A program made the position numbers and the translations under genes. This document shows positions 1-64,000 of a stretch of 64,000 nt of DNA, piece by piece (positions within the stretch are counted from its first letter, which is position 1; each line of letters starts with the position of its first letter). The stretch comes from Nocardiopsis sp. TSRI0078 (lineage in GTDB: Bacteria; Actinomycetota; Actinomycetes; Streptosporangiales; Streptosporangiaceae). The stretch lies in contig NZ_LWLB01000012.1 of assembly GCF_001905145.1 (NCBI RefSeq), positions 310,001 to 374,000 of the forward strand. The letters are read 5' to 3'. Below the pieces are notes generated by a model. That model was given only the letters and a program-made list of their open reading frames with translations. It ran no database searches and was not told where the DNA came from.

Positions 1-366
1 GGCGTGCGCCGAGCCCCAGCCCCCGGGCGCCGAGGTGACCAGCCGGGTGTTCTCCGGACGCACCGGCGGCAGGGTGAGCGGCTCGGGAGAGCCGTCGTCC
101 ACCACGACCACCTCCATCAGGTGCGCGGGGTAACTCTGCGCGGACAGGGAGGCCAGGACGAGTGCGAGCTTGTCCGGGTGCCCGTGGGCGGGGATGACCA
201 CCGACACCGACAGCGTCGGGGTCCACTCCCCCAGCGACGGCGGCTGGAGCACCGAGTAGTCGTTGCGCCGCACGCGGGGCTGGCCCCGGTGGTCGATCTC
301 CGCCCGGGGCAGGACGGACGCGCGGTCGTCGGAGACCGGTTCCTGGGTCGTGTCGAGCTTGGTCAA
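1..366 (-). CDS. Glycosyltransferase family 2, N-terminal part (cut by window edge)
   Basis: Reads leftward out of the window, so only about 122 N-terminal residues are present. The visible part holds the GT-A nucleotide-binding start: VSVVIPAHGHPDK, then SAQSYP, then EVVVVDDGSP, the classic GT2 first strand and the Asp pair that binds UDP-sugar. About 45 residues of linker precede the domain. The start chosen is TTG at 366-364, overlapping the TGA of the upstream gene (TTGA), with a GGGAG-type ribosome site a few bases ahead. This implies translational coupling with the preceding glycosyltransferase. Sugar donor and acceptor cannot be judged; a role in surface polysaccharide or glycopolymer assembly is inferred from the neighbours. 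Confidence 0.85.
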   Translation of the reverse strand, partial: MTKLDTTQEPVSDDRASVLPRAEIDHRGQPRVRRNDYSVLQPPSLGEWTPTLSVSVVIPAHGHPDKLALVLASLSAQSYPAHLMEVVVVDDGSPEPLTLPPVRPENTRLVTSAPGGWGSAHA

Positions 367-2387
367 CGGATCTCCCCCGTGTACTCGGTGGCGGGCTGGC
401 CGAGGGGCGAGGGCTCGCCCTCCAGGAGTGCGCTCGGACGCCAGCCGGACCACTGTTGGGTGTGGTTGTGCAGGAAGAAGCCCATGTCCTCGGACCAGGT
501 GTGCCCGCCACCGGTGCGGCGGAGCACGTACCCGAGTCCGTGGGCGCGGTAGATGCGCCCGCCGCCCCGGATGACGGCGATGAGGAGCTGGGTGTCGATG
601 GCGCGGGGCAGCGGCCGGAATCCCCCGGTCTCCTCCAGCACCACCCGGTCGGTGAGGATGGTGCCCCCGGCGATGAACCGGGTGGCGGCCTCGGACCTGC
701 GGTTGCGCCAGACCGTCAGGTCGACCTCCTGGAGGTAGACGAAGTCCTGGCCCACGCCGACGAGCTCGGCACCGGAGTAGGTGCGCGCCAGCAGCAGGTC
801 GGCCAGGTGGTCGGGGCCGTACCAGTCGTCGTCGTCCCACTTGGAGATGAGGTCGCCGGAGGCACGGGCGACGGAGTCGTTGAGCACCGAGCCGAAGACC
901 TGGCCCGCGTCGGCCTCGTGCACGACCAGCGGCAGCCCCGTGTCCCTGAACGCGGCGACCGCGGATCTCACCTCGGGCCGGTCGGCGGGGAATCCGTGGA
1001 GGGTGAGGACCACCTCCAGGTCCACGTCGCGCTGCCGGGCGATCTGGGCGAGCGCGAACCCGACCATCTCGGGGCGGCGCGTGCACAGGATGACCGAGAC
1101 CCGGGGCGACCGGGGCAGGGGGATCCCGGCCTCGGTGCCCAGGGCCCGCCAGCGGGAGCGCTGTCCGTGGGTGCGCAGGGCGGCGCGGCGCAGCCGGACG
1201 CTGTACTCCTCCCGACGCAGTTGGTCGCGCAGGTCCTCCTCGCCGGCGCTGGTGATCAGGTCCGTGAGCGGCGCGCCCAGGCCCGCCGCCCAGGCGGGCA
1301 CCTCGCCGCTGAGCAGGGGCACCCCGCCGGCGGCCAGAGAGGCGACCGCGCGCACGGCGGCGCTGGGCCCGGTGTGCCCGGACCAGTCCACCCTGACCCC
1401 GCGCAGGTGGCGCAGCCGTGACAGGTCGACGTCGGTGACGGTGCCGTCGGCAGCGACGGTGACCAGGTCCCTGCCGCCCTCCCGGACGACGGCGTGGGCG
1501 CCGTGGAGGGTCAGGTCGGCCAGCTTCCCGTCCTTGACCCTGGTGAACCCGGTGGGGTTGACCGTGGTCTCGTCGATGGGCGCGACGGCGTCGACGGCCG
1601 CCTCCCCGGTGCGCGCGGCGGCGGCCGCCCGGAGGTCGGCGTGCCCGTCGGAGGCGATCCGCTCCCAGGAGTCGGCGCCGGTGGTGGAGCGGTCCAGGGC
1701 CGGGACGACCGGGTCGGTCCACCCGGGCCGCCCGCCGTCGTCGGACACGCGCAGCGCCAGGTCGCCGACCGGGGTCACCCGGCGCAGCGGGACGGGCCCG
1801 GCCGCGTCCACGCCCCGCACGCTGGTGTCGCCGGGCCGCCACAGGGCGGCCTCGGGCCCGTTGAGGACGGCCATCGGCGCGGTGGCCGGTCCCCGGCGGC
1901 GGCCGCGTGTGCCGTGCACGACGGCGTCGACCACCTGGGCGGTGTCCACCCCGTTGGGGAAGAACAGCTCGCACACCCAGCCGCTCCTGTCCGCGCGGCG
2001 CACCCGTACCTCCTGGAGTTCGCGCCACTGGCCCATGCCCGGGGAGGCCGGGATCGGAGGTTCCTGGTGGCCGGGGGTGGCGGCCAGGGCGACCACGACG
2101 TGCACGGCCCGGGGCAGTTGCACCGCGGCGGTGAGCGCGCGGTTCAGGTCGGTGGGCGTGGCGGCCAGGACCGCGACGAGTCCGACCTCGGCCTCCCCGT
2201 CCCGGATCCAGGCCCTCGGGAGCTCCAGGGGTCGGCCCAGGGGGTGGGCGTCCAGGTCCAGCAGGAGGTCGTCGTGCCGTAACGGCAGATCGGCCAGGGT
2301 GGAACGGGTGCCGGCGCCCGCGTGGCACAGCACGGCGGTCTCGGTGCCACGGGCGCGCAGGGCGTGCCGCAGGGCGGTGGTGATCAT
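363..2387 (-). CDS. Two-domain glycosyltransferase (C-terminal GT2 domain)
   Basis: About 674 residues. The first ~330 are an N-terminal region I cannot assign, containing an NPTGFTRVKDG-like segment common in actinomycete polymer glycosyltransferases. From about residue 400 a GT2 domain begins (SPRVSVILCTRRPEMVGFAL), followed by ISKWDDDDWYGPDHL, the acidic metal/nucleotide-binding motif. The start at ATG 2387 (MITTALRHAL) is preferred to the longer open frame upstream, which runs antisense through the neighbouring methyltransferase. Its stop overlaps the TTG of the next glycosyltransferase by four bases. The methyltransferase lies 112 bp upstream on the same strand, suggesting one operon for a cell-surface glycan. 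Confidence 0.8.
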   Translation of the reverse strand: MITTALRHALRARGTETAVLCHAGAGTRSTLADLPLRHDDLLLDLDAHPLGRPLELPRAWIRDGEAEVGLVAVLAATPTDLNRALTAAVQLPRAVHVVVALAATPGHQEPPIPASPGMGQWRELQEVRVRRADRSGWVCELFFPNGVDTAQVVDAVVHGTRGRRRGPATAPMAVLNGPEAALWRPGDTSVRGVDAAGPVPLRRVTPVGDLALRVSDDGGRPGWTDPVVPALDRSTTGADSWERIASDGHADLRAAAAARTGEAAVDAVAPIDETTVNPTGFTRVKDGKLADLTLHGAHAVVREGGRDLVTVAADGTVTDVDLSRLRHLRGVRVDWSGHTGPSAAVRAVASLAAGGVPLLSGEVPAWAAGLGAPLTDLITSAGEEDLRDQLRREEYSVRLRRAALRTHGQRSRWRALGTEAGIPLPRSPRVSVILCTRRPEMVGFALAQIARQRDVDLEVVLTLHGFPADRPEVRSAVAAFRDTGLPLVVHEADAGQVFGSVLNDSVARASGDLISKWDDDDWYGPDHLADLLLARTYSGAELVGVGQDFVYLQEVDLTVWRNRRSEAATRFIAGGTILTDRVVLEETGGFRPLPRAIDTQLLIAVIRGGGRIYRAHGLGYVLRRTGGGHTWSEDMGFFLHNHTQQWSGWRPSALLEGEPSPLGQPATEYTGEIR

Positions 2388-2499
2388 CGGGTGACCTCGG
2401 GTGTGTCGGTCGGACTCCGGCGGGAGCCCGTCGGGTGGTGCGATGCCAGGCCGTGAGGGAGGGGGCCGTGAGAGACGCGGGGAGCGGGAGCGGCCGGGC

Positions 2500-3546
2500 T
2501 CAGACCCCCTTGCGGCCGAAGACGTGGGCGCCCTTCTCCGCGGCCTCCTCGGTGCGGTGGAGTTCGGGGTACTCGTCGAGCCAGCGGTCCCCGAGGCCGC
2601 GCTCGTCGGCGCGCGCGGCGTCGTCCAGGACGATGACGGCATCCTCGGTGCAGCGCGGCAGCAGGACGGGTACGGCCGGGTAGCGGGCCTGCAGGCCGGT
2701 GGCCTTGGGCGGGCCGTCGACGAACACCAGTCCGATGTCCTCCAGGTCGGTGAAGGCGGAGGTGTCGTACCAGCGGTCAGCGGTCGTGCGCTCCTGGCCG
2801 TCGACGGTGACCGCGGTGCTCTCGGTCTCGACCAGCGGGGCGTGGCGCACCTCGACGATGTCGTCGAGTCCGTGCGCGGCGACCAGCTCCCGGCTGAGCT
2901 CGGCGTAGCGGGCGTCGTGCTCGATCGCGACGAGCCTGCCACCGCCCGCGCGGCGCAGCGCGTAGCCGATCCAGACGCTGGAGGCGCCGCTGCCGCACTC
3001 CACGACCAGCTTCGGGCGCAGCCGGTCGATGTGGCGGACCAGGACCCTGAGCACGTCGGGGGAGGCCGCCCAGCCGCGCAGGGGCGGCATGAAGGTCGCG
3101 GTGTCGAGGTGTTCGCGCAGCTCGGTCCAGGCGACCTGCTGTTCGTAGTCGTTGCGGCCCTGCACGGTGACCGCGTTCCTGATCTCGCGGTTCATCCGGG
3201 GGAGCGTGTGCTCCTGGAGGTGGGCGAAGCGCTCGTGGACGCCCTCCAGGGCGCGGACGTTCTCCAGGCGGTCCTGGCCGAGCGTCTCGGCGACCCTGCG
3301 GCTGTGGGCGTCCATCGCCGTGGTCACGCTCTTGGACAGGGCGCCCATGCGGCGGGACAGCAGTAGTACGCCCAGCCCGAGGGCGCCCACCGCGGCGCAG
3401 AGCAGGCCGAGGAGGGTGAGGGTGGCCACATCGGCCCAGTCGATCACGCCCGCCAGCCCCAGTGCGGCGGGGACACAGAGCACGGCGGCCCCGACCACCG
3501 CGCCGGTGGCCAGGATCGGACGGAGACGACTGCGAATCGACCGCAT
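2500..3546 (-). CDS. Membrane-anchored class I SAM-dependent methyltransferase
   Basis: 348 residues. Two hydrophobic segments (about 10-32 and 38-62) anchor the N-terminus. A charged helical stretch (about 65-120) leads to a Rossmann methyltransferase domain (about 165-335): VVECGSGASSVWIGYAL is SAM motif I, LVAIEHDARYAEL motif II, GLVFVDGPP motif IV, and VIVLDDAAR the post-core strand. This resembles the Methyltransf_24-type family found with glycan and teichoic-acid genes. The start has GGAGG eight bases ahead. First gene of the leftward glycosyltransferase operon, so O-methylation of a surface glycan is a plausible but unproved role. Confidence 0.8.
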   Translation of the reverse strand: MRSIRSRLRPILATGAVVGAAVLCVPAALGLAGVIDWADVATLTLLGLLCAAVGALGLGVLLLSRRMGALSKSVTTAMDAHSRRVAETLGQDRLENVRALEGVHERFAHLQEHTLPRMNREIRNAVTVQGRNDYEQQVAWTELREHLDTATFMPPLRGWAASPDVLRVLVRHIDRLRPKLVVECGSGASSVWIGYALRRAGGGRLVAIEHDARYAELSRELVAAHGLDDIVEVRHAPLVETESTAVTVDGQERTTADRWYDTSAFTDLEDIGLVFVDGPPKATGLQARYPAVPVLLPRCTEDAVIVLDDAARADERGLGDRWLDEYPELHRTEEAAEKGAHVFGRKGV

Positions 3547-4514
3547 GGACGGATACCTCCACGGGAGTTCCTGACGCGGCGCCGCCGAGCGCGGGCCGCG
3601 GGGGGACGAGAGGGGAAGGAGCCGGTTTCCCCGTGTCGGACCACCGGTCCGCCCGCTCCTGCCGGAGGCGGTGACCGGCGAACCGCTCAGACGCCTCCGA
3701 CCTTAACGCTTCGGGGAAATAACGGATGCTCCGTGACGGAAATCGAAACCTGGAGTACACGCAATTCCCCTGTTGTTCACCCCCCACTCATGAATTCCTC
3801 ATCTTTGTGCATCCGGTGTTCTGCTCCCGTTTCGCGTGGTCCGCCGCCGCCCCGCGCGGCCCCCTCCCCCTTCCGGCCGCGGGGGCCGCGGCGCGGTCCG
3901 CCCCACGCGGAAGTCGCCCGGGCACGGGCACGCCGCCCCCTGGCCGGGGCGGACCCGGTGGTGGGCCGCCGGGCCGGCGGCGGGGCGCGGCGGAGACCTC
4001 GGGCGTAAAGGACCGGGACGCGCGCGGCGGGACGGGGATCCGGCCCGCCGCCGAATTCATCGACGTATTACCGCCGCCCTCCGGGCGGGCCCGGGTGAAT
4101 GCCGCCCGAGCCCTCCGCGCAACGGTCCGGTGACGGGCGGATGTCACCTCCCGGGAGGACGCGCGCGCCCCGGCGAAAAGCGCGTCACATCACGTTGTGC
4201 CGCACGCGCAAGGAGATTCCTCCATAAAAGTGATGATTGGGAGGAGGCGAGTGGGGAAGTGCTGGAGGGGGACGGTGGGACGGCGACACGGAAGGTCGTC
4301 CGCGAGGGCCCGGTGCCCGTGGCGACACGGTCCGCACGCTCGGTGACCGCGGGGATCCGGATACCGCGGTCCGGCGAACCCGGTTTATTCCCGGGCCGGA
4401 GTGTAAACAGCCTGACATCGGGTGCGCGGTCGACTGACTGATAGCTTGCTGCCTAGCGATCCCATCGCTGGTGAACACGACGAATCTCGTCATTGGAAAG
4501 GTGCGTCAGAAGAG
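3547..4514. promoter_or_regulatory. 968-bp divergent intergenic region, no gene recognised
   Basis: Separates the leftward methyltransferase from rightward sodA, so it must hold both promoters. Open frames here have low-complexity Arg/Gly/Pro translations and no good ribosome site; I do not believe them. Visible structure: a perfect 12-bp palindrome CCTCCCGGGAGG (4147-4158), and AGCGAT-CCC-ATCGCT (4455-4469), a perfect 6-3-6 inverted repeat about 45 bp before sodA that could be an operator or leader hairpin. The stretch 4170-4245 is locally AT-richer. No assignable -35/-10 pair was found. Confidence 0.4.
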
Positions 4515-5129
4515 ATGTCTGCGCCGTACTCGCTTCCCGAACTGCCCTACGACTACGCGGCCCTGGAGCCGTGGATCTCCGGTCAGATCATGGAGCTGCA
4601 CCACGACAAGCACCACGCGACCTACGTCTCCGGTGCCAACACGGCCCTGGAGAAGATGGCCGAGGCCCGCGAGAGCGGCGAGTTCGGGACCATCCCGATG
4701 CTGGAGAAGAACCTCGCCTTCAACCTGGGCGGCCACGTCAACCACTCCGTCTTCTGGAAGAACCTGTCCCCTGAGGGCGGTGACAAGCCCGAGGGCGAGC
4801 TGGGTGCCGCCATCGACGACCAGTTCGGCTCCTTCGACGCCTTCCGCGCCCACTTCACCGCCGTGGCCACCACGATCCAGGGCTCGGGCTGGGCGATCCT
4901 GGCCTGGGACGCCCTCGGTCAGCGCCTGGTCATCGAGCAGCTCTACGACCAGCAGGGCAACACCGCCCTCAGCTCCGTCCCGCTGCTGATGCTGGACATG
5001 TGGGAGCACGCCTTCTACCTCCAGTACAAGAACGTCAAGGCCGAGTACGCCAAGGCCTTCTGGAACGTCGTCAACTGGGCCGACGTCCAGGAGCGCTTCA
5101 GCAACGCCCGCGGGATCCAGATCGGCTGA
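4515..5129 (+). CDS. sodA: Superoxide dismutase, Fe/Mn family
   Basis: 204 residues, the usual length. Converts superoxide to oxygen and hydrogen peroxide in the cytoplasm. The metal-binding set is intact: His in MELHHDKHH near residue 26, His in NHSVFW near 80, and the Asp/His of the family signature [25 protein letters not shown] is the typical N-terminus. A purine-rich GGAAAGG lies 13 bases ahead of ATG 4515. Fe versus Mn cannot be decided by eye. Monocistronic: long upstream region and a strong terminator 40 bp after the stop. Confidence 0.95.
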
Positions 5130-5169
5130 CACCCGCTGCTCCCGTCCGGTGCGTCCGCCGGACACGGCG

Positions 5170-5199
5170 GAGGGCGGCACCGCGCGTGGTGCCGCCCTC
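5170..5199. terminator. Hairpin terminator between sodA and the MocR gene
   Basis: Perfect 12-bp stem GAGGGCGGCACC with a six-base GC loop. It sits between convergent genes and can serve both. No U tract, as is common for high-GC actinomycete terminators. Confidence 0.7.
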
Positions 5200-5274
5200 G
5201 CGCGTGTCCGGGCCCGCCCGGACGGGGCGCACGGCGTCCCCGCCCGCCTCCGCCGGTGCGGGAGCCGTGCCGGA

Positions 5275-6750
5275 TCAGACCACCAGGCGGACCGGGTCCT
5301 CGGCCACCGGGCCGTACCGGTCGAGTTCGCGCCAGGCCCGGGCCAGCCGCCAGACCAGTTCCTCCCGGGTGGCCCGGTCGTAGGCGAAGGGCAGACGGAA
5401 GCACTCGGAGTAGCGGCCGTCGGCGGAGGCCGACATGATCGCCCCCGGGACGAGCTCCACGTCGTGGCAGAGCGCGACCTGTACGTAGGCGCGTGCTTCC
5501 ACGCCGGGCAGGCGCACCCACAGGGCCGCCCCGCCGTCGGGGCGCTTCCACTCCCAGGAGGGCAGGGCCTCGCGCAGCAGCTTCTCCATGTGGCCGAGCG
5601 CCTCGCGCAGCATGTCGGAGCGCTGCCGGGAGAGCTCGTCGTAGCGCTCCAGCAGGCGCACGGTCACCGCCTGGTCGAGCAGGGGGCCGGCCAGGTCGGC
5701 GAGGACCTTGCGGCGGCTCAGGCGCAGGGCCATCTCGGCGGGCGCGCGCAGCCAGCCCAGTCGGAGCCCGGCCCAGCCGATCTTGGACAGGGACTCCACG
5801 GTGATGACCTCGGCGCCGCGCGGAGCGAACGCGGCCAGCGGCGGGGGCTCGTCCGCGGCGCGCATGCCGGTGTAGGCGGAGTCCTCCAGGACGGGTACGC
5901 CGTGGCGCGCGGACAGCTCGCCCAGCTCGCGGCGGCGCGCCGCGGACATCATCGTGCCGGTGGGGTTGTGGTACGAGGGCATGGTGTAGATCAGGTGGGG
6001 CATGTGCTCGGCGATGGCACGGCGCACGCCGGTCCCGTCGATGCCCTGGTCGTCGAGGGGGACGGGGAGGAAGCGGGCGCCCCGGTCGCCCATCAGGTCC
6101 AGGCAGCCCGCGAAGCCGGGGTCCTCGACCACGACGGGCGAACCCTTGCGCAGATAGAGCTGTGAGACCAGGTTGACGGCCTGGTGCGCGCCGGTGGTGA
6201 CCACGATCTGGTCGGGGGTGGTGGGCAGGCCGCGGCTGCCGTAGTGGTCGGCGATGGCCTGGCGCAGGGCGGGCAGACCGCTCGGGTGGTAGGAGCCCTC
6301 GGCCATGAGCGCGGGCAGGTCCTCGGCCACGACCTCGCGGATGGCCTCCTCCACGCCCGGGAGGGCGGGGGTGGCCAGGCAGGAGGCCGGGATGAGGCCC
6401 TCCTCCCGCTGGAAGAGGTTGCGGTACATGGGGTTGCCGGTGCCGTTGGCGGTCCAGCCGTCCGAGCGCACGGGCGCGATCCGGCTGCTGACGCGGGTGC
6501 CGCTGCCCTGCCTGCTGTCGAGGATGCCCGCCGAGCGCAGGGAGTCGTAGGCGGAGACCACGGTGGTGCGGCTGATCCTGAGGGCGGTGGCCAGGGCGCG
6601 CTCGGACGGCAGGCGCTCACCGGGGGTGAGGGTGCCCTGGTCGACGAGCTCGCGCAGGGCGTCGGCGAGGCGCCGGTAGAGGGGGCCGCCGCCCCGGGAC
6701 CAGGCCCCGAAGAGGTCCGCGAGTTCTGCGGCGTTCCGAGAAGAGTCCAT
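5275..6750 (-). CDS. MocR/GntR-family transcription regulator with aminotransferase domain
   Basis: 491 residues. Residues ~22-90 form a GntR winged helix (LYRRLADALRELVDQG, GERLPSERALATAL, SRTTVVSAYDSLRSAG). Residues ~120-480 form a fold-type I aminotransferase-like domain with YTMPSYHNPTG and the PLP lysine in ESLSKIGWAG. MocR proteins are PLP- or amino-acid-responsive regulators, usually of the divergent gene. The start at 6750 is backed by GGAGGGG at -5; an ATG four codons upstream (6762) is the alternative. Divergent from the DUF3291 gene at 6871, its likely target. The ligand is unknown; no pdxS/pdxT is adjacent, so PdxR identity is not supported. Confidence 0.88.
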   Translation of the reverse strand: MDSSRNAAELADLFGAWSRGGGPLYRRLADALRELVDQGTLTPGERLPSERALATALRISRTTVVSAYDSLRSAGILDSRQGSGTRVSSRIAPVRSDGWTANGTGNPMYRNLFQREEGLIPASCLATPALPGVEEAIREVVAEDLPALMAEGSYHPSGLPALRQAIADHYGSRGLPTTPDQIVVTTGAHQAVNLVSQLYLRKGSPVVVEDPGFAGCLDLMGDRGARFLPVPLDDQGIDGTGVRRAIAEHMPHLIYTMPSYHNPTGTMMSAARRRELGELSARHGVPVLEDSAYTGMRAADEPPPLAAFAPRGAEVITVESLSKIGWAGLRLGWLRAPAEMALRLSRRKVLADLAGPLLDQAVTVRLLERYDELSRQRSDMLREALGHMEKLLREALPSWEWKRPDGGAALWVRLPGVEARAYVQVALCHDVELVPGAIMSASADGRYSECFRLPFAYDRATREELVWRLARAWRELDRYGPVAEDPVRLVV

Positions 6751-6870
6751 TTTCCCCTCCATTGGATCTACTGGGGCTACCCCCGGACTTCCATACTGGC
6801 ATTCGACAGGGGATGCCACCAGAGCCAATGTGGACCCCTTGACAAGCAGTCCAATTTCTTGGGAGTCCTC
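6751..6870. promoter_or_regulatory. Divergent MocR/DUF3291 control region with inverted CCAATG arms
   Basis: 120 bp between divergent starts. An imperfect inverted repeat is visible: CCATTGGATCTACTGG (6759-6774) and CCAGAGCCAATG (6819-6830); the CCAG..CCAATG halves are convergent copies. MocR proteins typically bind two half-sites in such regions. TTGACA at 6839-6844 is too close to the downstream start to be a normal -35. Confidence 0.4.
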
Positions 6871-7356
6871 ATGCAGTTCCTGGTCCGGCACCAGCGCGTT
6901 TCCGCCGCCCACTCCGCCGCACACCGCCCGCGCCGGGGCAGGGAGCACGTTCGGAACCTCCGCGTCGGCTCGCCGGTCCTCGTGGAGGCGCGCACCGTCC
7001 GGGGCGACCGGCGTTTCCTCGGGGAGTTCGCCGCCGCGCTGCGCGAGCGCGCCCGGAGCAGTCCCGGGCACCTGGAAGAGGTCCACTTCTCCGACGAGGG
7101 AGACCGGATACACCTGGTCGCGCTGTGGCGCTCCCCGGCGGACCTCAGGTCCTTCGTGGAGGAGGCCCACCCGGACGTGCTGGCCCTGCGTGCCCGCAGC
7201 GGTGCCTTCCCCGAGGTGGAACGCGTCCTGTGGTGGTCCGCCGCCGGGGCCCCGGTGTCCCGGGAGGAGGCCGGGGAACGCGCCCGGCGGCTGCGTGGGC
7301 ACGGCCCCGGCCCGCGCGCGTTCACACTGGCCTCGCCGGTCCCCGCTCCGGCGTGA
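6871..7356 (+). CDS. DUF3291 protein (monooxygenase-like fold)
   Basis: 161 residues. The C-terminal pattern VLWWSAAGAPVSREEA ... [14 protein letters not shown] is characteristic of DUF3291, a dimeric alpha/beta-barrel family related to antibiotic-biosynthesis monooxygenases and of unknown activity. ATG 6871 has GGGAG six bases ahead. The first ~35 residues are Arg/His-rich and not conserved in the family. Divergent from the MocR regulator, which probably controls it. Its 3' end overlaps the convergent bioD by 35 bp. Confidence 0.75.
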   Translation: MQFLVRHQRVSAAHSAAHRPRRGREHVRNLRVGSPVLVEARTVRGDRRFLGEFAAALRERARSSPGHLEEVHFSDEGDRIHLVALWRSPADLRSFVEEAHPDVLALRARSGAFPEVERVLWWSAAGAPVSREEAGERARRLRGHGPGPRAFTLASPVPAPA

Positions 7357-8047
7357 GGGCGCCCGTCCACGCACCGCCCAGGCACGGGGCCAGGAAGCGG
7401 CGGGCCGCGTCCGCGAACGCGGGCGCGGCCAGTGCCCCGCTGCCCTGCGGCAGCACGCCGGCCAGCGGTCCGGCGCCCATGGCGGGCAGGTCGGCGAGGT
7501 TGCAGCGCATGGCCAGGTCGGGGCGGTCCGGCCAGGACCCCACCACCACACCGGCCGGGGACAGGCCGCGGGTGCGCAGGGCCTCCGCGGTCAGCGCGGT
7601 GGCGTTCAGCGTGCCCAGGTCGGGCCGGGCCACCACCAGCACCGGCGCGGACAGCAGCACCGCGACGTCGGCCAGGGTCTGGCCCTCGGCGTTCAACCGC
7701 ACCAGCAGGCCGCCCGCGCCCTCCACCAGTACCAGGTCGTGCGCGTGGGCCAGGCGCCACACGGCGTCGGCGGCCTCCTCGGCCCGCACGGGTGCCGCGC
7801 CGCACCGGGCGGCGGCCGTGGCCGGGGCCAGCGGGTCGGGGTAGCGGGCCAGTTCCGCCGTCGTCACACCCGGCGCGAGGCGGGCCACGGTGTCCGTGTC
7901 TCCGTGCCCGGCCCGCCCCACCCCGGTCTGGGCGGGCTTGAGCACGGCCACCCGCCGTCCCCTCGCACGTGCCAGCGCGGCCACCGCCGCCGTGACCACC
8001 GTCTTCCCGACCTCGGTCCCGGTCCCGGTCACCACCAGGACGCTCAT
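7322..8047 (-). CDS. bioD: Dethiobiotin synthetase
   Basis: 241 residues. ATP-dependent ring closure of 7,8-diaminopelargonate with CO2 to dethiobiotin. The P-loop is at the N-terminus ([13 protein letters not shown]); KPAQTG and [11 protein letters not shown] are the substrate and Mg-binding motifs. ATG 8047 overlaps the bioA TGA as ATGA, so the two are translationally coupled. The last ~15 residues (ALTPERGP..) are probably tail, and the 3' end overlaps the convergent DUF3291 gene. Confidence 0.95.
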
Positions 8048-9387
8048 CGCGGCCCCTCCCCCAGTGAGGCCCGTACCGCCGCGACCATCCCGGCGGCGAT
8101 CGCCGCCACGTCCTCCGGGCCGCACACGTAGGGCGGCATCGCGTACACGTGGTTGCGGAAGGGCCGCAGCCACACCCCCGCACCCACCGCGGCGCGGGTG
8201 GCCTCGCCCGTCCGCACCGGCGCGTCCAGCTCCACCACCCCGACGGCGCCGAGCACCCGTACCTCGCGCACCCCCGGCAGGTGTTCGACGGGGGCGAGGC
8301 CCTCGCGCAGACCGGCCTCGATCCGTGCCACGTCGCCCCGCCAGTCGCCCCCCGTCAGCAGCTCCACCGAGGCCAGCGCGGTCGCGCAGGCCAGCGGGTT
8401 GCCCATGAACGTGGGCCCGTGGGCGAGCACCGGCACCTCCCCCGTGGCGATGCCCCTGGCCACCCGGCCCGTGCACAGCGTCGCGGCGAGGGTCAGGTAG
8501 CCGCCGGTCAGCGCCTTGCCCAGGCACATGACGTCGGGCGCGACCCCCGCGTGGTCGGCGGCGAACAGCTCGCCGGTGCGGCCGAAGCCCGTGGCGATCT
8601 CGTCGAAGACCAGCAGCAGTCCGTACGCGTCCGCGATCCGCCGCAGCTCGCGCAGGTAGCCCGGGTGGTGGAAGCGCATGCCGCCCGCGCCCTGCACCAC
8701 CGGCTCGACGATGATCGCGGCCAGTTCACCCGCGTGCTCGGCGGCCAGGCGCTCGAAGGCGGCCACGTAGTCCGGGTCGGGCCCCGTGTCGAACCCGGCG
8801 GGCGGTGCGGGCGCGTACACCTGCGCGGGCAGCACGTCCCCCCACAGGGAGTGCATTCCGCCATCGGGGTCGCAGACGCTCATGGCGTGGAAGGTGTCGC
8901 CGTGGTAGCCGCCCCGCCAGGTGAGGAAGCGGCGCCGGCCCGGGTTCCCCGTCGAGCGGTGGTACTGCAGGCACATCTTCATGGCCACCTCCACCGACAC
9001 CGAGCCGGAGTCGGCGAGGAAGACGTGCTCCAGCGGTTCCGGGGTGACCTCCACCAGCGTCCGGGCCAGCTCGGCGGCGGACCCGTGGGTGAGCCCGCCG
9101 AACATGACGTGGCTGTAGGCGTCCACCTGGCCGCGCACCGCCGCGTCCAGCACCGGGTGGCGGTAGCCGTGGATCGCCGACCACCAGGACGACATCCCGT
9201 CCACCACGTGGTGCGTGCCCTCCTCCGACCACAGGGTCAGCCGCGTCCCCTCCGCCCCGGTCACCACATACGGCCGCTCCTGCGCGGGGACCGTGGTGTA
9301 GGGGTGCCACAGGTGGGCGGTGTCCGCGGCGCGGACCTGCTCGGGGAGGAAACGGTCGGTGCCTGTGCCGGTGGGAGTCGGGGCCAT
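8044..9387 (-). CDS. bioA: Adenosylmethionine-8-amino-7-oxononanoate aminotransferase
   Basis: 447 residues. PLP enzyme that uses SAM as amino donor to convert KAPA to 7,8-diaminopelargonate. Visible motifs: HLWHPYT near residue 26 (typical of BioA), [42 protein letters not shown], and the PLP lysine in [11 protein letters not shown]. Full length. Upstream partner of bioD, divergent from bioF across 263 bp. No bioB occurs in the window. Confidence 0.95.
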
Positions 9388-9650
9388 GGTGCCTCATTGT
9401 TCACTTACCGCACGCACGTGTGCCCGTACGGTCCCGCCAAGGAATCCACGCGGATCTTTGTGGGCTTCCACGGGTGACGCGCGCATGCGCCGACCGGCAG
9501 AGTCGTAGGCGCCTCCCTGGCACGAAGGACCGGGCCGCCCCAGCGGGATTGGCCGCCGCTGGGTCGGCCCCTTCCAGGGCCGCACCGCTCCCCGCCCCTG
9601 CCCGAACGATCCGGAGTGTGCCCGACACGACCCGAGGAGGCCGCGCCCGC
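9388..9650. promoter_or_regulatory. Divergent bioA/bioF promoter region
   Basis: 263 bp between the start codons of bioA and bioF, expected to hold the biotin-responsive control site. A single TTGTTCACTTAC element lies 15 bp ahead of bioA (about 9398-9409), with CGCACGTGTGCC close by. I do not see the two-armed palindrome expected for a BioQ-type repressor, so no operator is claimed. Confidence 0.4.
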
Positions 9651-10898
9651 ATGCCGAGTTCCGCCACCGGTACCGCCCCGTCCCGCCGCCCGTGGACCCT
9701 GCGCGCCGCGGCCCGCACGCGCTCCGCACGGGCGCTGCCCCCTGGACACCCCTTCGCGTGGCTGGACGGGGCCGCCCGCAGGCGCGCCGCGGCCGGACTC
9801 ACACGGCGCACCGTGCCCCGGGGCGCCGACGACGGCCTCCTGGACCTGGCGGGCAACGACTACCTGGGGCTGCTGCGCCACCCGGACGTGGTGCGGGCCG
9901 CCGCCGACGCCACGCGCGTGTGGGGCGCGGGCGCGGGCGGGTCGCGCCTGGTCACCGGGGACACCGCCCTCCACCACGAACTGGAGCGCGAACTCGCCGG
10001 CTTCTACGGCGCGGAGGCGGCGCTGGTGTTCTCCTCCGGGTACGCGGCGAACCTGGCGATGGTCACCGCGCTGGCCGCCCCCGACGGCGGCACCCCTCCC
10101 CTGGTGGTGTGCGACCGCCACAACCACGCCTCCCTCATCGACGCGACCCGGCTGGCCAGGGCCTCCGGCGCGCGCGTGGCGCTCTTCGACCACGCCCGGC
10201 CCGACCTGGCCGCCGAGGCGCTCGCGGCCGCCGGGGGGCGTGCCCTGGTGCTGAGCGACACCGTCTTCTCCGTGGACGGCGACCTCACCGACACCGCCTC
10301 CCTGGCCCGGGCGGCCCGCGAGCACGGCGCCGCGCTGCTGCTGGACGACGCGCACGGCCTGGGCGTGGTGGGCCCCGGCGGGCGCGGCACCGCCACCGCC
10401 GCCGGGCTGCGGGGCGCGGACGACGTCGCGGTGTCGGTGACCCTGTCCAAGGCGCTGGGATCCCAGGGCGGCGCGGTGCTGGGGCCGCTCCGGGTGATCC
10501 GCCACCTGGTGGAGACCGCGCGCACGTTCGTCTTCGACACCGGCCTGGCCCCGGCCCCGGCGGGCGCGGCCCTGGCCGCGCTGCGCGTGCTGCGCGCCGA
10601 GCCCTGGCGGGCCGGGGCGGTGCGCGAACGGGCCCGGGCCCTGTCGGAGGGCCTGCGCGGGCGCGGGCTGGAGACGAGTACGCCCGACGCCGCCGTGGTG
10701 TCCGTGACGGCGCCCTCCCCGGAGGCCGCCCTCAGATGGCGGGCGGACTGCCTCAGGGCGGGCGTGCGCGTGGGGTGCTTCCGTCCCCCGTCGGTGCCGG
10801 ACGGCCGGTCCCGGCTGCGGCTGACCGCCCGGGCGACCCTGGACGAGAGCGACGTCGGCCGCGTTCTGGACGTCATCGAGACGAACCGCCCCAGGTAG
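9651..10898 (+). CDS. bioF: 8-amino-7-oxononanoate synthase
   Basis: 415 residues. Condenses pimeloyl thioester with L-alanine to give KAPA, PLP-dependent. LDLAGNDYLGLLRHP, GAGAGGSRLVTG, LVFSSGYAANLA, LLLDDAHGLGVVG and the PLP lysine in TLSKALGSQGG (about residue 266) are all present. Start ATG 9651 with GAGGAGG ten bases ahead; the frame stays open upstream but that part is not conserved. An N-terminal Arg-rich extension of ~25 residues precedes the usual LxxRxL region. A possible -10 for the next gene (TAGTCT) overlaps the stop codon. Confidence 0.95.
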   Translation: MPSSATGTAPSRRPWTLRAAARTRSARALPPGHPFAWLDGAARRRAAAGLTRRTVPRGADDGLLDLAGNDYLGLLRHPDVVRAAADATRVWGAGAGGSRLVTGDTALHHELERELAGFYGAEAALVFSSGYAANLAMVTALAAPDGGTPPLVVCDRHNHASLIDATRLARASGARVALFDHARPDLAAEALAAAGGRALVLSDTVFSVDGDLTDTASLARAAREHGAALLLDDAHGLGVVGPGGRGTATAAGLRGADDVAVSVTLSKALGSQGGAVLGPLRVIRHLVETARTFVFDTGLAPAPAGAALAALRVLRAEPWRAGAVRERARALSEGLRGRGLETSTPDAAVVSVTAPSPEAALRWRADCLRAGVRVGCFRPPSVPDGRSRLRLTARATLDESDVGRVLDVIETNRPR

Positions 10899-10947
10899 TC
10901 TTTCGGGTGCACAGAACCCGTCCGTGACGTGGGAGGCAGCAGCGGCC

Positions 10948-12360
10948 GTGTCAGCACGTGGTGAGGACCCCGAGGTGCCGGAACCGCTCCCCGGCGACCC
11001 CTCCGCCGCCGACCCCGCACGAGGCGACGACCGTCCCGGCTCCGGCGGAGCCCCGGAGGGCGCCGACACCGCCGGTCCCGGCGGAGACGACGGCGACGGC
11101 CCTGACGGACCCGGCGACGGAGGCGACGACGGCGACGCAGGCGGCGACGGTGACGCTGGCGGCGGGCGGCCCCGCAGGAGGCGGCGCCGGGGCCGCGTCG
11201 CCGCCGCCGTCTCCCTCGTCCTGGTCCTGGCCCTGGTGGCCACCCTCGCTCTGCCCTTCACCCGCGACGGCCTGGTGTCCCTGTGGTGCGACCTCACCGG
11301 AGGCGTGTGCCCGGCCGAGGAGTTCCCCCCGATCACCGAGGACGAGGAGAGCGACGGGCGGGTCCGGATGGAGCCGGAGAAGGCCGCCCTGTGGGGCAAC
11401 TACGTGGCTCTGGGCGACTCCTACTCCTCCGGCGACGGCGCGGGCGACTACGATCCCTCCACCGCCGAGGCGGGCGGCTGCTGGCGTTCGGAGCACGCCT
11501 ACCCCCAGGTCGTCGAGGACGAGTTCGACTTCGCCGGCTCGCTGGCCTTCTACGCGTGCAGCAGCCACAAGGGCTCGGAGATGATCGACCAGATCGGCAC
11601 CCCCGAGTCGCAGATCGAGCGGGTCACCGAGAACACGTCCCTGGTGACCCTGGGCATCGGCGGCAACGACCTGGGGTTCATCCCCGTCCTGCGCACCTGC
11701 ATGATGCGGATGCCGCTGCTGGAGAGCAGCGTCTGCGTCGAGCAGGAGGAGGACATCGAGAAGCGGATGGACACCTTCGAGAAGACCCTGACCGAGATCC
11801 TCGGGGAGGTCCGCGACCGCGCGCCCGACGCACGCATCCTCGTCCTGGGCTATCCCCGGCTGTTCCCCGAGGACCCGCCGGGCATGTACTACACCCTCTC
11901 CAGAAGCGACCAGCTGTGGCTGAACGGGCTCGCCCAGCGGTTCAACGAGCTCATCCGCGACGTGTCCTACCGGGTGGACGGCGACGTGTACGGCTCTCGG
12001 GGGACCGGCAGCGTCGAGTACGTGAACACCTTCTCCGCCCTGACCGGGCACGAGGTGAGCGCCGAGGACGCGTGGCTGAACGGGATCGTGCTCGGCCAGC
12101 TGGGCGAGGGGCTGCGCGTGGACCGCGCCAGCTTCCACCCCACCGCCCAGGGGCAGATGTCCATCGCCGAGCGGGTGCGCCTGCAGATCGTGGAGGGCCC
12201 GGAGCGGGTGCTCTACGTGTCCCGGGAGACCCTGGACGGCGTCGACCCGGACCAGTTGAGGTCGGAGCTGGGCGGTCCGTTCGACCCCGCGCTCGATCCC
12301 GGGGCCTCGGAGGCGCCCGAGGTCCCGGACGCCGCCGACGGCGCCTCCGAGTCCCCGTGA
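10948..12360 (+). CDS. Membrane-anchored SGNH/GDSL hydrolase
   Basis: 470 residues. An acidic Gly/Asp-rich cytoplasmic tail (1-70) is followed by an Arg stretch and one membrane segment (~78-100), then an extracytoplasmic SGNH domain: block I VALGDSYSSGDGAG with the catalytic Ser, block III GIGGNDLGF, block V DRASFHPTAQGQ with Asp and His. This places it with secreted lipase/esterase-like hydrolases of actinomycetes; the substrate is unknown. GTG 10948 has GGGAGG 11 bases ahead; GTG 10924 in the same frame is the alternative. The C-terminus is an acidic Pro/Ala tail. Confidence 0.85.
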   Translation: MSARGEDPEVPEPLPGDPSAADPARGDDRPGSGGAPEGADTAGPGGDDGDGPDGPGDGGDDGDAGGDGDAGGGRPRRRRRRGRVAAAVSLVLVLALVATLALPFTRDGLVSLWCDLTGGVCPAEEFPPITEDEESDGRVRMEPEKAALWGNYVALGDSYSSGDGAGDYDPSTAEAGGCWRSEHAYPQVVEDEFDFAGSLAFYACSSHKGSEMIDQIGTPESQIERVTENTSLVTLGIGGNDLGFIPVLRTCMMRMPLLESSVCVEQEEDIEKRMDTFEKTLTEILGEVRDRAPDARILVLGYPRLFPEDPPGMYYTLSRSDQLWLNGLAQRFNELIRDVSYRVDGDVYGSRGTGSVEYVNTFSALTGHEVSAEDAWLNGIVLGQLGEGLRVDRASFHPTAQGQMSIAERVRLQIVEGPERVLYVSRETLDGVDPDQLRSELGGPFDPALDPGASEAPEVPDAADGASESP

Positions 12361-12379
12361 CCTGCCCGAGGGGACGGGC

Positions 12380-12402
12380 GCCCCGCCCGTACCCGGCGGG
12401 GC
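12380..12402. terminator. Hairpin between convergent SGNH hydrolase and rocD
   Basis: GCCCCGCC / GGCGGGGC stem with a 7-base loop, 20 bp after the hydrolase stop and 67 bp before the rocD stop. It may act in both directions. Confidence 0.5.
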
Positions 12403-12468
12403 ACCCTGTCACGGCCCGTCCTCGGCGCCTGGTCCCGCCTCACGCCGAGGACGCCCGCGTCCCGACCG

Positions 12469-13743
12469 CTAGCGGCCCTCCCTGAGCTTCGCGATCACCT
12501 CGGCGAAGCGGTCCAGGCCCCAGTTGAGGTCCTCCTCGCTGATCACGAGCGGCGGCGACATCCGTACGGTGGAGCCGTGCGTGTCCTTGACCAGGACGCC
12601 GTGCTCGGCCAGCCGCCTGCACAGCTCCTTGCCCGAGGCCAGCGACGGGTCGACGTCGATACCCGCCCACAGCCCGATGCTGCGCGCGGACACCACGCCG
12701 TCGCCGACGAACTCCTTCAGACGCCGTCCCAGCACCTCGCCCAGACGGCGCGCGTTCTCCAGGTAGGGGCCCTCGGACAGCATCCGGACGACCGTCCGCC
12801 CCACCGCGCCGGCCAGCGGGTTGCCGCCGAACGTGCTGCCGTGCTGGCCCGGCCGGATCACGCCGAGCACGTCCTCGTCGGCGACCATGGCCGACACCGG
12901 CAGGATGCCGCCGCCCAGCGCCTTGCCGAACAGGTAGGCGTCGGGGACCACCCCGCTGTGCTCACAGGCCCGGACGGTGCCGGTGCGGCCCAGTCCCGAC
13001 TGCACCTCGTCGGCGATGAACAGCACCCGTTCGCGGTCGCAGACCTCCCTGACCCGGGGCAGGAAGTCCTGCGGCGGCACGATCACGCCCGCCTCTCCCT
13101 GCACCGGTTCGATGAGGACCGCCGCGGTGGTGTGGTCGATGGCCTCCTCGATGGCGGCGGCGTCCCCGTAGGGCACCGTACGGAACCCCGGCGTGTACGG
13201 CCCGAAGCCCGTCCTGGCCTCCGGGTCGGACGAGAAGGAGATGATCGTGGTGGTGCGTCCGTGGAAGTTGGCGCCCGCCACGACGATGGTCGCCTCGTTC
13301 TCCGGGACGCCCTTGACCTCGTAGGCCCATTTGCGGGCCACCTTGATGCCGGTCTCCACCGCCTCGGCACCGGTGTTCATCGGAAGGACCTTCTCCTTGC
13401 CGACCATGTCGGCCAGGGCACCGACCCACGGGCCGAACTGGTCGTTGTAGAAGGCCCGGCTGGTCAGCGTCACCCGGTCGAGCTGCCGGTGCGCCGCCGC
13501 GAGCAGGTCGGGGTTGCGGTGGCCGAAGTTCATGGCCGAGTACCCGGCCAGACAGTCCAGGTACCTCCTGCCCTCGACGTCGGTCACCCAGGCACCGTGG
13601 CCCTCGGCGATCACGACGGGGAGTGGGGAGTAGTTGTGTGCCGACCGCGCCCCCGCGAGCGCGATGTGGTCCGTGCTGGAGAGTTCCGCTCCGCCGGGGT
13701 CTCCGGCCGAGTCATGCCGTCCCAGGTTCTGGGTGCTGCCCAT
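12469..13743 (-). CDS. rocD: Ornithine aminotransferase
   Basis: 424 residues. Transfers the delta-amino group of ornithine to 2-oxoglutarate, giving glutamate semialdehyde (arginine/proline catabolism). Conserved: SAHNYSPLPVVI, YLDCLAGYSAMNFGH, VLPMNTGAEAVET, NFHGRTTTIISFSSDP, LFIADEVQSGLGRTG and the PLP lysine in LFGKALGGG. ATG 13743 with GGAG seven bases ahead. Single gene, divergent from the acyl-CoA ligase across a region with a 12-bp inverted element. Confidence 0.93.
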   Translation of the reverse strand: MGSTQNLGRHDSAGDPGGAELSSTDHIALAGARSAHNYSPLPVVIAEGHGAWVTDVEGRRYLDCLAGYSAMNFGHRNPDLLAAAHRQLDRVTLTSRAFYNDQFGPWVGALADMVGKEKVLPMNTGAEAVETGIKVARKWAYEVKGVPENEATIVVAGANFHGRTTTIISFSSDPEARTGFGPYTPGFRTVPYGDAAAIEEAIDHTTAAVLIEPVQGEAGVIVPPQDFLPRVREVCDRERVLFIADEVQSGLGRTGTVRACEHSGVVPDAYLFGKALGGGILPVSAMVADEDVLGVIRPGQHGSTFGGNPLAGAVGRTVVRMLSEGPYLENARRLGEVLGRRLKEFVGDGVVSARSIGLWAGIDVDPSLASGKELCRRLAEHGVLVKDTHGSTVRMSPPLVISEEDLNWGLDRFAEVIAKLREGR

Positions 13744-14103
13744 CTAGCCGCTCCGATCACCATTGACCGATGTCAGACAAGTGATACCCACCGCCGGGCC
13801 CGGTAGCGCCCCTTCCGGCGGGATCCCCAAGAGTTGAGCAGATGATCCGGTGAGCCCACAAGAGGTGGTGCGTATCACAGCTCCCGGGCACGGCCCGAAA
13901 CCCCGGGGCGCACAAGCCCCGCCCACCCCCTGAGCGGGACTGTTGCCAGCACCGTGACCTGGGATGACACCCCTGGTGACGCGCTCCACAGCCCCGACGA
14001 CGATCGGGTGGTCCCCCGGCGGGTACCGTCGCACCAACAGCCACTCCGCCGCCGCGAGCCCCGAGCCGTGGACGGCCCGTCGATCGTGTCAGGGAGGCCA
14101 GGC
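13744..14103. promoter_or_regulatory. Divergent rocD/acyl-CoA ligase region with GTGATACnCACC inverted pair
   Basis: 360 bp with no gene. GTGATACCCACC at 13781-13792 and its inverse GGTGCGTATCAC at 13867-13878 match at 11 of 12 bases. One copy lies 38 bp upstream of rocD. The arrangement suggests a dimeric regulator binding two sites; the regulator is unknown. Confidence 0.4.
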
Positions 14104-15795
14104 GTGTCCATCCCCGCGTCCACGGACGTCCCCTTCTCCCTCTCCCGGCTGTTCGCCGCGGTCGCCGACGCCGTCCCCGACCGGACCGCCCTGGTCTCGG
14201 GTTCCCGGCGGCTCACCTACCGCTCCCTGCACGAGCGCTCGCTGCGCCTGGCCCGGCACCTGGTGGAGACGGGCGTGCGCCGGGGGGAGCACGTCGCGGT
14301 CCTGGCGTTCAACCGCGCCGAGTGGGTGGAGTCCTTCCTGGGGATCCTGCGCGCGGGAGCGGTCCCGGTCAACGTCAACTACCGCTACGTCGCGGGCGAG
14401 CTGCGGCACGTCCTGGCCGACTCGCACGCGGTCGCACTCGTCGTCGAGGACTCCCTGGCCCCGACGGTCGCCGTGGTCCGCTCCGACCTGCCCAGGCTCC
14501 GGCACGTACTGCTCGTCGCGGACGGTTCCGCGCGCGAGGCCGAGGGGGTCGACTACGAGCAGGCCCTGGCCTCGGCCCGCGGGGACACGTCGCTGCCGCC
14601 CACCAGCGGCGAGGACCACTACCTGCTCTACACCGGCGGCACCACGGGCTATCCCAAGGGCGTCCTGTGGCGGCAGGCGGACATCTTCCGCGCCGCGCTG
14701 GAGCGCCGTGCGCCGGGCGCGCCCCGCGCACGGACCCCGGAGGAGGTCGCCGAGCGCGCCACCCTCTGCTTCCCGCAGCGCATGCTGGTGCTGGGGCCGC
14801 TGATGCACGCGGCCGGGCAGTGGAACGCGCTGAGCATGCTGCTGTGCGGCAAGCGGGTGGTGCTGTACACCGACCGCAGCTTCCACCCGGACCGTGTGCT
14901 GGAGACGGCGCACCGGGAGGGCGTGCACACCGTGCAGCTGGTGGGCGACGCCATGGCCCGCCCGCTGGCCCGCCACCTGCTCACCGAACCCGGGCTGTGC
15001 CCCGAGCTGACCTCGGTGCGCTCCGGCGGCACCCCGCTCACCCCGGCGGTGCGCGCGCTGTGGCACGCCTGGCGCGGGGACGTGGCCCTGGCCGACTCCT
15101 ACGGGGGGTCGGAGACGGGCGTGTGCGGTTCGGCGACCGCGGCCGAGCAGGACGGCGGCGGCCAGGAGGAGGCCCAGGCCCTGTCCGGAGCCTCCGACAG
15201 CCGCAGTTTCACCATGGGCGGCAGCATCGCGGTGCTGGACGACTCCCTGCGCCCGCTGCCGCCGGGGTCCCCGGAGGTGGGGCGGATCGCGCGCACCGGC
15301 CGGATCCCGCTGGGCTACTACAACGACCCCCTGGCGACCGCCCGCACCTTCCCCACCGACGGCGAGGGGCGCCGCTGGGCGCTGTCCGGCGACTTCGGGA
15401 CCCGTGCGGCGGACGGCTCGATCGTGCTGCTGGGCCGGGGCAGCGTGGTCATCAACACCGCCGGGGAGAAGGTCTACCCCGAGGAGGTGGAGGCCGCGCT
15501 GAAGGCGCACCCCTCGGTGGAGGACGCCATCGTGGTGCCCGCCCCCGACGAGCGGCTCGGGCAGCGGGTGACCGCGCTGGTCTCGCTGGCCCGGAACGCC
15601 CGGCTGGAGGAGGCCGAACTGCGCGCGTACTGCCGCGTGCGGCTGGCGGGGTTCAAGGTGCCGCGGACCGTGCACTTCGTGGACCGGGTGCGGCGCACGG
15701 CGGTCGGCAAGCAGGACTACCGGTGGGCGGCGTCGGTCGCCCGTGTGGACGCGCCGGCGCCCGACACGGTCGGGCCGGACCCGCTCTCACGCTGA
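14104..15795 (+). CDS. Acyl-CoA synthetase (AMP-forming, FadD-like)
   Basis: 563 residues. Activates a carboxylic acid to acyl-AMP and then the CoA thioester. ANL motifs: YTGGTTGYPKGV (about 177-188), SYGGSETG, SGDFGTR, NTAGEKVYPEEVE, and the C-terminal catalytic lysine in VGKQDYRWA. The TGGTTG variant of the P-loop is typical of the fatty-acid/cholate-type FadD subgroup. GTG 14104 has AGGGAGG six bases ahead; the frame runs on upstream without conserved sequence. Substrate unknown; monocistronic. Confidence 0.88.
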   Translation: MSIPASTDVPFSLSRLFAAVADAVPDRTALVSGSRRLTYRSLHERSLRLARHLVETGVRRGEHVAVLAFNRAEWVESFLGILRAGAVPVNVNYRYVAGELRHVLADSHAVALVVEDSLAPTVAVVRSDLPRLRHVLLVADGSAREAEGVDYEQALASARGDTSLPPTSGEDHYLLYTGGTTGYPKGVLWRQADIFRAALERRAPGAPRARTPEEVAERATLCFPQRMLVLGPLMHAAGQWNALSMLLCGKRVVLYTDRSFHPDRVLETAHREGVHTVQLVGDAMARPLARHLLTEPGLCPELTSVRSGGTPLTPAVRALWHAWRGDVALADSYGGSETGVCGSATAAEQDGGGQEEAQALSGASDSRSFTMGGSIAVLDDSLRPLPPGSPEVGRIARTGRIPLGYYNDPLATARTFPTDGEGRRWALSGDFGTRAADGSIVLLGRGSVVINTAGEKVYPEEVEAALKAHPSVEDAIVVPAPDERLGQRVTALVSLARNARLEEAELRAYCRVRLAGFKVPRTVHFVDRVRRTAVGKQDYRWAASVARVDAPAPDTVGPDPLSR

Positions 15796-16214
15796 GGAGC
15801 ACGGTGCGCGGGCGCGGCGGGCCGCGGCCCTCCCCGAGTCCGCACCCCCGCACTGCGGAACTCCACACCCCAGCGGTAGGGAACCCTTCATTTCGGGCAC
15901 AGGGTCAATATGCTCCTACCCAGCCGAAACAGGGGTTCGGCGCCTTTCGGACAGCCTCCGGCCCGTCCCGCCGCCGTTAGACTGGCGTCTCCTGGTTCCG
16001 GGCCTCACGGTCTCCTCTCCCCCGCCCCGGCCCGGTCGGTGCGCCCGGCCGGTACCGGCGGATTTCATCGCGTGTCCAGTCGGGACCGTGGATCACGTGG
16101 ACAACCCCTGACTCACCCTCCACCCGTGCACACTGTGCGCGTGGGGTGGCACCACTAGGACGGAGGACGGCGCCCTCGCCCGGGTCCCGATCCGGGCGGC
16201 GCCCAACAACCCAG
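15796..16214. other. 419-bp intergenic region before the DUF368 gene
   Basis: No convincing gene. Upstream of DUF368, in-frame GTG codons (e.g. 16146) would give a non-conserved extension; a GGAGG at about 16166 has no suitable start behind it. A GC-rich hairpin-prone stretch follows the ligase stop (about 15805-15835). The middle (15870-15965) is locally less GC-rich and is the likeliest promoter location. Confidence 0.35.
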
Positions 16215-17144
16215 ATGCCAAAGTCAGTAGGCAGCTACATCTTCAACGCCGTGCGCGGAGCGGCCGTGGGCACCTCCGAGGCGGTGCCCGGCATCAGCGG
16301 CGGCACGGTCGCCCTGATCGTCGGACTGTACGACAAGCTCATCGGCGGCGCCGGCCACATGGTCAGCGGCATCAAGCGCTACGTCACCGACGTCCCGCGC
16401 GGACGCGGCAGGGAGCGGTCCCAGGAGCAGTTCCGCCAGGTGGACTGGAGCGTGCTGGTCCCGGCCCTCGTCGGCATGGCGGTGGCCCTGGTGCTGGCGC
16501 TGCTCCTCATCGCGCCCCTGGTCGAGGAGCACACCCAGTACGCCTACGCCCTCTTCTTCGGGCTGGTGCTCGCCTGCCTGTGGGTCCCCTACACCGGTGC
16601 GGGCAGGCGGTGGCGGGCCTGGCACTACCTCCTCGCCCTGGTCGTGGCCGCACTGTTCTTCTTCCTGACCGGGCTGCCCGGAGCCAACCTGCCCGCGCAC
16701 CCGGCCGTGCTCTTCCTCGTCGGTGCCGTGGCCGTCTGCGCCCTCGTCCTGCCCGGCATGTCGGGCTCGTTCATCCTGCTGACCGTCGGTCTGTACGAGC
16801 CGACCAAGGACGCGGTGGAGCACCTCGACTTCGTCTACCTGGGGGCCTTCGCCCTCGGTATGGTCACGGGCCTCTCCCTGTTCGTGAAGTTCCTCCAGTT
16901 CCTTCTGGAGAACTACCACCACGTCACCCTCGTCGTCCTGACCGGGCTCATGGCCGGGTCGCTGCGTGCACTGTGGCCGTGGCAGACCGAGGAGCGCGAG
17001 ATCCTGCCCATGACCGAGGTCCCGCTGACGCTGGCCTTCGCCGCCGTCGGCTTCGCCGTGGTGACGGCGGCCATCGTGTGGGAGCACCGCAAGCGCGGCC
17101 GGATGGCGGAGGCCGAACACCACCAGGCGCCCACCCGCGTCTGA
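16215..17144 (+). CDS. DUF368 polyprenyl-phosphate transporter (PopT-like)
   Basis: 309 residues, about eight membrane helices. The two inverted signature motifs are clear: [22 protein letters not shown] near the N-terminus and [18 protein letters not shown] in the middle. DUF368 proteins have been identified as undecaprenyl-phosphate translocases that return the lipid carrier to the cytoplasmic face after cell-wall polymer synthesis. The start ATG 16215 is set by conservation ([16 protein letters not shown]); its ribosome site is poor, so an upstream GTG remains possible. Followed after 19 bp by DedA, a second family with the same proposed role. Confidence 0.85.
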
Positions 17145-17163
17145 GGACGGGAAGGACGACCCC

Positions 17164-17856
17164 ATGGCGACGAGTCCGTGGACGGCCGCCCCGGCGGCGG
17201 AGGGAGCCTCGGCCCACCAGTACGAGGGCTTCGTCGGGTGGGTCCTGAACCTGATGAACACCCTGGGCGAGCCGGGCGTGGGCGTGGCCCTGTTCATCGA
17301 GACCTTCTTCCCCCCGGTACCCAGTGAGGCGGTCCTGCCCGGTGCGGGGTTCCTCGCCTACTCCGGGGAGATGAACGTGTGGCTCGCCGTCCTGTGGGCG
17401 ACGGCCGGCGGCCTGGTCGGCGCGTGGGGCTTCTACGGGATCGGCGCGCTCCTGGGCCGTGACCGCACGGCGCGACTGGTCCGGAGGACTCCGCTGCTGG
17501 AGATCGAGGACTTCCACAGGGCCGAGCGCTTCTTCGCCCGGTTCGGCGCCGCCGCGGTCCTCCTGGGCCGGTGCGTGCCCGTGGTGCGCAGCTTCGTCTC
17601 GATCCCCGCCGGGGTCGAGCGGATGCCTCTGCTCAGGTTCTCCCTGTACACGGTCATCGGTTCCACGGTGTGGAACACGGTCTGGATCGGCCTCGGCTTC
17701 GCCTTCGGGCCGGCCATCCAGCCCGTCCTGCTCCGGTGGAGCGGCCTCATCAGCAACGCCGTACTCGTGGTCATCGGCCTGCTGGTGCTGTGGTTCGTCC
17801 TCGTCCGTGTCCGCAGGCGGGCCAGGGCCCGCGGGTTCGAGGGCACCTCCGGCTGA
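17164..17856 (+). CDS. DedA-family membrane protein (candidate undecaprenyl-phosphate flippase)
   Basis: 230 residues. [21 protein letters not shown] is the DedA re-entrant motif with the essential Glu; the second conserved block is [25 protein letters not shown] with its Arg residues. Three to four membrane helices follow. DedA (SNARE-associated/VTT fold) members include UptA-type undecaprenyl-phosphate transporters. Ribosome site GGAAGGA ahead of ATG 17164. Almost certainly co-transcribed with the DUF368 gene and closed by a terminator at 17857. Confidence 0.88.
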
Positions 17857-17885
17857 GGACGCCCGGGGCCGCCCTCCGGGCGTCC
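17857..17885 (+). terminator. Terminator of the DUF368-DedA operon
   Basis: GGACGCCCGG / CCGGGCGTCC, 10-bp perfect stem with 9-base loop, beginning directly at the dedA stop. It separates this operon from the thiD riboswitch. Confidence 0.65.
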
Positions 17886-17956
17886 CCCGCCCCGGGATAC
17901 CCTCCCTGGAGAACACCCACAAGCACATACGGAGTGGGGGCCGCCGCGGCCCCCGC

Positions 17957-18036
17957 GGCGCGGGGTGCCGGGACACCGTCCCGGCTGAGAGCACACCCGT
18001 CGAACCTGCCCTAGTTAGCACTAGCGAAGGAACGCC
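17957..18036 (+). promoter_or_regulatory. TPP riboswitch (THI element) upstream of thiD
   Basis: All conserved blocks are in order: CGGGGTGCC (17961-17969), GGCTGAGA (17983-17990), ACCCGTCGAACCTG (17995-18008) and GCGAAGGAA (18025-18032). P1 can form from GGCG 17957-17960 with CGCC 18033-18036. The 3' conserved block GAAGGA is itself the thiD Shine-Dalgarno sequence, five bases before ATG 18038. Thiamine diphosphate binding would therefore hide the ribosome site: translational control. A separate GC hairpin (17936-17954) lies just upstream. Confidence 0.93.
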
Positions 18037-18037
18037 C

Positions 18038-18841
18038 ATGAGCGCGTACAACATCGTGTCCGTCGCCGGCAGCGACCCCAGCGGGGGCGCGGGGATCCAG
18101 GCCGACCTCAAGGCCTTCTCCGCGCACGGGACCTTCGGGATGACCGTGGTCACCGCGCTGACCGCCCAGTCCACGCGCGGCGTCACCGGGGTCCACCCGG
18201 TCCCGGTCGAGTTCGTCGTCCGGCAGATGGACACCCTCTTCGGCGACGCCACCGTGCACGCGGTCAAGGTGGGCATGCTGGGCACCTCCGAGGTCACCGG
18301 GGCGGTGGCCGAGGCGATCGGGCGCCACGCGCTCGCGAACGTGGTGGTGGACCCGGTGATGGTCGCCAAGAGCGGCGACCGGCTGCTGGAGTCCTCCGCC
18401 GTCGAGGCGCTGCGGAGCGAGCTGCTGCCCCGCGCGGACCTGATCACCCCGAACCTGCCCGAGGCCGCCGACCTCCTGGAGGAGCCCGAGGCCGCCGACC
18501 TGGCGGCGATGCGCGCCCAGGCCGTGCGGCTGCTGGACCTGGGGCCCCGCCGGGTCCTGCTCAAGGGCGGTCACCTGTCCGGCGGGGAGAGCGTCGACGT
18601 CCTGGTCTCCCGTGACTCCGACCCGGTCGAGTTCCGCGCCCCGAGGGTGGCCACCCGCAACACGCACGGCACCGGGTGCACCCTGTCCTCCTCGATCGCG
18701 GCCCTGCTGCCGCAGCGCCCGGACGTGGCCGCGGCGGTGGGCGACGCCAAGGCCTACCTGACCGAGGCCATCCGGCGCGCCGACGGGATCGACGCGGGCG
18801 GCGGCCAGGGACCGGTGCACCACTTCCACGCCTGGTGGTAG
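18038..18841 (+). CDS. thiD: Hydroxymethylpyrimidine / phosphomethylpyrimidine kinase
   Basis: 267 residues. Two successive ATP-dependent phosphorylations of HMP to HMP-PP for thiamine synthesis. Ribokinase-type fold: [20 protein letters not shown] at the N-terminus (HMP-binding), [34 protein letters not shown], and the anion-hole/catalytic motif [14 protein letters not shown]. Start ATG 18038 is fixed by the riboswitch-embedded ribosome site. Regulated by thiamine status; monocistronic with a terminator after it. Confidence 0.95.
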
Positions 18842-18874
18842 GAGCGGCGCATCGGCGAGGACGCGAGCGCACGA

Positions 18875-18906
18875 GGGGACCGGCACGGAGCCGGTCCCCC
18901 CTTTCC
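18875..18906 (+). terminator. Terminator after thiD
   Basis: GGGGACCGGC / GCCGGTCCCC, perfect 10-bp stem, 5-base loop, followed by CCCCTTT. It can also end the convergent symporter transcript. Confidence 0.7.
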
Positions 18907-18939
18907 GCCGTCCCCCGCCCTACGGGGGAGCCGGGTCCG

Positions 18940-20364
18940 CTACTTGGTCACGTCCTCCATGATCACGTCCGGGTTCCTCCAGTCCGGGTGCTCGAAGAAC
19001 CTGCGCGTCTCGGCCGCGATGACCGGGGACAGCAACAGGAGCCCGATGAGGTTGGGCAGCGCCATCAGGCCGTTGGCGATGTCGCTGAACAGCCAGACCG
19101 AGTCCAGGCTGGCGATCGAGCCGATGAAGATGACGGCGATGAACACCAGGCGGTAGGGCGTGACCAGCTTGCGGCCGGCCAGGAAGACCACGCACCGCTC
19201 ACCGTAGTAGGCCCAGCCGAGCAGGGTCGTGAAGGCGAACACGGCGACCGCGACGGCCACGATGTAGGTGCCGACCGGGGCGAGCCCGGGGCTGAGGTTG
19301 CCCAGGCCCTCGGCGACCGCGCTGCTGGTCATCAGGGAGCCGTCCTCCCGCTCCGGCCCCGAGGCCTGCCAGACACCGGTGGTGATGATGACCAGGCAGG
19401 TCATGGTGACCACGATGATGGTGTCGATGAAGGTCTGGGTCATCGAGACCATGGCCTGGCGGACCGGCTGCCTGGTCTTGGCCGCGGCGGCGGCGATGCC
19501 GCCGGTGCCCAGGCCCGACTCGTTGGAGAAGATGCCGCGGGCGAAGCCCTGCTGGATGGCGAGCATGATGCCCGCGCCGGCGAAGCCGCCCGCCGCGGAG
19601 GTGCCGGTGAAGGCGTCGGTCACCACGAGCTGGAGCGCGGGCAGGATGGCCGCCCAGTTGACGGCCAGGACGACCAGGCAGGCTCCGACGTAGAGGATGA
19701 TCATGACGGGCACCAGGGCGGAGGCGACCCGGCCGATGCTCTTGATCCCGCCGAGGATGACGGCGCCCGCGATGACGGTCAGCGCCAGGCCCACCATCCA
19801 CGGCGCCAGCGGCGTGATGTTGGTGATCTGGTCGGCGACGGCGTTGGACTGGGTGCCGTTGCCGATACCGAAGGCGGCGATGGCCCCGAAGACCGCGAAC
19901 GCCACGCCCAGGGTGGTGCCCAGGCCGCCGCGGATCCCGTACTTGAGGTAGTACATCGGTCCGCCGCTCTGCTCGCCCTTGGCGTCGGTGCGGCGGAACT
20001 TCACGCCCAGGAGGGCCTCGCTGTACTTGGTGGCCATGCCGATGAGGCCGACGACCCACATCCAGAACAGTGCGCCGGGGCCGCCCACGCCGATGGCGAG
20101 TGCCGCACCGGCGATGTTGCCGACGCCGACGGTGGCGGCGAGGGCGGTGCTCAGCGCCTGGTAGTGGGAGATGTCCCCCTCGACGGACGCGTCCTCCTTA
20201 CGGCGGACGAGTGCGAGCCACAGTGCGTGCGGCAGGCGGAAGAGCTGGAGCAGGCGCAACCGGATCGTGAGGAACATGCCGACGACGAACAGCAGCGGGA
20301 TGAGGACGAAGGGCCCCCAGATGATGCCGCTGACGATGTTCGCCATTTCGAGGAGTTGGTCCAC
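18940..20364 (-). CDS. Alanine/glycine:cation symporter (AGCS family)
   Basis: 474 residues, about ten membrane helices. Family signatures: ALSTALAATVGVGNIAGAA, GGPGALFWMWVVGLIG, FRRTDAKGEQSGGPMYYL, and FARGIFSNESGLGTGGIAA. Imports small neutral amino acids with Na+ (or H+). The start GTG 20364 (VDQLLEMANIVSG) has GGGAG seven bases ahead; the open frame upstream has no conserved sequence. Monocistronic. Confidence 0.92.
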   Translation of the reverse strand: MDQLLEMANIVSGIIWGPFVLIPLLFVVGMFLTIRLRLLQLFRLPHALWLALVRRKEDASVEGDISHYQALSTALAATVGVGNIAGAALAIGVGGPGALFWMWVVGLIGMATKYSEALLGVKFRRTDAKGEQSGGPMYYLKYGIRGGLGTTLGVAFAVFGAIAAFGIGNGTQSNAVADQITNITPLAPWMVGLALTVIAGAVILGGIKSIGRVASALVPVMIILYVGACLVVLAVNWAAILPALQLVVTDAFTGTSAAGGFAGAGIMLAIQQGFARGIFSNESGLGTGGIAAAAAKTRQPVRQAMVSMTQTFIDTIIVVTMTCLVIITTGVWQASGPEREDGSLMTSSAVAEGLGNLSPGLAPVGTYIVAVAVAVFAFTTLLGWAYYGERCVVFLAGRKLVTPYRLVFIAVIFIGSIASLDSVWLFSDIANGLMALPNLIGLLLLSPVIAAETRRFFEHPDWRNPDVIMEDVTK

Positions 20365-20570
20365 AGGGGATCTCCCTATCGGTGAGTGTGTGGGGACGGG
20401 GTCGCCGGTACTGCGGTGCGGGGGGATCCGACGCCCTCGCGATCGCGTCGGCACTGGTGGAAGCCTTGCGATACCGGCAAAGAATCGCACCGACGCGTAA
20501 CGAACGAATCACGCCTGTTCCACATGCCGGTTTCTTCGGGAACTCGCACGCTTTCCCCGCGTGCGCGCTC

Positions 20571-20822
20571 TCAGACGCCGCGCTCGTCGTCCTGCGCCAG
20601 GGCGAGCCTGCTGAGGACGGCCGCGGCGTCGGAGGGATCGGCTCCCCGCCCCACCGCGACGCCGAGGAGATAGGTGGTCAGGGGTGCCGCGGGCCGTGCC
20701 ACGGAGTGGGCGGCGTCCCTCGCCAGGTCCAGCACCCGGTCGACGTCCGCCTTCTGGAGCGGCTCCGTACCGGTCAGATCCAGCTCTCTTCTGACCACTT
20801 CCGCCCATTCGGTGAGGGTCAC
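20571..20822 (-). CDS. Small DUF6457-type protein
   Basis: 83 residues, all-helical: MTLTEWAEVVRRELDL ... VLDLARDAAHSVARPAAPLTTYLLG. This resembles the short actinobacterial DUF6457 family that is often fused to or located beside molybdopterin-guanine dinucleotide synthesis genes, although none is visible here. GTG 20822 has a perfect AAGGAG seven bases ahead. Function unknown. Stands alone between the symporter and a glycosyltransferase. Confidence 0.65.
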   Translation of the reverse strand: MTLTEWAEVVRRELDLTGTEPLQKADVDRVLDLARDAAHSVARPAAPLTTYLLGVAVGRGADPSDAAAVLSRLALAQDDERGV

Positions 20823-21036
20823 CGCATGACTCCTTAGAGCAACAAATCAATTACGTGAGGCGATCATAGCCACCGGGTGATCACCCGGCGGACATACGGG
20901 CGCACGGGCGCCGTCACCGCCTGCTCGGCCAGTCCACGCCCGGCCTTCGGACACGGTTCCCCCGCGCCTGAACCGGGGTTCACCACCCGAGCCTAGCGTC
21001 GAAGGCAGCCATCCCCCGGCGTTGGGAGCCACTCGC

Positions 21037-22245
21037 ATGTCCCCGACCGAGACCCGTAGGCCGCTTCGCGTGGCCATCGTGACAGAATCCTTCCTTCCGC
21101 AGGTCAACGGGGTGACCAACTCCGTGTGCCGTGTCCTCGACCTGTTGGCCGCACGGGGCCACGAGGCCCTGGTGCTGGCCCCCGGCCCCGGCCCCTCCTC
21201 CTACGCGGGCTTCCCGGTGGTCCGCATGCCCTCCCTGCCCCTGCCCTTCTACCGGGACTTCCCCGTGGGGCTGCCCGCCCGGCGCACGATGACCGCGGCG
21301 GTCCGGGCCTTCTCCCCCGACGTCCTGCACCTGGCCTCCCCCGCCCTGCTCGGCGCGGCGGCCGTGGAGACCGCCCACCGGTGGGCGCTGCCGACCGTGG
21401 CCGTGTTCCAGACCGACCTGCCCGGTTTCGCCGGCCGCTACCGCCTGCCCGGCGGGGACGCGCTCTGGTCGATGCTGCGGCGCACCCACGCGGCCGTGGA
21501 CCGAACGCTGGTGCCGTCCTCGGCCACCATGGAGGCGCTGTCCGCCCGGGGGTTCCCGCGGTTGGACCTGTGGCGGCGCGGGGTGGACACCCGCCTCTAC
21601 AGCCCCGCCCGCCGCGACGGGGAGCTGCGGCGCGAGCTCGCCCCGAACGGGGAGGCGGTCGTGGGCTACGTGGGACGGCTGGCCCGGGACAAGCGGGTGG
21701 ACCTGCTGGCGCACGTGGCGCGGCTGCGCGGGATCAGGCTGCTCGTGGTGGGCGACGGCCCCGAGCGGGCCCGCCTGCGGCGGCGCCTGCCCGACGCGGT
21801 CTTCACCGGTCAGCGCACCGGGGAGGACCTGGCCCGCCTGTACGCGTCCATGGACGTGTTCGTGCACACCGGCGCCGACGAGACGTTCTGCCAGTCCGTC
21901 CAGGAGGCCCTGGCCTCGGGGGTCCCTGTGGTGGCGCCGGCCTCGGGCGGGCCGCTGGACCTGGTGGTCCCCGAGCACAACGGGCTGCTGTACGCCCCCG
22001 ACTCGGTGCGCGAGCTGCGTGTGGCGGTGGGTCGGCTGGCCCACAACCGCGGGGTGCGGCGGCGGATGGCCGAGGGGGCCCGCCCGTCGGTGGAGCACCG
22101 TACGTGGGAGGCGGTGGGCGAGCAGCTGATCGACCACTACCGCGCGGTGATCGCTCCCAGCCGGGAACTGGCCGCCCGCGGCACCGGGGCGGACATGGTT
22201 CCGGCCTCCCCCGGAAGGAGCGGCCGGGGGAGGCCGGAAGAGTGA
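21037..22245 (+). CDS. GT4 glycosyltransferase, mannosyltransferase-like
   Basis: 402 residues. GT-B fold: N-terminal RVAIVTESFLPQVNGVTNSV (the acceptor-side signature of MgtA/PimB-like enzymes), central VGYVGRLARDKRVDLLAHV, GDGPERARL, and the donor E(x7)E motif DETFCQSVQEALASGVPVVAP. Family members use GDP-mannose or UDP-sugars to glycosylate lipids at the membrane. ATG 21037 with GGGAG nine bases ahead. Donor and acceptor are inferred only from similarity. Confidence 0.85.
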   Translation: MSPTETRRPLRVAIVTESFLPQVNGVTNSVCRVLDLLAARGHEALVLAPGPGPSSYAGFPVVRMPSLPLPFYRDFPVGLPARRTMTAAVRAFSPDVLHLASPALLGAAAVETAHRWALPTVAVFQTDLPGFAGRYRLPGGDALWSMLRRTHAAVDRTLVPSSATMEALSARGFPRLDLWRRGVDTRLYSPARRDGELRRELAPNGEAVVGYVGRLARDKRVDLLAHVARLRGIRLLVVGDGPERARLRRRLPDAVFTGQRTGEDLARLYASMDVFVHTGADETFCQSVQEALASGVPVVAPASGGPLDLVVPEHNGLLYAPDSVRELRVAVGRLAHNRGVRRRMAEGARPSVEHRTWEAVGEQLIDHYRAVIAPSRELAARGTGADMVPASPGRSGRGRPEE

Positions 22246-22278
22246 GCGTCCGCCCCGCCCCCTTCACGGGGCGGACGC
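22246..22278. terminator. Bidirectional terminator between convergent genes
   Basis: GCGTCCGCCCCG / CGGGGCGGACGC, perfect 12-bp stem with 9-base loop, filling almost all of the 37-bp gap between the GT4 gene and the aminotransferase. Confidence 0.7.
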
Positions 22279-22282
22279 GGAC

Positions 22283-23611
22283 CTAGCTGACCGCCTGCGG
22301 CTCGTGGCCCGGGGGCTGCGCGAGGACGGAGCCGGCCGTCTCGGTGAGCAGCTCGGCCAGCACCTCGGCGAGGCGGTCCAGGTGGGTGCGGATCCACGGC
22401 AGCGCCAGCGGGTCGGTGGCGGACAGGGCGGCGTAGCGGCGCTCCTCGGTGTCGCCGTAGAGCAGGCTGGTGGCGACCCGCATGCGCAGGGCGCCGGCGC
22501 CCTCCCCGAACTCGGCGGCGGGCAGCACGCCCATGCCGAAGCGCTCCAGCAGCAGTCCGGTCAGCTCCGGGCCGGTGGTCACGCCGTACCGGTCGGCCAG
22601 CTGTTCGCGGACCGGTTCGAAGTCGGGGTAGAGGTAGAAGGCGGCCCGGGGCGCGGAGACGACCGCGCCCGCCCGGGCGAACTCCGCGGTGACCGCGTCG
22701 GCGACGATGCCGTGCAGGCGGCGGCTGCGGTCGACGTGGTCCAGGAGCTCGGCGGGTTCGGTGAAGGCGTACGCGGCGGCCTCCTGGACGGGGGCGGACG
22801 GGCTCGACCAGATCTCGCTGGCCACGCCGAGCAGTCCGCCGCGCAGGCGGTGGCCGGTCTCGGAGTCGGGCAGGCGCATGACTCCGATACGCCAGCCGCC
22901 CAGGGCCAGGTTCTTGCTCAGGCCGGTGGAGATGACGGTGCGCTCGGGCGCGTACTCGGCCGGGCTGTACACCCGTGCGGCCTCCTCGCCGGAGGTCGCG
23001 GGGTGGACGAGGTCGCGGTAGATCTCGTCGGAGATGATCACCAGGTCGAGCTCGCGGGCCACCTCGCACAGGCGGCGCACGGTGTCGGCGTCGGCCACGG
23101 TGCCGGTCGGGTTGTCGGGCAGGGTGACGATGACGGCGTTGACCGTGCGGCCCTGCTCCCGGGCGGCGGTGACGGCGGCGTACAGCAGGTCGGGCTGGGG
23201 GACCCCGCCCTGCCCGGTGGCCGTGGGGACCATGACGGGCCGCTGGCCCACCAGGCGGCTCTGCGCCGCGTAGCTGACCCAGCTGGGCGCGGCGATCGCG
23301 GTGTCGCCGCCGATCTCCAGCAGGAGGCTGTACAGGAGCGGCTTGCTGCCGGGCCCGGCGATGACCAGCGCGGGGTCCGTGGGCAGGCCGCGGCGCTCCC
23401 AGTACCCGGCGGCGGCCTCGCGCAGGGCCTCCGATCCGGCGACCGGACCGTAGGCGTTGGCTCCGTTTCCCGCGGTGAGCCGGTCTCTCATAACCGGGTG
23501 GACCGGGAGTCCGGCCTCACCGAAGCCCAGGGGAAGCACACGTACTCCCTGGCGGCGCTTCTCGGCGAGGGCCTCGTTGACGGCGAGGGTCGCGGACACA
23601 GTGACGGTCAT
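22283..23611 (-). CDS. Class I/II PLP-dependent aminotransferase
   Basis: 442 residues. Fold-type I: LPLGFGEAGLPVHP, ANAYGPVAGSEALREAAAGY, VTLPDNPTGTV, LVIISDEIYRDLVHP and the Schiff-base lysine in STGLSKNLALGGWRIG. The C-terminal domain has Arg in GALRMRVATSLLYG. Likely aspartate/tyrosine-type specificity, but the substrate is not determinable. Divergent from a LysR regulator whose start codon overlaps a palindrome, so LysR control is likely. Confidence 0.88.
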   Translation of the reverse strand: MTVTVSATLAVNEALAEKRRQGVRVLPLGFGEAGLPVHPVMRDRLTAGNGANAYGPVAGSEALREAAAGYWERRGLPTDPALVIAGPGSKPLLYSLLLEIGGDTAIAAPSWVSYAAQSRLVGQRPVMVPTATGQGGVPQPDLLYAAVTAAREQGRTVNAVIVTLPDNPTGTVADADTVRRLCEVARELDLVIISDEIYRDLVHPATSGEEAARVYSPAEYAPERTVISTGLSKNLALGGWRIGVMRLPDSETGHRLRGGLLGVASEIWSSPSAPVQEAAAYAFTEPAELLDHVDRSRRLHGIVADAVTAEFARAGAVVSAPRAAFYLYPDFEPVREQLADRYGVTTGPELTGLLLERFGMGVLPAAEFGEGAGALRMRVATSLLYGDTEERRYAALSATDPLALPWIRTHLDRLAEVLAELLTETAGSVLAQPPGHEPQAVS

Positions 23612-23725
23612 CGATGACTCATCTCCGACTTGTCGTGTAATGCGTGGTCACACCATGAGTGAGGACTGTCACCACCACACTGCCCAGATCCAGACATCAG
23701 TACAAGCGAGTCTTTTCGATGCTGA

Positions 23726-23744
23726 GCGTAAGCTCTTCTTATGC
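23726..23744. promoter_or_regulatory. Inverted repeat overlapping the LysR start codon
   Basis: GCGTAAG-CTCTT-CTTATGC, 7-5-7 with one mismatch; the right arm contains the ATG at 23741. LysR-type sites have this T-rich/A-rich dyad form. Placement suggests autorepression and control of the divergent aminotransferase 115 bp away. No purine-rich ribosome site precedes the ATG, so the regulator mRNA may be leaderless. Confidence 0.45.
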
Positions 23745-24679
23745 TCGATCTTCGCCGCCTGAAGGTCCTCCGCGAGTTCAGCGTCCGGGGCACGATCGCG
23801 GCCACCGCGAGCGCCCTGGGCTACACGCCCTCGGCGGTGTCCCAGCAGCTGGCCGCGCTGGAGAGGGAGACGGGTGTGGCCCTGCTGGACCGGTCCGCCC
23901 GGGGCGCCGAGCTGACCGATGCCGGGCGGCTCCTGGTGAGCCAGGCCGAGGACATCCTGGCGCTGGTGGAGGCGACCGAGTCGGTGCTCGCCGAGCGGTC
24001 CGACCTCGCCCTCGGCGTGGTCACCGTCACGGCCTTCCCGACCGCGGCCGTGGCGTTCGCGCCCCTGCTCGTGCCGCGGCTGCGCCGGCACGAGGGGATG
24101 CAGCTGCTGCTGCGCCAGACCCTGCAGGCGACGGGGACCCAGCAGGTGCGCTCACGGGAGGTGGACGTCGCGCTGGTCGACGACTGGTCCGGGCAGCACC
24201 CGGGGCGCGGCCCGGACAGCGGGCTGCGGCACATCCACCTGATGCGCGATCCGATGGTGCTGGCGGTGCCAGAGGACCATCCGCTGGCCGATCCCTCCGC
24301 ACCCGTGGTGCTGGAGACGCTGCTGAGCGAGTCGTGGATCGTGACGCCCGAGAGCGAGCGCTCGCGCTACGGCATGGACCGCCTCCTGTCCGAGGTGGGC
24401 GGCCTGCCCGCCTCGGCCTGGGAGTTCGAGGGGCTGGGAACGGTCCTGAGCCTGGTCTCGCGCGGCATCGGCATCGCCGCGGTCCCGGCCCTGGCGATGG
24501 CGGGCGGACCGGCGGGGCTGGTCTACCGCAGGCTGCCCTCCGCCGCGCCCGAGCGGCACGTGTACGCGGTGGTGCGCTCGGTGAGCGCGCGCCGTCCGGC
24601 GGTGCAGGTGACCCTGGCCGCCCTGCGCGACGCCTCCCGGCAGGTGAGCGGGGAGATCACCGGGACCACGGTCGCCTAG
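23741..24679 (+). CDS. LysR-family transcription regulator
   Basis: 312 residues. N-terminal winged helix (MLDLRRLKVLREFSVRGTI, ALGYTPSAVSQQLAALE, GVALLDRSARGAELTDAG), a linker helix, then two Rossmann-like effector domains from about residue 90 (VVTVTAFPTAAVAFAPL; VLAVPEDHPLA; VSRGIGIAAVPALA). Start MLDLRRL is the canonical N-terminus despite the missing Shine-Dalgarno. The effector is unknown; the likely target is the divergent aminotransferase. Confidence 0.92.
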   Translation: MLDLRRLKVLREFSVRGTIAATASALGYTPSAVSQQLAALERETGVALLDRSARGAELTDAGRLLVSQAEDILALVEATESVLAERSDLALGVVTVTAFPTAAVAFAPLLVPRLRRHEGMQLLLRQTLQATGTQQVRSREVDVALVDDWSGQHPGRGPDSGLRHIHLMRDPMVLAVPEDHPLADPSAPVVLETLLSESWIVTPESERSRYGMDRLLSEVGGLPASAWEFEGLGTVLSLVSRGIGIAAVPALAMAGGPAGLVYRRLPSAAPERHVYAVVRSVSARRPAVQVTLAALRDASRQVSGEITGTTVA

Positions 24680-24994
24680 CGGACTGGCCGGAAGTGTCGC
24701 CGGCGCGACGCGAGAGGTTTCACGCTCGTCGATCTTGTCCTTGTAGCGCGATGGGGCGGGCGGTTTCTCGTGTCTGTTGCGACAACCACTTGTCCCCAAG
24801 GCGTCGAACCTCGCTATAGGTACCAGACCAGCAGCGAGGGGGAGAGCTGTGCAGGCTTTCGGTCACCGCACCGGCCGTAGCCATCCCCGGTGAGGCGTGC
24901 CGGACACAGACGCGCGGCCCGCTCGTGGCGGGCCGCGTGTCGGTTGAACCGTGTTCGGTTGCAGGGCGGTGTCCGTCCGGCACTCGCGCGCCGC
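24680..24994. other. 315-bp intergenic region with a strong hairpin
   Basis: No gene seen. CGCGGCCCGC / GCGGGCCGCG at 24913-24937 is a perfect 10-bp stem with TCGTG loop, 230 bp after the LysR stop and 58 bp after the convergent small gene stop (24995). It most likely terminates the latter. The first part (24690-24850) is less GC-rich and shows no coding bias. Confidence 0.45.
24913..24937. terminator. Perfect 10-bp hairpin terminator
   Basis: Stem 24913-24922 with 24928-24937, loop TCGTG. No T tract. It lies between convergent genes. Confidence 0.6.
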
Positions 24995-25519
24995 TCACCC
25001 TTGGCTCTCTCTTCGGCGCGTCCGGTCGATCCGCCGGCGCAGTCTGCGGCAGACGTGCAGTGCCCGGTCACGGTCGTCCCGGGCGTTCCACCAGCGCGCG
25101 TAGGCTTCCAGTCTCCTTTTTCGCAGTGCCTCCAGCTCGGCTTCCATCCGGTTCACCCGGTGTTCCAGGTCGATGCGTTCGCGTTCGAACACCGACATGT
25201 CACGCTCGTGGAACCCCGCCTCGCGTTCGGCGCTGACGAGCCGTTCGGTGAGGCCTTCGGCGGCGTTGCCGCCGCGGGCGATCCAGCGTCGGCCGGACTG
25301 TGCACTGATGCCTTCGAACCACACAACATCTGGTGTTTCCCGCAGGGGGACAACATCACAGGTCGCTACGCAAAGAATACGGAAAGTGGCAAAGGGCTCA
25401 GACCCCCACAAACAACGCATTTCAGGTATGCCGGAGGATCGGCGTCCCACCACAGAACGCTCCCTGGGCGACCGACCTCCCACGGCGCACAGGGCGCGCA
25501 CAGGGCTTTCGGGTGCCAC
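24995..25519 (-). CDS. Coiled-coil protein of unknown function
   Basis: The frame gives 174 residues. The C-terminal ~110 (from WFEGISAQSGRRW) are strongly helical and charged: GLTERLVSAEREAGFHERD, ERERIDLEHRVNRMEAELEALR, then a basic tail RRLRRRIDRTRRRESQG. The basic tail suggests nucleic-acid binding. I do not recognise a family. The first ~65 residues have weaker coding character and run through a locally AT-rich stretch (25340-25420) that may be the promoter, so the true start is probably nearer 25335 or 25420 than 25519. Confidence 0.5.
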   Translation of the reverse strand: MAPESPVRALCAVGGRSPRERSVVGRRSSGIPEMRCLWGSEPFATFRILCVATCDVVPLRETPDVVWFEGISAQSGRRWIARGGNAAEGLTERLVSAEREAGFHERDMSVFERERIDLEHRVNRMEAELEALRKRRLEAYARWWNARDDRDRALHVCRRLRRRIDRTRRRESQG

Positions 25520-25701
25520 CGGCCCCGTCCGACAACCGGGGCGACCCGGGTATCCGCCACCTCATGCGACGGTCAACACGCCACCGCGCCCAGGAGGCGA
25601 CGGGGTCTCCCCCCGCGCCACACACCTGCGGGTGGCCGGCCCCGGCTCCCGGGGGCAGGCCCAGGACGCTCCCGACCCGGCCCCGGGCACGCACCCGCGG
25701 A

Positions 25702-26952
25702 TCACACCGCGACCGGCCGCGGCCGACCGGCGGCCACCCGCTCGACCCACAGAGGCACCGGGGGCGCACCCCGCAGCCGCCTGTAGGTGTCCTCGAACCG
25801 CCCCAGCGACCGGTGGTGGTCGTGCCGCAGCGCGATCTCCCGGCTGGCCGCGCCCATGGCGCGCCGGTCCTCCTCCGGGCCGAGCACGGTGAGCAGCCGG
25901 TCCGCCAGACGCGCGTCGTCCCCCGGCGGGAAGAGGAAACCGTTGCGCCCCTCCTCCACCAGGTGCGGCAGCGCCATCGCGTCGGCGGCCACCACCGGCA
26001 GACCAGTGGACATCGCCTCCAGGGTGGCGATGCTCTGCAGCTCGGCCACGCCGGCGATGGCGAAGGCGTCCCCCGCCGCGTACACCAGCGGCAGGTCCTC
26101 GTCCGGCACGAACCCCAGGAAGAACACCCGGTCCTCCACTCCCAGCTCCACCGCCAGCGCGCGCAGCTCCGCCCCGCGCTGGCCGACCCCCGCCAGGGCC
26201 AGCTGGGCATCCCGCTCCGGCACGATCCTGGCCAGCGCCCGGATCGTGTCGCCGATCCGCTTCTCCTCGTCCAGCCGGCCCACGAACACGATCGTGTCCC
26301 GGTCGGGCAGGCCGAACCTCCGGCGCGCGACCTCCCGGTCCCCGGCCCGGGGACGGAACCGCTCCAGGTCGATCCCGCACGAGATGTCCTCGACCGTGCG
26401 GGCGAACCCCTTCTCCCGCAGCAGCCGGGCCGCGCGCGGCGTCGGCGTGGTCACGTAGTCGGCCTCGCCGGCCACCCGGATCATGTCCCTCCAGGCCAGC
26501 GCCCCCGCCGCCTCCTGCATGGGAGCGGGCACCCGTGCGTGCGCGTACAGGTTGTCCGGCATGAAGTGGTTGGTCAGCACCACCGGGATGCCGGCCGCCC
26601 GGCCCCTGCGTAGCGCCGCCCGGCTGAGCGGAAAGTGGCTCTGCACGTGCACGACGTCCGGGTCCATGCGCTGCACGATCCTGGCGATGTGCCCGCCCAG
26701 CCCCAGTGGGACGGCGGCACGCATGCTGGGCTGGAAGGGTATGGGGGCCGAGCGCATCCGGTGCTCGGTCACCGCGCCGTTGACCGTCACGTACGGCTCG
26801 CCGTGTTCGGAGGGGCACGCCACGTGGACGCGGTGTCCCCGTCCCGCCAGCCCCTCGGCCAGGCGGTGGGTGAAGTACCCGGCGCCGTTGACGTCGGGAG
26901 GATAGGTGTCGGTGGCGATCAGTACGCGCAGCGGGCGGTCGGACTGGGCCAT
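25702..26952 (-). CDS. GT4 glycosyltransferase (glucosyl/mannosyl type)
   Basis: 416 residues. N-terminal RVLIATDTYPPDVNGAGYFTH, acceptor-side VVHVQSHFPLSRAALR and TNHFMPDNLY, donor-side VFVGRLDEEKRIGDTIRAL and the E(x7)E motif in AELQSIATLEAMSTGLPVVAA. This resembles diacylglycerol/phosphatidylinositol glycosyltransferases. Start ATG 26952 with AAGGAG seven bases ahead (the frame stays open for 17 more codons). It follows the DMT transporter by 16 bp on the same strand, so the two are co-transcribed. Confidence 0.85.
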   Translation of the reverse strand: MAQSDRPLRVLIATDTYPPDVNGAGYFTHRLAEGLAGRGHRVHVACPSEHGEPYVTVNGAVTEHRMRSAPIPFQPSMRAAVPLGLGGHIARIVQRMDPDVVHVQSHFPLSRAALRRGRAAGIPVVLTNHFMPDNLYAHARVPAPMQEAAGALAWRDMIRVAGEADYVTTPTPRAARLLREKGFARTVEDISCGIDLERFRPRAGDREVARRRFGLPDRDTIVFVGRLDEEKRIGDTIRALARIVPERDAQLALAGVGQRGAELRALAVELGVEDRVFFLGFVPDEDLPLVYAAGDAFAIAGVAELQSIATLEAMSTGLPVVAADAMALPHLVEEGRNGFLFPPGDDARLADRLLTVLGPEEDRRAMGAASREIALRHDHHRSLGRFEDTYRRLRGAPPVPLWVERVAAGRPRPVAV

Positions 26953-26968
26953 GGTGGAACTCCTTCGT

Positions 26969-27979
26969 TCAGCGTGTGGGGGCATGTGGGCCGGTCCCGG
27001 CATGCCCCGGGCCCTGCGGGCCCTGCGGGGCCTCGGGGTTGCGGTGGCGCGCCTGCGCCAGCGCGATGGTCCCGGCGATCGCCAGGACGGTGAAGGCCAG
27101 CGCGCCCAGCTGGGCGGACGGGGTCTTTGGCGCCCCCTCCCCCAGGAGCAGGGCCCCGATGGCCACGCCGACCACCGGGTCGGTGATCAGGAGGGTCGCG
27201 TAGGCGGCCGAGAAGTGCCCGGTCCGGTAGGCGTTCTGCATCAGCAGGGCGCCGAAGACCCCGGTCACCACGGCGAGCGGGGTCAACCAGCTGATGACGC
27301 TGGCCCAGTCCGTGTGGGCGTTGGCGGTGATGACCCGCGCCAGCCCGGACGTGGTACCCATGGCCGCCCCGCCCGCGAGGGCGAGCAGGATGGCCCGGGC
27401 CGAGCTGTGCATCCAGTGCGCGGTGAGGTGGACGAGGGCTCCGGCGCCGAGAGCGGTTCCGGTGAGGAGCAGCGCCGCGCCGGTGGTCATGGTGGGGGTG
27501 TCGGCCGCGTGCGGGAACAGGGAGAGCACTCCGACGAGGCCCGCCATGACGGCGGTCCCGGCGATGATCTGGGAGAGGCCGACCCCGCGACCGGTGAACA
27601 CGGCCGACAGCACGATGGCGAAGAGCAGGCCCGTCACACCGATCGGCTGGATGATGGTCAGCGGAGCGCTGCTGAGGGCGACCAGGTGCAGGAGGGACCC
27701 CAGGACCGCGGCGGCGCTGCCGACCATCCAGCGGGGCTGGCGGAGCAGATGCAGCAGGAAGCCCCCGCGCGCCACCTGGTGGCCCGGGGCACGGACGGCG
27801 TCGCGCTCCTGGAGGGCGGAGCCGAGCGCCAGGGTGAAGGCACCCGCCACGGCGAGCAGAATCGGCAGCAGCATCAACGCCACCGTCCCGTACGCCCCGG
27901 GGGCGTTCCCCGCATCCTCTGCATCGTGTCCTCCGACGCTCGATTCCGGCCCGCGCGCACCCGGCTGCGGATATGCCAC
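26969..27979 (-). CDS. DMT-superfamily (EamA/NIPA-like) membrane transporter
   Basis: Up to 336 residues with nine or ten hydrophobic segments: VALMLLPILLAVAGAFTLAL, LTIIQPIGVTGLLFAIVLSA, LLITDPVVGVAIGALLLGE. EamA-type repeats and the DMT length fit. The GTG at 27979 has no ribosome site; a start within the GTVALMLL segment near 27890 is equally possible and would drop a hydrophilic leader. Substrate unknown. First gene of a two-gene operon with the GT4 enzyme. Confidence 0.75.
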   Translation of the reverse strand: MAYPQPGARGPESSVGGHDAEDAGNAPGAYGTVALMLLPILLAVAGAFTLALGSALQERDAVRAPGHQVARGGFLLHLLRQPRWMVGSAAAVLGSLLHLVALSSAPLTIIQPIGVTGLLFAIVLSAVFTGRGVGLSQIIAGTAVMAGLVGVLSLFPHAADTPTMTTGAALLLTGTALGAGALVHLTAHWMHSSARAILLALAGGAAMGTTSGLARVITANAHTDWASVISWLTPLAVVTGVFGALLMQNAYRTGHFSAAYATLLITDPVVGVAIGALLLGEGAPKTPSAQLGALAFTVLAIAGTIALAQARHRNPEAPQGPQGPGHAGTGPHAPTR

Positions 27980-28269
27980 AACGGTACGAACGGGCGTCCC
28001 GCCGCGGCGATAACGGCAGCCCCCGTCCGGAGGTGGTGCTCACCCCACCCCCTCTCGGGGCCGGACACCTCCGCGCACCCGCTCCGGCGCGGACCGGTGG
28101 CGATCCGCCGCTCCCTCCCGCCTACCCGAGGGGACGGACCTGTCACAGCACCCGCGCGGCGGACCCGGCCGCGAACGGCCGTGGGTCCGCCCCGGTCCGG
28201 CCCGTTCCGGTGGACAGGCGGCCTCCGGGGGTGTGCCTCCGCGGAGGCCCATGGCACTATGGCCGGTAT
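27980..28269. other. Intergenic region between DMT transporter and hexosaminidase
   Basis: About 290 bp, extremely GC-rich, no gene. Ends in the DasR-type operator at 28270. Promoters for both divergent genes must lie here; no clear -10/-35 pair was seen. Confidence 0.35.
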
Positions 28270-28281
28270 TGGTCTAGACCG
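28270..28281. promoter_or_regulatory. DasR-responsive element (dre)
   Basis: TGGTCTAGACCG contains the perfect palindrome GGTCTAGACC, the core of the DasR operator (consensus close to TGGTCTAGACCA) known from streptomycete chitin and N-acetylglucosamine genes. It lies 18 bp ahead of the hexosaminidase start, a repressing position. Binding by a DasR homologue and relief by glucosamine-6-phosphate are inferred from the family. Confidence 0.85.
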
Positions 28282-28298
28282 GATAGGAGCGGTTTCCC

Positions 28299-29891
28299 GT
28301 GCCTGACACCTCCCCCTTCTCCAGCCGTCCCGTCATACCCCGTCCCGTCTCGATGGTCGGAGGCGACGCCGAGCGGCTCGACCTCACCTCGTCGACCAGG
28401 GTGTCCGCCGACCTCGAAGCCCGGGGCACGCTCATGTGGCTCCAACGTGAACTCGGGGCGGCCACCGGACTGTCCCTGGCCGCCGGCGACGAGGCCGACG
28501 CCCAGATCCGGTTGAGCGTGGACGCCGACGCGGGCCTGGGCCGCGAGGGCTACCGGCTGATCGTGGACGGCGCGGGGGCCATCATCGTCGGCAACGACCC
28601 CGCCGGGGTGTTCTACGGTGCGCAGACGCTGCGCCAGCTGCTTCCCGCCGACGCCTACCGCGACGCCCCGCTGGGCGGGGCCGCGTGGTCCCTGCCCGCG
28701 GTGAGCGTCACCGACGCGCCGCGCTTCCGCTGGCGGGGGGTGATGTTGGACGTGGCCCGCCACTTCGTCCCCAAGCGCGAGGTGCTGCGGTTCATCGACC
28801 TGATGGCCATGCACAAGCTCAACGTGCTGCACCTGCACCTGACCGACGACCAGGGCTGGCGTGTGGAGATCCGCCGCTACCCGAAGCTGACCGAGGACGC
28901 CTCCTGGCGTGCCGAGAGCCAGGTGGGCGCCGGCAGGCCTCCGGTGTTCGACAACCGCCCGCACGGCGGCTTCTTCACCCAGGACGACATTCGCGAGATC
29001 GTCGCCTACGCCGACGCCCGGCACGTGGCGGTCGTCCCCGAGATCGACGTGCCCGGCCACTCCCAGGCGGCCATCCACGCCTACCCCGAACTGGGCGAGA
29101 GCGGGCGGATCCCGGTGGGCACCCAGTGGGGCGTCTTCGAGGAGGTGCTCGCGGTGACCGACGAGGTCCTGGAGTTCTACCGCAACGTCTTCGACGAGCT
29201 GATGGAGCTCTTCCCGAGCACCTACGTCCACGTGGGCGGCGACGAGTGCCCCAAGGACCAGTGGAGGGCGAGCGAGTCCGCGCAGAGGCGGATCAAGGAG
29301 GAGGGGCTGGCCGACGAGGACGAGCTGCAGAGCTGGTTCATCCGCCGGCTGGACGAGCACCTGACCTCGCGCGGTCGCCGCCTGGTGGGCTGGGACGAGA
29401 TCCTGGAGGGAGGGTTGGCGGCGGGAGCGACCGTGATGTCGTGGCGCGGCGAGGAGGGCGGCGTCGCCGCCGCCCGGGCCGGACACGACGTGGTCATGAG
29501 CCCCACCCGCACCTCCTACCTGGACTACAGGCAGTCCGAGGCCCATGACGAGCCGGTGAAGGTGGGCACCCTGCTGCGGACCGAGGACGTCTACCTGGCC
29601 GAGCCGGTGCCCCCAGGCCTCACCGAGGAGGAGGCCCGGCACGTCCTGGGCGCGCAGGTGAACGTGTGGACCGAGCACATCGACACGCCGCGCAGGCTGG
29701 ACTACATGGTCTTCCCGAGGCTGTCGGCCTTCGCCGAGCAGGTGTGGTCGGCCGGTGAGCGCGACTACGCCGAGTTCGAGCCGCGGCTGAGGCGGCACCT
29801 GGAGCGGCTCGACGCGGCCGGGGTGGAGTACCGCCCACTGGAGGGGCCGCGCCCGTGGCACACCCGCCCGGGCGTCGTGGGCTGGGGCTGA
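28299..29891 (+). CDS. Beta-N-acetylhexosaminidase (GH20)
   Basis: 530 residues. Releases terminal GlcNAc/GalNAc, for example from chitobiose. The N-terminal GH20b domain (1-130) ends at GVFYGAQTLRQLLP; the catalytic barrel starts at FRWRGVMLDVARHF and holds HLHLTDDQGWR, EIDVPGHSQAAI, and the catalytic Asp-Glu in HVGGDECPKDQW (about 314-315). No signal peptide is visible, so it is probably cytoplasmic and acts on imported chito-oligosaccharides. GTG 28299 has GGAG at -9. Expression should follow the dre site just upstream. Confidence 0.93.
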   Translation: MPDTSPFSSRPVIPRPVSMVGGDAERLDLTSSTRVSADLEARGTLMWLQRELGAATGLSLAAGDEADAQIRLSVDADAGLGREGYRLIVDGAGAIIVGNDPAGVFYGAQTLRQLLPADAYRDAPLGGAAWSLPAVSVTDAPRFRWRGVMLDVARHFVPKREVLRFIDLMAMHKLNVLHLHLTDDQGWRVEIRRYPKLTEDASWRAESQVGAGRPPVFDNRPHGGFFTQDDIREIVAYADARHVAVVPEIDVPGHSQAAIHAYPELGESGRIPVGTQWGVFEEVLAVTDEVLEFYRNVFDELMELFPSTYVHVGGDECPKDQWRASESAQRRIKEEGLADEDELQSWFIRRLDEHLTSRGRRLVGWDEILEGGLAAGATVMSWRGEEGGVAAARAGHDVVMSPTRTSYLDYRQSEAHDEPVKVGTLLRTEDVYLAEPVPPGLTEEEARHVLGAQVNVWTEHIDTPRRLDYMVFPRLSAFAEQVWSAGERDYAEFEPRLRRHLERLDAAGVEYRPLEGPRPWHTRPGVVGWG

Positions 29892-29897
29892 CGGGCC

Positions 29898-29923
29898 GCG
29901 TCCCCGGGCACGCCCGGGGACGC
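29898..29923. terminator. Bidirectional hairpin terminator
   Basis: GCGTCCCCGGGC / GCCCGGGGACGC, 12-bp inverted repeat with minimal loop, between the convergent hexosaminidase and lyase genes. Confidence 0.65.
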
Positions 29924-29943
29924 CCCCAGCACCCTCAGAAGCC

Positions 29944-31185
29944 TCAGAAGTAGGTGGCCACCGCGTCCACCACGGTGTCCTGCTCGTCCACCACCGGGAT
30001 GACGTGCCAGCGGTCGAAGGCCGTGCACGGGTGCGAGATCCCGAAGGAGACCAGGTCGCCGGGGCCGACGTCCAGCCCCGGCGGCACGCTCAGGTAGGCG
30101 TGGTGGTCGTTGAGGCCGGTCACCTCCATGCCCCCCGCCGCCACGGTGCTCCCGTCAGCGCGCCGCAGCCGGCGCGGGACCGGGAACCCCTGGTCGTGGT
30201 TGGCCTCCCGGCGTCCCAGGCCGGCGATCGCCAGGCCCTCCTCCGGGACGGAGGTGACCTGCGCCCACAGCTCCAGGGCCCCGGCCAGGGCCCCGGGCCC
30301 CTCCGGCAGGCGGCGGTAGGGGGTCGTGCGCTGGTACAGGCCGTCGTCGTGGGCCACGTAGGCGCCGCTGCGCAGGATCGGGACGATGTCGTCGCGGCCG
30401 CCGAGCTCCTCGGCGACCAGGTCGAACCACGCGCTGCCGCCCACCGACAGCACCGGCCGGGCCGTCCCGTGTCCGGCGGCCAGGGCCTCGGCGTCCCCCA
30501 GCAGCTCGCGCAGGAACCCGCGGACGCCGTCGGCGCTGTCGAGCGGTCCCTCGTACCCCGCGATCCCGGCCAGTTCCAGGCCGGGCGCGTCGGCCACGGC
30601 ACGGGCCACCGCGAGCACCTGTTCGCGGGTGCGGCAGCCTGTGCGCCCGCCGGGGATCCCGCGTTCGACCATCACGCGCAGGGGGCGGCCGCCGGGCCGG
30701 TCGGCCGCACCGCGCGCCGCGGCCGCCACGCCCTCGGCGGAGTCGGCGTAGAACAGGAACTCGAATCCGGGGTCCCGGTCGAGTTCGGCGGCCGCCCAGC
30801 GCAGCACACGCTCGTCCAGCAGCTCGTTGGCGAGCAGGATCCGGCGCACGCCGAACCGGCGGAAGTCCAGGACCTGGTTGGCGGTGGCCGCGGTGATCCC
30901 CCAGGCGCCCGCGTCCAGCTGGCGCTGGACGAGGGCCGGGGCCATGGAGGTCTTGCCGTGCGGGGCGAACAGCAGGCGGTGGTGCTCTGTGAACGCGGAG
31001 AGCGCGGCGATGTTGCGTTCCAGGGCGGAGGCCCGCAGCACCATGAGCGGCCAGGTGAACGGGCCGGTGAACAGGTGGTCGCGGCGGGCCGCGAACTCCT
31101 CCAGGGTGATCGGTTCGCCCGTCCACCACAGGCCCTTGGTACGCCAGTCGACGTGTTCCTGGGGGACGGTCAGCCGGTCGCTCAC
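29944..31185 (-). CDS. D-threonine aldolase / D-serine deaminase-like PLP enzyme
   Basis: 413 residues. Alanine-racemase-type PLP barrel with LFAPHGKTSMAPALVQ, where Lys in HGKT is the Schiff-base lysine, then a C-terminal D-serine-dehydratase-like beta domain with EVTGLNDHHAYLSVP and FGISHPCTAFDRW (His/Cys metal ligands). Members split or deaminate D-amino acids. Commonly annotated amino acid deaminase in actinomycetes. GTG 31185 has AGGAGG ten bases ahead. Two dre-like palindromes sit about 80-110 bp upstream, hinting at control shared with the adjacent hexosaminidase. Exact substrate unknown. Confidence 0.82.
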   Translation of the reverse strand: MSDRLTVPQEHVDWRTKGLWWTGEPITLEEFAARRDHLFTGPFTWPLMVLRASALERNIAALSAFTEHHRLLFAPHGKTSMAPALVQRQLDAGAWGITAATANQVLDFRRFGVRRILLANELLDERVLRWAAAELDRDPGFEFLFYADSAEGVAAAARGAADRPGGRPLRVMVERGIPGGRTGCRTREQVLAVARAVADAPGLELAGIAGYEGPLDSADGVRGFLRELLGDAEALAAGHGTARPVLSVGGSAWFDLVAEELGGRDDIVPILRSGAYVAHDDGLYQRTTPYRRLPEGPGALAGALELWAQVTSVPEEGLAIAGLGRREANHDQGFPVPRRLRRADGSTVAAGGMEVTGLNDHHAYLSVPPGLDVGPGDLVSFGISHPCTAFDRWHVIPVVDEQDTVVDAVATYF

Positions 31186-31263
31186 GTGGTGTACGCCTCC
31201 TGTGCCTGTGCCCCGCTCCGGTCACGGCCGGGCGAGCGCCCTCCCGGGGCGGGGCCTCGGTGT

Positions 31264-31295
31264 GGTCCGGACCGATCATCCCACCGGTCCGGACC
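31264..31295. promoter_or_regulatory. Paired GGTCCGGACC palindromes, 22 bp apart
   Basis: Two identical 10-bp palindromes at 31264-31273 and 31286-31295, exactly 22 bp (two helical turns) apart, upstream of the leftward D-amino-acid enzyme. They differ from the dre core GGTCTAGACC only in the two central bases, so a GntR/HutC-type repressor related to DasR is a reasonable candidate. Confidence 0.5.
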
Positions 31296-31328
31296 GGGGG
31301 CCAGGGCGCGGTCGGCGGTCGGGCGCGG

Positions 31329-32294
31329 TCAGCGGAACACGGACACGGGCGGGTTGACGATCCTGACGGTGGGCCGGGACCCCTCGCGGTGGGCGGCGGC
31401 GGCCTCCAGGCCGACGTCGGGGAAGTCGGTGATGAACCCGTCGACCCTCCACTTGAGGACGGCGTCCATGCGGGAGCGCTCGTTGACGGTGTAGGGCATG
31501 ATCTCCAGTCCCGCGTCGTGCACGCGCTCGACGTAGGCCGCGTCGATGGTGGTGTGGTTGGGGTTGATCATCTGCGCCCAGGTGAACTCGGAGATCCGGC
31601 TCTCGGGGACCCTGCCGAGCAGGGCGTGCGGCACGGACGGCATCAGGTCCTTGGAGCGGCGCACCGACTTCCAGTCGAAGCTCTGCACGACGAGGCGCTG
31701 GGACCCGCGGGACGATCCGGCCTCCAGCCAGCCCTCGCGCCCGCCCAGTTCGGCGGCGACCTCCTTCTCCACACCGGGGTAGAGCTCGGGCGACTTGAGC
31801 TCCAGGAAGAGGTCGAGGTCCAGCTCCTCCATCCGGTCGAGGGCCTCCGCGAAGGTGGGCACCCCCTCACCCTCGAAGGAGGGGTCGAACCACGATCCGG
31901 CGTCGAGCCTGCGGATCTCGGCCATGGTGAAGTCGCCGACGCTGTAGGGACTGCGGTCGGGAAAGACGTCCTCGACGTTGGTGGTGCGCTCCAGCGTGGT
32001 GTCGTGGAGCAGGACGAGGACGTCGTCCTCCGTGCGCTGGACGTCGACCTCGACGGCCTCGGCTCCGAGTTCGTGTGCCGTGTCCAGGGAGACGAGGGTG
32101 TTCTCGGGCGCGTGGCCGGACGCTCCCCGGTGGGCGACCACGGTCAGTGGCCGCTCCGAGGGCGCGTACTCGATGGACACGGGTCTGTCCTGGCGCGGTC
32201 CCGCAGGCTCGGGGGCCTGTGCCGCGGACGACGGGCCCGCGCTGACGGCGACGGTGAACGATACGGCTGCGACGACGATCCCGATGCGCTGCAC
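31329..32294 (-). CDS. Secreted glycerophosphodiester phosphodiesterase
   Basis: 321 residues. N-terminal signal peptide (QRIGIVVAAVSFTVAVSA, cleavage near SSAAQA) followed by a GDPD barrel: VVAHRGASGHAPENT (catalytic His-Arg, with Glu), EVDVQRTEDDVLVLLHDTTL (metal-binding Glu/Asp and second His), LFLELKSPELY and VDGFITDFPD. Hydrolyses glycerophosphodiesters to glycerol-3-phosphate outside the cell, perhaps also teichoic acid. The start GTG 32294 is chosen because it begins the signal peptide and follows GGGAGG; the open frame continues 52 codons upstream without merit. Confidence 0.9.
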   Translation of the reverse strand: MQRIGIVVAAVSFTVAVSAGPSSAAQAPEPAGPRQDRPVSIEYAPSERPLTVVAHRGASGHAPENTLVSLDTAHELGAEAVEVDVQRTEDDVLVLLHDTTLERTTNVEDVFPDRSPYSVGDFTMAEIRRLDAGSWFDPSFEGEGVPTFAEALDRMEELDLDLFLELKSPELYPGVEKEVAAELGGREGWLEAGSSRGSQRLVVQSFDWKSVRRSKDLMPSVPHALLGRVPESRISEFTWAQMINPNHTTIDAAYVERVHDAGLEIMPYTVNERSRMDAVLKWRVDGFITDFPDVGLEAAAAHREGSRPTVRIVNPPVSVFR

Positions 32295-32547
32295 CGGACC
32301 TCCCAAGTGCGCGTGTACTGGGCGACTGCTCCCAGGCTGAGTGCGGATGGTGACCGATCGGTTACCACGTGCGGAGCAGCCGGTGATCCGCCGCCCATCA
32401 TCTGGTGGGCACTCCACGAGTTCGACGACATTCTCACTTAATGCATCCATTTGATGACTTCATATGCCTTCTTTGACTCCACAGCCTCTTGATGATTACG
32501 GAGAGCCTGCGACCATCACTAGGAGTAGTCGATGGGAAGGAAGTCTC

Positions 32548-33906
32548 ATGCGCAAGCACCACAAGAGGTGGGTCGCGCTGTTCGGCGCCGCCGCGATCGC
32601 GTCGTCGGGGTTGGTCGGGCTCCCGGGGGCGACGGCCGGCGAGAGGGACACGCGGGCGCAGAACCGGCCGGTGGCGAGCCAGAGCGCCTCCTCGTACAGC
32701 CTCGACGGTTACGAGATCGGTTACCTGCCCGAGGGGCTGGAGGAGTACGGGATCAGCGCCTCCTCCGTCACCGACCGGAAGGGCAACAAGCAGTCGCAGA
32801 TCTCCTGGATCCAGGGGCCCGACCAGCTGTTCGGCCGGGTGACCGTACTGCGCTCGGAGAGCATCCAAAGCCTCGAGGACCTTCGTTCGATGCGGTACGG
32901 CCACCTGCGCGAGGGGTCGCTGCAGCGCATGGAGCGCAACGAGGCCCTGGAGCACGAGTCCTACCTGTCACAGGAGACCGGCGACCTGTTCTGGATGGAG
33001 AAGCCGGGCGTGGCCATGGCCGTGCACCTGCAGCCGGACCGGTGGGGCAGCGGCGAACTGGTCAGGATGGCGGAGTCCCTGAAGCCGGCGGACTCCTCCC
33101 CGCAGGATCCCGCGGAGGAGCCCGCCGGGGAGGGGGCTCCGTCCGAGGAGCCCACCGCCAAGGAGTCCGGCCAGGGCGGGCCCGCGGCCGGGGGCCAGGC
33201 CACCGGGGCCGAGGGCGTGCAGGAGCCCGCCGGGGGAGCGGTTCCCCTCGACAAGGTCGCGGACGGCACTCCGGCGGACGTCGCGGGCAACGCCCCCGTC
33301 GGGCGCCCCGCGGACCCGCGGCCGTCCGACGCCCCGCAGGTTCCGGAGGCTCCGCAGGCCCCCGAGGCCTCCGAAGCCCCGGCCGGGCAGGGCGAGACGC
33401 CCGCCGAGCAGGAGCAGACCCCGGCCGAACAGGGGGAGGCCCCCGCGGAGCCGGGCGGACAGGGTGAACAGGGAACACAGGACGAGGGAGCCAGGGTCCG
33501 GCAGGCCAAGGAGTGCCTCATCGGCCGGTTCGTGGACTTCGAGACCGGCGGGACCAGCCTGGACCAGTCGGGGATGGCCCCCTCCAGCGGAGCCTTCGTC
33601 GAGCGGGTCCTGGCCCAGGACCGGCTCGGCGCCGCCGAGCTCGACCGCCTGCTGGCCACCGCCTGGTACTACGGCGGGGAGAAGGACAAGACCGGCGCGG
33701 TCAGCGGCTGCGCCCGGGACCTGGCCATGACACGCGCCGAGGTGGAGGAGGCCGTCTTCGGCCTCTCCTCTCTGATCGCCGAGATCGTCCGGGAGGCCGA
33801 ACAGCACGGGACCGGCTCCACCCGGACCGTCGAGCCGATCGGCGCCGAGGAGTGGCAGGCGCTGTGGGACTCCCTGCCGTGGAGCTTCCCGGCAGCGACC
33901 TCCTGA
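32548..33906 (+). CDS. Secreted protein with Pro/Glu/Ala-rich linker, function unknown
   Basis: 452 residues. Signal peptide MRKHHKRWVALFGAAAIASS with cleavage near ATAGE. Residues ~50-165 form a compact domain (YEIGYLPEGLEEYG, SWIQGPDQLFGRVTVLR, GDLFWMEKPGVAMAVHL), similar in layout to the C-terminal DUF4367-type domain seen in sporulation/lipoprotein-carrier-like proteins. A low-complexity linker rich in Pro, Glu, Ala and Gln (~170-325) leads to a helical C-terminal domain with two Cys (KECLIGRFVDFETGG, SGCARDLAMTRAEV). GGGAAGGA precedes ATG 32548. No assigned function. Confidence 0.75.
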   Translation: MRKHHKRWVALFGAAAIASSGLVGLPGATAGERDTRAQNRPVASQSASSYSLDGYEIGYLPEGLEEYGISASSVTDRKGNKQSQISWIQGPDQLFGRVTVLRSESIQSLEDLRSMRYGHLREGSLQRMERNEALEHESYLSQETGDLFWMEKPGVAMAVHLQPDRWGSGELVRMAESLKPADSSPQDPAEEPAGEGAPSEEPTAKESGQGGPAAGGQATGAEGVQEPAGGAVPLDKVADGTPADVAGNAPVGRPADPRPSDAPQVPEAPQAPEASEAPAGQGETPAEQEQTPAEQGEAPAEPGGQGEQGTQDEGARVRQAKECLIGRFVDFETGGTSLDQSGMAPSSGAFVERVLAQDRLGAAELDRLLATAWYYGGEKDKTGAVSGCARDLAMTRAEVEEAVFGLSSLIAEIVREAEQHGTGSTRTVEPIGAEEWQALWDSLPWSFPAATS

Positions 33907-34235
33907 CGGCACGGGGCGGAAGCGGCCCCGGACAGGGCGGTGCGCACGGGCACCGCGCGCGGAGGGCGACCGCCGGAAGCGGCGGTCGGCGCCGCACCGG
34001 AGCAACCCGGGGCCGGGTACGACCGGCCCCGGGTTCCCCTTTGCGGGGACCCGGGGCAACCGACGAACCGGACATGGGGCCGCTCATGGGAACAACCCAT
34101 GATGTACCGTCACCTCAGGTCCGCGGGTGGGTGACCACCGTCACCCACCGGTCGCGAAGCCCCACCCGGGCGCATCCGGCCCGGACCGCGGTGGCGACCC
34201 CCGCCATCCCCCACACCCGAGGAGGACCCGCCCAG
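33907..34235. other. 329-bp intergenic region with two hairpins
   Basis: Contains a short hairpin GACCGCCG-GAAG-CGGCGGTC (33968-33987), then the strong terminator at 34004-34035. The rest leads into the gamma-glutamyltransferase gene and shows no coding sequence. CCGTCACC repeats near 34135-34145 are unremarkable in this base composition. Confidence 0.45.
34004..34035 (+). terminator. Terminator after the secreted-protein gene
   Basis: AACCCGGGGCCGG / CCGGCCCCGGGTT, perfect 13-bp stem, 6-base loop, followed by CCCCTTT. Confidence 0.75.
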
Positions 34236-36038
34236 ATGCCCGGTTTCACCACCCGGCCCCAGCTCCGCGGCGATTTCGGCATGGTCGCCTCCACCCACTG
34301 GCTGGCCAGCGCCACCGGCATGTCCCTGCTCGAACGCGGCGGCAACGCCTTCGACGCCGCCGTCGGAGCCGGCTTCACCCTCCAGGTGGTCGAACCCCAC
34401 CTCAACGGCCCCGGCGGCGAGGTCCCCGTCGTCTTCCAGGCCGCCGGGAGCGCTCCCCGGGTGCTGTGCGGCCAGGGCGTCTCCCCCGCCGCCGCGACCA
34501 TCGACGCCTACGCGGGCATGGACCGCATCCCGGGCAGCGGCGTGCTCGCCGCCACCGTCCCCGGCTCCTTCGACGCCTGGATGCTGCTCCTGCGCGACCA
34601 CGGCACCATGAACGTCCGCGACGTGCTCGACCACGCCATCGGGCTCGCCGAGCGCGGCTACCCCGTCCTGGACCGGATCGCCGCCGCCGTCGAGACCCTC
34701 GCCCCCGTCTTCTCCCAGTACTGGACCGGGTCCGCCGCCGTCTACCTCCCCCACGGCACCGCGCCCCGGCCCGGCTCCCGGCTGCGCAACCCGGCCCTGG
34801 CCGCCACCTACCGGCGCGTCGTCGCCGAGGCCGAGAGCGCCGGAGGCGACCGCGAGGCGCAGATCGAGGCCGCGCGCCGGGCCTGGTCGCAGGGCTTCGT
34901 CGCCGAGGCGGTCGGGGAGTTCCTGTCCTCTCCCGTCCCCGACGGCTCCGGGGAGCCCCGACGCGCCCTGCTCACCGCGCAGGACATGGCCGACTGGAGC
35001 GCCTCCTACGAGGACCCGGTCAGCGTCTCCCACGGCTCCCACACCGTGCACAAGACCGGCCCGTGGGGGCAGGGGCCCACCATGCTCCAGCAGCTGCGCG
35101 TCGCCGAGGCGCTGGGCACCGGCCGCGACGTCCTCGACGGGACCAGCGCCGACTTCGTGCACCGGGTCACCGAGGCCGCCAAGCTCGCCTTCGCCGACCG
35201 CGAGGCCTGGTACGGCGACCCCGACTTCGTCGACGTGCCCCTCAAGGAACTCCTCAGCACCGACTACGCCGCCCGCCGCGCCGCCCTGGTCGACGACGGC
35301 CGCGCCGGCATGGAGCAGCGTCCGGGGCGCGTCGGCACACGTCCGCCCTTCGTGCCACCGCTGTACGTACCGGGCCAGACCCCCGCGGACCGCACCACCG
35401 GTGAGCCCACGGTGCGCGACGCGGCCGGTTCCGGCCCCGCCGACCTGCGCGGGGACACCTGCCACGTGGACGTCGTGGACGCCTGGGGCAACATGGTCTC
35501 GGCCACGCCCAGCGGCGGCTGGCTCAGCAGTTCCCCGCTCATCCCCCGGCTCGGCTTCCCCCTGGGCACCCGGGCCCAGATGTTCTGGCTCGACCCGGCC
35601 TCGCCCAACGCGCTGGCGCCCCGCAAGCGGCCCCGCACCACCCTGTCCCCCACCCTGGTCACCCGCGGGGACGGCCAGGCGGTCCTGGCGATCGGCACCC
35701 CGGGCGGCGACCAGCAGGACCAGTGGACGTTCACCGCCCTGCTGCGGATCCTCAACGGCGTGGAGGACCTCCAGGAGGCCCTGGACGCCCCGATGTTCCA
35801 CACCACCGCCTTCCCCAGCTCCTTCCATCCGAGGGAGACGGTTCCGGGCGGCCTGGTCGTGGAGCCGCGCGTGGGCGGGGAGGTCATCAACACGCTGCGC
35901 GGGCGCGGGCACCGGGTGGAGGTCGTCCAGGACTGGACCCTGGGGCGCCTGGCCGCCGTGGCCCGCGACCCGGAGTCCGGAGAGCTGCGCGCCGCGGCCG
36001 ACGCCCGGGGAGCGCAGGGCTACGCCGCCGGGCGCTGA
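34236..36038 (+). CDS. Gamma-glutamyltransferase family protein
   Basis: 600 residues, Ntn-hydrolase type. MVASTHWLASATGMSLLERGGNAFDAAVGA is the usual N-terminal block. The autocleavage/catalytic Thr is in GDTCHVDVVDAWGNMVSA (about residue 407), and the Gly-rich loop is GTPGGDQQDQWTF. Transfers or hydrolyses the gamma-glutamyl group of glutathione-like compounds. No signal peptide is visible, so a cytoplasmic role is likely, unlike classical periplasmic enzymes. ATG 34236 has GAGGAGG ten bases ahead. Monocistronic. Confidence 0.9.
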   Translation: MPGFTTRPQLRGDFGMVASTHWLASATGMSLLERGGNAFDAAVGAGFTLQVVEPHLNGPGGEVPVVFQAAGSAPRVLCGQGVSPAAATIDAYAGMDRIPGSGVLAATVPGSFDAWMLLLRDHGTMNVRDVLDHAIGLAERGYPVLDRIAAAVETLAPVFSQYWTGSAAVYLPHGTAPRPGSRLRNPALAATYRRVVAEAESAGGDREAQIEAARRAWSQGFVAEAVGEFLSSPVPDGSGEPRRALLTAQDMADWSASYEDPVSVSHGSHTVHKTGPWGQGPTMLQQLRVAEALGTGRDVLDGTSADFVHRVTEAAKLAFADREAWYGDPDFVDVPLKELLSTDYAARRAALVDDGRAGMEQRPGRVGTRPPFVPPLYVPGQTPADRTTGEPTVRDAAGSGPADLRGDTCHVDVVDAWGNMVSATPSGGWLSSSPLIPRLGFPLGTRAQMFWLDPASPNALAPRKRPRTTLSPTLVTRGDGQAVLAIGTPGGDQQDQWTFTALLRILNGVEDLQEALDAPMFHTTAFPSSFHPRETVPGGLVVEPRVGGEVINTLRGRGHRVEVVQDWTLGRLAAVARDPESGELRAAADARGAQGYAAGR

Positions 36039-36339
36039 CCTGGAGGAGGACGGAACGTCACGGAACGCGGGGCGGAGTTGGACGGGATGGACGGCACAAG
36101 AGGTTTGAGAGCGCTTGCCTGCCTTGATCTGGCCTCTTGCCAAATCGCCCGGTCACTGCTTATGTAGACCCTGTGCGACGGCACTCCGGGAAAGTTCCCG
36201 ACCGCGTTCCGTCAGAACTCAATACCACCACATCAGGGTTCGTACGCTGTCTCCCCCTCCCTCAGTGACGGCCCTGTTCCCCCTCCTGCCCGAGACCTGC
36301 CCCTCCCCTCCCGGCTGGGTTTTTCGGACAAGGAGAAAC
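36039..36339. other. Leader-like non-coding stretch after the gamma-glutamyltransferase gene
   Basis: About 300 bp of visibly lower GC than the flanks. It contains GAGAGCGCTTGCC (36107-36119), a LacI-family-like half-palindrome around AGCGCT, then a weak promoter-like pair TTGCCA (36137) and TATGTA (36161) with 18-bp spacing. No protein gene is convincing between here and 36340. It leads directly into the very strong hairpin at 36340, so a short transcript ending there (about 220 nt) is possible. Confidence 0.3.
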
Positions 36340-36391
36340 GAGTGGACCGTGGTGTCACCGGCGCGGTGACACCATGGTCCACTCTCTTTTT
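36340..36391 (+). terminator. 20-bp-stem intrinsic terminator with U tract
   Basis: GAGTGGACCGTGGTGTCACC (36340-36359) pairs with 36365-36384 over 20 bp, one G-U pair, 5-base loop GGCGC, then TCTTTTT. This is by far the most classical terminator in the window. It is 300 bp after the gamma-glutamyltransferase stop, and an AAGGAG sits immediately before the stem. Confidence 0.85.
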
Positions 36392-36548
36392 CCGCGTTTA
36401 CCCGGATGTCGGCAATATGCTCGCAACAAAGCCTCTCGGGCGAAAGTATGCGGTGCGCAACCGTTTCTGGTGCTTTGTACACATGGATACCGAGTACCTT
36501 TTCCGCGCAGAAGAACACCCCCGCCGGCACGGCGGCCGGAGGGGGTGA
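36342..36548 (+). CDS. Doubtful 68-residue reading frame starting inside the terminator hairpin
   Basis: AAGGAG at 36330-36335 followed six bases later by GTG opens a frame of 68 codons: VDRGVTGAVTPWSTLFFRVY ... RNRFWCFVHMDTEYLFR. The AT-rich part (36390-36510) gives an unusually aromatic, hydrophobic translation. The start codon would be buried in a 20-bp stem, so translation and termination would compete. I recognise no family; it may be chance. Recorded because ribosome site and frame are good. Confidence 0.25.
   Translation: MDRGVTGAVTPWSTLFFRVYPDVGNMLATKPLGRKYAVRNRFWCFVHMDTEYLFRAEEHPRRHGGRRG
36516..36547 (-). terminator. Hairpin after the NlpC/P60 gene
   Basis: CACCCCC / GGGGGTG outer stem with GC-rich inner pairing (GCCGGC..CGGC), 18 bp beyond the stop of the leftward NlpC/P60 gene. 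Confidence 0.5.
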
Positions 36549-36564
36549 CGGGAAGGGCGCCGTG

Positions 36565-37743
36565 TCAGGTGCTGACGCGCACGGCTCCCGCGTATTTGCT
36601 GGTCCGGACCGGGGTGACGCGCACGTTCAGCCCGGTCCGCGGCGCCTCCAGCATCATGCCGTCGCCCAGGTAGATGGCCACGTGCGAGATGTAGTCGGGC
36701 GCGGTGGGGTCCGTGCGCCAGAACAGCAGGTCGCCGCGCTGGATGTCGTCGAAGGCCACACGCCGGCCGGCGTTCCACTGGTCGTGGGTGACCCGGGGGA
36801 TGGACACGCCCGCCTCGCGGAAGGCCCACTGGAGCAGGCCCGAGCAGTCGAATCCCACGCCCGGGGTGGTGCCGCCCCAGACGTAGGGGACGCCGAGCTG
36901 GCTCTCGGCGTTGGCGATGACCTGCTCCATCACCGAGGGGGCCACGGCCTCGCCGCTGACGAGGGGCTCGGGCGCGTCGGCGACGAGCTGGAGGGAGACG
37001 TCCTCTCCCAGGGCCTCGGCCAGGGCCTCGTGCAGCTCCCACAGGTCGGCGTCGGGAGCGGAGACCACCAGGGCGTTGCCCTTGGGCATGCCCAGCTCCT
37101 CGGCGCGATCGCGTGAGACCAGCGCGTCGATTCCGGCGATGCCGGAGGTGGCGTGCGTCCACACCTCCAGCGGGACCTCGCCGCGGCCGCCCGCGACGGT
37201 GACCTCGCCGCCGACCTCCAGGCCGCGCTCGGTGCCGACGTCGTTGGACAGCGCGATGTGGCCCTCGGCCACGCCCTGCCAGATCTTGTCGGACTCGGCG
37301 GAGGGCTCGGGGGCGTGGTTGCGGAAGCTGGAGGGGTCGACGCCGAGCACCGAGGTGGGCTCGCCCTCGATCTCCACGCGGGCGGCGTCGACGGTCAGGA
37401 CGCTCTCGACGCCCTCGATCCCGCGGACCGCCGAGACGGCCTCGCGGGGCAGGGAGCGGGGGGCGACGGCGAAGTACTCGACACTGCGCGCCTCGCGGAA
37501 GGGGGCCACGTAGGCGTCCCGCCGGAGCTGGGAGACGTCGGAGACGTCGGGGGTCCGTCCCCCGGCCTGTCCGTCGCGCTCGCGGGGGTCGGTACCGCTG
37601 GGAGAACCGGGGGCGAACTGCTCGCTGACGGGCGGACGGGCCTCGACCACGGGGTCCGCCCAGGCCGGGGCGGCCCCGAGGGCGGTGAAGGCCACCGCGA
37701 AGGCTGCCGTGGTGCCCGCACACGTTCTCAAACGGCTCCGCAC
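36565..37743 (-). CDS. Secreted NlpC/P60 peptidoglycan endopeptidase
   Basis: 392 residues. Signal peptide (TCAGTTAAFAVAFTALGAAPAWA) then ~230 residues with no recognised domain, containing a MacB/FtsX-like-periplasmic-looking beta segment (ALSNDVGTERGLEVGGEVTV). The C-terminal ~120 residues are NlpC/P60: GVPYVWGGTTPGVGFDCSGLLQWAF with catalytic Cys (~298), SHVAIYLGDGMMLEA with His. Cuts peptide stems of peptidoglycan. GTG 37743 with AGGTGAGA ahead. The N-terminal domain is unusual for this family, where coiled coils are common. Confidence 0.88.
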   Translation of the reverse strand: MRSRLRTCAGTTAAFAVAFTALGAAPAWADPVVEARPPVSEQFAPGSPSGTDPRERDGQAGGRTPDVSDVSQLRRDAYVAPFREARSVEYFAVAPRSLPREAVSAVRGIEGVESVLTVDAARVEIEGEPTSVLGVDPSSFRNHAPEPSAESDKIWQGVAEGHIALSNDVGTERGLEVGGEVTVAGGRGEVPLEVWTHATSGIAGIDALVSRDRAEELGMPKGNALVVSAPDADLWELHEALAEALGEDVSLQLVADAPEPLVSGEAVAPSVMEQVIANAESQLGVPYVWGGTTPGVGFDCSGLLQWAFREAGVSIPRVTHDQWNAGRRVAFDDIQRGDLLFWRTDPTAPDYISHVAIYLGDGMMLEAPRTGLNVRVTPVRTSKYAGAVRVST

Positions 37744-37896
37744 GGGGGGATCTCACCTTCCTGATGAGCCGTCCGGTGCTGGGGGAGGCCCCGGCGGCGT
37801 ACGGCCTGTCGATGACTTGTCCGGTCCAAGAATGGGCGCACACGGGCGACTTTGCAAGAAGTCCACGCCGTCCGATACCGGACGTCCACCTCGTGG

Positions 37897-39567
37897 TCAT
37901 AAGGACGCATAGTTCTGGGTGACCACCGGCGACAGCGGGAAGCGTACCGGGGTGTCTCCGAAGAGGACGGCGGTGGCCTCGGCCTCCGCCCCGGCGACCG
38001 CGCGCACCGCCTCCCCGGCGAGTTCGGCGGGCACGTGCAGGACGACCTCGTCGTGGACGAAGAAGACGATGCCCGCGCCCTCGGGCATGTCCGGCAGGCG
38101 CCGGCGCAGCGCGGCGAGCAGCACCAGGGCCCACTCGGCGGCGGTGGCCTGGACGACGAAGTTGCGGGTGAACCGCCCGTGGGCGCGACGGCGGCGCTCG
38201 CCCTCGGATCCGGAGACGGTGGCGGGCCACGCGCCGGGGGCGGGCGAGGTGCGGCCCAGCCAGGAGCGGACGATACCGCCGCCCTCGCCCGTGCGCGCGG
38301 CGGAGTCCACGTAGTCCAGGGCGCGCGGGTAGAGGCGGCGCATGGTGGCCAGCAGGGGCGCGGCGTCGCCCGAGGTCTGGCCGTACATGGCCGAGAGCAC
38401 GCCGATCTTGGCGCGTTCGCGGTCGCCGCCCACGTGCGCCGCCAGACGGGTGTACAGGTCCTCCTCCGAGGCCGCGGCGGCGAGGGCCCCGTCCCCGGAG
38501 ACCGCGGCGAGCACGCGGGGTTCGAGCTGTCCCGCGTCGGCGCGGACCAGGGACCAGCCGGGGTCGGCCTGGACCGCCCGCCGGACCGACCTGGGGATCT
38601 GGAGGGCGCCCCCGCCCCGGGTGGCCCAGCGCCCGGAGACGACCCCGCCGACCACGTAGTCGGGGCGGAACCGGCCCAGGCGCCGGCCGTGGGGGCCCGG
38701 GCGCTCGCGCACCCAGGTCTCCAGCCACGCCCAGCCGTTGGCCGAGTGCAGGCGGGCGAGCTCCTTGTAGCGCAGCAGGAGCGGGACGACGGGGTGGTCG
38801 ACCCTCTCCAGGACCCAGGAGCGGGTCGAATCGACGGGGTGGCCGATCCACGCCATCGCCCTGAGGACCTGCGCGGGGGAGTCGGGGTTGACCTCGTGGC
38901 CGACGGCCTCGCTGATACGCGCGGCGAGGTCGGCGAGCACGGGAGGGCGCTGCCCCGACGGCGGCCGGGGGCCGAGGAGCTCGGTGAGGATCTCGTCGTG
39001 GACGTCGGGCCGCCAGGGCAGGCCGTCGTGGCTCATCTCCACCGCGGCGAGCCCGCCCGCCGACTCCACGGCCGCGAGCAGGCGCATGCGTCCGGGTTCG
39101 GGGAGCCGGGCGATACGGTCCAGCTGGTCGGCGTGCACCTCGACCAGGGCGGTGAGGCGGTCGGTGCCCGGGGGCAGGGTGGAGCGGTCGGCCTCGAAGA
39201 GGGCGGGCTGGGCGGCGGTGCCCTCCCCGAGGGGGCGGACGGGGTCGTCGGGGACGGGGAGACCGTGCAGGCGGGCCCAGGCCGCGCCCAGGGAGGAGGC
39301 CTCGCCGTGGCGTGCGTGGTAACCCAGGAGCAGGGCCTCGGTCAGGGCGGCGTCGTGGCAGCGCGCGACCCTCACCCCGGCGCGGACGAGCTCGGGGTAG
39401 ACGTCCTCACAGGCCGACCACACCCACCGGGGCGGTTCGGGGCGGGCGTGCTCGGCCCCGCGCACGGCGGCCGCGAGGTCGGCGACACGGCGGACCGGGC
39501 CGGGGGCCTCGTCCAGTTCCTGGAGCCAGCCGCCGCCCCCGCCGTCGGCGACCACCGCGATCCGCAT
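37897..39567 (-). CDS. Stand-alone family-A DNA polymerase (PolA-like, exonuclease domain degenerate)
   Basis: About 556 residues, lacking the 5' nuclease domain of Pol I. Residues 1-200 occupy the place of the 3'-5' exonuclease domain but lack the DxE/DxxxD carboxylates. The polymerase domain holds motif A VRADAGQLEPRVLA (~340), motif B RERAKIGVLSAMYGQTSG and motif C FFVHDEVVLHVP (~502). The motif A variant (ADAGQLEPR for DYSQIELR) is typical of the actinobacterial bifunctional exonuclease/polymerase paralogue. Role unknown, perhaps repair. Start uncertain: GGGAGG directly abuts ATG 39567, so a later start is possible. Confidence 0.82.
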   Translation of the reverse strand: MRIAVVADGGGGGWLQELDEAPGPVRRVADLAAAVRGAEHARPEPPRWVWSACEDVYPELVRAGVRVARCHDAALTEALLLGYHARHGEASSLGAAWARLHGLPVPDDPVRPLGEGTAAQPALFEADRSTLPPGTDRLTALVEVHADQLDRIARLPEPGRMRLLAAVESAGGLAAVEMSHDGLPWRPDVHDEILTELLGPRPPSGQRPPVLADLAARISEAVGHEVNPDSPAQVLRAMAWIGHPVDSTRSWVLERVDHPVVPLLLRYKELARLHSANGWAWLETWVRERPGPHGRRLGRFRPDYVVGGVVSGRWATRGGGALQIPRSVRRAVQADPGWSLVRADAGQLEPRVLAAVSGDGALAAAASEEDLYTRLAAHVGGDRERAKIGVLSAMYGQTSGDAAPLLATMRRLYPRALDYVDSAARTGEGGGIVRSWLGRTSPAPGAWPATVSGSEGERRRRAHGRFTRNFVVQATAAEWALVLLAALRRRLPDMPEGAGIVFFVHDEVVLHVPAELAGEAVRAVAGAEAEATAVLFGDTPVRFPLSPVVTQNYASL

Positions 39568-39720
39568 CCTCCCAGTGTGTCCCCCGCCGCCGACATTCGG
39601 ACATGGCACGCGCCCCGGCGGGCGGCCGCCATGGGAACACCCGATCGGGCTCCGGGGTGTGGTCGGGGACCGGAGGGGTTCGTCGACCGGGGCGGAGCGG
39701 CGCCCCGAGGAAGGCGCCGC

Positions 39721-40647
39721 CTACCGGTCGCGGTGGGCACCGGGACGGACCACGTTGGCCAGCTCCTCCCCGGCGGCCCAGCGGGCGAGCTGGACGTCCA
39801 TGAAGGCCCGGGCGCGCGGGTAGAACGCGGCCGACCCGCCCGCCACGTGCGGGGTGAGGAACACTCCGGGGGCGCTCCACAGCGGGTGGTCCTCCGGCAG
39901 GGGTTCGGGGTCGGTCACGTCGAGGGCGGCCCGCACACGACCCTCCTCGGCCAGCAGGGCACGGGTGTCCAGGACGGGTCCGCGGCCCACGTTCACCACG
40001 AGCGCGTCGTCGCGCAGCAGGGCGAGCTCGGGGGCGCCGAACAGGCCGCGGGTGGCCTCGGTGAGCGGGGTGACCAGGACGACGACGTCGGCTCCGGGCA
40101 GCAGGGCGTGCAGCTCGTCGATGCCGTGCACGTCCGGGCGGGCGCGGCTGGCCACGCGCACGACCTCGGTCTCGAAGGGCCGCAGGCGGCTCTCCAGGGC
40201 CCGGCCGATGCTGCCGTAGCCGACGATCATCACGCGGCGGTCGGCCAGGGAGCGCAGAGGGGCCGGGTCCCACCGGCGCTCCTCCTGCGCGAGCGCCCAC
40301 CGGGGCAGGTCCCGCTGCGCGGCGAGGATGAGCGCCAGGGCGTGCTCGGCGGTGCTGGCGTCGTGGAGGCCGCGCCCGTTGCACAGGGTCACGTGGTCCG
40401 GGACCAGCGGGAGCACGTGCTCGTACCCGGCGGAGAGGAGCTGGACCACCTCCAGGGACGGCATCCGCGCGATCATGTCGAGCCGCTCGTCGGCGCCCTG
40501 GGTGGAGGGGGTGTAGGGCACCTGGTAGAAGGTCACCTCGTCCAGGCCGCCGGAGGGGGCGGGCCCTCCGGTGTAGAGGTCCACCGCCAGGGAGTCCGGG
40601 GCGTTGTCCCTGTTCTGCTCCCACTGCACCAGCGTTCGGCCGCCCAT
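39721..40647 (-). CDS. D-isomer-specific 2-hydroxyacid dehydrogenase
   Basis: 308 residues. NAD(P)-binding Rossmann domain at VMIVGYGSIGRALESRLRPF; catalytic set: Arg in VNVGRGPVLDT, Glu in ALDVTDPEPLPEDHPLW, His in FLTPHVAGGS. Reduces 2-oxoacids or oxidises D-2-hydroxyacids; the phosphoglycerate-dehydrogenase ACT domain is absent. Start ATG 40647 (MGGRTLVQWEQN) fits the family length. Same strand as the upstream methyltransferase gene, 65 bp away. Confidence 0.88.
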   Translation of the reverse strand: MGGRTLVQWEQNRDNAPDSLAVDLYTGGPAPSGGLDEVTFYQVPYTPSTQGADERLDMIARMPSLEVVQLLSAGYEHVLPLVPDHVTLCNGRGLHDASTAEHALALILAAQRDLPRWALAQEERRWDPAPLRSLADRRVMIVGYGSIGRALESRLRPFETEVVRVASRARPDVHGIDELHALLPGADVVVLVTPLTEATRGLFGAPELALLRDDALVVNVGRGPVLDTRALLAEEGRVRAALDVTDPEPLPEDHPLWSAPGVFLTPHVAGGSAAFYPRARAFMDVQLARWAAGEELANVVRPGAHRDR

Positions 40648-40712
40648 GTCCCCCGTGTCCCTTCCCTCGGTCCTTGTCGGGAGCCACCCTAACGATGCAC
40701 GGCCCGCCGGGC

Positions 40713-41531
40713 TCACCCCGCCGACCGGGACAGCTCGTAGCAGGCGATGGCGGCCGCGGCGGTGACGTTGAGGGAGTCGACGTCGCGGTCGGCCATGGGG
40801 ATGTGCACCCGGGCGGTGGCCCGCTCCAGCCAGCGGGAGGACAGGCCGTCGCCCTCGGTGCCGAGCAGGAGTCCGACCCGGTCGCCGGGTTCGAGGGCGG
40901 CCATGGCCTCGCGCATGGGCAGGGAACCCTCGCCGGGGGTGAGCGCCATGAGGTGGAACCCGGCCCCGCGCAGGGTGTCCAGACCGCCGTACCAGTCGTC
41001 CATGCGGGTGTGGGGAAGGGTGAACACCGCCCCCATGGACACCTTGACCGACCGCCGGTAGAGGGGGTCGGCGCAGCGGGGCGCGAGCACGACCGCGTCC
41101 ACGCCCAGACCGGCGGCGCTGCGGAAGATGGCGCCCACGTTGGTGTGGTCCACCAGGTCCTCCAGGACGACGATGGTGCGCGCCCCGGCCAGGACCTCCT
41201 CCAGCGGTGGCAGGGCGCGGCGGTGGAAGGCGGCCAGCGCGCCCCGGTGCAGGTCGAAGCCGACGAGCCGCCGGGCGGTGTCCTCACCGACCACGTACAG
41301 CGGCGCGTCGGAGGCGGCGACCACGTCGTCGAGCGCCTCGGCGCGGCGCTCGGTGAGCAGGAAGCTGCGGGGCTCGAACCCGGCCGCGGCGGCCCGGCGG
41401 ATCACCTTGTCGCCCTCGGCCATGAACAGCCCGTGCTCGGCCTCCAGGTGGCGGCGCAGGTTCACGTCGCGCAGGCGGGTGTAGTCGGCCAGGCGCGGGT
41501 CCTCGGGATCACTGACCTTGATGACGTCCAT
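40713..41531 (-). CDS. TrmH/SpoU-family RNA 2'-O-methyltransferase
   Basis: 272 residues. An N-terminal RNA-substrate-binding domain (~20-100, EAEHGLFMAEGDKVIRRA) is followed by the SPOUT trefoil-knot domain: DHTNVGAIFRSAAGLGVDAV (motif 1), GLLLGTEGDGLS (motif 2) and DSLNVTAAAAIACYE (motif 3). Methylates a ribose in rRNA or tRNA using SAM; the target nucleotide is not predictable. Good candidate for the 23S rRNA group rather than tRNA TrmH because of the N-terminal L7Ae-like domain. Confidence 0.9.
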   Translation of the reverse strand: MDVIKVSDPEDPRLADYTRLRDVNLRRHLEAEHGLFMAEGDKVIRRAAAAGFEPRSFLLTERRAEALDDVVAASDAPLYVVGEDTARRLVGFDLHRGALAAFHRRALPPLEEVLAGARTIVVLEDLVDHTNVGAIFRSAAGLGVDAVVLAPRCADPLYRRSVKVSMGAVFTLPHTRMDDWYGGLDTLRGAGFHLMALTPGEGSLPMREAMAALEPGDRVGLLLGTEGDGLSSRWLERATARVHIPMADRDVDSLNVTAAAAIACYELSRSAG

Positions 41532-41567
41532 GGAGGACGATTATCTCCCGTGCGGGGAGCGGGCCCG

Positions 41568-42173
41568 TCAGCTGATCTGGTCGGTGAGGGCGCGCAGGCG
41601 CTGCCAGCGCGCCTCCTCGCAGGAGCCCTTGCGGGTGAGGGTCGTGTCGATCTCCTGGCCCTCCCAGGTGCCCACGATGGTGGCCTCCTGGGGACCGTAC
41701 ACCTCGTCGGTGCACACGGTTCCCTCACGCACCTCGGTGAACAGCTGCTCGCTGCCCGGGGAGTCGGCCTCCGTCGGAGCGGCGTCATCCTCGGCGGAGG
41801 CCTCCCCGCTCCCGGACGCTCCCCCGGTGTCCCCGTGGAGCTCCGCGGCCGCCTGTGCCAGCTCCGCGCAGGCGGCGGGGTCCTCCTCCAGGTCCCCGGT
41901 GCACATCAGCGTCTGCACCCAGGCGCGGCCGCGGTCGCTCACCTGGATCTTCAGGTGCCCGGTCGGACCCTCCTCCACGGCCTCCTCGGGCTCCTCGGCC
42001 ACGTCCGGAGCCGCCTGCGTGGTCATCGCGGTGGTGGTCTGCACGTCCTGCGGCGGCAGCATCGACGGGCCGACGACCACGCCGTAGGCGACCGCTCCGG
42101 CGCAGCAGACGCCTGCGAGCAGAGCGGTGCCGAGCGTGCCGCGGCTCCGGTGGTCACGATGCGATGGGGACAT
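41568..42173 (-). CDS. SSI-type serine protease inhibitor, membrane-anchored or secreted, with acidic P1
   Basis: 201 residues. Hydrophobic segment ~14-36, an acidic linker, then a Streptomyces subtilisin inhibitor-like domain (~72-200): GHLKIQVSDRGRAWVQTLMC and EATIVGTWEGQEIDTTLTR match the family. Four Cys at 91, 102, 154, 185 correspond to the two SSI disulfides. An insertion of ~30 Gly/Ser/Glu/Asp/Pro residues precedes the reactive loop CTDEVYGP (154-161). By alignment of the VY..P element the P1 residue is Glu157 (or Asp156), not the usual Met/Lys. That points to a Glu-specific protease target or loss of inhibition. Confidence 0.8.
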   Translation of the reverse strand: MSPSHRDHRSRGTLGTALLAGVCCAGAVAYGVVVGPSMLPPQDVQTTTAMTTQAAPDVAEEPEEAVEEGPTGHLKIQVSDRGRAWVQTLMCTGDLEEDPAACAELAQAAAELHGDTGGASGSGEASAEDDAAPTEADSPGSEQLFTEVREGTVCTDEVYGPQEATIVGTWEGQEIDTTLTRKGSCEEARWQRLRALTDQIS

Positions 42174-42572
42174 GCCAAAAACCCTCGGGGGTCGGTGTCA
42201 CGGTGCGTCCAACAGGGAGCAGGGGCCGGGTGTGAACGCGGGGGCAACAGCCTAGCGGGGAGCCCCGGGTGCTCCCTGCTGTGCACGGTAACAAAGCGGT
42301 CACCCCGTTCGGGCTGCCGGGAAGCCCTCCGGGGAGCGGGGACCGCTCTTCCGCTTGTGCGTTACCAACGAGTAAGGTCCTGGAAAGGAATCGCTCGCGC
42401 CTCATGATGTGGTCGTTCGCCCTCCACACCGTGGGACGCCGCGGGGCGCGTGGCGGTTCTCGCCTTCCTACCGCGTGTGCGGGACATCACCCTTCACGAC
42501 CGCCCCTCGCACCACCGGCTTCCGGGCGGCCACCGGACGGAAGCCGGACGCAGATACGCCCCCGGAGTGCCC
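42174..42572. other. 399-bp divergent region, SSI inhibitor / first VWA protein
   Basis: No gene. A frame from 42450 continues into the VWA gene but is not conserved there. GGAGC-CCCGGGT-GCTCC forms a small hairpin around 42257-42273. GTTACCAACGAGTAAGGT (42361-42378) is the AT-richest element and the likeliest promoter area. Nothing else stands out. Confidence 0.35.
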
Positions 42573-44309
42573 GTGTCCAGTGGACGCCACCGACTCGCCT
42601 CACCGACCGCCTCGACCACCCGCAGACTCCTCGGGTCACCCCTGGGGGTCACCGCGGTCGTCGTCGCGCTCGTCGCCGCCACCGCGGTCGCGGTCCCGGC
42701 CGGCCTGGACATGCTCGACTGCGGCGAGACCCGCTACCTGCGCGTGTCGGCGACCCAGAGCATGGCGCCCGTGCTGCGCGAGGCGGCCACCGAGTTCAAC
42801 GACGGCCGTCCCAGCTACGACGGCGAGTGCGTGTACGCACAGGTGGACGAGATCGCACCGCACCGGATCATGACCACCCTGTCCGGCGGCCGCTCGGGGG
42901 ACTCCACCATCGCACCGCACGTGTGGGTGCCCGAGTCCTCGGCCTGGGTCGAGCTGACCCGCGTGTCGGAGGGCGGTATGCACGGCATCGAGACCGACCC
43001 GCCGTCCCTGGCCAGCTCACCGGTGGTCCTGGCCGCCCCGGAGGGCGCGGAGGGCGTGCCCGCTCCCGACGACACCAGCTGGACGCTGGTCCTGCCCGGC
43101 GAACGGAGCCCCGACCGGCCGCTGGTCATGGTCGACCCCAACCGCGGCGTCGACGGCATGACCGTCATGCACGCCGTCCGGCGCCACCTGGGCAGCGGCG
43201 ACGAGGCCGACACCGCCATGACCGACTTCGTGCGCGACGTGCAGCGCGACAGCGCGTTCGGCGAGATCGACCTCGGCACCTTCCACACCGGGTCCTCCGC
43301 CGCCCGGGAGCGTGTCGCCCCGGTGATCGTCGTCCCCGAGCAGGCGGTGGTGTCCTACAACGCCGACCGCGCCCGGTCCGCGCCCCCGCTCCGGGCCCAC
43401 TACCCCGTGGAGGGCACCGTCAGCCTCGACTACCCCTACGTCACCACCACCGACGTTTCCTCGCTGCGGTCGGCCGCCGCCGACCTGCACGAGGTGCTGC
43501 GCCAGGACTCCTACCGCTCGCGCCTGCGGGAGCTCGGGTTCCGCGACCCCGACGGCACCGCGTCACCGGCCCTGGCCGACCGGCCCGGCCTGATCGCCGA
43601 GGAGCCGCCCACCCACGGGGACCTGACGGGCGACGCCCTGCTGGCGTCGGTCACCGACTGGAACAGGCTGTCGATGCCCAGCCGCACCCTGGTGCTCGCC
43701 GACACCTCCGCGAACATGGCGGAGGCCCTCGACGGGGAGCAGAGCCGGATGGAGGTCGCCCGGCAGGCGGCGCTCACGGGCCTGTCGCTGTTCCCCGACG
43801 AGACCGACATGGGCCTGTGGCTGATGTCGGACGAGTACGGCGAGAGCGGCCGCGACGAGGCCGCGGACATGCACCGGCTGGGCACGGCCGACGGGGACGG
43901 CGAGGCCACCCGCCGGCAGGAGCTCATCGACGTGGCCGAGGAGATCGGGGTGCGCGGCGGCGGCTCGCGCCTGTACGACAACATCCTGGCCGCCTACGGC
44001 GAGGTGGCGGACCGCTACCACGAGGACAAGATCAACAGCGTCATCCTGCTCACCGCCGGACAGGACGAGGGGTCCAGCGACATCTCCCACGAGGCGCTGG
44101 TGGCGGCGCTGCAGGACCGCTTCGACCCCGAGCGCCCGGTCAGCATGTTCATCATCGCCTTCGGCTCCCAGGCGGAGGAGGACGAGCTGCGCCAGATCGC
44201 GGCGGCCACCAGCGGATCGCTGTTCGTGACCGAGGACCCCGACGAGATCGGCGACATCTTCCTCAGCTCGATCTCGCGCCGGCTGTGCGTGCCCGACTGC
44301 GACAGCTAG
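42573..44309 (+). CDS. Membrane-anchored substrate-binding plus VWA domain protein (copy 1, degenerate MIDAS)
   Basis: 578 residues. One N-terminal membrane helix (~24-44), then an extracytoplasmic periplasmic-binding-like domain (~50-330: RYLRVSATQSMAPVLREAA, VWVPESSAWVEL, VEGTVSLDYPYV), then a VWA domain (~370-570). The MIDAS site reads LADTSANM, with Asn in place of the last Ser of DxSxS, so metal binding may be weakened. Paralogue of the gene at 44756 with the same layout. GTG 42573 with GGAG at -5. Its stop codon lies in the CTAG that begins a palindromic repeat. Function unknown; surface adhesion or assembly is inferred. Confidence 0.8.
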   Translation: MSSGRHRLASPTASTTRRLLGSPLGVTAVVVALVAATAVAVPAGLDMLDCGETRYLRVSATQSMAPVLREAATEFNDGRPSYDGECVYAQVDEIAPHRIMTTLSGGRSGDSTIAPHVWVPESSAWVELTRVSEGGMHGIETDPPSLASSPVVLAAPEGAEGVPAPDDTSWTLVLPGERSPDRPLVMVDPNRGVDGMTVMHAVRRHLGSGDEADTAMTDFVRDVQRDSAFGEIDLGTFHTGSSAARERVAPVIVVPEQAVVSYNADRARSAPPLRAHYPVEGTVSLDYPYVTTTDVSSLRSAAADLHEVLRQDSYRSRLRELGFRDPDGTASPALADRPGLIAEEPPTHGDLTGDALLASVTDWNRLSMPSRTLVLADTSANMAEALDGEQSRMEVARQAALTGLSLFPDETDMGLWLMSDEYGESGRDEAADMHRLGTADGDGEATRRQELIDVAEEIGVRGGGSRLYDNILAAYGEVADRYHEDKINSVILLTAGQDEGSSDISHEALVAALQDRFDPERPVSMFIIAFGSQAEEDELRQIAAATSGSLFVTEDPDEIGDIFLSSISRRLCVPDCDS

Positions 44310-44372
44310 GGCGTGTTCCGCGGACACCTACCTCTGCCGCGCGAGGAGCAGCGTCCACGGAACACGCCCTAG
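44306..44372. repeat. 67-bp palindromic element bounded by CTAG (MITE-like or terminator)
   Basis: Arms CTAGGGCGTGTTCCGCGGAC (44306-44325) and 44353-44372 match at 19 of 20 bases in inverted orientation with a 27-bp centre. Both ends are CTAG, a known preferred target of several actinomycete insertion sequences. The left CTAG contains the TAG stop of the upstream gene. It could be an IS-derived miniature element or simply a long-stem terminator for that gene. Confidence 0.55.
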
Positions 44373-44755
44373 GAGCGGGTCCGGCATGGACCGGGTCGCG
44401 GCAGCCTGGGAGGAGGGCCGCCCGATCCGACTCGGAGCGGTCTCGATTGGATATCGGAATCGAATTTCGGCCGGACCGCTTCCGAAAAGCAGATGCGAGC
44501 GAAACGGACCGAATTTCCCGAGGTAACCGGCCCTGTGCTCAGGTTCGGCGCGGTGGCTCCCCGGGTCCGCCCCAGCGTGACCGGTTCGACCGACATTCTC
44601 TCCGCCTGACCCGTTGAGTACCGTTTCCCACCAGTAACACACGTGTGGTCGGTCCACTCACCGGACCAGTGGTGCGGTCTCCCGCACCACCACCCCCGTA
44701 CCAACACATCCCCCCTGTACGACACGTGTCCGTACACCACCCCGTGAGGAAAGCT
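44373..44755. other. 383-bp region before the second VWA gene
   Basis: No gene. A locally AT-richer stretch at 44430-44510 (with GATATCGGAATCGAATTTCGG) may carry the promoter. The frame of the downstream gene is open from 44645 but only codes sensibly from 44756. Confidence 0.35.
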
Positions 44756-46513
44756 GTGGGACGTCACCGCGGAAGATACGCAGAAGAACCCTCCCGCCGC
44801 ACCAGGCGCCGCCGCGGCCGCGGCGGCGCCTTCGCCGCCCTGGCCGCGGCACTGGTGATCGTGCTCGGACTGGCGGTGGCGGGCGTCTACATGTTCGGCC
44901 AGTCCGAGGGCTGCGGCGGGTCCGACATCGCGCTGGACGTCGCGGTCAGCCCCGAGCTGGCCCCCGCCCTCGACTCCGTCGCCTCGGACTTCAACGCCGA
45001 GGAGCACCAGGTGGACGGGCGCTGCGTGTACGCGGAGGTGCGCCAGGTCGACTCCGCCAACGTCGCCTTCGGCATCACCGGTGCGGGCGCCACCATGGGA
45101 GACACCGACTCCGACGTGTGGATCCCGGACTCCTCGATGTGGCCGCGCCTGGTGCAGAGCCAGGCGGGCGACGCCGTCATCACCGAGACCGGGACCTCCG
45201 TGGCCCGCTCGCCGCTGGTCCTGGCCGAGCTCGCCGAGTACGCCGACGAGAGCGGCGACCCCCGCACCTGGACGGACGTCATCCCCACCTCCGCCCCCGG
45301 TGAGGCCGCCGGCAGCACGGTCCGCGTCGCCGACCCCGCGCGCAACTCCACCGGCCTGGGCACCCTCTACCTGGTGCAGGGCGTGCTGGAGGAGAACAGC
45401 CCCGACGCCCAGACCTTCAACACGCACATGACCGCCGCGCTGCAGGCCCTGCACCAGGGCGCCTCCCCCGACGAGGAGGCCGCCTTCCTCGCCTTCAGCG
45501 GGGGCACCGCCGAGGCCCCGCCGGTGATGGTGATGTCGGAGCAGGCCGCGTGGCGGTACAACTCCGCGCACGAGGAGGCCCCCGCCCGGGTCGGCTACGT
45601 GGAGGGCGACACCTACTACCTCGACTACCCGTACATCGTGCGCAGCGAGGAGAGCGACGTCACCCGCGCGGCCGAGGCGTTCCGCACGGAGGTGCGCAGC
45701 GACGAGGCCCGGGCCCGCATCCTCGAACAGGGCTTCCGCGGCCCCGAGGGCGAGGTCGACACGTCCGTGCTCACCGAGGACGTCGGCTTCGTGGAGGAGC
45801 CGCCCTCCGAGCTGGCCACGCCGTCCGAGGGCGCGATCACCGACCTGATCCGCTCCTGGAACCAGCTCAAGATGGACTCCCGGGTGCTCACGATCGTGGA
45901 CGTCTCCGGATCCATGCTGGCCGAGGTGCCCGGGACCGGGATGACCCGCATGCAGGTGACCAGCGCCGCGGCCGCGGAGGGGCTGCAGATGTTCACGGAC
46001 AGCTCCGAGCTGGGCCTGTGGGAGTTCTCCACCAACGTCAACGGCGACCTGCACTACCAGGAGACCGCCCCGGTCCGCGAGCTGCAGGCGACCACCGAGG
46101 ACGGCACCACGCACAGGGACGTCATAGGGGGCGCGCTGGCCTCCCTCGAACCGCTGCCGCAGGGCGACACGGCGCTGTACGACACCTACCTGGCCGCCTA
46201 CCAGGAGATGTCGAGCACCTACCGGCCGGACCGGACCAACGTCGTCCTCATGCTCACCGACGGGGACAACGACAACCCCGGCGGTCTGGAACTGGACGAG
46301 CTGCTGTCCCAGATCAACGACATGGCGGACCCGTCCCGGCCGATCCCGATCATCACGATCGCGTTCGGGCCGGACGTGCAGAACCTGGAGCCGCTCCAGG
46401 AGATCGCCGCGGCCACCGGCGGCGCCGCGTACATGACGGAGGACCCGACCGAGATCGGCCAGATCTTCCTCCAGGCGTTCTCCCTGCGGATCTCGGAGAA
46501 CCAGACCGAGTAG
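44756..46513 (+). CDS. Membrane-anchored substrate-binding plus VWA domain protein (copy 2, intact MIDAS)
   Basis: 585 residues. A basic N-terminus, one membrane helix (~28-48, GGAFAALAAALVIVLGLAVA), a binding-protein-like domain (~60-330: LDVAVSPELAPALDSVA, VWIPDSSMWPRLV, YVEGDTYYLDYPYIV), then VWA from ~375: TIVDVSGSMLAEV (intact DxSxS), LMLTDGDNDN, IITIAFGPDVQNLE, YMTEDPTEIG. Same design as the upstream copy, so a tandem duplication. GTG 44756 with GAGG six bases ahead. Both are predicted to face outward. Actinomycetes often carry such proteins; no activity is established. Confidence 0.85.
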   Translation: MGRHRGRYAEEPSRRTRRRRGRGGAFAALAAALVIVLGLAVAGVYMFGQSEGCGGSDIALDVAVSPELAPALDSVASDFNAEEHQVDGRCVYAEVRQVDSANVAFGITGAGATMGDTDSDVWIPDSSMWPRLVQSQAGDAVITETGTSVARSPLVLAELAEYADESGDPRTWTDVIPTSAPGEAAGSTVRVADPARNSTGLGTLYLVQGVLEENSPDAQTFNTHMTAALQALHQGASPDEEAAFLAFSGGTAEAPPVMVMSEQAAWRYNSAHEEAPARVGYVEGDTYYLDYPYIVRSEESDVTRAAEAFRTEVRSDEARARILEQGFRGPEGEVDTSVLTEDVGFVEEPPSELATPSEGAITDLIRSWNQLKMDSRVLTIVDVSGSMLAEVPGTGMTRMQVTSAAAAEGLQMFTDSSELGLWEFSTNVNGDLHYQETAPVRELQATTEDGTTHRDVIGGALASLEPLPQGDTALYDTYLAAYQEMSSTYRPDRTNVVLMLTDGDNDNPGGLELDELLSQINDMADPSRPIPIITIAFGPDVQNLEPLQEIAAATGGAAYMTEDPTEIGQIFLQAFSLRISENQTE

Positions 46514-46536
46514 GTTCCCCGACTCCCCCAGCGGCA

Positions 46537-46569
46537 TCCGGGCCGCGGCGTGCGGCGCCGCGGCCCGGA
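46537..46569 (+). terminator. Terminator after the VWA gene pair
   Basis: TCCGGGCCGCGGC / GCCGCGGCCCGGA, perfect 13-bp stem, 7-base loop, 24 bp after the stop. The remaining ~280 bp to the next gene hold no other feature I can support. Confidence 0.75.
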
Positions 46570-46847
46570 CCCGTGTCCGGGGGCGGCGGGCCCGCTCCCG
46601 CGGTACGCGCGGGCTCCCGAGCCCGGGCACCGGACGGAACCGGGAGTGACAAGTCCCTGTCCTTCGTCCGAGGGGCTATGGACTTCTCCCCCGTGTTGAC
46701 GTACCCAGAGAGGTACCGGGGCCCGCCCCGCGGCGGCCGCCTCCCCCGCGACGCCGTGTGTTCGGGGAACGGGAGGGGAGCGGGACCCGTCCGTCCGGGC
46801 CCGCCCCGCGCCGGACCCGGCACACGACGACCGGATTGGGGAAGGCC

Positions 46848-47477
46848 ATGGCGCAGGCGTGGATGCCCGGCACCGACAGGCTCGGCGGCGGGACCGCCCG
46901 GACACCTCCCGGAATCGGCGCCCCGCGGACCGTGTGGACGGTGACCGAGTCCGACCCCGGGGCCTGGTCCGCGCACAAGGAGGCCCGGCGGATGGTGGAC
47001 GAGGGGCATCCGGCGCACCTGGTGTGGAACCCGCTGACCGGCGAGGTGGTCCAGACCCTGGCCGCGACCCGTCGCAGCCGGCTGGCGCTGGGCGGCACCC
47101 ACCAGTACGGACTGCACCTCGACCACGGACACGAGGGACGGGTGTGCCTGGTGGTGGCGGCGGTCGCCTCCCGGGAGGCGCCCTTCACCGACGGCCCGAT
47201 GCACGGACTGGCTCCGATCCTGGCGTGGCTGGACTCGTGGGGGGTGGAACGGGCCTGGCACGCGGGCCCTCCGGGGAGGGAGGGCGCCAAGGCCGGGGAG
47301 GCGGTGCGCCGCTGGGCCCGGGGCGGCCACTTCGGCCACGACCAGGTGCCGGGCTCCTCCGCCAAGGGGCCCGGGAGGCTCGACACCGCGCGCCTGCTGG
47401 CCGCCGGTCCGCCCGTGGAGGGGGCGCCGCGAGCCCCGCGTGCCCGCCCCGGGACGCCACGTTCGGCGACCGCGTGA
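46848..47477 (+). CDS. Amidase-2-like protein of unknown function
   Basis: 209 residues, no signal peptide. The pattern HLVWNPLTGEVVQTL, GTHQYGLHLDHGHEGRVCLVV, LAPILAWLDSWGVERAW and GHFGHDQVPGSS resembles peptidoglycan-recognition/N-acetylmuramoyl-alanine amidase folds, where the Gly-His-xx-Val-Pro segment carries a zinc ligand. Many actinomycetes have this short version annotated as hypothetical. Whether all zinc ligands are present cannot be settled by eye. ATG 46848 with GGGGAAGG immediately ahead. Low-complexity Arg/Pro tail. Confidence 0.6.
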   Translation: MAQAWMPGTDRLGGGTARTPPGIGAPRTVWTVTESDPGAWSAHKEARRMVDEGHPAHLVWNPLTGEVVQTLAATRRSRLALGGTHQYGLHLDHGHEGRVCLVVAAVASREAPFTDGPMHGLAPILAWLDSWGVERAWHAGPPGREGAKAGEAVRRWARGGHFGHDQVPGSSAKGPGRLDTARLLAAGPPVEGAPRAPRARPGTPRSATA

Positions 47478-47577
47478 GCACGGGAAAACGGGCGGAAAAA
47501 GCACCTAACCCTCGCGAACAGGAGGAATCGGGTACCGCTGGTTCATCGCCGGCCCGCAACCCCTTAGTCTGTCGCCC

Positions 47578-49584
47578 ATGGGTGGATCTATCGAGCCGGG
47601 TTGGTACGCGGACCCGCAGGGCGACGCGCAGACGCTCAGATGGTGGAACGGCAACGAGTGGACGCGGCATACCCGTTCCCTGAGCGAGCTCCAGGGAGGT
47701 GCCGACGGCTCCGACGGCGGTGAGGCCGCCACCACCCACCTGGGCGGTTCCGAGCCGAGGGACTCACCCTCCGCCGAGGAGGACGACGGAACGATGCGGC
47801 TGGGCCCCTCCCCGACGCCCGCGCCGATCGACGACGAGCCCAGCACGGTGCGGATCGACCCCTCCTGGGCCCGGGGCGGGGCCGACGGTCCCGCCGCCCC
47901 CGTGGACGACGAACCCAGCACCATGCGCATCAGCCCCTCCTCGGTGCAGGGATCCCCCCAGCAGGACGCCGCCCCCCAGGCCCCCATCGACGACGAGCCC
48001 AGCACCATGCGGATCGACCCGTCGTGGACGCAGAGCTCCTCCCCCGCCTCCCCCACTCCCCGGACTTTCGCCCCCCAGCCCCCCGTCAACGACGAACCCA
48101 GCACCATGCGCATCGACCCCTCCTGGGTCCGGGGCGCCGCCGAGGGCGAGGAGCCCACCGCCGACCTGGGTGCCACGGGTGCCACCATGCGGGTGGACCC
48201 GGCCGACGTCGCGGGCCGCGGGGACGACCGGGGGCCGGCCGCCGACGCGGGCGGTGTGGGCGCGACCATGCGGGTCGACCCCTCCGACCTGCCCGGGCGC
48301 GACGACGAGCTGCCCACCGCGGACCTCACCGACGACGAGCTCCCCACGTCGGACCTGACCGGCGGCGGCGAGGACACGCCGCGTACGGCCGTGTTCGACC
48401 CGGGAGCCCTCGGCGAGACCCCGCGCACCGCGGTGTTCGACCCCTCCGCGGGCGGGTCCTCCGGAACCGCCGTGTTCGACCCCGGCGACCCGGCGTTCTC
48501 GGGCGGCGCGGACGAGGGCGACGGCAAGAAGGGCGGCAAGTTCAACAAGTTCCTGGGCAGCCTCAAGGAGGGGTGGGCCGACCTCTCCGAGGAGCGCAAG
48601 GAGCAGCGCCGCCAGGCCGAGGAGGAGGCCGCCAGGCGGCGGGAGGAGGAGGCCCGGCGCCAGGCCGAGGAGCAGGCCAAGAACCCGTCCGGGCAGGCCC
48701 CGGGCTCCGCCGACGCACCGGGCGGTGCCCAGCCGGGTGCCCTGCGGACCCCGTCCGGGCAGCAGCCCTCCGCCCCGGAGGCTCCCGGACAGGATCCGGG
48801 GGCCCAGCAGACCCCCGGCCAACCGGGCTCCGGCGCCCAGGCGCCCGCCCAGCAGCCTTCCGGCGCGCAGCCCCCCGGCGTGCCGCCCTCGGGTCCGCAG
48901 CACCCCGGCGCACAGCCCTCCGGTCCACAGCATCCCGGCGCACAGCCCTCCGGCCCGCAGCACGGGTACTCCGCACCGGGTACGGCCCCGTCCGGGCCGC
49001 AGCCGGGCATGTTCCCACCCCACCGGCAGGCCGGGCCGCAGCAGCCGCCGTCGGGCCCCCAGCCGGGACACCACCAGTACCCGCCGCCCCAGCAGGGCGG
49101 TTTCCCGCCTCCCGGGTACCCGCCCCCGCCGCAGGGGGGCTACCCGAACGCGCCGGGGCGCCCGCCGCAGGGGCCGCCGCCGGGTCCCCACGGACAGCCG
49201 CCGCAGGCGATGGGCCGCCCCGGCCCGCCCCCGGGTTTCCCGCCGACCCCCGGCCCGATGGTCGGCGGCCCCGGCGGCCCCGGCGGGCAGCCGCCGATGG
49301 GCGGCTACCCCGGGGGTCCCCAGCGTCCCCAGTGGGGCCAGCCGGGTCCGGGCCAACCGGGTCCGGGCCAGCCCCCGGGCGCGCACCCCTACCAGCAGCG
49401 GCCCCCGCAGCAGCCCAGGAAGAAGAAGCGCGGCTGCGGCTGCGGCTGCTTCCTCCTCTTCCTGATCGTGCTCGTCGTCGCGGCCCTGGCCTACCTCCAG
49501 TTCTGGAACGTGTGGGACTGGATGTACGAGCTCCTCGGCGTGGGCGCACCGCCCGGAGTCTCGGACAACTGGGTCTGGGACTGA
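47578..49584 (+). CDS. DUF2510 repeat-rich protein with C-terminal membrane anchor
   Basis: 668 residues. DUF2510 at 7-35 (PGWYADPQGDAQTLRWWNG, EWTRH). Residues ~80-230 repeat DDEPSTMRIDPSW-type units four times (TVRIDP, TMRISP, TMRIDP, TMRIDP), followed by two GATMRVDP units, two ELPTxDLT units and three TAVFDP units (~265-305). A charged helix (~320-365) and a long Pro/Gln/Gly-rich tract (~370-610) lead to KKKRGCGCGCFLLFLIVLVV, a palmitoyl-like Cys-rich start of a membrane helix, with ~25 residues outside. The start ATG 47578 has no ribosome site and a TTAGTCT about 12 bases ahead, so it may be leaderless. Function unknown; scaffold-like. Confidence 0.8.
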   Translation: MGGSIEPGWYADPQGDAQTLRWWNGNEWTRHTRSLSELQGGADGSDGGEAATTHLGGSEPRDSPSAEEDDGTMRLGPSPTPAPIDDEPSTVRIDPSWARGGADGPAAPVDDEPSTMRISPSSVQGSPQQDAAPQAPIDDEPSTMRIDPSWTQSSSPASPTPRTFAPQPPVNDEPSTMRIDPSWVRGAAEGEEPTADLGATGATMRVDPADVAGRGDDRGPAADAGGVGATMRVDPSDLPGRDDELPTADLTDDELPTSDLTGGGEDTPRTAVFDPGALGETPRTAVFDPSAGGSSGTAVFDPGDPAFSGGADEGDGKKGGKFNKFLGSLKEGWADLSEERKEQRRQAEEEAARRREEEARRQAEEQAKNPSGQAPGSADAPGGAQPGALRTPSGQQPSAPEAPGQDPGAQQTPGQPGSGAQAPAQQPSGAQPPGVPPSGPQHPGAQPSGPQHPGAQPSGPQHGYSAPGTAPSGPQPGMFPPHRQAGPQQPPSGPQPGHHQYPPPQQGGFPPPGYPPPPQGGYPNAPGRPPQGPPPGPHGQPPQAMGRPGPPPGFPPTPGPMVGGPGGPGGQPPMGGYPGGPQRPQWGQPGPGQPGPGQPPGAHPYQQRPPQQPRKKKRGCGCGCFLLFLIVLVVAALAYLQFWNVWDWMYELLGVGAPPGVSDNWVWD

Positions 49585-49671
49585 CGCAGGCTTCCCAGGG
49601 GCGGTCGGACGGCGTTCCGGCCGCCCCTTCGCCATCCCCGGCGCTTCCCGCGAACCCCTAAGCTGACCGGT

Positions 49672-50322
49672 ATGAATGACAGTTTGGTGTGGATCGACTG
49701 CGAGATGACGGGCCTGGACTTCGAGAGCGACGCGCTGATCGAGGTGGCCTGTCTGATCACCGACGGGGAGCTCAACATCCTCGACGAGGGTGTGGACGTC
49801 GTGATCAGACCCCCGCAGGACGCACTGGACCGTATGGGCGACTTCGTGCGCGACATGCACACCACCTCCGGGCTGCTGGAGGAGCTGGACAAGGGTGTGA
49901 GCCTGCAGGAGGCCGAGGACCTGGTCCTGGAGCACATCCGCCAGTACGTGACCGAGCCGCGCAAGGCCCCGCTGTGCGGGAACTCGATCGCCACCGACCG
50001 CACGTTCCTGGCGCGTGACATGAAACGCATCGACGAGTTCCTGCACTACCGGATGGTGGACGTGTCCTCCATCAAGGAGCTTCTGCGCCGCTGGTACCCG
50101 CGCGTGTACTACGCGAGCCCGGAGAAGAACGGCGGCCACCGGGCGCTGGCCGACATCACCGAAAGCATCCGTGAGCTGCGGTACTACCGCGCCGCGGCCT
50201 TCGTCACCCCGCCCGGCCCGAGCTCGTCCGAGGCCCGCTCCATCGCCGCCGACGTGGTCGCCGGAGGCACCGGAACGAAGGCCCGCGAGGAGGCTTCGAA
50301 GGACGGCACGGCCGGAAACTGA
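49672..50322 (+). CDS. orn: Oligoribonuclease
   Basis: 216 residues. Degrades 2-5-nt RNA oligomers, including pGpG, from the 3' end. DEDDh exonuclease motifs: WIDCEMTGLDFESDALIEV (Exo I, D and E), GNSIATDRTFLARDM (Exo II) and GGHRALADITESI (Exo III, His and Asp). A C-terminal ~35-residue extension is non-conserved. ATG 49672 lacks a Shine-Dalgarno sequence and follows a TAAGCT -10-like hexamer at about -15, suggesting a leaderless mRNA. tRNA-His follows directly. Confidence 0.95.
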   Translation: MNDSLVWIDCEMTGLDFESDALIEVACLITDGELNILDEGVDVVIRPPQDALDRMGDFVRDMHTTSGLLEELDKGVSLQEAEDLVLEHIRQYVTEPRKAPLCGNSIATDRTFLARDMKRIDEFLHYRMVDVSSIKELLRRWYPRVYYASPEKNGGHRALADITESIRELRYYRAAAFVTPPGPSSSEARSIAADVVAGGTGTKAREEASKDGTAGN

Positions 50323-50387
50323 TCGAAGCACTCCCCCGAGTCCGCTAAGCTTGAGACGTACGCAGGGCCGAGAGGTCAGGCGCACGT

Positions 50388-50464
50388 GGTGGGTGTAGCT
50401 CAGCCGGTAGAGCACTTGGTTGTGGTCCAAGAAGTCGCGGGTTCAAGTCCCGTCACTCACCCCA
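50388..50464 (+). tRNA. tRNA-His (GTG anticodon)
   Basis: Cloverleaf: acceptor GTGGGTG (50389-50395) with CACTCAC (50454-50460, one G-U pair), D-arm GCTCAGCCGGTAGAGC, anticodon loop TTGTGGT with anticodon GTG (50420-50422), T-arm CGGGTTCAAGTCCCG. The extra 5' G at 50388 faces C at 50461, the His-specific G-1:C73 identity pair, and CCA (50462-50464) is encoded. The 3' end is partly repeated downstream and probably serves as the integration site of the adjacent element. Confidence 0.97.
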
Positions 50465-50593
50465 GAGGCGAAAGCCCCTGACCAGCGGAAACGCATAGTG
50501 GTCAGGGGCTTTTGCGTTGTCGGGGGTGCACCAGCGGGTGCACGGGGGTGGCAATCTGCCCGGTGGGTGTGCACCGCCCATCCCGTCACTCAC
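50448..50593. repeat. 13-bp direct repeat of the tRNA-His 3' end (candidate att core)
   Basis: TCCCGTCACTCAC occurs in the tRNA T-stem/acceptor (50448-50460) and again at 50581-50593, 133 bp apart. tRNA 3' ends are the standard attB of actinomycete integrases, and such a repeat beside an integrase gene is what an att core or residual site looks like. No further copy was noticed in the window, so the distal att site is not identified. Confidence 0.6.
50471..50513 (+). terminator. Terminator after tRNA-His
   Basis: AAAGCCCCTGACCA / TGGTCAGGGGCTTT, perfect 14-bp stem with 14-base loop and TTT run, 6 bp beyond the tRNA. Confidence 0.85.
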
Positions 50594-50622
50594 TTCGCGG
50601 GTGGGGGTGCACCCGGGTGCAC
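50524..50622. repeat. GGGTGCAC repeat cluster (candidate integrase/Xis arm sites)
   Basis: GGGTGCAC occurs at 50524, 50536, 50605 and 50615, and a variant GTGTGCAC at 50567. Spacings within pairs are 12 and 10 bp. The cluster flanks the second att-like core (50581-50593) and lies 150-250 bp ahead of the integrase gene, the expected position of attP arm-type sites. Confidence 0.6.
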
Positions 50623-50775
50623 GGATCCATGTCGGCACGGCACCGAACCCCCGCATCCAGGACAACAGCGGCGATCAACGGATGGACCGAACACCCCTGC
50701 TGGCCTGCGAAAAGATTGTCGAGAACCTTCGCCGATTCCCTTCGCTTTGGCCCCCACCCAAGCGATGGTCCACCC

Positions 50776-52140
50776 ATGGCAACCATCAACCAGCGCACAC
50801 TGGCCGACGGACGCACCCGCTACTGGGTGAAATGGCGGCTCGGCGGCACCCGCACCGGCGCACCCCAGTCCGAACCCTTCGACACCCACGCCGACGCCCA
50901 CACCTTCAAACTCCACGTCGAAGCAGCCGGACACCACTGGCCCGAGAACTGGATCCGCCGCCAGGGCTGGGCCCCGGGATGGGTCCCCGGCCACGGCTGG
51001 GTCAAGACCGAGGAAGAGGACGACGAACCCGAAACCGAGCCGGTGCTGTTCGCCGACTACGCCCGCGACCTCGTCGACTCCATGACCGGCATCGCCGAAC
51101 GCACCCGCGCCGACTACCACCGCGACCTGGACATCCACCTGATCCCCCGCTTCGGAAAGGTGAACCTGCGCGACCCCGCCCAGCTCAAACCCAAGGACGT
51201 ACGGGCCTGGGTCAACCACCTGCGCACCGGCGTCCCCGACCCCACCGCCCCGCGTAGGGCCGATCCACCCAGCCGGGGCCGCAAGAAGGAACCGGGGTGG
51301 CTGCGCAAACCCCTCTCACCCAAGTCCATCCACAACCTGCACGGGCTGCTGTTCACCGTCTGCGAGGCCGCCGTGCGCGAGGACCCGCCGCTACGGCCCT
51401 CCAACCCGGCCTCGCGCACCCGTCTGCCCCGCGTCGACGACGGCGAGGGCGATCACGACATGTGCTTCCTGACCCGCGACGAGTTCACCCTGCTGCGGGA
51501 CTCCATGGCCGAGGACGTACGCGACATGGTGGAGGTGTTCGTGCGCACCGGGATGCGCTACAGCGAACTCACCGCCCTGCAGGTCCGCGACATCACCCTC
51601 ACGTCCGCCATCGGCTCCGACGGACAACCGCTCACCCGGGGGCACCTGGACGTGCGTCGGGCGTGGAAGCGCTGCCCCGACAACACCTTCCGACTCGGTG
51701 CTCCCAAGACCCGCAGCTCGCGCAGGCGCATTCCGCTCTCACCGCGCACCATCGATCTTCTCCGCCCAAGGTTGGAGGGCAAGGGCCCGGAGGAGTTCGT
51801 GTTCACCACCGAGCGGGGGTCCTGGTGGCGGCACTCCTCCTTCTACGGGCGCAGGTGGGCGCCCGGGGTCAAGGAGGCCCAGCGGCGGGGGCTGGGCAAG
51901 AAGCCGCGCATCCACGACCTGCGCCACACCCACGTGGCCTGGTTGATCGACAAGGACGTGCACGTGTTCAAGATCCAGCGCCGTCTGGGCCACACCTCGA
52001 TCACCACGACCATGGACCGGTACGGGCACCTGGTCACCGACATCGACGACACCATGATCGAGGCCATCGACGGCCCGCCCGCCGGGACCGGTCCCTGGAC
52101 CGATCCCGGTGATGAGCAGCGCCTGCGTCTGATCTCCTAG
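50776..52140 (+). CDS. int: Tyrosine recombinase (integrase)
   Basis: 454 residues. N-terminal AP2-like/arm-binding part (1-80), SAM-like core-binding domain (~90-210, FADYARDLVDSMTGIAERTRADY), catalytic domain (~230-440): Arg in VFVRTGMRYSEL, His-x-x-Arg in IHDLRHTHVAWLI, His in RRLGHTSITTTM and the nucleophile Tyr in MDRYGH. Catalyses site-specific integration at the neighbouring tRNA-His. ATG 50776 (MATINQRTLADGRTRY) is the conserved N-terminus although its ribosome site is weak; the frame extends upstream through the repeat cluster. Confidence 0.93.
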   Translation: MATINQRTLADGRTRYWVKWRLGGTRTGAPQSEPFDTHADAHTFKLHVEAAGHHWPENWIRRQGWAPGWVPGHGWVKTEEEDDEPETEPVLFADYARDLVDSMTGIAERTRADYHRDLDIHLIPRFGKVNLRDPAQLKPKDVRAWVNHLRTGVPDPTAPRRADPPSRGRKKEPGWLRKPLSPKSIHNLHGLLFTVCEAAVREDPPLRPSNPASRTRLPRVDDGEGDHDMCFLTRDEFTLLRDSMAEDVRDMVEVFVRTGMRYSELTALQVRDITLTSAIGSDGQPLTRGHLDVRRAWKRCPDNTFRLGAPKTRSSRRRIPLSPRTIDLLRPRLEGKGPEEFVFTTERGSWWRHSSFYGRRWAPGVKEAQRRGLGKKPRIHDLRHTHVAWLIDKDVHVFKIQRRLGHTSITTTMDRYGHLVTDIDDTMIEAIDGPPAGTGPWTDPGDEQRLRLIS

Positions 52141-52214
52141 AGCCGCTATGGGTCCCGGGTATGCCGGTGGGGCGGGTCGAACACCCGCCCCACCGGTTCA
52201 CTTGGGCTTCTCGC

Positions 52215-52481
52215 CTACCGGGTGCGCGGCCACCCGTGGGCGTGGGCGACCCGCCGTCCGAGAGCCACCTGTTGGGCGGCCCTCGCCACGATCTGCTCCA
52301 AGTCGGCGGCACTGAAGCGCACGTGCTTGCCGAGCCTGCGGTGCGGCACCCGCCGCAACCGCACCCGTTCGCGAAGCCACGATTCTGGAACCGCGAGCAC
52401 CCGCGCCGCCTCAGGGATCGTCAGCAACCGTTCCGGTACCTTCTCCTCGCCGTCGTTGTCAGGCCGCCCGATCTGCGCCAT
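52215..52481 (-). CDS. Excisionase-like helix-turn-helix protein
   Basis: 88 residues. ERLLTIPEAARVLAVPESWL, then RVPHRRLGKHVRFSAADLEQIV: the MerR-like winged HTH of the excisionase/helix-turn-helix domain 17 family. Probably binds the repeat cluster to direct excision or modulates the integrase. ATG 52481 has GGGAGG five bases ahead. Its start overlaps the end of whiB by 23 bp on the same strand, so the two are translationally coupled, while the integrase is convergent. Confidence 0.8.
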   Translation of the reverse strand: MAQIGRPDNDGEEKVPERLLTIPEAARVLAVPESWLRERVRLRRVPHRRLGKHVRFSAADLEQIVARAAQQVALGRRVAHAHGWPRTR

Positions 52482-52902
52482 GCGCACCTCCCTCGCGCTC
52501 GTTGCGCGCAGCGGTGCGGAACTGGCGGCGTTCATCCTCGGAGGCGCCGCCCCACACCCCGTAGAGTTCGCCGCGCTTCATCGCCTCGGCCAGGCAGTTG
52601 ATCTGCACGGGGCACCAGCGGCACACCCGTTTGGCCGCACGCACCGACCCGCCCTGGTGCGGAAACCACAGATCCGGATCCTGCCCCCGGCAGGCCGCAT
52701 GTTCCTGCCACCTACCGGACCCGTCCCCATCGTCGTCCCCGGCGGTACGGGCGGCACTGGCCCCTGTGGGGCCGTCAGACGGCCGGTCCGCGCCCGGCGC
52801 ACCGCCATGGCCCGTGGGGCGCGAGCCCCGGGTTCGGGCCGCCGCGTTGCCCACCAACGGCCCCCGCTCCCCCAGCGATGCCCGTCGTCGCATGTCCCCC
52901 AT
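52459..52902 (-). CDS. WhiB-family iron-sulfur transcription regulator
   Basis: 147 residues. The C-terminal WhiB domain is complete: HAACRGQDPDLWF, then KRVCRWCPVQINCLA gives the four [4Fe-4S] cysteines (C, CxxC, C), then GVWGG and a basic tail (ERRQFRTAARNER) for DNA contact. The first ~65 residues are a disordered Gly/Arg/Thr-rich extension, longer than in most WhiB proteins. ATG 52902 with GAAGGGA six bases ahead. A perfect inverted repeat lies 11 bp upstream. WhiB proteins on mobile elements are common; the target is unknown. Confidence 0.88.
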   Translation of the reverse strand: MGDMRRRASLGERGPLVGNAAARTRGSRPTGHGGAPGADRPSDGPTGASAARTAGDDDGDGSGRWQEHAACRGQDPDLWFPHQGGSVRAAKRVCRWCPVQINCLAEAMKRGELYGVWGGASEDERRQFRTAARNEREGGAHGADRAA

Positions 52903-53565
52903 AGCCGTCCCTTCGTGATCGGTCACGATCCGCCCTGAACACCGCCGCCCGGTACCCGACCTCGGCTGTGCGCGGCGCGGCGTGGCGTTGGTGTGCTCGC
53001 CCTGATGAACCCCTACGAAGACATTCGCCACCGCGGATGCGACATCCGATTCGCGACCGCGATGCCGCGTCCGCCCAGCGCCGTCACCACTCGTCCGACC
53101 GGGCGCGAAGCAGGCCCGCGCCGCTGCGAGAGCAGCGCGGGAGAAGGACAGCGCGCCACCGTCCTCCTCAGCCGGCTGGCCGATCTTGACCGCGCCACGC
53201 CACCAGCACAGAGCAGTACGGGAAAGACCAAAGAGCAGTGCTGAGAGACAGGAAGAGCTTCCACAGAAGAGCGCAGAGAGCAGACCGTCTCGGATGATGA
53301 CGGCCTGGTGATGAGGGTGTGCGGGGGCGTTCACGCCCCCGCACACCCCGGGGCGCCGCCGCCCCACGTGAAGAGGACTACCTACCTAGGTAGACAGCCG
53401 GGGCGGCCGGTGGGCCACCCCAAAGCCCGCGCGACCTGCACTGTGACTGTTCTCAGGGGTGGTCCACCCAAGGCCGGAGCACCACGCGGACGCCCGGGCG
53501 GAGTAGACACCGGCCCAGTCACCGGCCCCCCGTTGGCCCTGGGGGTTCACCACACCCTCAAGGGC
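52903..53565. promoter_or_regulatory. 663-bp control region with several perfect palindromes
   Basis: Between whiB and the stop of the replication-relaxation gene. TCGTGA-TCGG-TCACGA (52913-52928) sits where a whiB operator or repressor site should be. CTACCTAGGTAG (53382-53393) is a perfect 12-bp palindrome in the repeated context CTACCTACCTAGGTAGAC. GGGTGG-T-CCACCC (53456-53468) is a third. Open frames through 53000-53360 on both strands have atypical composition and no ribosome site; I do not call them genes. Confidence 0.45.
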
Positions 53566-54405
53566 TCACCACTCGCCTTCCTCGACCGTGCGGTAGAGGT
53601 CAGCGATCTGGTGCAGGGAGACGAGGCGGGGGTCAGCGGCCGAACGCCAGATCGGTGCGCCCGCTCCCGGCCTCACCAGCCGGTGGTGGGTGGTCAGGTA
53701 CACCCCGATGCAGTCGGTGCAGTCCCCAGCCAGCTTCTGCGCCGCGTTGTGCTCGCGCTCTGGGGAATGGACGACGAACAGCACCACCGCGGCAGGAGTG
53801 CGGTACCGGATCAGGCGCTTGTAGCCATACATCTTGTTCTTGAGCTGGGTCAGGGACTCAGTGCCGGTGTCGTACTCCACGAACGCCCTCAGACGCGCCC
53901 CGCCCTGGTGCCAACTCACCCGGGCGTCGGGGCGCACGTCGTAGCCGTAGCGGCGTTCGCACTCGCGTTCGCCGAGCCAGTGCTCCACCTCGGCGCCGCA
54001 CTGGCGGGCGCTGCGCAGGAAGTCCACCCGGGTCTGGGCCAGTCCCAGCATGTGGTCCAGCTGGGGTGAGTGCGCCACGGCCAGAGCACGATCGGCGCGG
54101 AACTTCAGGGCGTCGGGTTCCTTGCCCTGGTGCAGGGCGACCAGAACGGCACCAGTGGGGGACAGGACCCAGTGGTCGGGGGCGTTGCGGTCGTGGGCGT
54201 GGCGGCGGAAGCGGTTGAGGACCCCGTACCGGTGCAGGGTGAGCAGGCGGGAGCGGGCCCGGCGTGGTCCGGCGTCGGGGAAGTAGATGTGGTGCAGATG
54301 GTGGGTGGTCATCACCCGGTGCTCCCAGAGCCCGGCCAGGATCTGCCGGTCCCGGTCGGTGATCCGGGGCGCCAGGCGGATCAGTGTCTTCTTGTAGTCG
54401 CTCAC
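53566..54405 (-). CDS. Replication-relaxation family protein
   Basis: 279 residues. N-terminal winged helix (ITDRDRQILAGLWEHRVMTTHHLHHIYF, RARSRLLTLHRYGVLNR), then a nuclease-like alpha/beta domain with ARVSWHQGGARLRAFVEYDTGTE (the Asp/Glu-x pattern of PD-D/ExK folds) and AAVVLFVVHSPERE. It matches the Replic_Relax family of actinomycete plasmids and integrative elements, proposed to act at the origin. GTG 54405 with GGGAGG six bases ahead. Four phased iterons lie 130 bp upstream, a plausible binding site or origin. Confidence 0.8.
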   Translation of the reverse strand: MSDYKKTLIRLAPRITDRDRQILAGLWEHRVMTTHHLHHIYFPDAGPRRARSRLLTLHRYGVLNRFRRHAHDRNAPDHWVLSPTGAVLVALHQGKEPDALKFRADRALAVAHSPQLDHMLGLAQTRVDFLRSARQCGAEVEHWLGERECERRYGYDVRPDARVSWHQGGARLRAFVEYDTGTESLTQLKNKMYGYKRLIRYRTPAAVVLFVVHSPEREHNAAQKLAGDCTDCIGVYLTTHHRLVRPGAGAPIWRSAADPRLVSLHQIADLYRTVEEGEW

Positions 54406-54533
54406 GCGTACCCTCCCGGGGCCGTCGCGGTCCTGTGCTTTTGACTCCCTAAAGAAGCCAGCTGAAGGCCCGGATGCGACACCGGCGGGGAGAATTCTTC
54501 CCTCGTGGGTCCCTGTGTTCAGCCTCGAGGGGC

Positions 54534-54577
54534 GGGTTCACTTCGGGTTCAGAAGGGGTTCAGAGCGGGTTCAGTGG
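54534..54577. repeat. Four GGGTTCA iterons with exact 11-bp period
   Basis: GGGTTCA at 54534, 54545, 54556 and 54567, each followed by four variable bases (cttc, gaag, gagc, gtgg). The period of one helical turn puts all copies on the same DNA face, as in Rep iterons or cooperative repressor arrays. A looser GTGTTCA precedes at 54515. The array lies 130 bp upstream of the replication-relaxation start, so it may be the element's origin or its operator. Confidence 0.7.
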
Positions 54578-54603
54578 ACGCACCGACCCCCGCCAACGCG
54601 CGT

Positions 54604-54633
54604 GGGGCGGCACCACACAAGTGGCACCGCCCC
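54604..54633 (-). terminator. Hairpin after the small membrane-protein gene
   Basis: GGGGCGG ... CCGCCCC outer stem and CCAC-ACAA-GTGG inner stem separated by a symmetric CA/CA loop, 19 bp beyond the stop at 54652. Confidence 0.55.
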
Positions 54634-54651
54634 GAGATGAAGGCGGGTTGC

Positions 54652-55125
54652 TCAGCGGCGTGTGTCCAGCCAGGTCCTCACCAGGCCGGCCAGCTCATCG
54701 AACTCCCCCGGCCCGCTCGCGACCACAACCTGCTGCCGACGGTCAGGTCCTCCGCCCGGGTGGCGGAACAGGTAGGGGCGTACTCCGCGCACTCCGTCGT
54801 CATCCACACACCAGCCCTGCTCGGAGGGGTGGGGTCGGCGAGGACGCGGAACCCGTACCGGCCCCGGAACCGGGCTTGCCTGCGGGGCACCGAAGGATGC
54901 ACCTGTCGACCGTGTCCTCTTCCCCGGGGCCGCTGCGGACCTGGACCGGGACGAGGGCCTCGCTTGTTCCAGCGCGCCCCGGTGAGGTGGCGGCAGCGGG
55001 CGCCGCTCCTGACGCACCTCCACGGAACTGCACAGCAGCGCGGTGAGTACCGCTCCGAACAGCCACCGCACCTGTTGGGCCCATCCTCGGACGGGTTTGC
55101 GGTGCCGACCGCTAGGCTTTTCCAC
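54652..55125 (-). CDS. Small membrane protein of the integrated element, unknown function
   Basis: 157 residues. One membrane helix near the N-terminus (WLFGAVLTALLCSS), an Arg/Pro/Ser-rich linker (~40-95), then a compact C-terminal part: WCVDDDGVRGVRPYLFRH ... QQVVVASGPGEFDELAGLVRTWLDT. Third-position GC bias and GGAGGA four bases before GTG 55125 support a real gene. No family recognised; the tail resembles short C-terminal segments of other actinomycete element-encoded proteins. Confidence 0.55.
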   Translation of the reverse strand: MEKPSGRHRKPVRGWAQQVRWLFGAVLTALLCSSVEVRQERRPLPPPHRGALEQARPSSRSRSAAAPGKRTRSTGASFGAPQASPVPGPVRVPRPRRPHPSEQGWCVDDDGVRGVRPYLFRHPGGGPDRRQQVVVASGPGEFDELAGLVRTWLDTRR

Positions 55126-55353
55126 GATCTCCTCCTGCTGATTCCAGGTGGGGATTCAGCCCTGGCCTGGTGCCGCTAACACCGGGCCGGGGCGCCTCCA
55201 CGTCTTCTGTCTTTGACTGTGTGGGGAGGGCGGGTGTCATTGACCCCGGGGTCGTACGCCACCCGGAACTGCGCTTCCCGCCCACACCACACAAAGGGCA
55301 CAAAAAGCCCGATCCCTACGGAAAAGGGTGCCGCTTCCACCGGGCTGGTTGAT

Positions 55354-55369
55354 GTTCACTTGGGTGAAC
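55354..55369. promoter_or_regulatory. Perfect GTTCAC-TTGG-GTGAAC inverted repeat
   Basis: 6-4-6 perfect dyad in the 289-bp space between the ATPase gene stop and the small membrane-protein gene; it sits 229 bp upstream of the latter. It shares the GTTCAC half with the first iteron unit (GGGTTCAC), so the same protein might bind both. It could also act as a weak hairpin. The rest of the 289-bp space shows nothing else. Confidence 0.4.
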
Positions 55370-55414
55370 GAGGTTCTTCAATACCTGCCGCTCGGAAACG
55401 TCATCGCGTTCGGA

Positions 55415-55912
55415 TCACAGGGGCAGGCGGGTCCGGCCGGAACGGTCGAAAGCGGCACGCACCGTCAACGGGCCTCCCGCGTTTCCGGAGAAGTCCCAGT
55501 ACAGGGCCAGTGCGTCCACCAGCGCCAGGCCGTACCCGCCCTCGGCCAACACGGGTTCGGTCTTCCCTGCGTTGCGCTTGGTGGGCGCGGTGGGCACGGT
55601 GGCCTGCTTGCCGGGTTTGGGGCCGTCGTCGCCGACATGGAGCAGGAACAGGCGCGGGCGCCGCTGGATCTCGATCCGCACCCGACCACCCGGAAGCCCC
55701 GAGGCGGTGTGGCGCAGGGCGTTGGTGTGCAGCTCGGCCAGACACACCAACAGCGGGTGGGCGACCGAGGGTGTGGTCCTGGTGACCTGCATCGCCCACC
55801 GGCGCGCGGCCTTCACGTGGTGGAGGTCGCAGCCGCACACCAGGCCGCTGGTGCCGGGGTCGGTGTGGCGGATACGCCTGGGCAGATCGAGAGAGGTCTG
55901 AGCCGGAGTCAT
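55415..55912 (-). CDS. RsbW-like ATP-binding protein (HATPase_c_2)
   Basis: 165 residues. GHKL ATPase elements: N box LLVCLAELHTNALRHTASG, G1-like VGDDGPKPG (usual DxGxG is relaxed), G2 EGGYGLALVDALA. Such short proteins act as anti-sigma kinases or are orphan actinomycete ATP-binding proteins near XRE/DUF397 regulators, as here. ATG 55912 is divergent from the XRE gene. Partner unknown. Confidence 0.75.
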   Translation of the reverse strand: MTPAQTSLDLPRRIRHTDPGTSGLVCGCDLHHVKAARRWAMQVTRTTPSVAHPLLVCLAELHTNALRHTASGLPGGRVRIEIQRRPRLFLLHVGDDGPKPGKQATVPTAPTKRNAGKTEPVLAEGGYGLALVDALALYWDFSGNAGGPLTVRAAFDRSGRTRLPL

Positions 55913-56024
55913 GGATTTCCACCGGGTCCTTTCGTGGGGTCGTAGTCACTTTGTGTGAGCCCGCGACGACAGGATGCGGCCCTGGAGAAAAGATCCGTAA
56001 GCGCGTCCGGATAACCCGTGAATC

Positions 56025-56053
56025 TTCCAGGGGCCTCTGGAATCTTCTGGAAT
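56025..56053. promoter_or_regulatory. CTGGAAT/TTCCAG operator-like cluster before the XRE gene
   Basis: TTCCAG-GGGCCT-CTGGAA (56025-56042) is a perfect 6-6-6 dyad, and CTGGAAT recurs ten bases later (56037 and 56047). It is located 40-70 bp ahead of the XRE start and 115 bp ahead of the divergent ATPase gene. Likely autoregulatory site of the XRE protein. Confidence 0.45.
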
Positions 56054-56092
56054 TCCCCCACGGAGCATGTCGTGGTGTGGTCCTATGAAGGC

Positions 56093-56920
56093 ATGACCCC
56101 TGACGAACGCACCTTGAAGGTTTTCGGGCGCGAGTTGCGTAGGCTGCGAATCGAGGCCGAGCTGACTCAGGAAGCCGTCGCGCGCCGCATCAGCCAGCGG
56201 GGAACGGCGATCAGCAACTCCCATGTCTCCGATATCGAGAACGGAAAGGCGATAGCCCGCCCCTGGCTGCGTCGAACCCTCGACGAGACGTTGCACGGCG
56301 GCGGGCGTCTGGAGCGGCTCTGGGAGGAGCTGACGGGTTCGGGTCGGCGGGCGTGGTTGCATGAAGTCGCCGAGCGCACCCACACCGCTGACGCCCTGTA
56401 CGAGTACCAGGCGTTGGTGTTCCCGGTGTATCTACAGACCGAGGCCTACTCGCGGGCCGTGATCCGCTACGGTGCTCCCTGGCTGTCCGCGAACGAACTC
56501 GCCGAGCGCGCCCAGCAAAGGGCCCGCAGGGCGCAGCAGATGGCCAAGGCGCTCTCCCCCGTCATCTGGCTCGTGGTCGACCAGTCCCTGCTCATGCGCC
56601 GCTACGGTTCGGCACAGGTGCAGTTGGAACAGCTCGAATACGTGGTGGACCTGGTGGAGAAGGAACGCGTCAACTTGCTGGTGGTGCCCGTGGACGAGCC
56701 GCGCCACGCAGGCAACAACGGCCCCTTCCGCGTCATCACCTCGGCCGACCAGCCCGAGGTGGTCTACGTGGAGTCGGCTCACCAGGGGCAGATCATCACC
56801 GCGACCAACGAGGTGGGCCGTTACCGGATGTGGTTCGCGGCCTTGCAGGGCGTGGCCTGGGGACCGGATGAGACGCTAAGGACCATCCGTAACGAAATGA
56901 AGAGGATCAACGGTGACTGA
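56093..56920 (+). CDS. XRE-family regulator with DUF5753 domain
   Basis: 275 residues. HTH at ~10-60 (FGRELRRLRIEAELTQEAVA, ISNSHVSDIENGKA), then DUF5753 (~85-270): YEYQALVFPVYLQTEAYSRA, WLVVDQSLLMRRYGS, VNLLVVPVDEPRHAGNNGPF. These regulators pair with a small DUF397 protein, present immediately downstream. ATG 56093 is the family-like start; GTG 56072 with a better ribosome site (GGAG) would add seven residues. Known relatives control development or antibiotic genes in streptomycetes (WhiJ type). Confidence 0.88.
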   Translation: MTPDERTLKVFGRELRRLRIEAELTQEAVARRISQRGTAISNSHVSDIENGKAIARPWLRRTLDETLHGGGRLERLWEELTGSGRRAWLHEVAERTHTADALYEYQALVFPVYLQTEAYSRAVIRYGAPWLSANELAERAQQRARRAQQMAKALSPVIWLVVDQSLLMRRYGSAQVQLEQLEYVVDLVEKERVNLLVVPVDEPRHAGNNGPFRVITSADQPEVVYVESAHQGQIITATNEVGRYRMWFAALQGVAWGPDETLRTIRNEMKRINGD

Positions 56921-57089
56921 GTGGCACAAGTCGTCCTACAGCGGCGGCAACAACGAGTGCGTCGAAGTCCGCGAACACAACACCGGAGCGGACATGCGCG
57001 ACACCCAGAACCGCGACCTGGGCCGCCTCTCCTTCAGCGGTTCCGAATGGAGCGCCTTCGTCATCGCCCTTCACCTCACCAGCGAGTAA
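56913..57089 (+). CDS. DUF397 protein
   Basis: 58 residues, too short for most gene finders' cut-offs. Begins TEWHKSSYSGGNNECVEV, the DUF397 signature (W-KSSYS-----CVEV), then GADMRDTQNRDLGRLSFSG and SEWSAFVIAL. GTG 56913 overlaps the last codons of the XRE gene by 8 bp, so translation is coupled. Probably the partner/antagonist of that regulator. Ends 3 bp before the convergent Nudix gene stop. Confidence 0.88.
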   Translation: MTEWHKSSYSGGNNECVEVREHNTGADMRDTQNRDLGRLSFSGSEWSAFVIALHLTSE

Positions 57090-57092
57090 CGC

Positions 57093-57563
57093 CTACGAGA
57101 TGGTCTCACCGTTCTCCAGGTAGACAGTTGTGCCCTCCTGGCGTGCGCGTGCGCCATGGGCGACCCTGCGCGCGAGCCGGGGGATCGTCACCGATTCGAT
57201 CGTGGCCACGTCGTGAAACTCGTATCCGGTCAACTCGGCCGGATCGAGAGTGATCTGGTTCAACCAGCCCTGGTCCAGCACTCCCCCGTCGAAGACGAAC
57301 AACTGCTTGTCGCCCTCAGAAGGGTTGGGCGCCCAGTCCACGACCAGAAGTCGCCCGATGGGTGGAGCGATCCCCAGTTCCTCCTTCACCTCGCGCACCA
57401 CGGCCTGGGTCGGTGTCTCCCCGTGCTCGATGTATCCACCGGGGATGTCCAGGTAGTCCTTGTAGGAGGGAACCACCATCATCACCTGACCGAGGTGATT
57501 GAAGAACAGGGCACCAGCGGCGACCCTTGGGCGAGAGAAGGATTCTGTGGGATCGGAAGCCAT
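57093..57563 (-). CDS. Nudix hydrolase
   Basis: 156 residues. Complete Nudix box: GGYIEHGETPTQAVVREVKEELG with the EExGE-type metal site. The fold starts at VAAGALFFNHLGQVMMV. Cleaves a nucleoside diphosphate linked to X; substrate unknown. It follows the XRE/helical-repeat regulator by 24 bp on the same strand, so the two are probably co-transcribed and read away from the metK-like operon. GGAGG lies 16 bases ahead of ATG 57563. Confidence 0.88.
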   Translation of the reverse strand: MASDPTESFSRPRVAAGALFFNHLGQVMMVVPSYKDYLDIPGGYIEHGETPTQAVVREVKEELGIAPPIGRLLVVDWAPNPSEGDKQLFVFDGGVLDQGWLNQITLDPAELTGYEFHDVATIESVTIPRLARRVAHGARARQEGTTVYLENGETIS

Positions 57564-57587
57564 GCCCCGACACTAACGGCCTCCGCG

Positions 57588-58817
57588 TCAGAACATCCCC
57601 ATCCGGTGCGCCAAATCCGCCAGCCTCCGATCCCGTCTCCCCGCCTTGGTCCGCATCATGCGCCCCACGATCTGATGGCTCATCACGTGCCGGTGGACAT
57701 GGGAGGCTGCCAACCTCTCCGCCTCCAGCATGCGCTCAACGGCTGACGGGATCTCGTTGACGTTCGCGAACGCTCCGGCCACGTCGAAGAGGTGGCGTAC
57801 CCGCCTCTCCCGTGGCAGGGCCGCAGTATTGACACCAACTCCCAGTTCGAGAACAGCGCGCGGGTCTCCAAGGCTGGCGGCAACGGTCACTCTGTGCAGG
57901 ACCACGTTGGTCGGACCGAACGCCGTCCACAGATGGTTGGCGTCTCGCCCAAGCCGGGAAGCGACGCGTTCGGCTTCCTCCAGGTACTCCATCGCGCTGG
58001 CACGATCCCCATTGCGTGCTGCGGCCACGGCTCCCGGCAACAACAGGGTGCCGTAGACGGACAGCAACCGCGCGTTGGTGGGACGATCGCCCTGTTCCCT
58101 CCGCAGATACGAAGCGGCTTCCCCTGTCAGCGCGACGGCCGTCTCGTGTTGCCCTCGTGAGTGGAGGGAGTGCACCCCCGAACGCATCAGGGAGCCCTGA
58201 AGGGTCAGATCGCCGTAGTCGAAGGCAGCCTTCATACCTCGCTCCGTCGCGATCCAAGCCAGATCTGCTTCTCCGACCTTGGTGAGAATCATCGCGCACG
58301 CCTGACAGGCCAGAGCGAGCAGAGCTCCAGCTTGCCGCCTCTGCTCGCCCTCGTAGGCACGCACCGCGGTATGCGCCCGAGCGAGGAGGTCGGGGATCCC
58401 ACGAAATACCCGGCTGTAGTTGGATGCTTGGTAGGCGCCCATGATCGTTTCCGCCTCGTTTCGAAGAAAACGCAGGTCCGGTCGCTCACCGTTGTTCCCG
58501 ACGAACGGGAAAACTGAGCTGATCTGTCGGTAATCCATCAAGACTGACCGGATCTGAGCGACATGCGCGTCCGTTTTCTTGTGGTGCCCATGGTGCGTGT
58601 GGTCTCCGATCAGAGCGATAACAGGAACGCCGAGGGCATCGGCCAGTGAACTGATCACCGAGAGTCGGTCCAAGGGCGCCCGGTCGTTCTCGACCTTGCC
58701 CAGCCAGTCAGCCGTTCTCCCGACCAGACCCGCCAGCACCTCTTGAGAAAGGCCGCGTCGGAGCCGGTGCCAGGCGACCCGCTGGCCGGGGCTGAGCTGA
58801 GGGGAACTCGGAGGCAT
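57588..58817 (-). CDS. XRE-family regulator with C-terminal TPR-like repeats
   Basis: 409 residues. HTH at ~8-62 (QRVAWHRLRRGLSQEVLAGL, RTADWLGKVENDRA, LSVISSLADALGVP), then ~300 residues of helical TPR-like repeats (QAGALLALACQACAMILTKV, AMEYLEEAERVASRLGRD, VERMLEAERLAASHVHRH). This type commonly regulates neighbouring secondary-metabolite or modification clusters in actinomycetes. Start ATG 58817 (MPPSSPQLSPGQ) has GGAAGGG five bases ahead. Divergent from the metK-like operon across 163 bp and therefore its likely regulator. Confidence 0.82.
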   Translation of the reverse strand: MPPSSPQLSPGQRVAWHRLRRGLSQEVLAGLVGRTADWLGKVENDRAPLDRLSVISSLADALGVPVIALIGDHTHHGHHKKTDAHVAQIRSVLMDYRQISSVFPFVGNNGERPDLRFLRNEAETIMGAYQASNYSRVFRGIPDLLARAHTAVRAYEGEQRRQAGALLALACQACAMILTKVGEADLAWIATERGMKAAFDYGDLTLQGSLMRSGVHSLHSRGQHETAVALTGEAASYLRREQGDRPTNARLLSVYGTLLLPGAVAAARNGDRASAMEYLEEAERVASRLGRDANHLWTAFGPTNVVLHRVTVAASLGDPRAVLELGVGVNTAALPRERRVRHLFDVAGAFANVNEIPSAVERMLEAERLAASHVHRHVMSHQIVGRMMRTKAGRRDRRLADLAHRMGMF

Positions 58818-58980
58818 CAGAGCCCTTCCTGAACACCCCGGAATTTCTTTCCGGGTCACGCGGAGGACATGGCCTTAACTTCCTAACACCCCGTCCACCC
58901 GTGGAGAAGGCCCGGCCCTCCCTCTTATCTGACATTCCCTCGAAGCTCGTTAACGGACTTGACCAAATAGGAGGCAGTCA
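58818..58980. promoter_or_regulatory. Divergent control region, regulator / metK-like operon
   Basis: 163 bp. Contains CGTTAACG (58948-58955, perfect 8-bp palindrome) and TTAACTTCCTAA (58874-58885), both AT-rich islands in this genome and candidate operator elements. GGAGG at -7 precedes the metK-like ATG 58981. A TTGACC at 58959 is too close to the start to be a normal -35. Confidence 0.4.
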
Positions 58981-60228
58981 ATGCGCATAACCTGCCACGA
59001 AGCCCTCGTTCCCAGCACGGACTTCGGCTTCAACGTGGTCGAACGCAAGGGTATCGGCCATCCGGACTCACTCGCCGACCTCATCGCGGAAGAGTTCTCC
59101 CGCCGCTATTCGCTTCACGGACTCGACCGCTTCGGGGCAGTCCCGAACCACTGGGTGGACAAGGTGGCCCTGGTCGGCGCCGAGGCGGAGGTCGACTTCG
59201 GCGGCTACACGATCCGCAAGCCCATCAGCGCCTACCTGTTCGGCAAGGTGACGCGTGCGGTGGGCACCGAGGCCTTCCCCATCGAGGACCTGTTCCGAGC
59301 AGCAGTCGAAAACGTGCTGGCGGGGGCAACCGGCAGCGACCAGATCATCCGCTCCGTGCGCAGCTTCGTAGAGAACACCGCAGGCATCGGAGCTGACCAT
59401 CCGACCTCGTTCTACCGTCCCTCCGTCGTTGACGAGTGCCGTATCGCCACGGGGGGAGCTCTGGCCAACGACACGGCCTTCTGTAGCGCCTACTCCCCCG
59501 CCGACCCTCTGGACACCTTGGCGATCGACGTGGAGAACCACGTCAACAGCCCCTCATTCAGAGATGCGTTCCGCGGGCTGGGTTCCGACGTCAAGGTGAT
59601 GTTGACCAGAGCGGCGGACGTGCTGCAAGCGACGGTCTGCCTTCCGGTATATCCGGAAACGGTCGGCTCGCACCGCGAGTACACGGCCCTGGTGTCCGAG
59701 GCATACGACCGTCTCGACGCCTTCGTCAACGAACACCCGGTCGTGCGGCAGCATCCATGGCTCACACGGCTGAGCGTCAACACCAAGGACCAGGGCAGCA
59801 GCGCCTATCTGGCGCCGTTCGGCACATCCCTGGGCAAGGGCGACTGCGGGCTCGTCGGGCGCGGCAACAAGGCCAACGGCGTGATCTCCGCCAGCGGCGG
59901 CGCGGGTGTGGAGGCCCTGGCCGGAAAGAACCCGGTGCACCACACCGGCAAGCTGTACACGCTCGCCGCCGCACGCCTGGCGGACCGCATCCACGCCAAG
60001 CTCGGCGTACCCAACGAGGTCGTGCTCGTGTCGCGCAACGGTGACCGCCTGGATGACCCGTCGTTCGTCGGCGTTCGGCTGGCACGGCGAGGCAACCGCC
60101 TCAACCACGGTGCTGTGGAAGAGCTGACCGCCGCGACACTGGCCGAACTTCCGCTGCTCTCCGAGCGCCTACTCACCCTGTCCCCGATGGACCGCTTCCG
60201 CGACCCGTCGCTGGCCCTGGAGGTGTGA
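58981..60228 (+). CDS. Archaeal-type S-adenosylmethionine synthetase
   Basis: 415 residues. ERKGIGHPDSLADLIAEEFS near the N-terminus, DECRIATGGALANDTAFC-type centre, GRGNKANGVISASGGAG and GKNPVHHTGKLYTLAA near the C-terminus are the signatures of the archaeal AdoMet synthase family (PF01941 type), not of bacterial MetK, which has GHPDKICDQ and GAGDQG. Length matches archaeal enzymes (~400). Forms SAM from methionine and ATP. First gene of an operon: the next ATG is 4 bp after the stop, and GGAGG for it lies in the last codons. Its presence implies a dedicated SAM (or SAM-analogue) supply. Confidence 0.9.
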   Translation: MRITCHEALVPSTDFGFNVVERKGIGHPDSLADLIAEEFSRRYSLHGLDRFGAVPNHWVDKVALVGAEAEVDFGGYTIRKPISAYLFGKVTRAVGTEAFPIEDLFRAAVENVLAGATGSDQIIRSVRSFVENTAGIGADHPTSFYRPSVVDECRIATGGALANDTAFCSAYSPADPLDTLAIDVENHVNSPSFRDAFRGLGSDVKVMLTRAADVLQATVCLPVYPETVGSHREYTALVSEAYDRLDAFVNEHPVVRQHPWLTRLSVNTKDQGSSAYLAPFGTSLGKGDCGLVGRGNKANGVISASGGAGVEALAGKNPVHHTGKLYTLAAARLADRIHAKLGVPNEVVLVSRNGDRLDDPSFVGVRLARRGNRLNHGAVEELTAATLAELPLLSERLLTLSPMDRFRDPSLALEV

Positions 60229-60232
60229 GCCG

Positions 60233-61135
60233 ATGCCGGACACCGATCTGGCCGAGCGCAGCGTCGTCCTCGTCACCTTGGACTCCTGCCGCTACGACGT
60301 CGCGGCGAGCGCACACACCCCGAACCTGGCGAAGCTCGGCCCGCTGCTGCGAGCCGAGAGCCCGGGAACCTACACGCTCCCCGCACACGCCGCGCTGTTC
60401 AACGGCTTCCTGCCCCGACCAGTCTCGGGGGCCCTCACACTCGACGGGAACACTGTGGACGCGGTCTGGCGTTCGGCCGCCGCCCGACCCTCGAAACGCC
60501 ACGCCGCCATCCCCTTCGACGGCCCCACCTTGATGGCGCACTACAGCGAGAAGGACTACCGGGTGGTGGGCGCTGGAGGCGTCACCTTCTTCGACTCCTC
60601 GGATCCGGCCAACGGCCTGCCGAAGCTGTTCTCGGAGTTCCACTACTTCGGTCGATCCTCCCGCGCCCCGGCCACACCAGAAGCTCGTGTCGCCGAGCGC
60701 GGTGAGGATCTGCCGTTGGCCCACACCCGGACGCTCGCGGACCTGTGCCTGGAGGCCGAACGGTTCTTCCTGTTCGTCAACTGCTCCAGCACACACATCC
60801 CCTACACAACCCCGTTCAGTCCCCTCACTGACCGGAACAGAGAACTCCTCCGACACCTCTACCGGCTACACGACTCCCAACAGGCCGCCTCTGACGAGAA
60901 AGCCCTGACCGCCGACGACATCGAAGTGCTCCTAGGCATGCAGAGGCGCGCCCTGGAATGGGCCGACACCCGCTTGGGCGACCTGTTCTCACGGCTGAGC
61001 ACACAACGCCCCCTGGTGGTGGTCTGCGCCGACCACAGCGAGGAATTCGGAGAAGGCGACAGGTTCGGCCACGCGCACCCGCATCCGACGGTCGCCACGG
61101 TGCCGCTGTGGTGTGGCGTGTTGGGCGAGGGATGA
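60233..61135 (+). CDS. Alkaline-phosphatase-superfamily hydrolase (sulfatase/phosphodiesterase-like)
   Basis: 300 residues, short for the superfamily. N-terminal metal motif VVLVTLDSCRYDVA (Asp17), candidate nucleophile Thr48 in GTYTLPAHAALFNG, matching the T-x-P/S-H arrangement of phosphodiesterase/phosphomutase-like members rather than the CxPSR of sulfatases; C-terminal metal ligands VVCADHSEEFGEGDRFGH (Asp-His and a later His). No signal peptide, so cytoplasmic. Predicted to hydrolyse or transfer a phospho- or sulfo-ester; substrate unknown. Starts 4 bp after the SAM synthetase stop and ends 3 bp before the next ATG. Confidence 0.78.
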   Translation: MPDTDLAERSVVLVTLDSCRYDVAASAHTPNLAKLGPLLRAESPGTYTLPAHAALFNGFLPRPVSGALTLDGNTVDAVWRSAAARPSKRHAAIPFDGPTLMAHYSEKDYRVVGAGGVTFFDSSDPANGLPKLFSEFHYFGRSSRAPATPEARVAERGEDLPLAHTRTLADLCLEAERFFLFVNCSSTHIPYTTPFSPLTDRNRELLRHLYRLHDSQQAASDEKALTADDIEVLLGMQRRALEWADTRLGDLFSRLSTQRPLVVVCADHSEEFGEGDRFGHAHPHPTVATVPLWCGVLGEG

Positions 61136-61138
61136 TCC

Positions 61139-62536
61139 ATGGTCGACCTCCAGCCTTGGTTCACGCATCCCGCGATCACCGCGGCTGCCTCCGAGGGAGT
61201 CCGGACACGGCTGGGCATCTCCCCCAACCACGCGTCCTTTCGTGTCGGAGTCCTGCGCACCCACCTGCTCACCGCGCTTCTGGCCCACAGGGCCGCACAG
61301 TATCTCGGTGTCCGTACGCGGGTGGCGGTTCGGTGGGACGACAGCGACAGCCTGCGCAGCCGCGACGAATACCGATCACGGCTTCTCCAAGAGCTCACGC
61401 GGGTGGCTCAGATACCGGTCGAGGACGAACAGCGAGTCTTCCGCCAGAGCCAGCGAGGCGACCGGTACCAGCAGGCCTTACAGCGGCTGGATATCCAAGG
61501 TCTCCTGGTGACGAGGCGAGGACTTCCCTGCTTTGATGTGACCGCCGCGGACCGGCTCATGAACGCACGGGGTGTCTGTCCCAAGTCCCTGACCGCCTCC
61601 GTGGTCGTGAACACGACCACGGCCCTCGACCCAGCGCAGGAGACGGTCCCGCTCATGCGAAGTGACGGACGGGCACTATGGCACCTGGCCACGGTCGTCG
61701 ACGACATCGAACAGCGCACGACCCTGATCGTCCGGGGCACCGACAAATGCGACGCCACGCCCGCTCAGGTCCGCCTGTACTGGGCCCTGGCTGAAGGAGG
61801 ACGCCCTCCGGCTCACCTGTTCCTCTCCAAACTGCTGGAACCGGGGCCTGTCGTACCTCGCGTCGCTGACCTTCTCGGACAAGGCATCAGGCCCTCGACC
61901 CTGCGGCACTTCTTCGCGGAGCCGTACCTGGACCAGTCTCGGCCAACTGCTCGGCCGGTCGGCTTCTCCGAGCTGGTGGATCAGATCCGTACGGTTCTTC
62001 CCCACCACGGGGACGGTCTCCTGGACGAGCCACGTCTACGCTCCCTGGATCGGAAGGTGTCCGTCACCCTCACTCCAGAGGTGGCCTGTCAGGAACTGGA
62101 TGACCGGTGTCCGGGGGCATCCCCGGGCGTCCTCAAGTGGATCACCCAGCACTACCCGCGGCCGCTGCTCCAACAGGTCCAGCTGTGTCGGGCACTCACC
62201 GATACGGAGATCGAACATGCACCGCCTCCAGCGCAGGCAGAGGAGGCACTGTGGTGGCTGGACGCCTGGTCATGTGGCACGGCCAAGTGCCCGCCTCCGC
62301 ATACGGTGCGCTGGGTGCTCACCGGACAGCGGGACGGGCCCCGGGCGTCGGAACTGCTGGAGGTCTTTCCTCCGGAGTTGACTGCCGTGCGACTGGCTTC
62401 GGCCCGTCAGGCGTTGAGCCGCTCCAGCGCCACGCGCAGGCGCTCCAGCGTGCGCTCGCGGCCCAGCAACTCCAGCGACTCGAAAAGCGGCAAGCCGACC
62501 GTACGTCCGGTCACCGCGACCCGCACGGGAGCCTGA
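61139..62536 (+). CDS. Degenerate glutamyl-tRNA-synthetase-like protein
   Basis: 465 codons in frame. Aligns by eye with GltX of the neighbouring gene: [17 protein letters not shown] against the RIEDTD block, [19 protein letters not shown] against [39 protein letters not shown] against the VIRGEEHL block. HIGH is replaced by FRVG and KLSKR by FLSKLL, so normal aminoacylation is doubtful. The C-terminal half (~240-420) is helical. Codon 114 is TTA, the only TTA codon I noticed in any gene here. The last ~43 codons run antisense through the 3' end of gltX, suggesting a displaced stop. Confidence 0.78.
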
Positions 62537-63822
62537 GCCTTGCCGAGCTTGAGCCCTTGAGTGGCCCCGGCCTGCTCAAGGGCTCCCTTCAAGGATTCGG
62601 CATCCCAGGCCAGGGACTCGTCCGAGTAGGTAGCGATCGCTGCGGTGAGCATCTCCGCGCCGATCCCGGGCTTCATGGCCTTGGCCCAACTCTTGTCATC
62701 GAAGACCGGAGTGTCCAGGAACAGGAAGTCCACGTTCGGCACGATCTCGCTGAGCACCGCCACCCGGCTCTGCGCCAGCGGGGCGATCTTGGCGAACACA
62801 TCCGCGTCGAAGTCCTCGCTTCGCCACGGCACCTGATCGCCCTCCAGGTAAGGGGCGCAGCGTTTAACGAACTCGTCCACGCCCAGGGCGCGGATGTAGT
62901 CGCCGTTGAAGGCGCGCAGCTTCTTCTCGTCGAAGAAGGCGGGCGAGGAGTTGACGTCAGCCAGATCGAAGAGCGGAATCATCTCCTCGATCGGCATGAT
63001 CTCGCGGTCGTCCCCGGGCGCCCACCCCAGCAGCATCAGGTAGTTGACCATGGTCTCGGGCAGATACCCCTCGGCCTGGTAGGACTCCATGGCGACCTTG
63101 TCCCGGCGCTTGGACAACTTCTGGCGCTTCTCGTTCACCAGAACCGGAGCGTGCGCCCACACCGGCGGGGTGTGCCCCAATGCCTCCCACAGAAGCTGCT
63201 GCTTGGGAGCGTTGGACAGGTGCTCCTCGCCACGGATGACGTGCGTGATGCCCATCTCCACGTCGTCCACCACGTTGGCCAGCACGAACAGGGCGGTGCC
63301 GTCGCCGCGGGCGATCACGAAGTCCTCCAGGGCCTCGTGCGGGAACTCCACCCGGCCCCGAATCTGGTCCTCGACCACGGTCGGTCCGCCCTCGGGGATC
63401 CGGAAGCGGAGCGCCCGCCCGGTGCCGGCCTCCAGACCGCGGTTCCGGCAGAACCCATCATAGCCCAGGTTGGGGTTGTCGCGGCGGGCCTGGACCTGGT
63501 CACGGGTGCAGTCGCAGTAGTAGGCCAGACCTTCCTTGCGCAGGCGCTGGGCGGCCTCGGTGTGCTTGTCGGCAGCCTCAGTCTGGGAGTAGGGGCCCTC
63601 GTACTGGGTGGAGTCCACCCCGAGCCAGGACATCGCGGCCAGGATGCCCTCGGTCCACTCGGGGCGGGAGCGGGCGGCGTCGGTGTCCTCGATCCGCAGC
63701 ACCATGGTGCCGCCGGATTGTTGCGCGACCACCCAGTTCAGCAGCAGGGACCGGGCGTTGCCCACGTGGAACATGCCGGTCGGGGAAGGGGCGAACCTGG
63801 TGCGAATCGAGGTGTCAGTCAC
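62407..63822 (-). CDS. gltX: Glutamyl-tRNA synthetase
   Basis: 471 residues. Class I aa[21 protein letters not shown] (HIGH-type motif HVGN), [15 protein letters not shown], Cys-rich zinc-like [35 protein letters not shown] (KMSKS). All catalytic motifs intact. GTG 63822 is chosen because the conserved N-terminus follows directly; the frame stays open 29 codons more. Tail-to-tail with the GltX-like gene, overlapping it by 130 bp. Base composition looks less GC-rich than in the backbone, so it could be a second, acquired copy rather than the housekeeping one; this cannot be decided here. Confidence 0.93.
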
Positions 63823-64000
63823 CCCACAAAGCCTAGCGTGATCGGCTGCTGCGCCGGGGCTGGACAGCGATCGGTCCGAAGAATCTGAAGTCGTGATCAG
63901 TGAGTTCACCGGACACGACCCCGTACAGCTCAGTTCCCCTGTTTACTTCACGGGTACTGAGCCCACACGCCCTCGAAAGCGAGCCTTCCCGTGTCCGACA
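63823..64000. other. 178 bp to the window edge, nothing identified
   Basis: Upstream region of gltX. Moderately AT-richer, with CACGGGTACTGAGCCCACACG; no reading frame, tRNA end or copy of the tRNA-His att core was seen. Confidence 0.4.

Follow-up and report, generated by a model that had tools for sequence, protein, structure and literature searches.

Three tightly packed genes of the actinomycete Nocardiopsis sp. TSRI0078, encoding a divergent archaeal-type methionine adenosyltransferase (MAT), a divergent hydrolase and a degenerate glutamyl-tRNA synthetase (GluRS) paralogue called GLXL, form a real conserved unit that runs head-on into the gene for a second complete GluRS, gltX2. The unit is conserved, its proteins carry fixed residue changes, and duplicates of GluRS are repeatedly paired with biosynthetic-type clusters. 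What we infer from this pattern, and hold tentatively as our best explanation, is a product, its inhibition of GluRS, resistance to it and the steps of a pathway: the trio would be the smallest set of genes needed to make an adenosyl-type compound aimed at GluRS, and gltX2 would be the self-resistance gene. The genes (Table 1) lie in a window of 64,000 nucleotides, by which we mean the whole stretch of DNA that was analysed.

Table 1. Genes of the locus, in positions of the window
Feature	Position	Strand	Remarks
Nudix hydrolase	57093..57563	-	PF00293 (NUDIX); paired with regulator; accessory
XRE/TPR-type regulator	57588..58859	-	Divergent from MAT; HTH_31; accessory
Divergent archaeal-type methionine adenosyltransferase (MAT)	58981..60228	+	PF01941; residues compared with T. 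kodakarensis MAT
Divergent STM4013-like hydrolase, alkaline-phosphatase/sulfatase superfamily	60233..61135	+	Sulfatase and NF038075 scores
GLXL, GluRS paralogue of full length, HIGH and KMSKS not functional	61139..62536	+	Last 130 bp antisense to gltX2
gltX2, second complete glutamyl-tRNA synthetase	62407..63822	-	TIGR00464; HVGN and KLSKR intact

In 13 of 298 genomes of the family, spread over five genera, the MAT, hydrolase and GLXL genes lie together and converge on gltX, and every GLXL locus found (13/13) keeps the other two genes and the convergent gltX. In a sample of 394 genomes of the class, four carry an intact GLXL, and exactly those four also have the hydrolase and the MAT of the trio type. 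All three genes are under purifying selection, with median dN/dS values of 0.27, 0.27 and 0.33 (by a counting method, dS being frequently high). Recurrence in 13 genomes of five genera under such selection is therefore more than chance, and the suggestion of the sequence-only reading that the trio is a conserved unit, which hung on the genes recurring as neighbours elsewhere, has held. Neighbourhood genes were called with a simple GC3-based caller, and genome contigs were scanned with two short peptide patterns. The figure of 5 of 20 for loci with GLXL fragments is not a random sample, the five having been fetched because the profile search had matched them. A plasmid or phage origin of the cassette was considered and rejected: there was no plasmid match and no viral contig, and two weak matches to phage records accounted for 22% of GLXL.

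The gaps of 4 bp between MAT and hydrolase and 3 bp between hydrolase and GLXL, already given in the sequence-only reading, are exact by open reading frame coordinates. That reading had gltX abutting the GltX-like gene; instead the 3' ends overlap, by 130 bp in 11 of the 13 cassette loci and by 40 bp in the remaining two, and the core of GLXL was defined as positions 61139-62401. The probable start of gltX2, judged from sequence, is a GTG at 63822, giving 471 amino acids and fitting the end coordinate proposed earlier. The regulator and the Nudix gene are found at just 7 of the 13 loci and are therefore not core; they were considered as members of the unit and dropped. The match of the regulator to the NsdA family reaches 22.6 bits, under the cut-off of 75. 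An Rfam search of positions 50000-64000 revealed neither a SAM riboswitch nor a T-box ahead of the MAT gene, the only matches being the tRNA and one below threshold.

The MAT belongs to the archaeal type by its family match (PF01941, 240 bits against a cut-off of 27) and its catalytic residues, and scores below the equivalog cut-offs of Pfam/NCBIfam. It is homologous over its whole length, at about 30% identity, to the T. kodakarensis enzyme (4L4Q; PMC3853416), with which its residues were compared. The equivalents of His33, Asp201, Asp283, Tyr271 and Asn161, which comprise the catalytic His, both ribose Asp, the stacking Tyr and one Asn, are kept in 13/13 trio copies. The pair that holds the methionine carboxylate in the T. 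kodakarensis enzyme, His62/Asn64, is in contrast Asn/Trp in 13/13 (Asn56/Trp58 in the window copy, within the motif PNHWVDK). At these positions nine other actinomycete archaeal-type MATs have the His in 9/9 and the Asn in 8/9. The Asn/Trp pair occurs in 13/13 MATs of the cassette (cluster A), in 3/3 from the cluster B described below and in 0/9 of the others, and the loci of those nine (three of them short, 3-12 kb) contain neither GLXL nor a trio-type hydrolase. An adenosyl- or SAM-type pathway, as suggested before, is still the most natural reading.

The hydrolase matches the Sulfatase family at 26.7 bits (cut-off 25). Its nearest named family is STM4013/SEN3800, against whose model NF038075 it scores 133 bits, under the curated cut-off of 250. 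Asp17, Thr48, His52 and His188 are common to the canonical STM4013 proteins of 30 loci, in a comparison of the canonical rows up to their C-terminal part, and Asp267, His268 and His280 are invariant in 11 trio copies (the alignment covers 11 of the 13 loci, two open frames being uncalled; the trees use 13). Thr48 is at the presumed position of the nucleophile. A canonical STM4013 member is encoded elsewhere in the same genome, with STM4011, STM4014 and STM4015 genes. A fold search with the model of the hydrolase (mean pLDDT 55.8) gave no match at 0.001.

By prediction GLXL shares the fold of GluRS over its full length, and it has lost the His of HIGH as well as the KMSKS loop. It matches tRNA-synt_1c at 29 bits (cut-off 23.4), its profile matches falling in two segments with a weak third at the C-terminus. 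The predicted model (mean pLDDT 72) matches bacterial GluRS from end to end, the C-terminal part included (Foldseek; 8jpv, E 1.2e-11). In 13/13 copies the HIGH His is Arg and the KMSKS loop is deleted, and GLXL is therefore unlikely to make glutamyl-adenylate itself; the earlier idea of a degenerate GluRS that acts on Glu-tRNA, glutamyl-adenylate or a non-tRNA acceptor is not supported in that form. Two conserved arginines of the amino-acid side are retained. No residue-level paper on the glutamate pocket of GluRS was found in a literature search, and these pocket assignments consequently draw on an alignment to GltX and on the residues of the T. thermophilus enzyme.

The gltX2 gene had been taken as an ordinary neighbour. 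It is in fact a second, complete GluRS gene (TIGR00464, 416 bits against a cut-off of 290), the gltX1 of the same genome lying on contig C34; the two copies are 75% identical. All 13 cassette genomes carry two gltX genes, compared with 14 of the other 285 genomes carrying two or more. That the adjoining gltX is a duplicated GluRS changes the most likely meaning of the cassette. In trees the cassette-linked gltX genes fall in two places: 11 genomes contribute to a clade of their own (100/100), and the pair from G030 and G107 stands apart, grouping with the gltX1 genes of those two genomes (100/99). For eight of the 19 members of the gltX2 clade, the genome has no intact trio. The HVG and KLSKR motifs are kept in 21/21 second copies, while the fourth residue of HIGH is other than Gly in 24 of 28 second copies against 0 of 37 gltX1 copies. 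The cluster C copies have the ordinary HVGG motif in 4/4, and the change is therefore not general; that both A-type lineages share the changed position has an estimated chance expectation of about 0.26. The change is at most suggestive of an insensitive enzyme; an altered HIGH motif is a demonstrated route to resistance in IleRS2, where the first and third residues are changed rather than the fourth (PMC10485003).

In five genomes of other genera, a second gltX adjoins clusters of biosynthetic type. Cluster B (G027, G075 and G256) encodes a radical SAM protein, a MAT, two methyltransferases and two further products; cluster C (G015 and G237) encodes two radical SAM proteins, a carbamoyltransferase, a dehydrogenase, an HD protein and one unknown. 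Cluster C also adjoins both second gltX copies found outside the family (2/2), in two other families. That search was run at E<=1e-90, with 51 of 197 genomes giving no match at all, so that further outside-family second copies may have been missed, and pairings with clusters B and C were counted starting from second gltX copies, not from the clusters. Second gltX genes from four places in the tree (the A clade, the G030/G107 pair, B and C) thus stand beside such clusters; no MAT was found at any of ten gltX1 loci. PDB sequence searches with one protein each of cluster B, cluster C, G283 and G251 gave no match.

The closest parallels are the producers of albomycin, mupirocin and indolmycin, which carry a second, insensitive SerRS, IleRS or TrpRS, respectively (PMC9437257). 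There, as with gltX2, an extra complete synthetase gene lies beside a small set of genes of biosynthetic type (for the trio putatively so) with another copy elsewhere; a second gltX beside the cassette and a further one elsewhere are found in 13/13 cassette genomes. Compared with those duplicates, the target here would be GluRS, the copies are 75% and not about 30% identical, and both insensitivity and product are our inference. If the parallel holds, the MAT would use ATP as the source of a 5'-adenosyl group for a thioether substrate, which might be a conjugated amino acid or one other than methionine and whose carboxylate would be bound in another way than methionine's. As a member of the alkaline-phosphatase superfamily with a Thr nucleophile, the hydrolase would remove a phosphate or cleave a phosphodiester while the product matures or is released. 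GLXL, which keeps the frame of GluRS but not its ATP machinery, might bind a glutamyl or adenosyl intermediate and leave it unadenylated, and gltX2 would sustain translation while gltX1 is inhibited. Several points count against this pathway with self-resistance: three genes are very few for an antibiotic pathway, clusters B and C being enzyme sets and cluster A only three genes; the 25 Pfam families listed, of 101, for the flanks include no exporter; cluster C copies lack the HIGH change; and genes of the gltX2 clade, part of them from genomes without the intact trio, also adjoin other cargo and defence genes. A broader proposal, which we regard as possible and rather doubtful, is that the small and outwardly dissimilar A, B and C loci are an actinomycete family making GluRS-directed nucleoside-like compounds, each with a resistant second GluRS; cluster A would be the smallest, its MAT reshaped for a non-methionine or conjugated substrate, its hydrolase a superfamily phosphoesterase and its emptied GluRS a scaffold holding glutamyl or adenosyl groups.

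Four other explanations were weighed. The first, the main rival although we consider it unlikely, makes gltX2 a dedicated supplier of Glu-tRNA with no part in immunity, the Glu-tRNA being used as a donor by GLXL, which may bind tRNA, or by another enzyme; seryl-tRNA is reportedly used in this way in valanimycin synthesis. The motifs of GltX2, intact in 21/21, would suit such a role, as would the full-length match of the GLXL model to GluRS, C-terminal part included, and the gltX2-linked set of G283, which includes a complete SerRS and a MAT. Supply would have no need of the HIGH change seen in most second copies, however, and clusters B and C keep a second gltX without GLXL, the GLXL profile finding gltX itself alone.

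It is quite improbable, in our judgement, that the region 3' of gltX2 is no more than a hotspot for insertions, with an unrelated function for the trio and a merely positional pairing. The cargo convergent with gltX2-clade genes does vary, comprising the trio and the sets of G283, G251/G291 and G086, and integrase genes lie near two loci. A hotspot fits poorly with second gltX genes from four places in the tree adjoining such clusters, with the lack of MAT at the gltX1 loci (0/10), and with the recurrence of cluster C and its gltX in two other families.

Still less credit can be given to an anti-phage or stress module within a defence island, in which the trio would produce or detect a signalling nucleotide and translation would be restored by gltX2. 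The surroundings do invite the idea: at E<=1e-15, 124 proteins from the flanks of the cassette loci matched 132 PADLOC families, against 32 families for 112 proteins from arbitrarily chosen loci of the same 13 genomes, although these families overlap and their counts are therefore not counts of systems. The matches include type I and II methyltransferases and two type I-E Cas sets, and type I and type III restriction-modification genes lie near gltX2. The scan covered 124 of 138 listed flank proteins, leaving out the regulator, the Nudix protein and some end genes, and 114 of 200 and 112 of 194 proteins in the control sets; the other control, apart from the arbitrarily chosen loci, consisted of three gltX2 loci (L104, L105 and L114) and ten gltX1 loci, and because of this mixture its 99 families were set aside. 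Against a role in defence, none of the three trio proteins matches a PADLOC model at 0.01, the second gltX also accompanies clusters B and C, which have a biosynthetic look (B has the MAT pair as well), and the trio has deep branches in common with gltX, unlike a fast-moving defence gene.

Modification of tRNA by GLXL in the manner of GluQRS, with MAT and hydrolase making a modified base, is scarcely credible: the best NCBIfam matches of GLXL are the GluQRS and GltX models, but the GluQRS score of 62 bits falls far short of the cut-off, 277, the HIGH His and KMSKS loop are lost, and GluQRS (YadB) is a catalytic domain only, lacking the anticodon domain (PMC9437257), whereas the predicted GLXL model retains the C-terminal part.

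The GluRS row of the table in the available part of PMC9437257 lists YadB as the sole paralogue, that part of the review lists no antibiotic-linked GluRS duplicate, and no mention of gltX or glutamyl was found in two papers on self-resistance. If the reading of gltX2 as a self-resistance gene is right, a second gltX beside an Asn/Trp MAT would be a sequence handle for natural GluRS inhibitors. The unit would also provide a defined case of a pseudo-synthetase retained within a metabolic unit, and of a MAT in which the substrate pocket has been altered and the chemistry retained.

The sequence-only reading had proposed that three genes form an operon, namely an archaeal-type S-adenosylmethionine synthetase (MAT), a phosphatase-fold hydrolase and a degenerate GltX-like protein (GLXL), and a neighbourhood check bore out their co-occurrence. 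Among 298 genomes of the window's family, 13 copies of full-length GLXL were found, eight of them among the 40 genomes sampled from the window's genus and the other five spread over four further genera, and at all 13 loci the three genes adjoin one another and a convergent gltX in identical order. Nine of these loci have apparent matches in a named collection, from Nocardiopsis, Streptomonospora, Actinorugispora and Murinocardiopsis. Across a class sample of 394 genomes, intact GLXL, the hydrolase of divergent type (128.6-133.5 bits, against 38.4 bits for the next match) and the trio-type MAT all occurred in the same four genomes; no trio partners were found near the archaeal-type MAT in nine other MAT-bearing genomes of that sample, and the remaining GLXL signals were a fragment alone in one genome and a weak partial match in another. 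The trio is a unit, and its genes are all under purifying selection, with median dN/dS values of 0.27 for MAT (78 pairs), 0.27 for the hydrolase (55 pairs, 11 sequences) and 0.33 for GLXL (70 usable of 78 pairs). GLXL fragments lying outside the gltX overlap at five cassette-free loci show that loss of the cassette occurred on more than one occasion. Trees of MAT, hydrolase, GLXL and gltX agree broadly at deep branches; in the window, however, the strains with which MAT clusters differ from those joined by GLXL and the hydrolase (100/99 versus 100/99 and 95/93), a conflict showing that genes were exchanged within the locus.

Features of the cassette locus and its neighbourhood in the window
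Feature	Position	Strand	Remark
Integrative element	50389-54405		adjoins the cassette
Nudix gene			window end, beside XRE/TPR regulator
XRE/TPR regulator		minus	between Nudix gene and MAT
MAT	58981-60228	plus	
Hydrolase	60233-61135	plus	
GLXL (GltX-like)	61139-62536	plus	
gltX (window copy)	62407-63822	minus	start read from sequence

The gaps of 4 and 3 bp described earlier between the trio genes agree with the ORF coordinates, and the gltX gene said to abut the trio in fact overlaps it, GLXL and gltX sharing 130 bp at their 3' ends. The overlap is 130 bp at 11 of the 13 loci and 40 bp at two. Because the last GLXL codons are antisense to gltX, a GLXL search matched 280 of the 298 family genomes, mostly through those codons, and profile work was therefore limited to residues 1-421. 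The cassette had also been drawn to include the regulator, with the Nudix gene (likewise on the minus strand) beside it; the trio holds at all 13 loci, but this pair at only 7 of 13. At an Actinorugispora locus (L039:11882-13545), two other genes stand in for the pair, one AAA_33 and one chloramphenicol-phosphotransferase-like.

Active-site residues of MAT were assigned from the T. kodakarensis enzyme, as described in PMC3853416. The catalytic His33, the ribose-binding Asp201 and Asp283, the stacking Tyr271 and Asn161 are kept in all 13 trio MATs, whereas His62 and Asn64, which bind the methionine carboxylate (PMC3853416), are Asn/Trp in every one; among the other actinomycete archaeal-type MATs compared, 9/9 have His and 8/9 have Asn at these positions. 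The window's genome also carries an ordinary bacterial MetK, and the trio MAT is therefore an extra enzyme. Over its 3' half the window's MAT shares 93% DNA identity with that of genome G260, while for GLXL the 3' halves of the two strains share only 73%, a further sign of exchange within the cassette. The window's hydrolase scores 133 bits against the STM4013 model, short of the cut-off of 250, yet its Asp17, Thr48, His52 and His188 are common to canonical STM4013 members of 30 loci, and Asp267, His268 and His280 are invariant in the 11 trio copies aligned; these conserved residues we take to have metal or nucleophile roles, after AP-superfamily enzymes. A canonical STM4013 lies elsewhere in the window's genome (L147:4219-9569, contig C4) with STM4011, STM4014 and STM4015, in a cassette that includes a radical SAM gene. 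The structure predicted for GLXL, with a mean pLDDT of 72, resembles bacterial GluRS over its full length (8jpv, E 1.2e-11). Unlike GluRS, all 13 GLXL proteins, aligned with 31 GltX sequences, have Arg for the HIGH histidine and lack the KMSKS loop; the RFAPSP and IRG arginines are kept in 13/13, and together these features suggest that GLXL has probably lost normal glutamate activation, though it may still bind an amino acid or tRNA.

The gltX beside the trio is the second GluRS gene of its genome, which has two complete copies (423 and 416 bits) that are 75% identical, the other (gltX1) on contig C34. At E<=1e-90, two gltX matches were found in 13/13 cassette genomes of the 298 and at least two in 14 of the 285 cassette-free ones; among these 14, G291 also has gltX1 on each of two contigs, and G132 gives two matches for a single, split second copy. 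In a tree of 53 GltX sequences, 19 second copies (gltX2) form a single clade (100/100), to which cassette genomes contribute 11 and genomes lacking an intact trio eight. In G030 and G107, the gltX linked to the cassette falls outside it and joins the gltX1 genes of these two genomes (100/99), so that a second GluRS was there separately recruited or replaced by conversion. Motifs are intact in all 21 second copies. The fourth HIGH residue is Gly in 37/37 gltX1 sequences (32 + 5 in two comparisons, one duplicate row excluded), Asn in 19/19 copies of the gltX2 clade and Ser in the two second copies of G030 and G107. Positions listed as fixed differently number 16 in the clade and eight in the pair, with two in common; since position 486 is already present in gltX1 of the pair, the fourth HIGH residue is the only informative one, and with about 0.26 common positions expected by chance the coincidence is suggestive, not proof. 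In IleRS2, a shown route to resistance is change of the HIGH motif at its first and third residues (PMC10485003); the change seen here is at a different position.

Other gene sets accompany gltX2 in several gltX2-clade genomes without the trio. GLXL fragments are retained in G088 and G248. In G283, a set convergent with gltX2 includes an ordinary His/Asn-type MAT and a complete SerRS, possibly another synthetase-linked pathway; the SerRS lies at L104:11989-13395, and the same set holds the archaeal-type MAT and, by eye, a histidine-phosphatase-like gene. G251 and G291 have a common set of another type beside gltX2. In G086, whose GltX2 is identical to that of G111, the nearby genes look by eye like a lasso-peptide locus; isoaspartyl-methyltransferase-like, PqqD-like and asparagine-synthase-like genes (by eye) lie at L222:8637-10886. 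No clear gene set was seen around gltX2 of G220.

The five remaining two-copy genomes, each of another genus and chosen as trio-free, carry two further clusters. Cluster B (radical SAM, MAT, methyltransferase, PhyH-dioxygenase-like by eye, FkbM methyltransferase, ATP-grasp-like by eye) adjoins gltX in G027, G075 and G256, convergently in the first two and codirectionally in G256. All three of its MATs share the Asn/Trp pair with the trio MATs, within a PNHWVDK motif; those of G027 and G075 have one stop inside the 380 residues read, and the gene may be shifted or shorter there. Cluster C (2-hydroxyacid dehydrogenase, MoaA-like radical SAM, 386-aa family-less protein, second radical SAM, carbamoyltransferase and a ppGpp-hydrolase-related HD protein) is convergent with gltX in G015 and G237. 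No MAT was found at 10 gltX1 loci (gltX1 by motif) of the window's genus. A tree of 64 GltX sequences puts second copies in four places, the trio-associated clade, G030/G107, B and C, and the fourth HIGH residue is Asn in 3/3 B copies and Gly in the G015 and G237 copies. Of 197 class genomes searched, 181 lie outside the family, and among these G351 and G393 alone have two gltX (E<=1e-90); in each, the second copy stands convergent with cluster C, of which 5/6 genes were called (without the HD gene in G351, without the MoaA-like gene in G393). These copies are 77-80% identical to those of G015 and G237 and 64% to the window's; cluster C with gltX thus recurs as a package in three families. They have HVGG at the HIGH motif, and this speaks against reading the HIGH change as a mark of resistance in general. 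The cluster C loci are L219, L220, L223 and L224.

Three alternative accounts of the cassette have been weighed. That gltX2 supplies Glu-tRNA is unlikely. Restriction-modification and CRISPR genes abound around the 13 cassette loci, with 132 PADLOC families among 124 flank proteins as against 32 among 112 proteins at arbitrarily chosen loci of the same genomes, and two other accounts therefore keep some probability. The richness would fit a mere insertion hotspot, to which we give a somewhat smaller chance than to Glu-tRNA supply; a defence role, for which the same PADLOC excess speaks, is the least probable of these three. In the window's integrative element, tRNA-His is followed directly by genes of the phage-integrase family, HTH_17 and Replic_Relax, and related genes occur near the cassette in G245 and G242. 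Past the window on the same contig (L031:1562-8723), gltX2 has a helicase gene and a restriction-like gene of type III (ResIII, RE_endonuc) nearby, and type I or III restriction-modification or type I-E Cas genes lie near other cassette loci.

The reading judged most likely, at a little short of even confidence, is one of small-molecule synthesis coupled to immunity. Against it stand the trio's mere three genes, the HVGG of cluster C second copies and the lack of an exporter family among the 25 of 101 Pfam families listed for the cassette flanks. In its favour, duplicate insensitive synthetases shield the producers of albomycin, mupirocin and indolmycin (PMC9437257). The table in the available part of the same review has YadB as its sole GluRS entry, and an open-access literature search found no description of the trio or of a GluRS self-resistance gene. 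On this reading, the trio would make an adenosyl compound directed at GluRS, and gltX2 would give its producer immunity.
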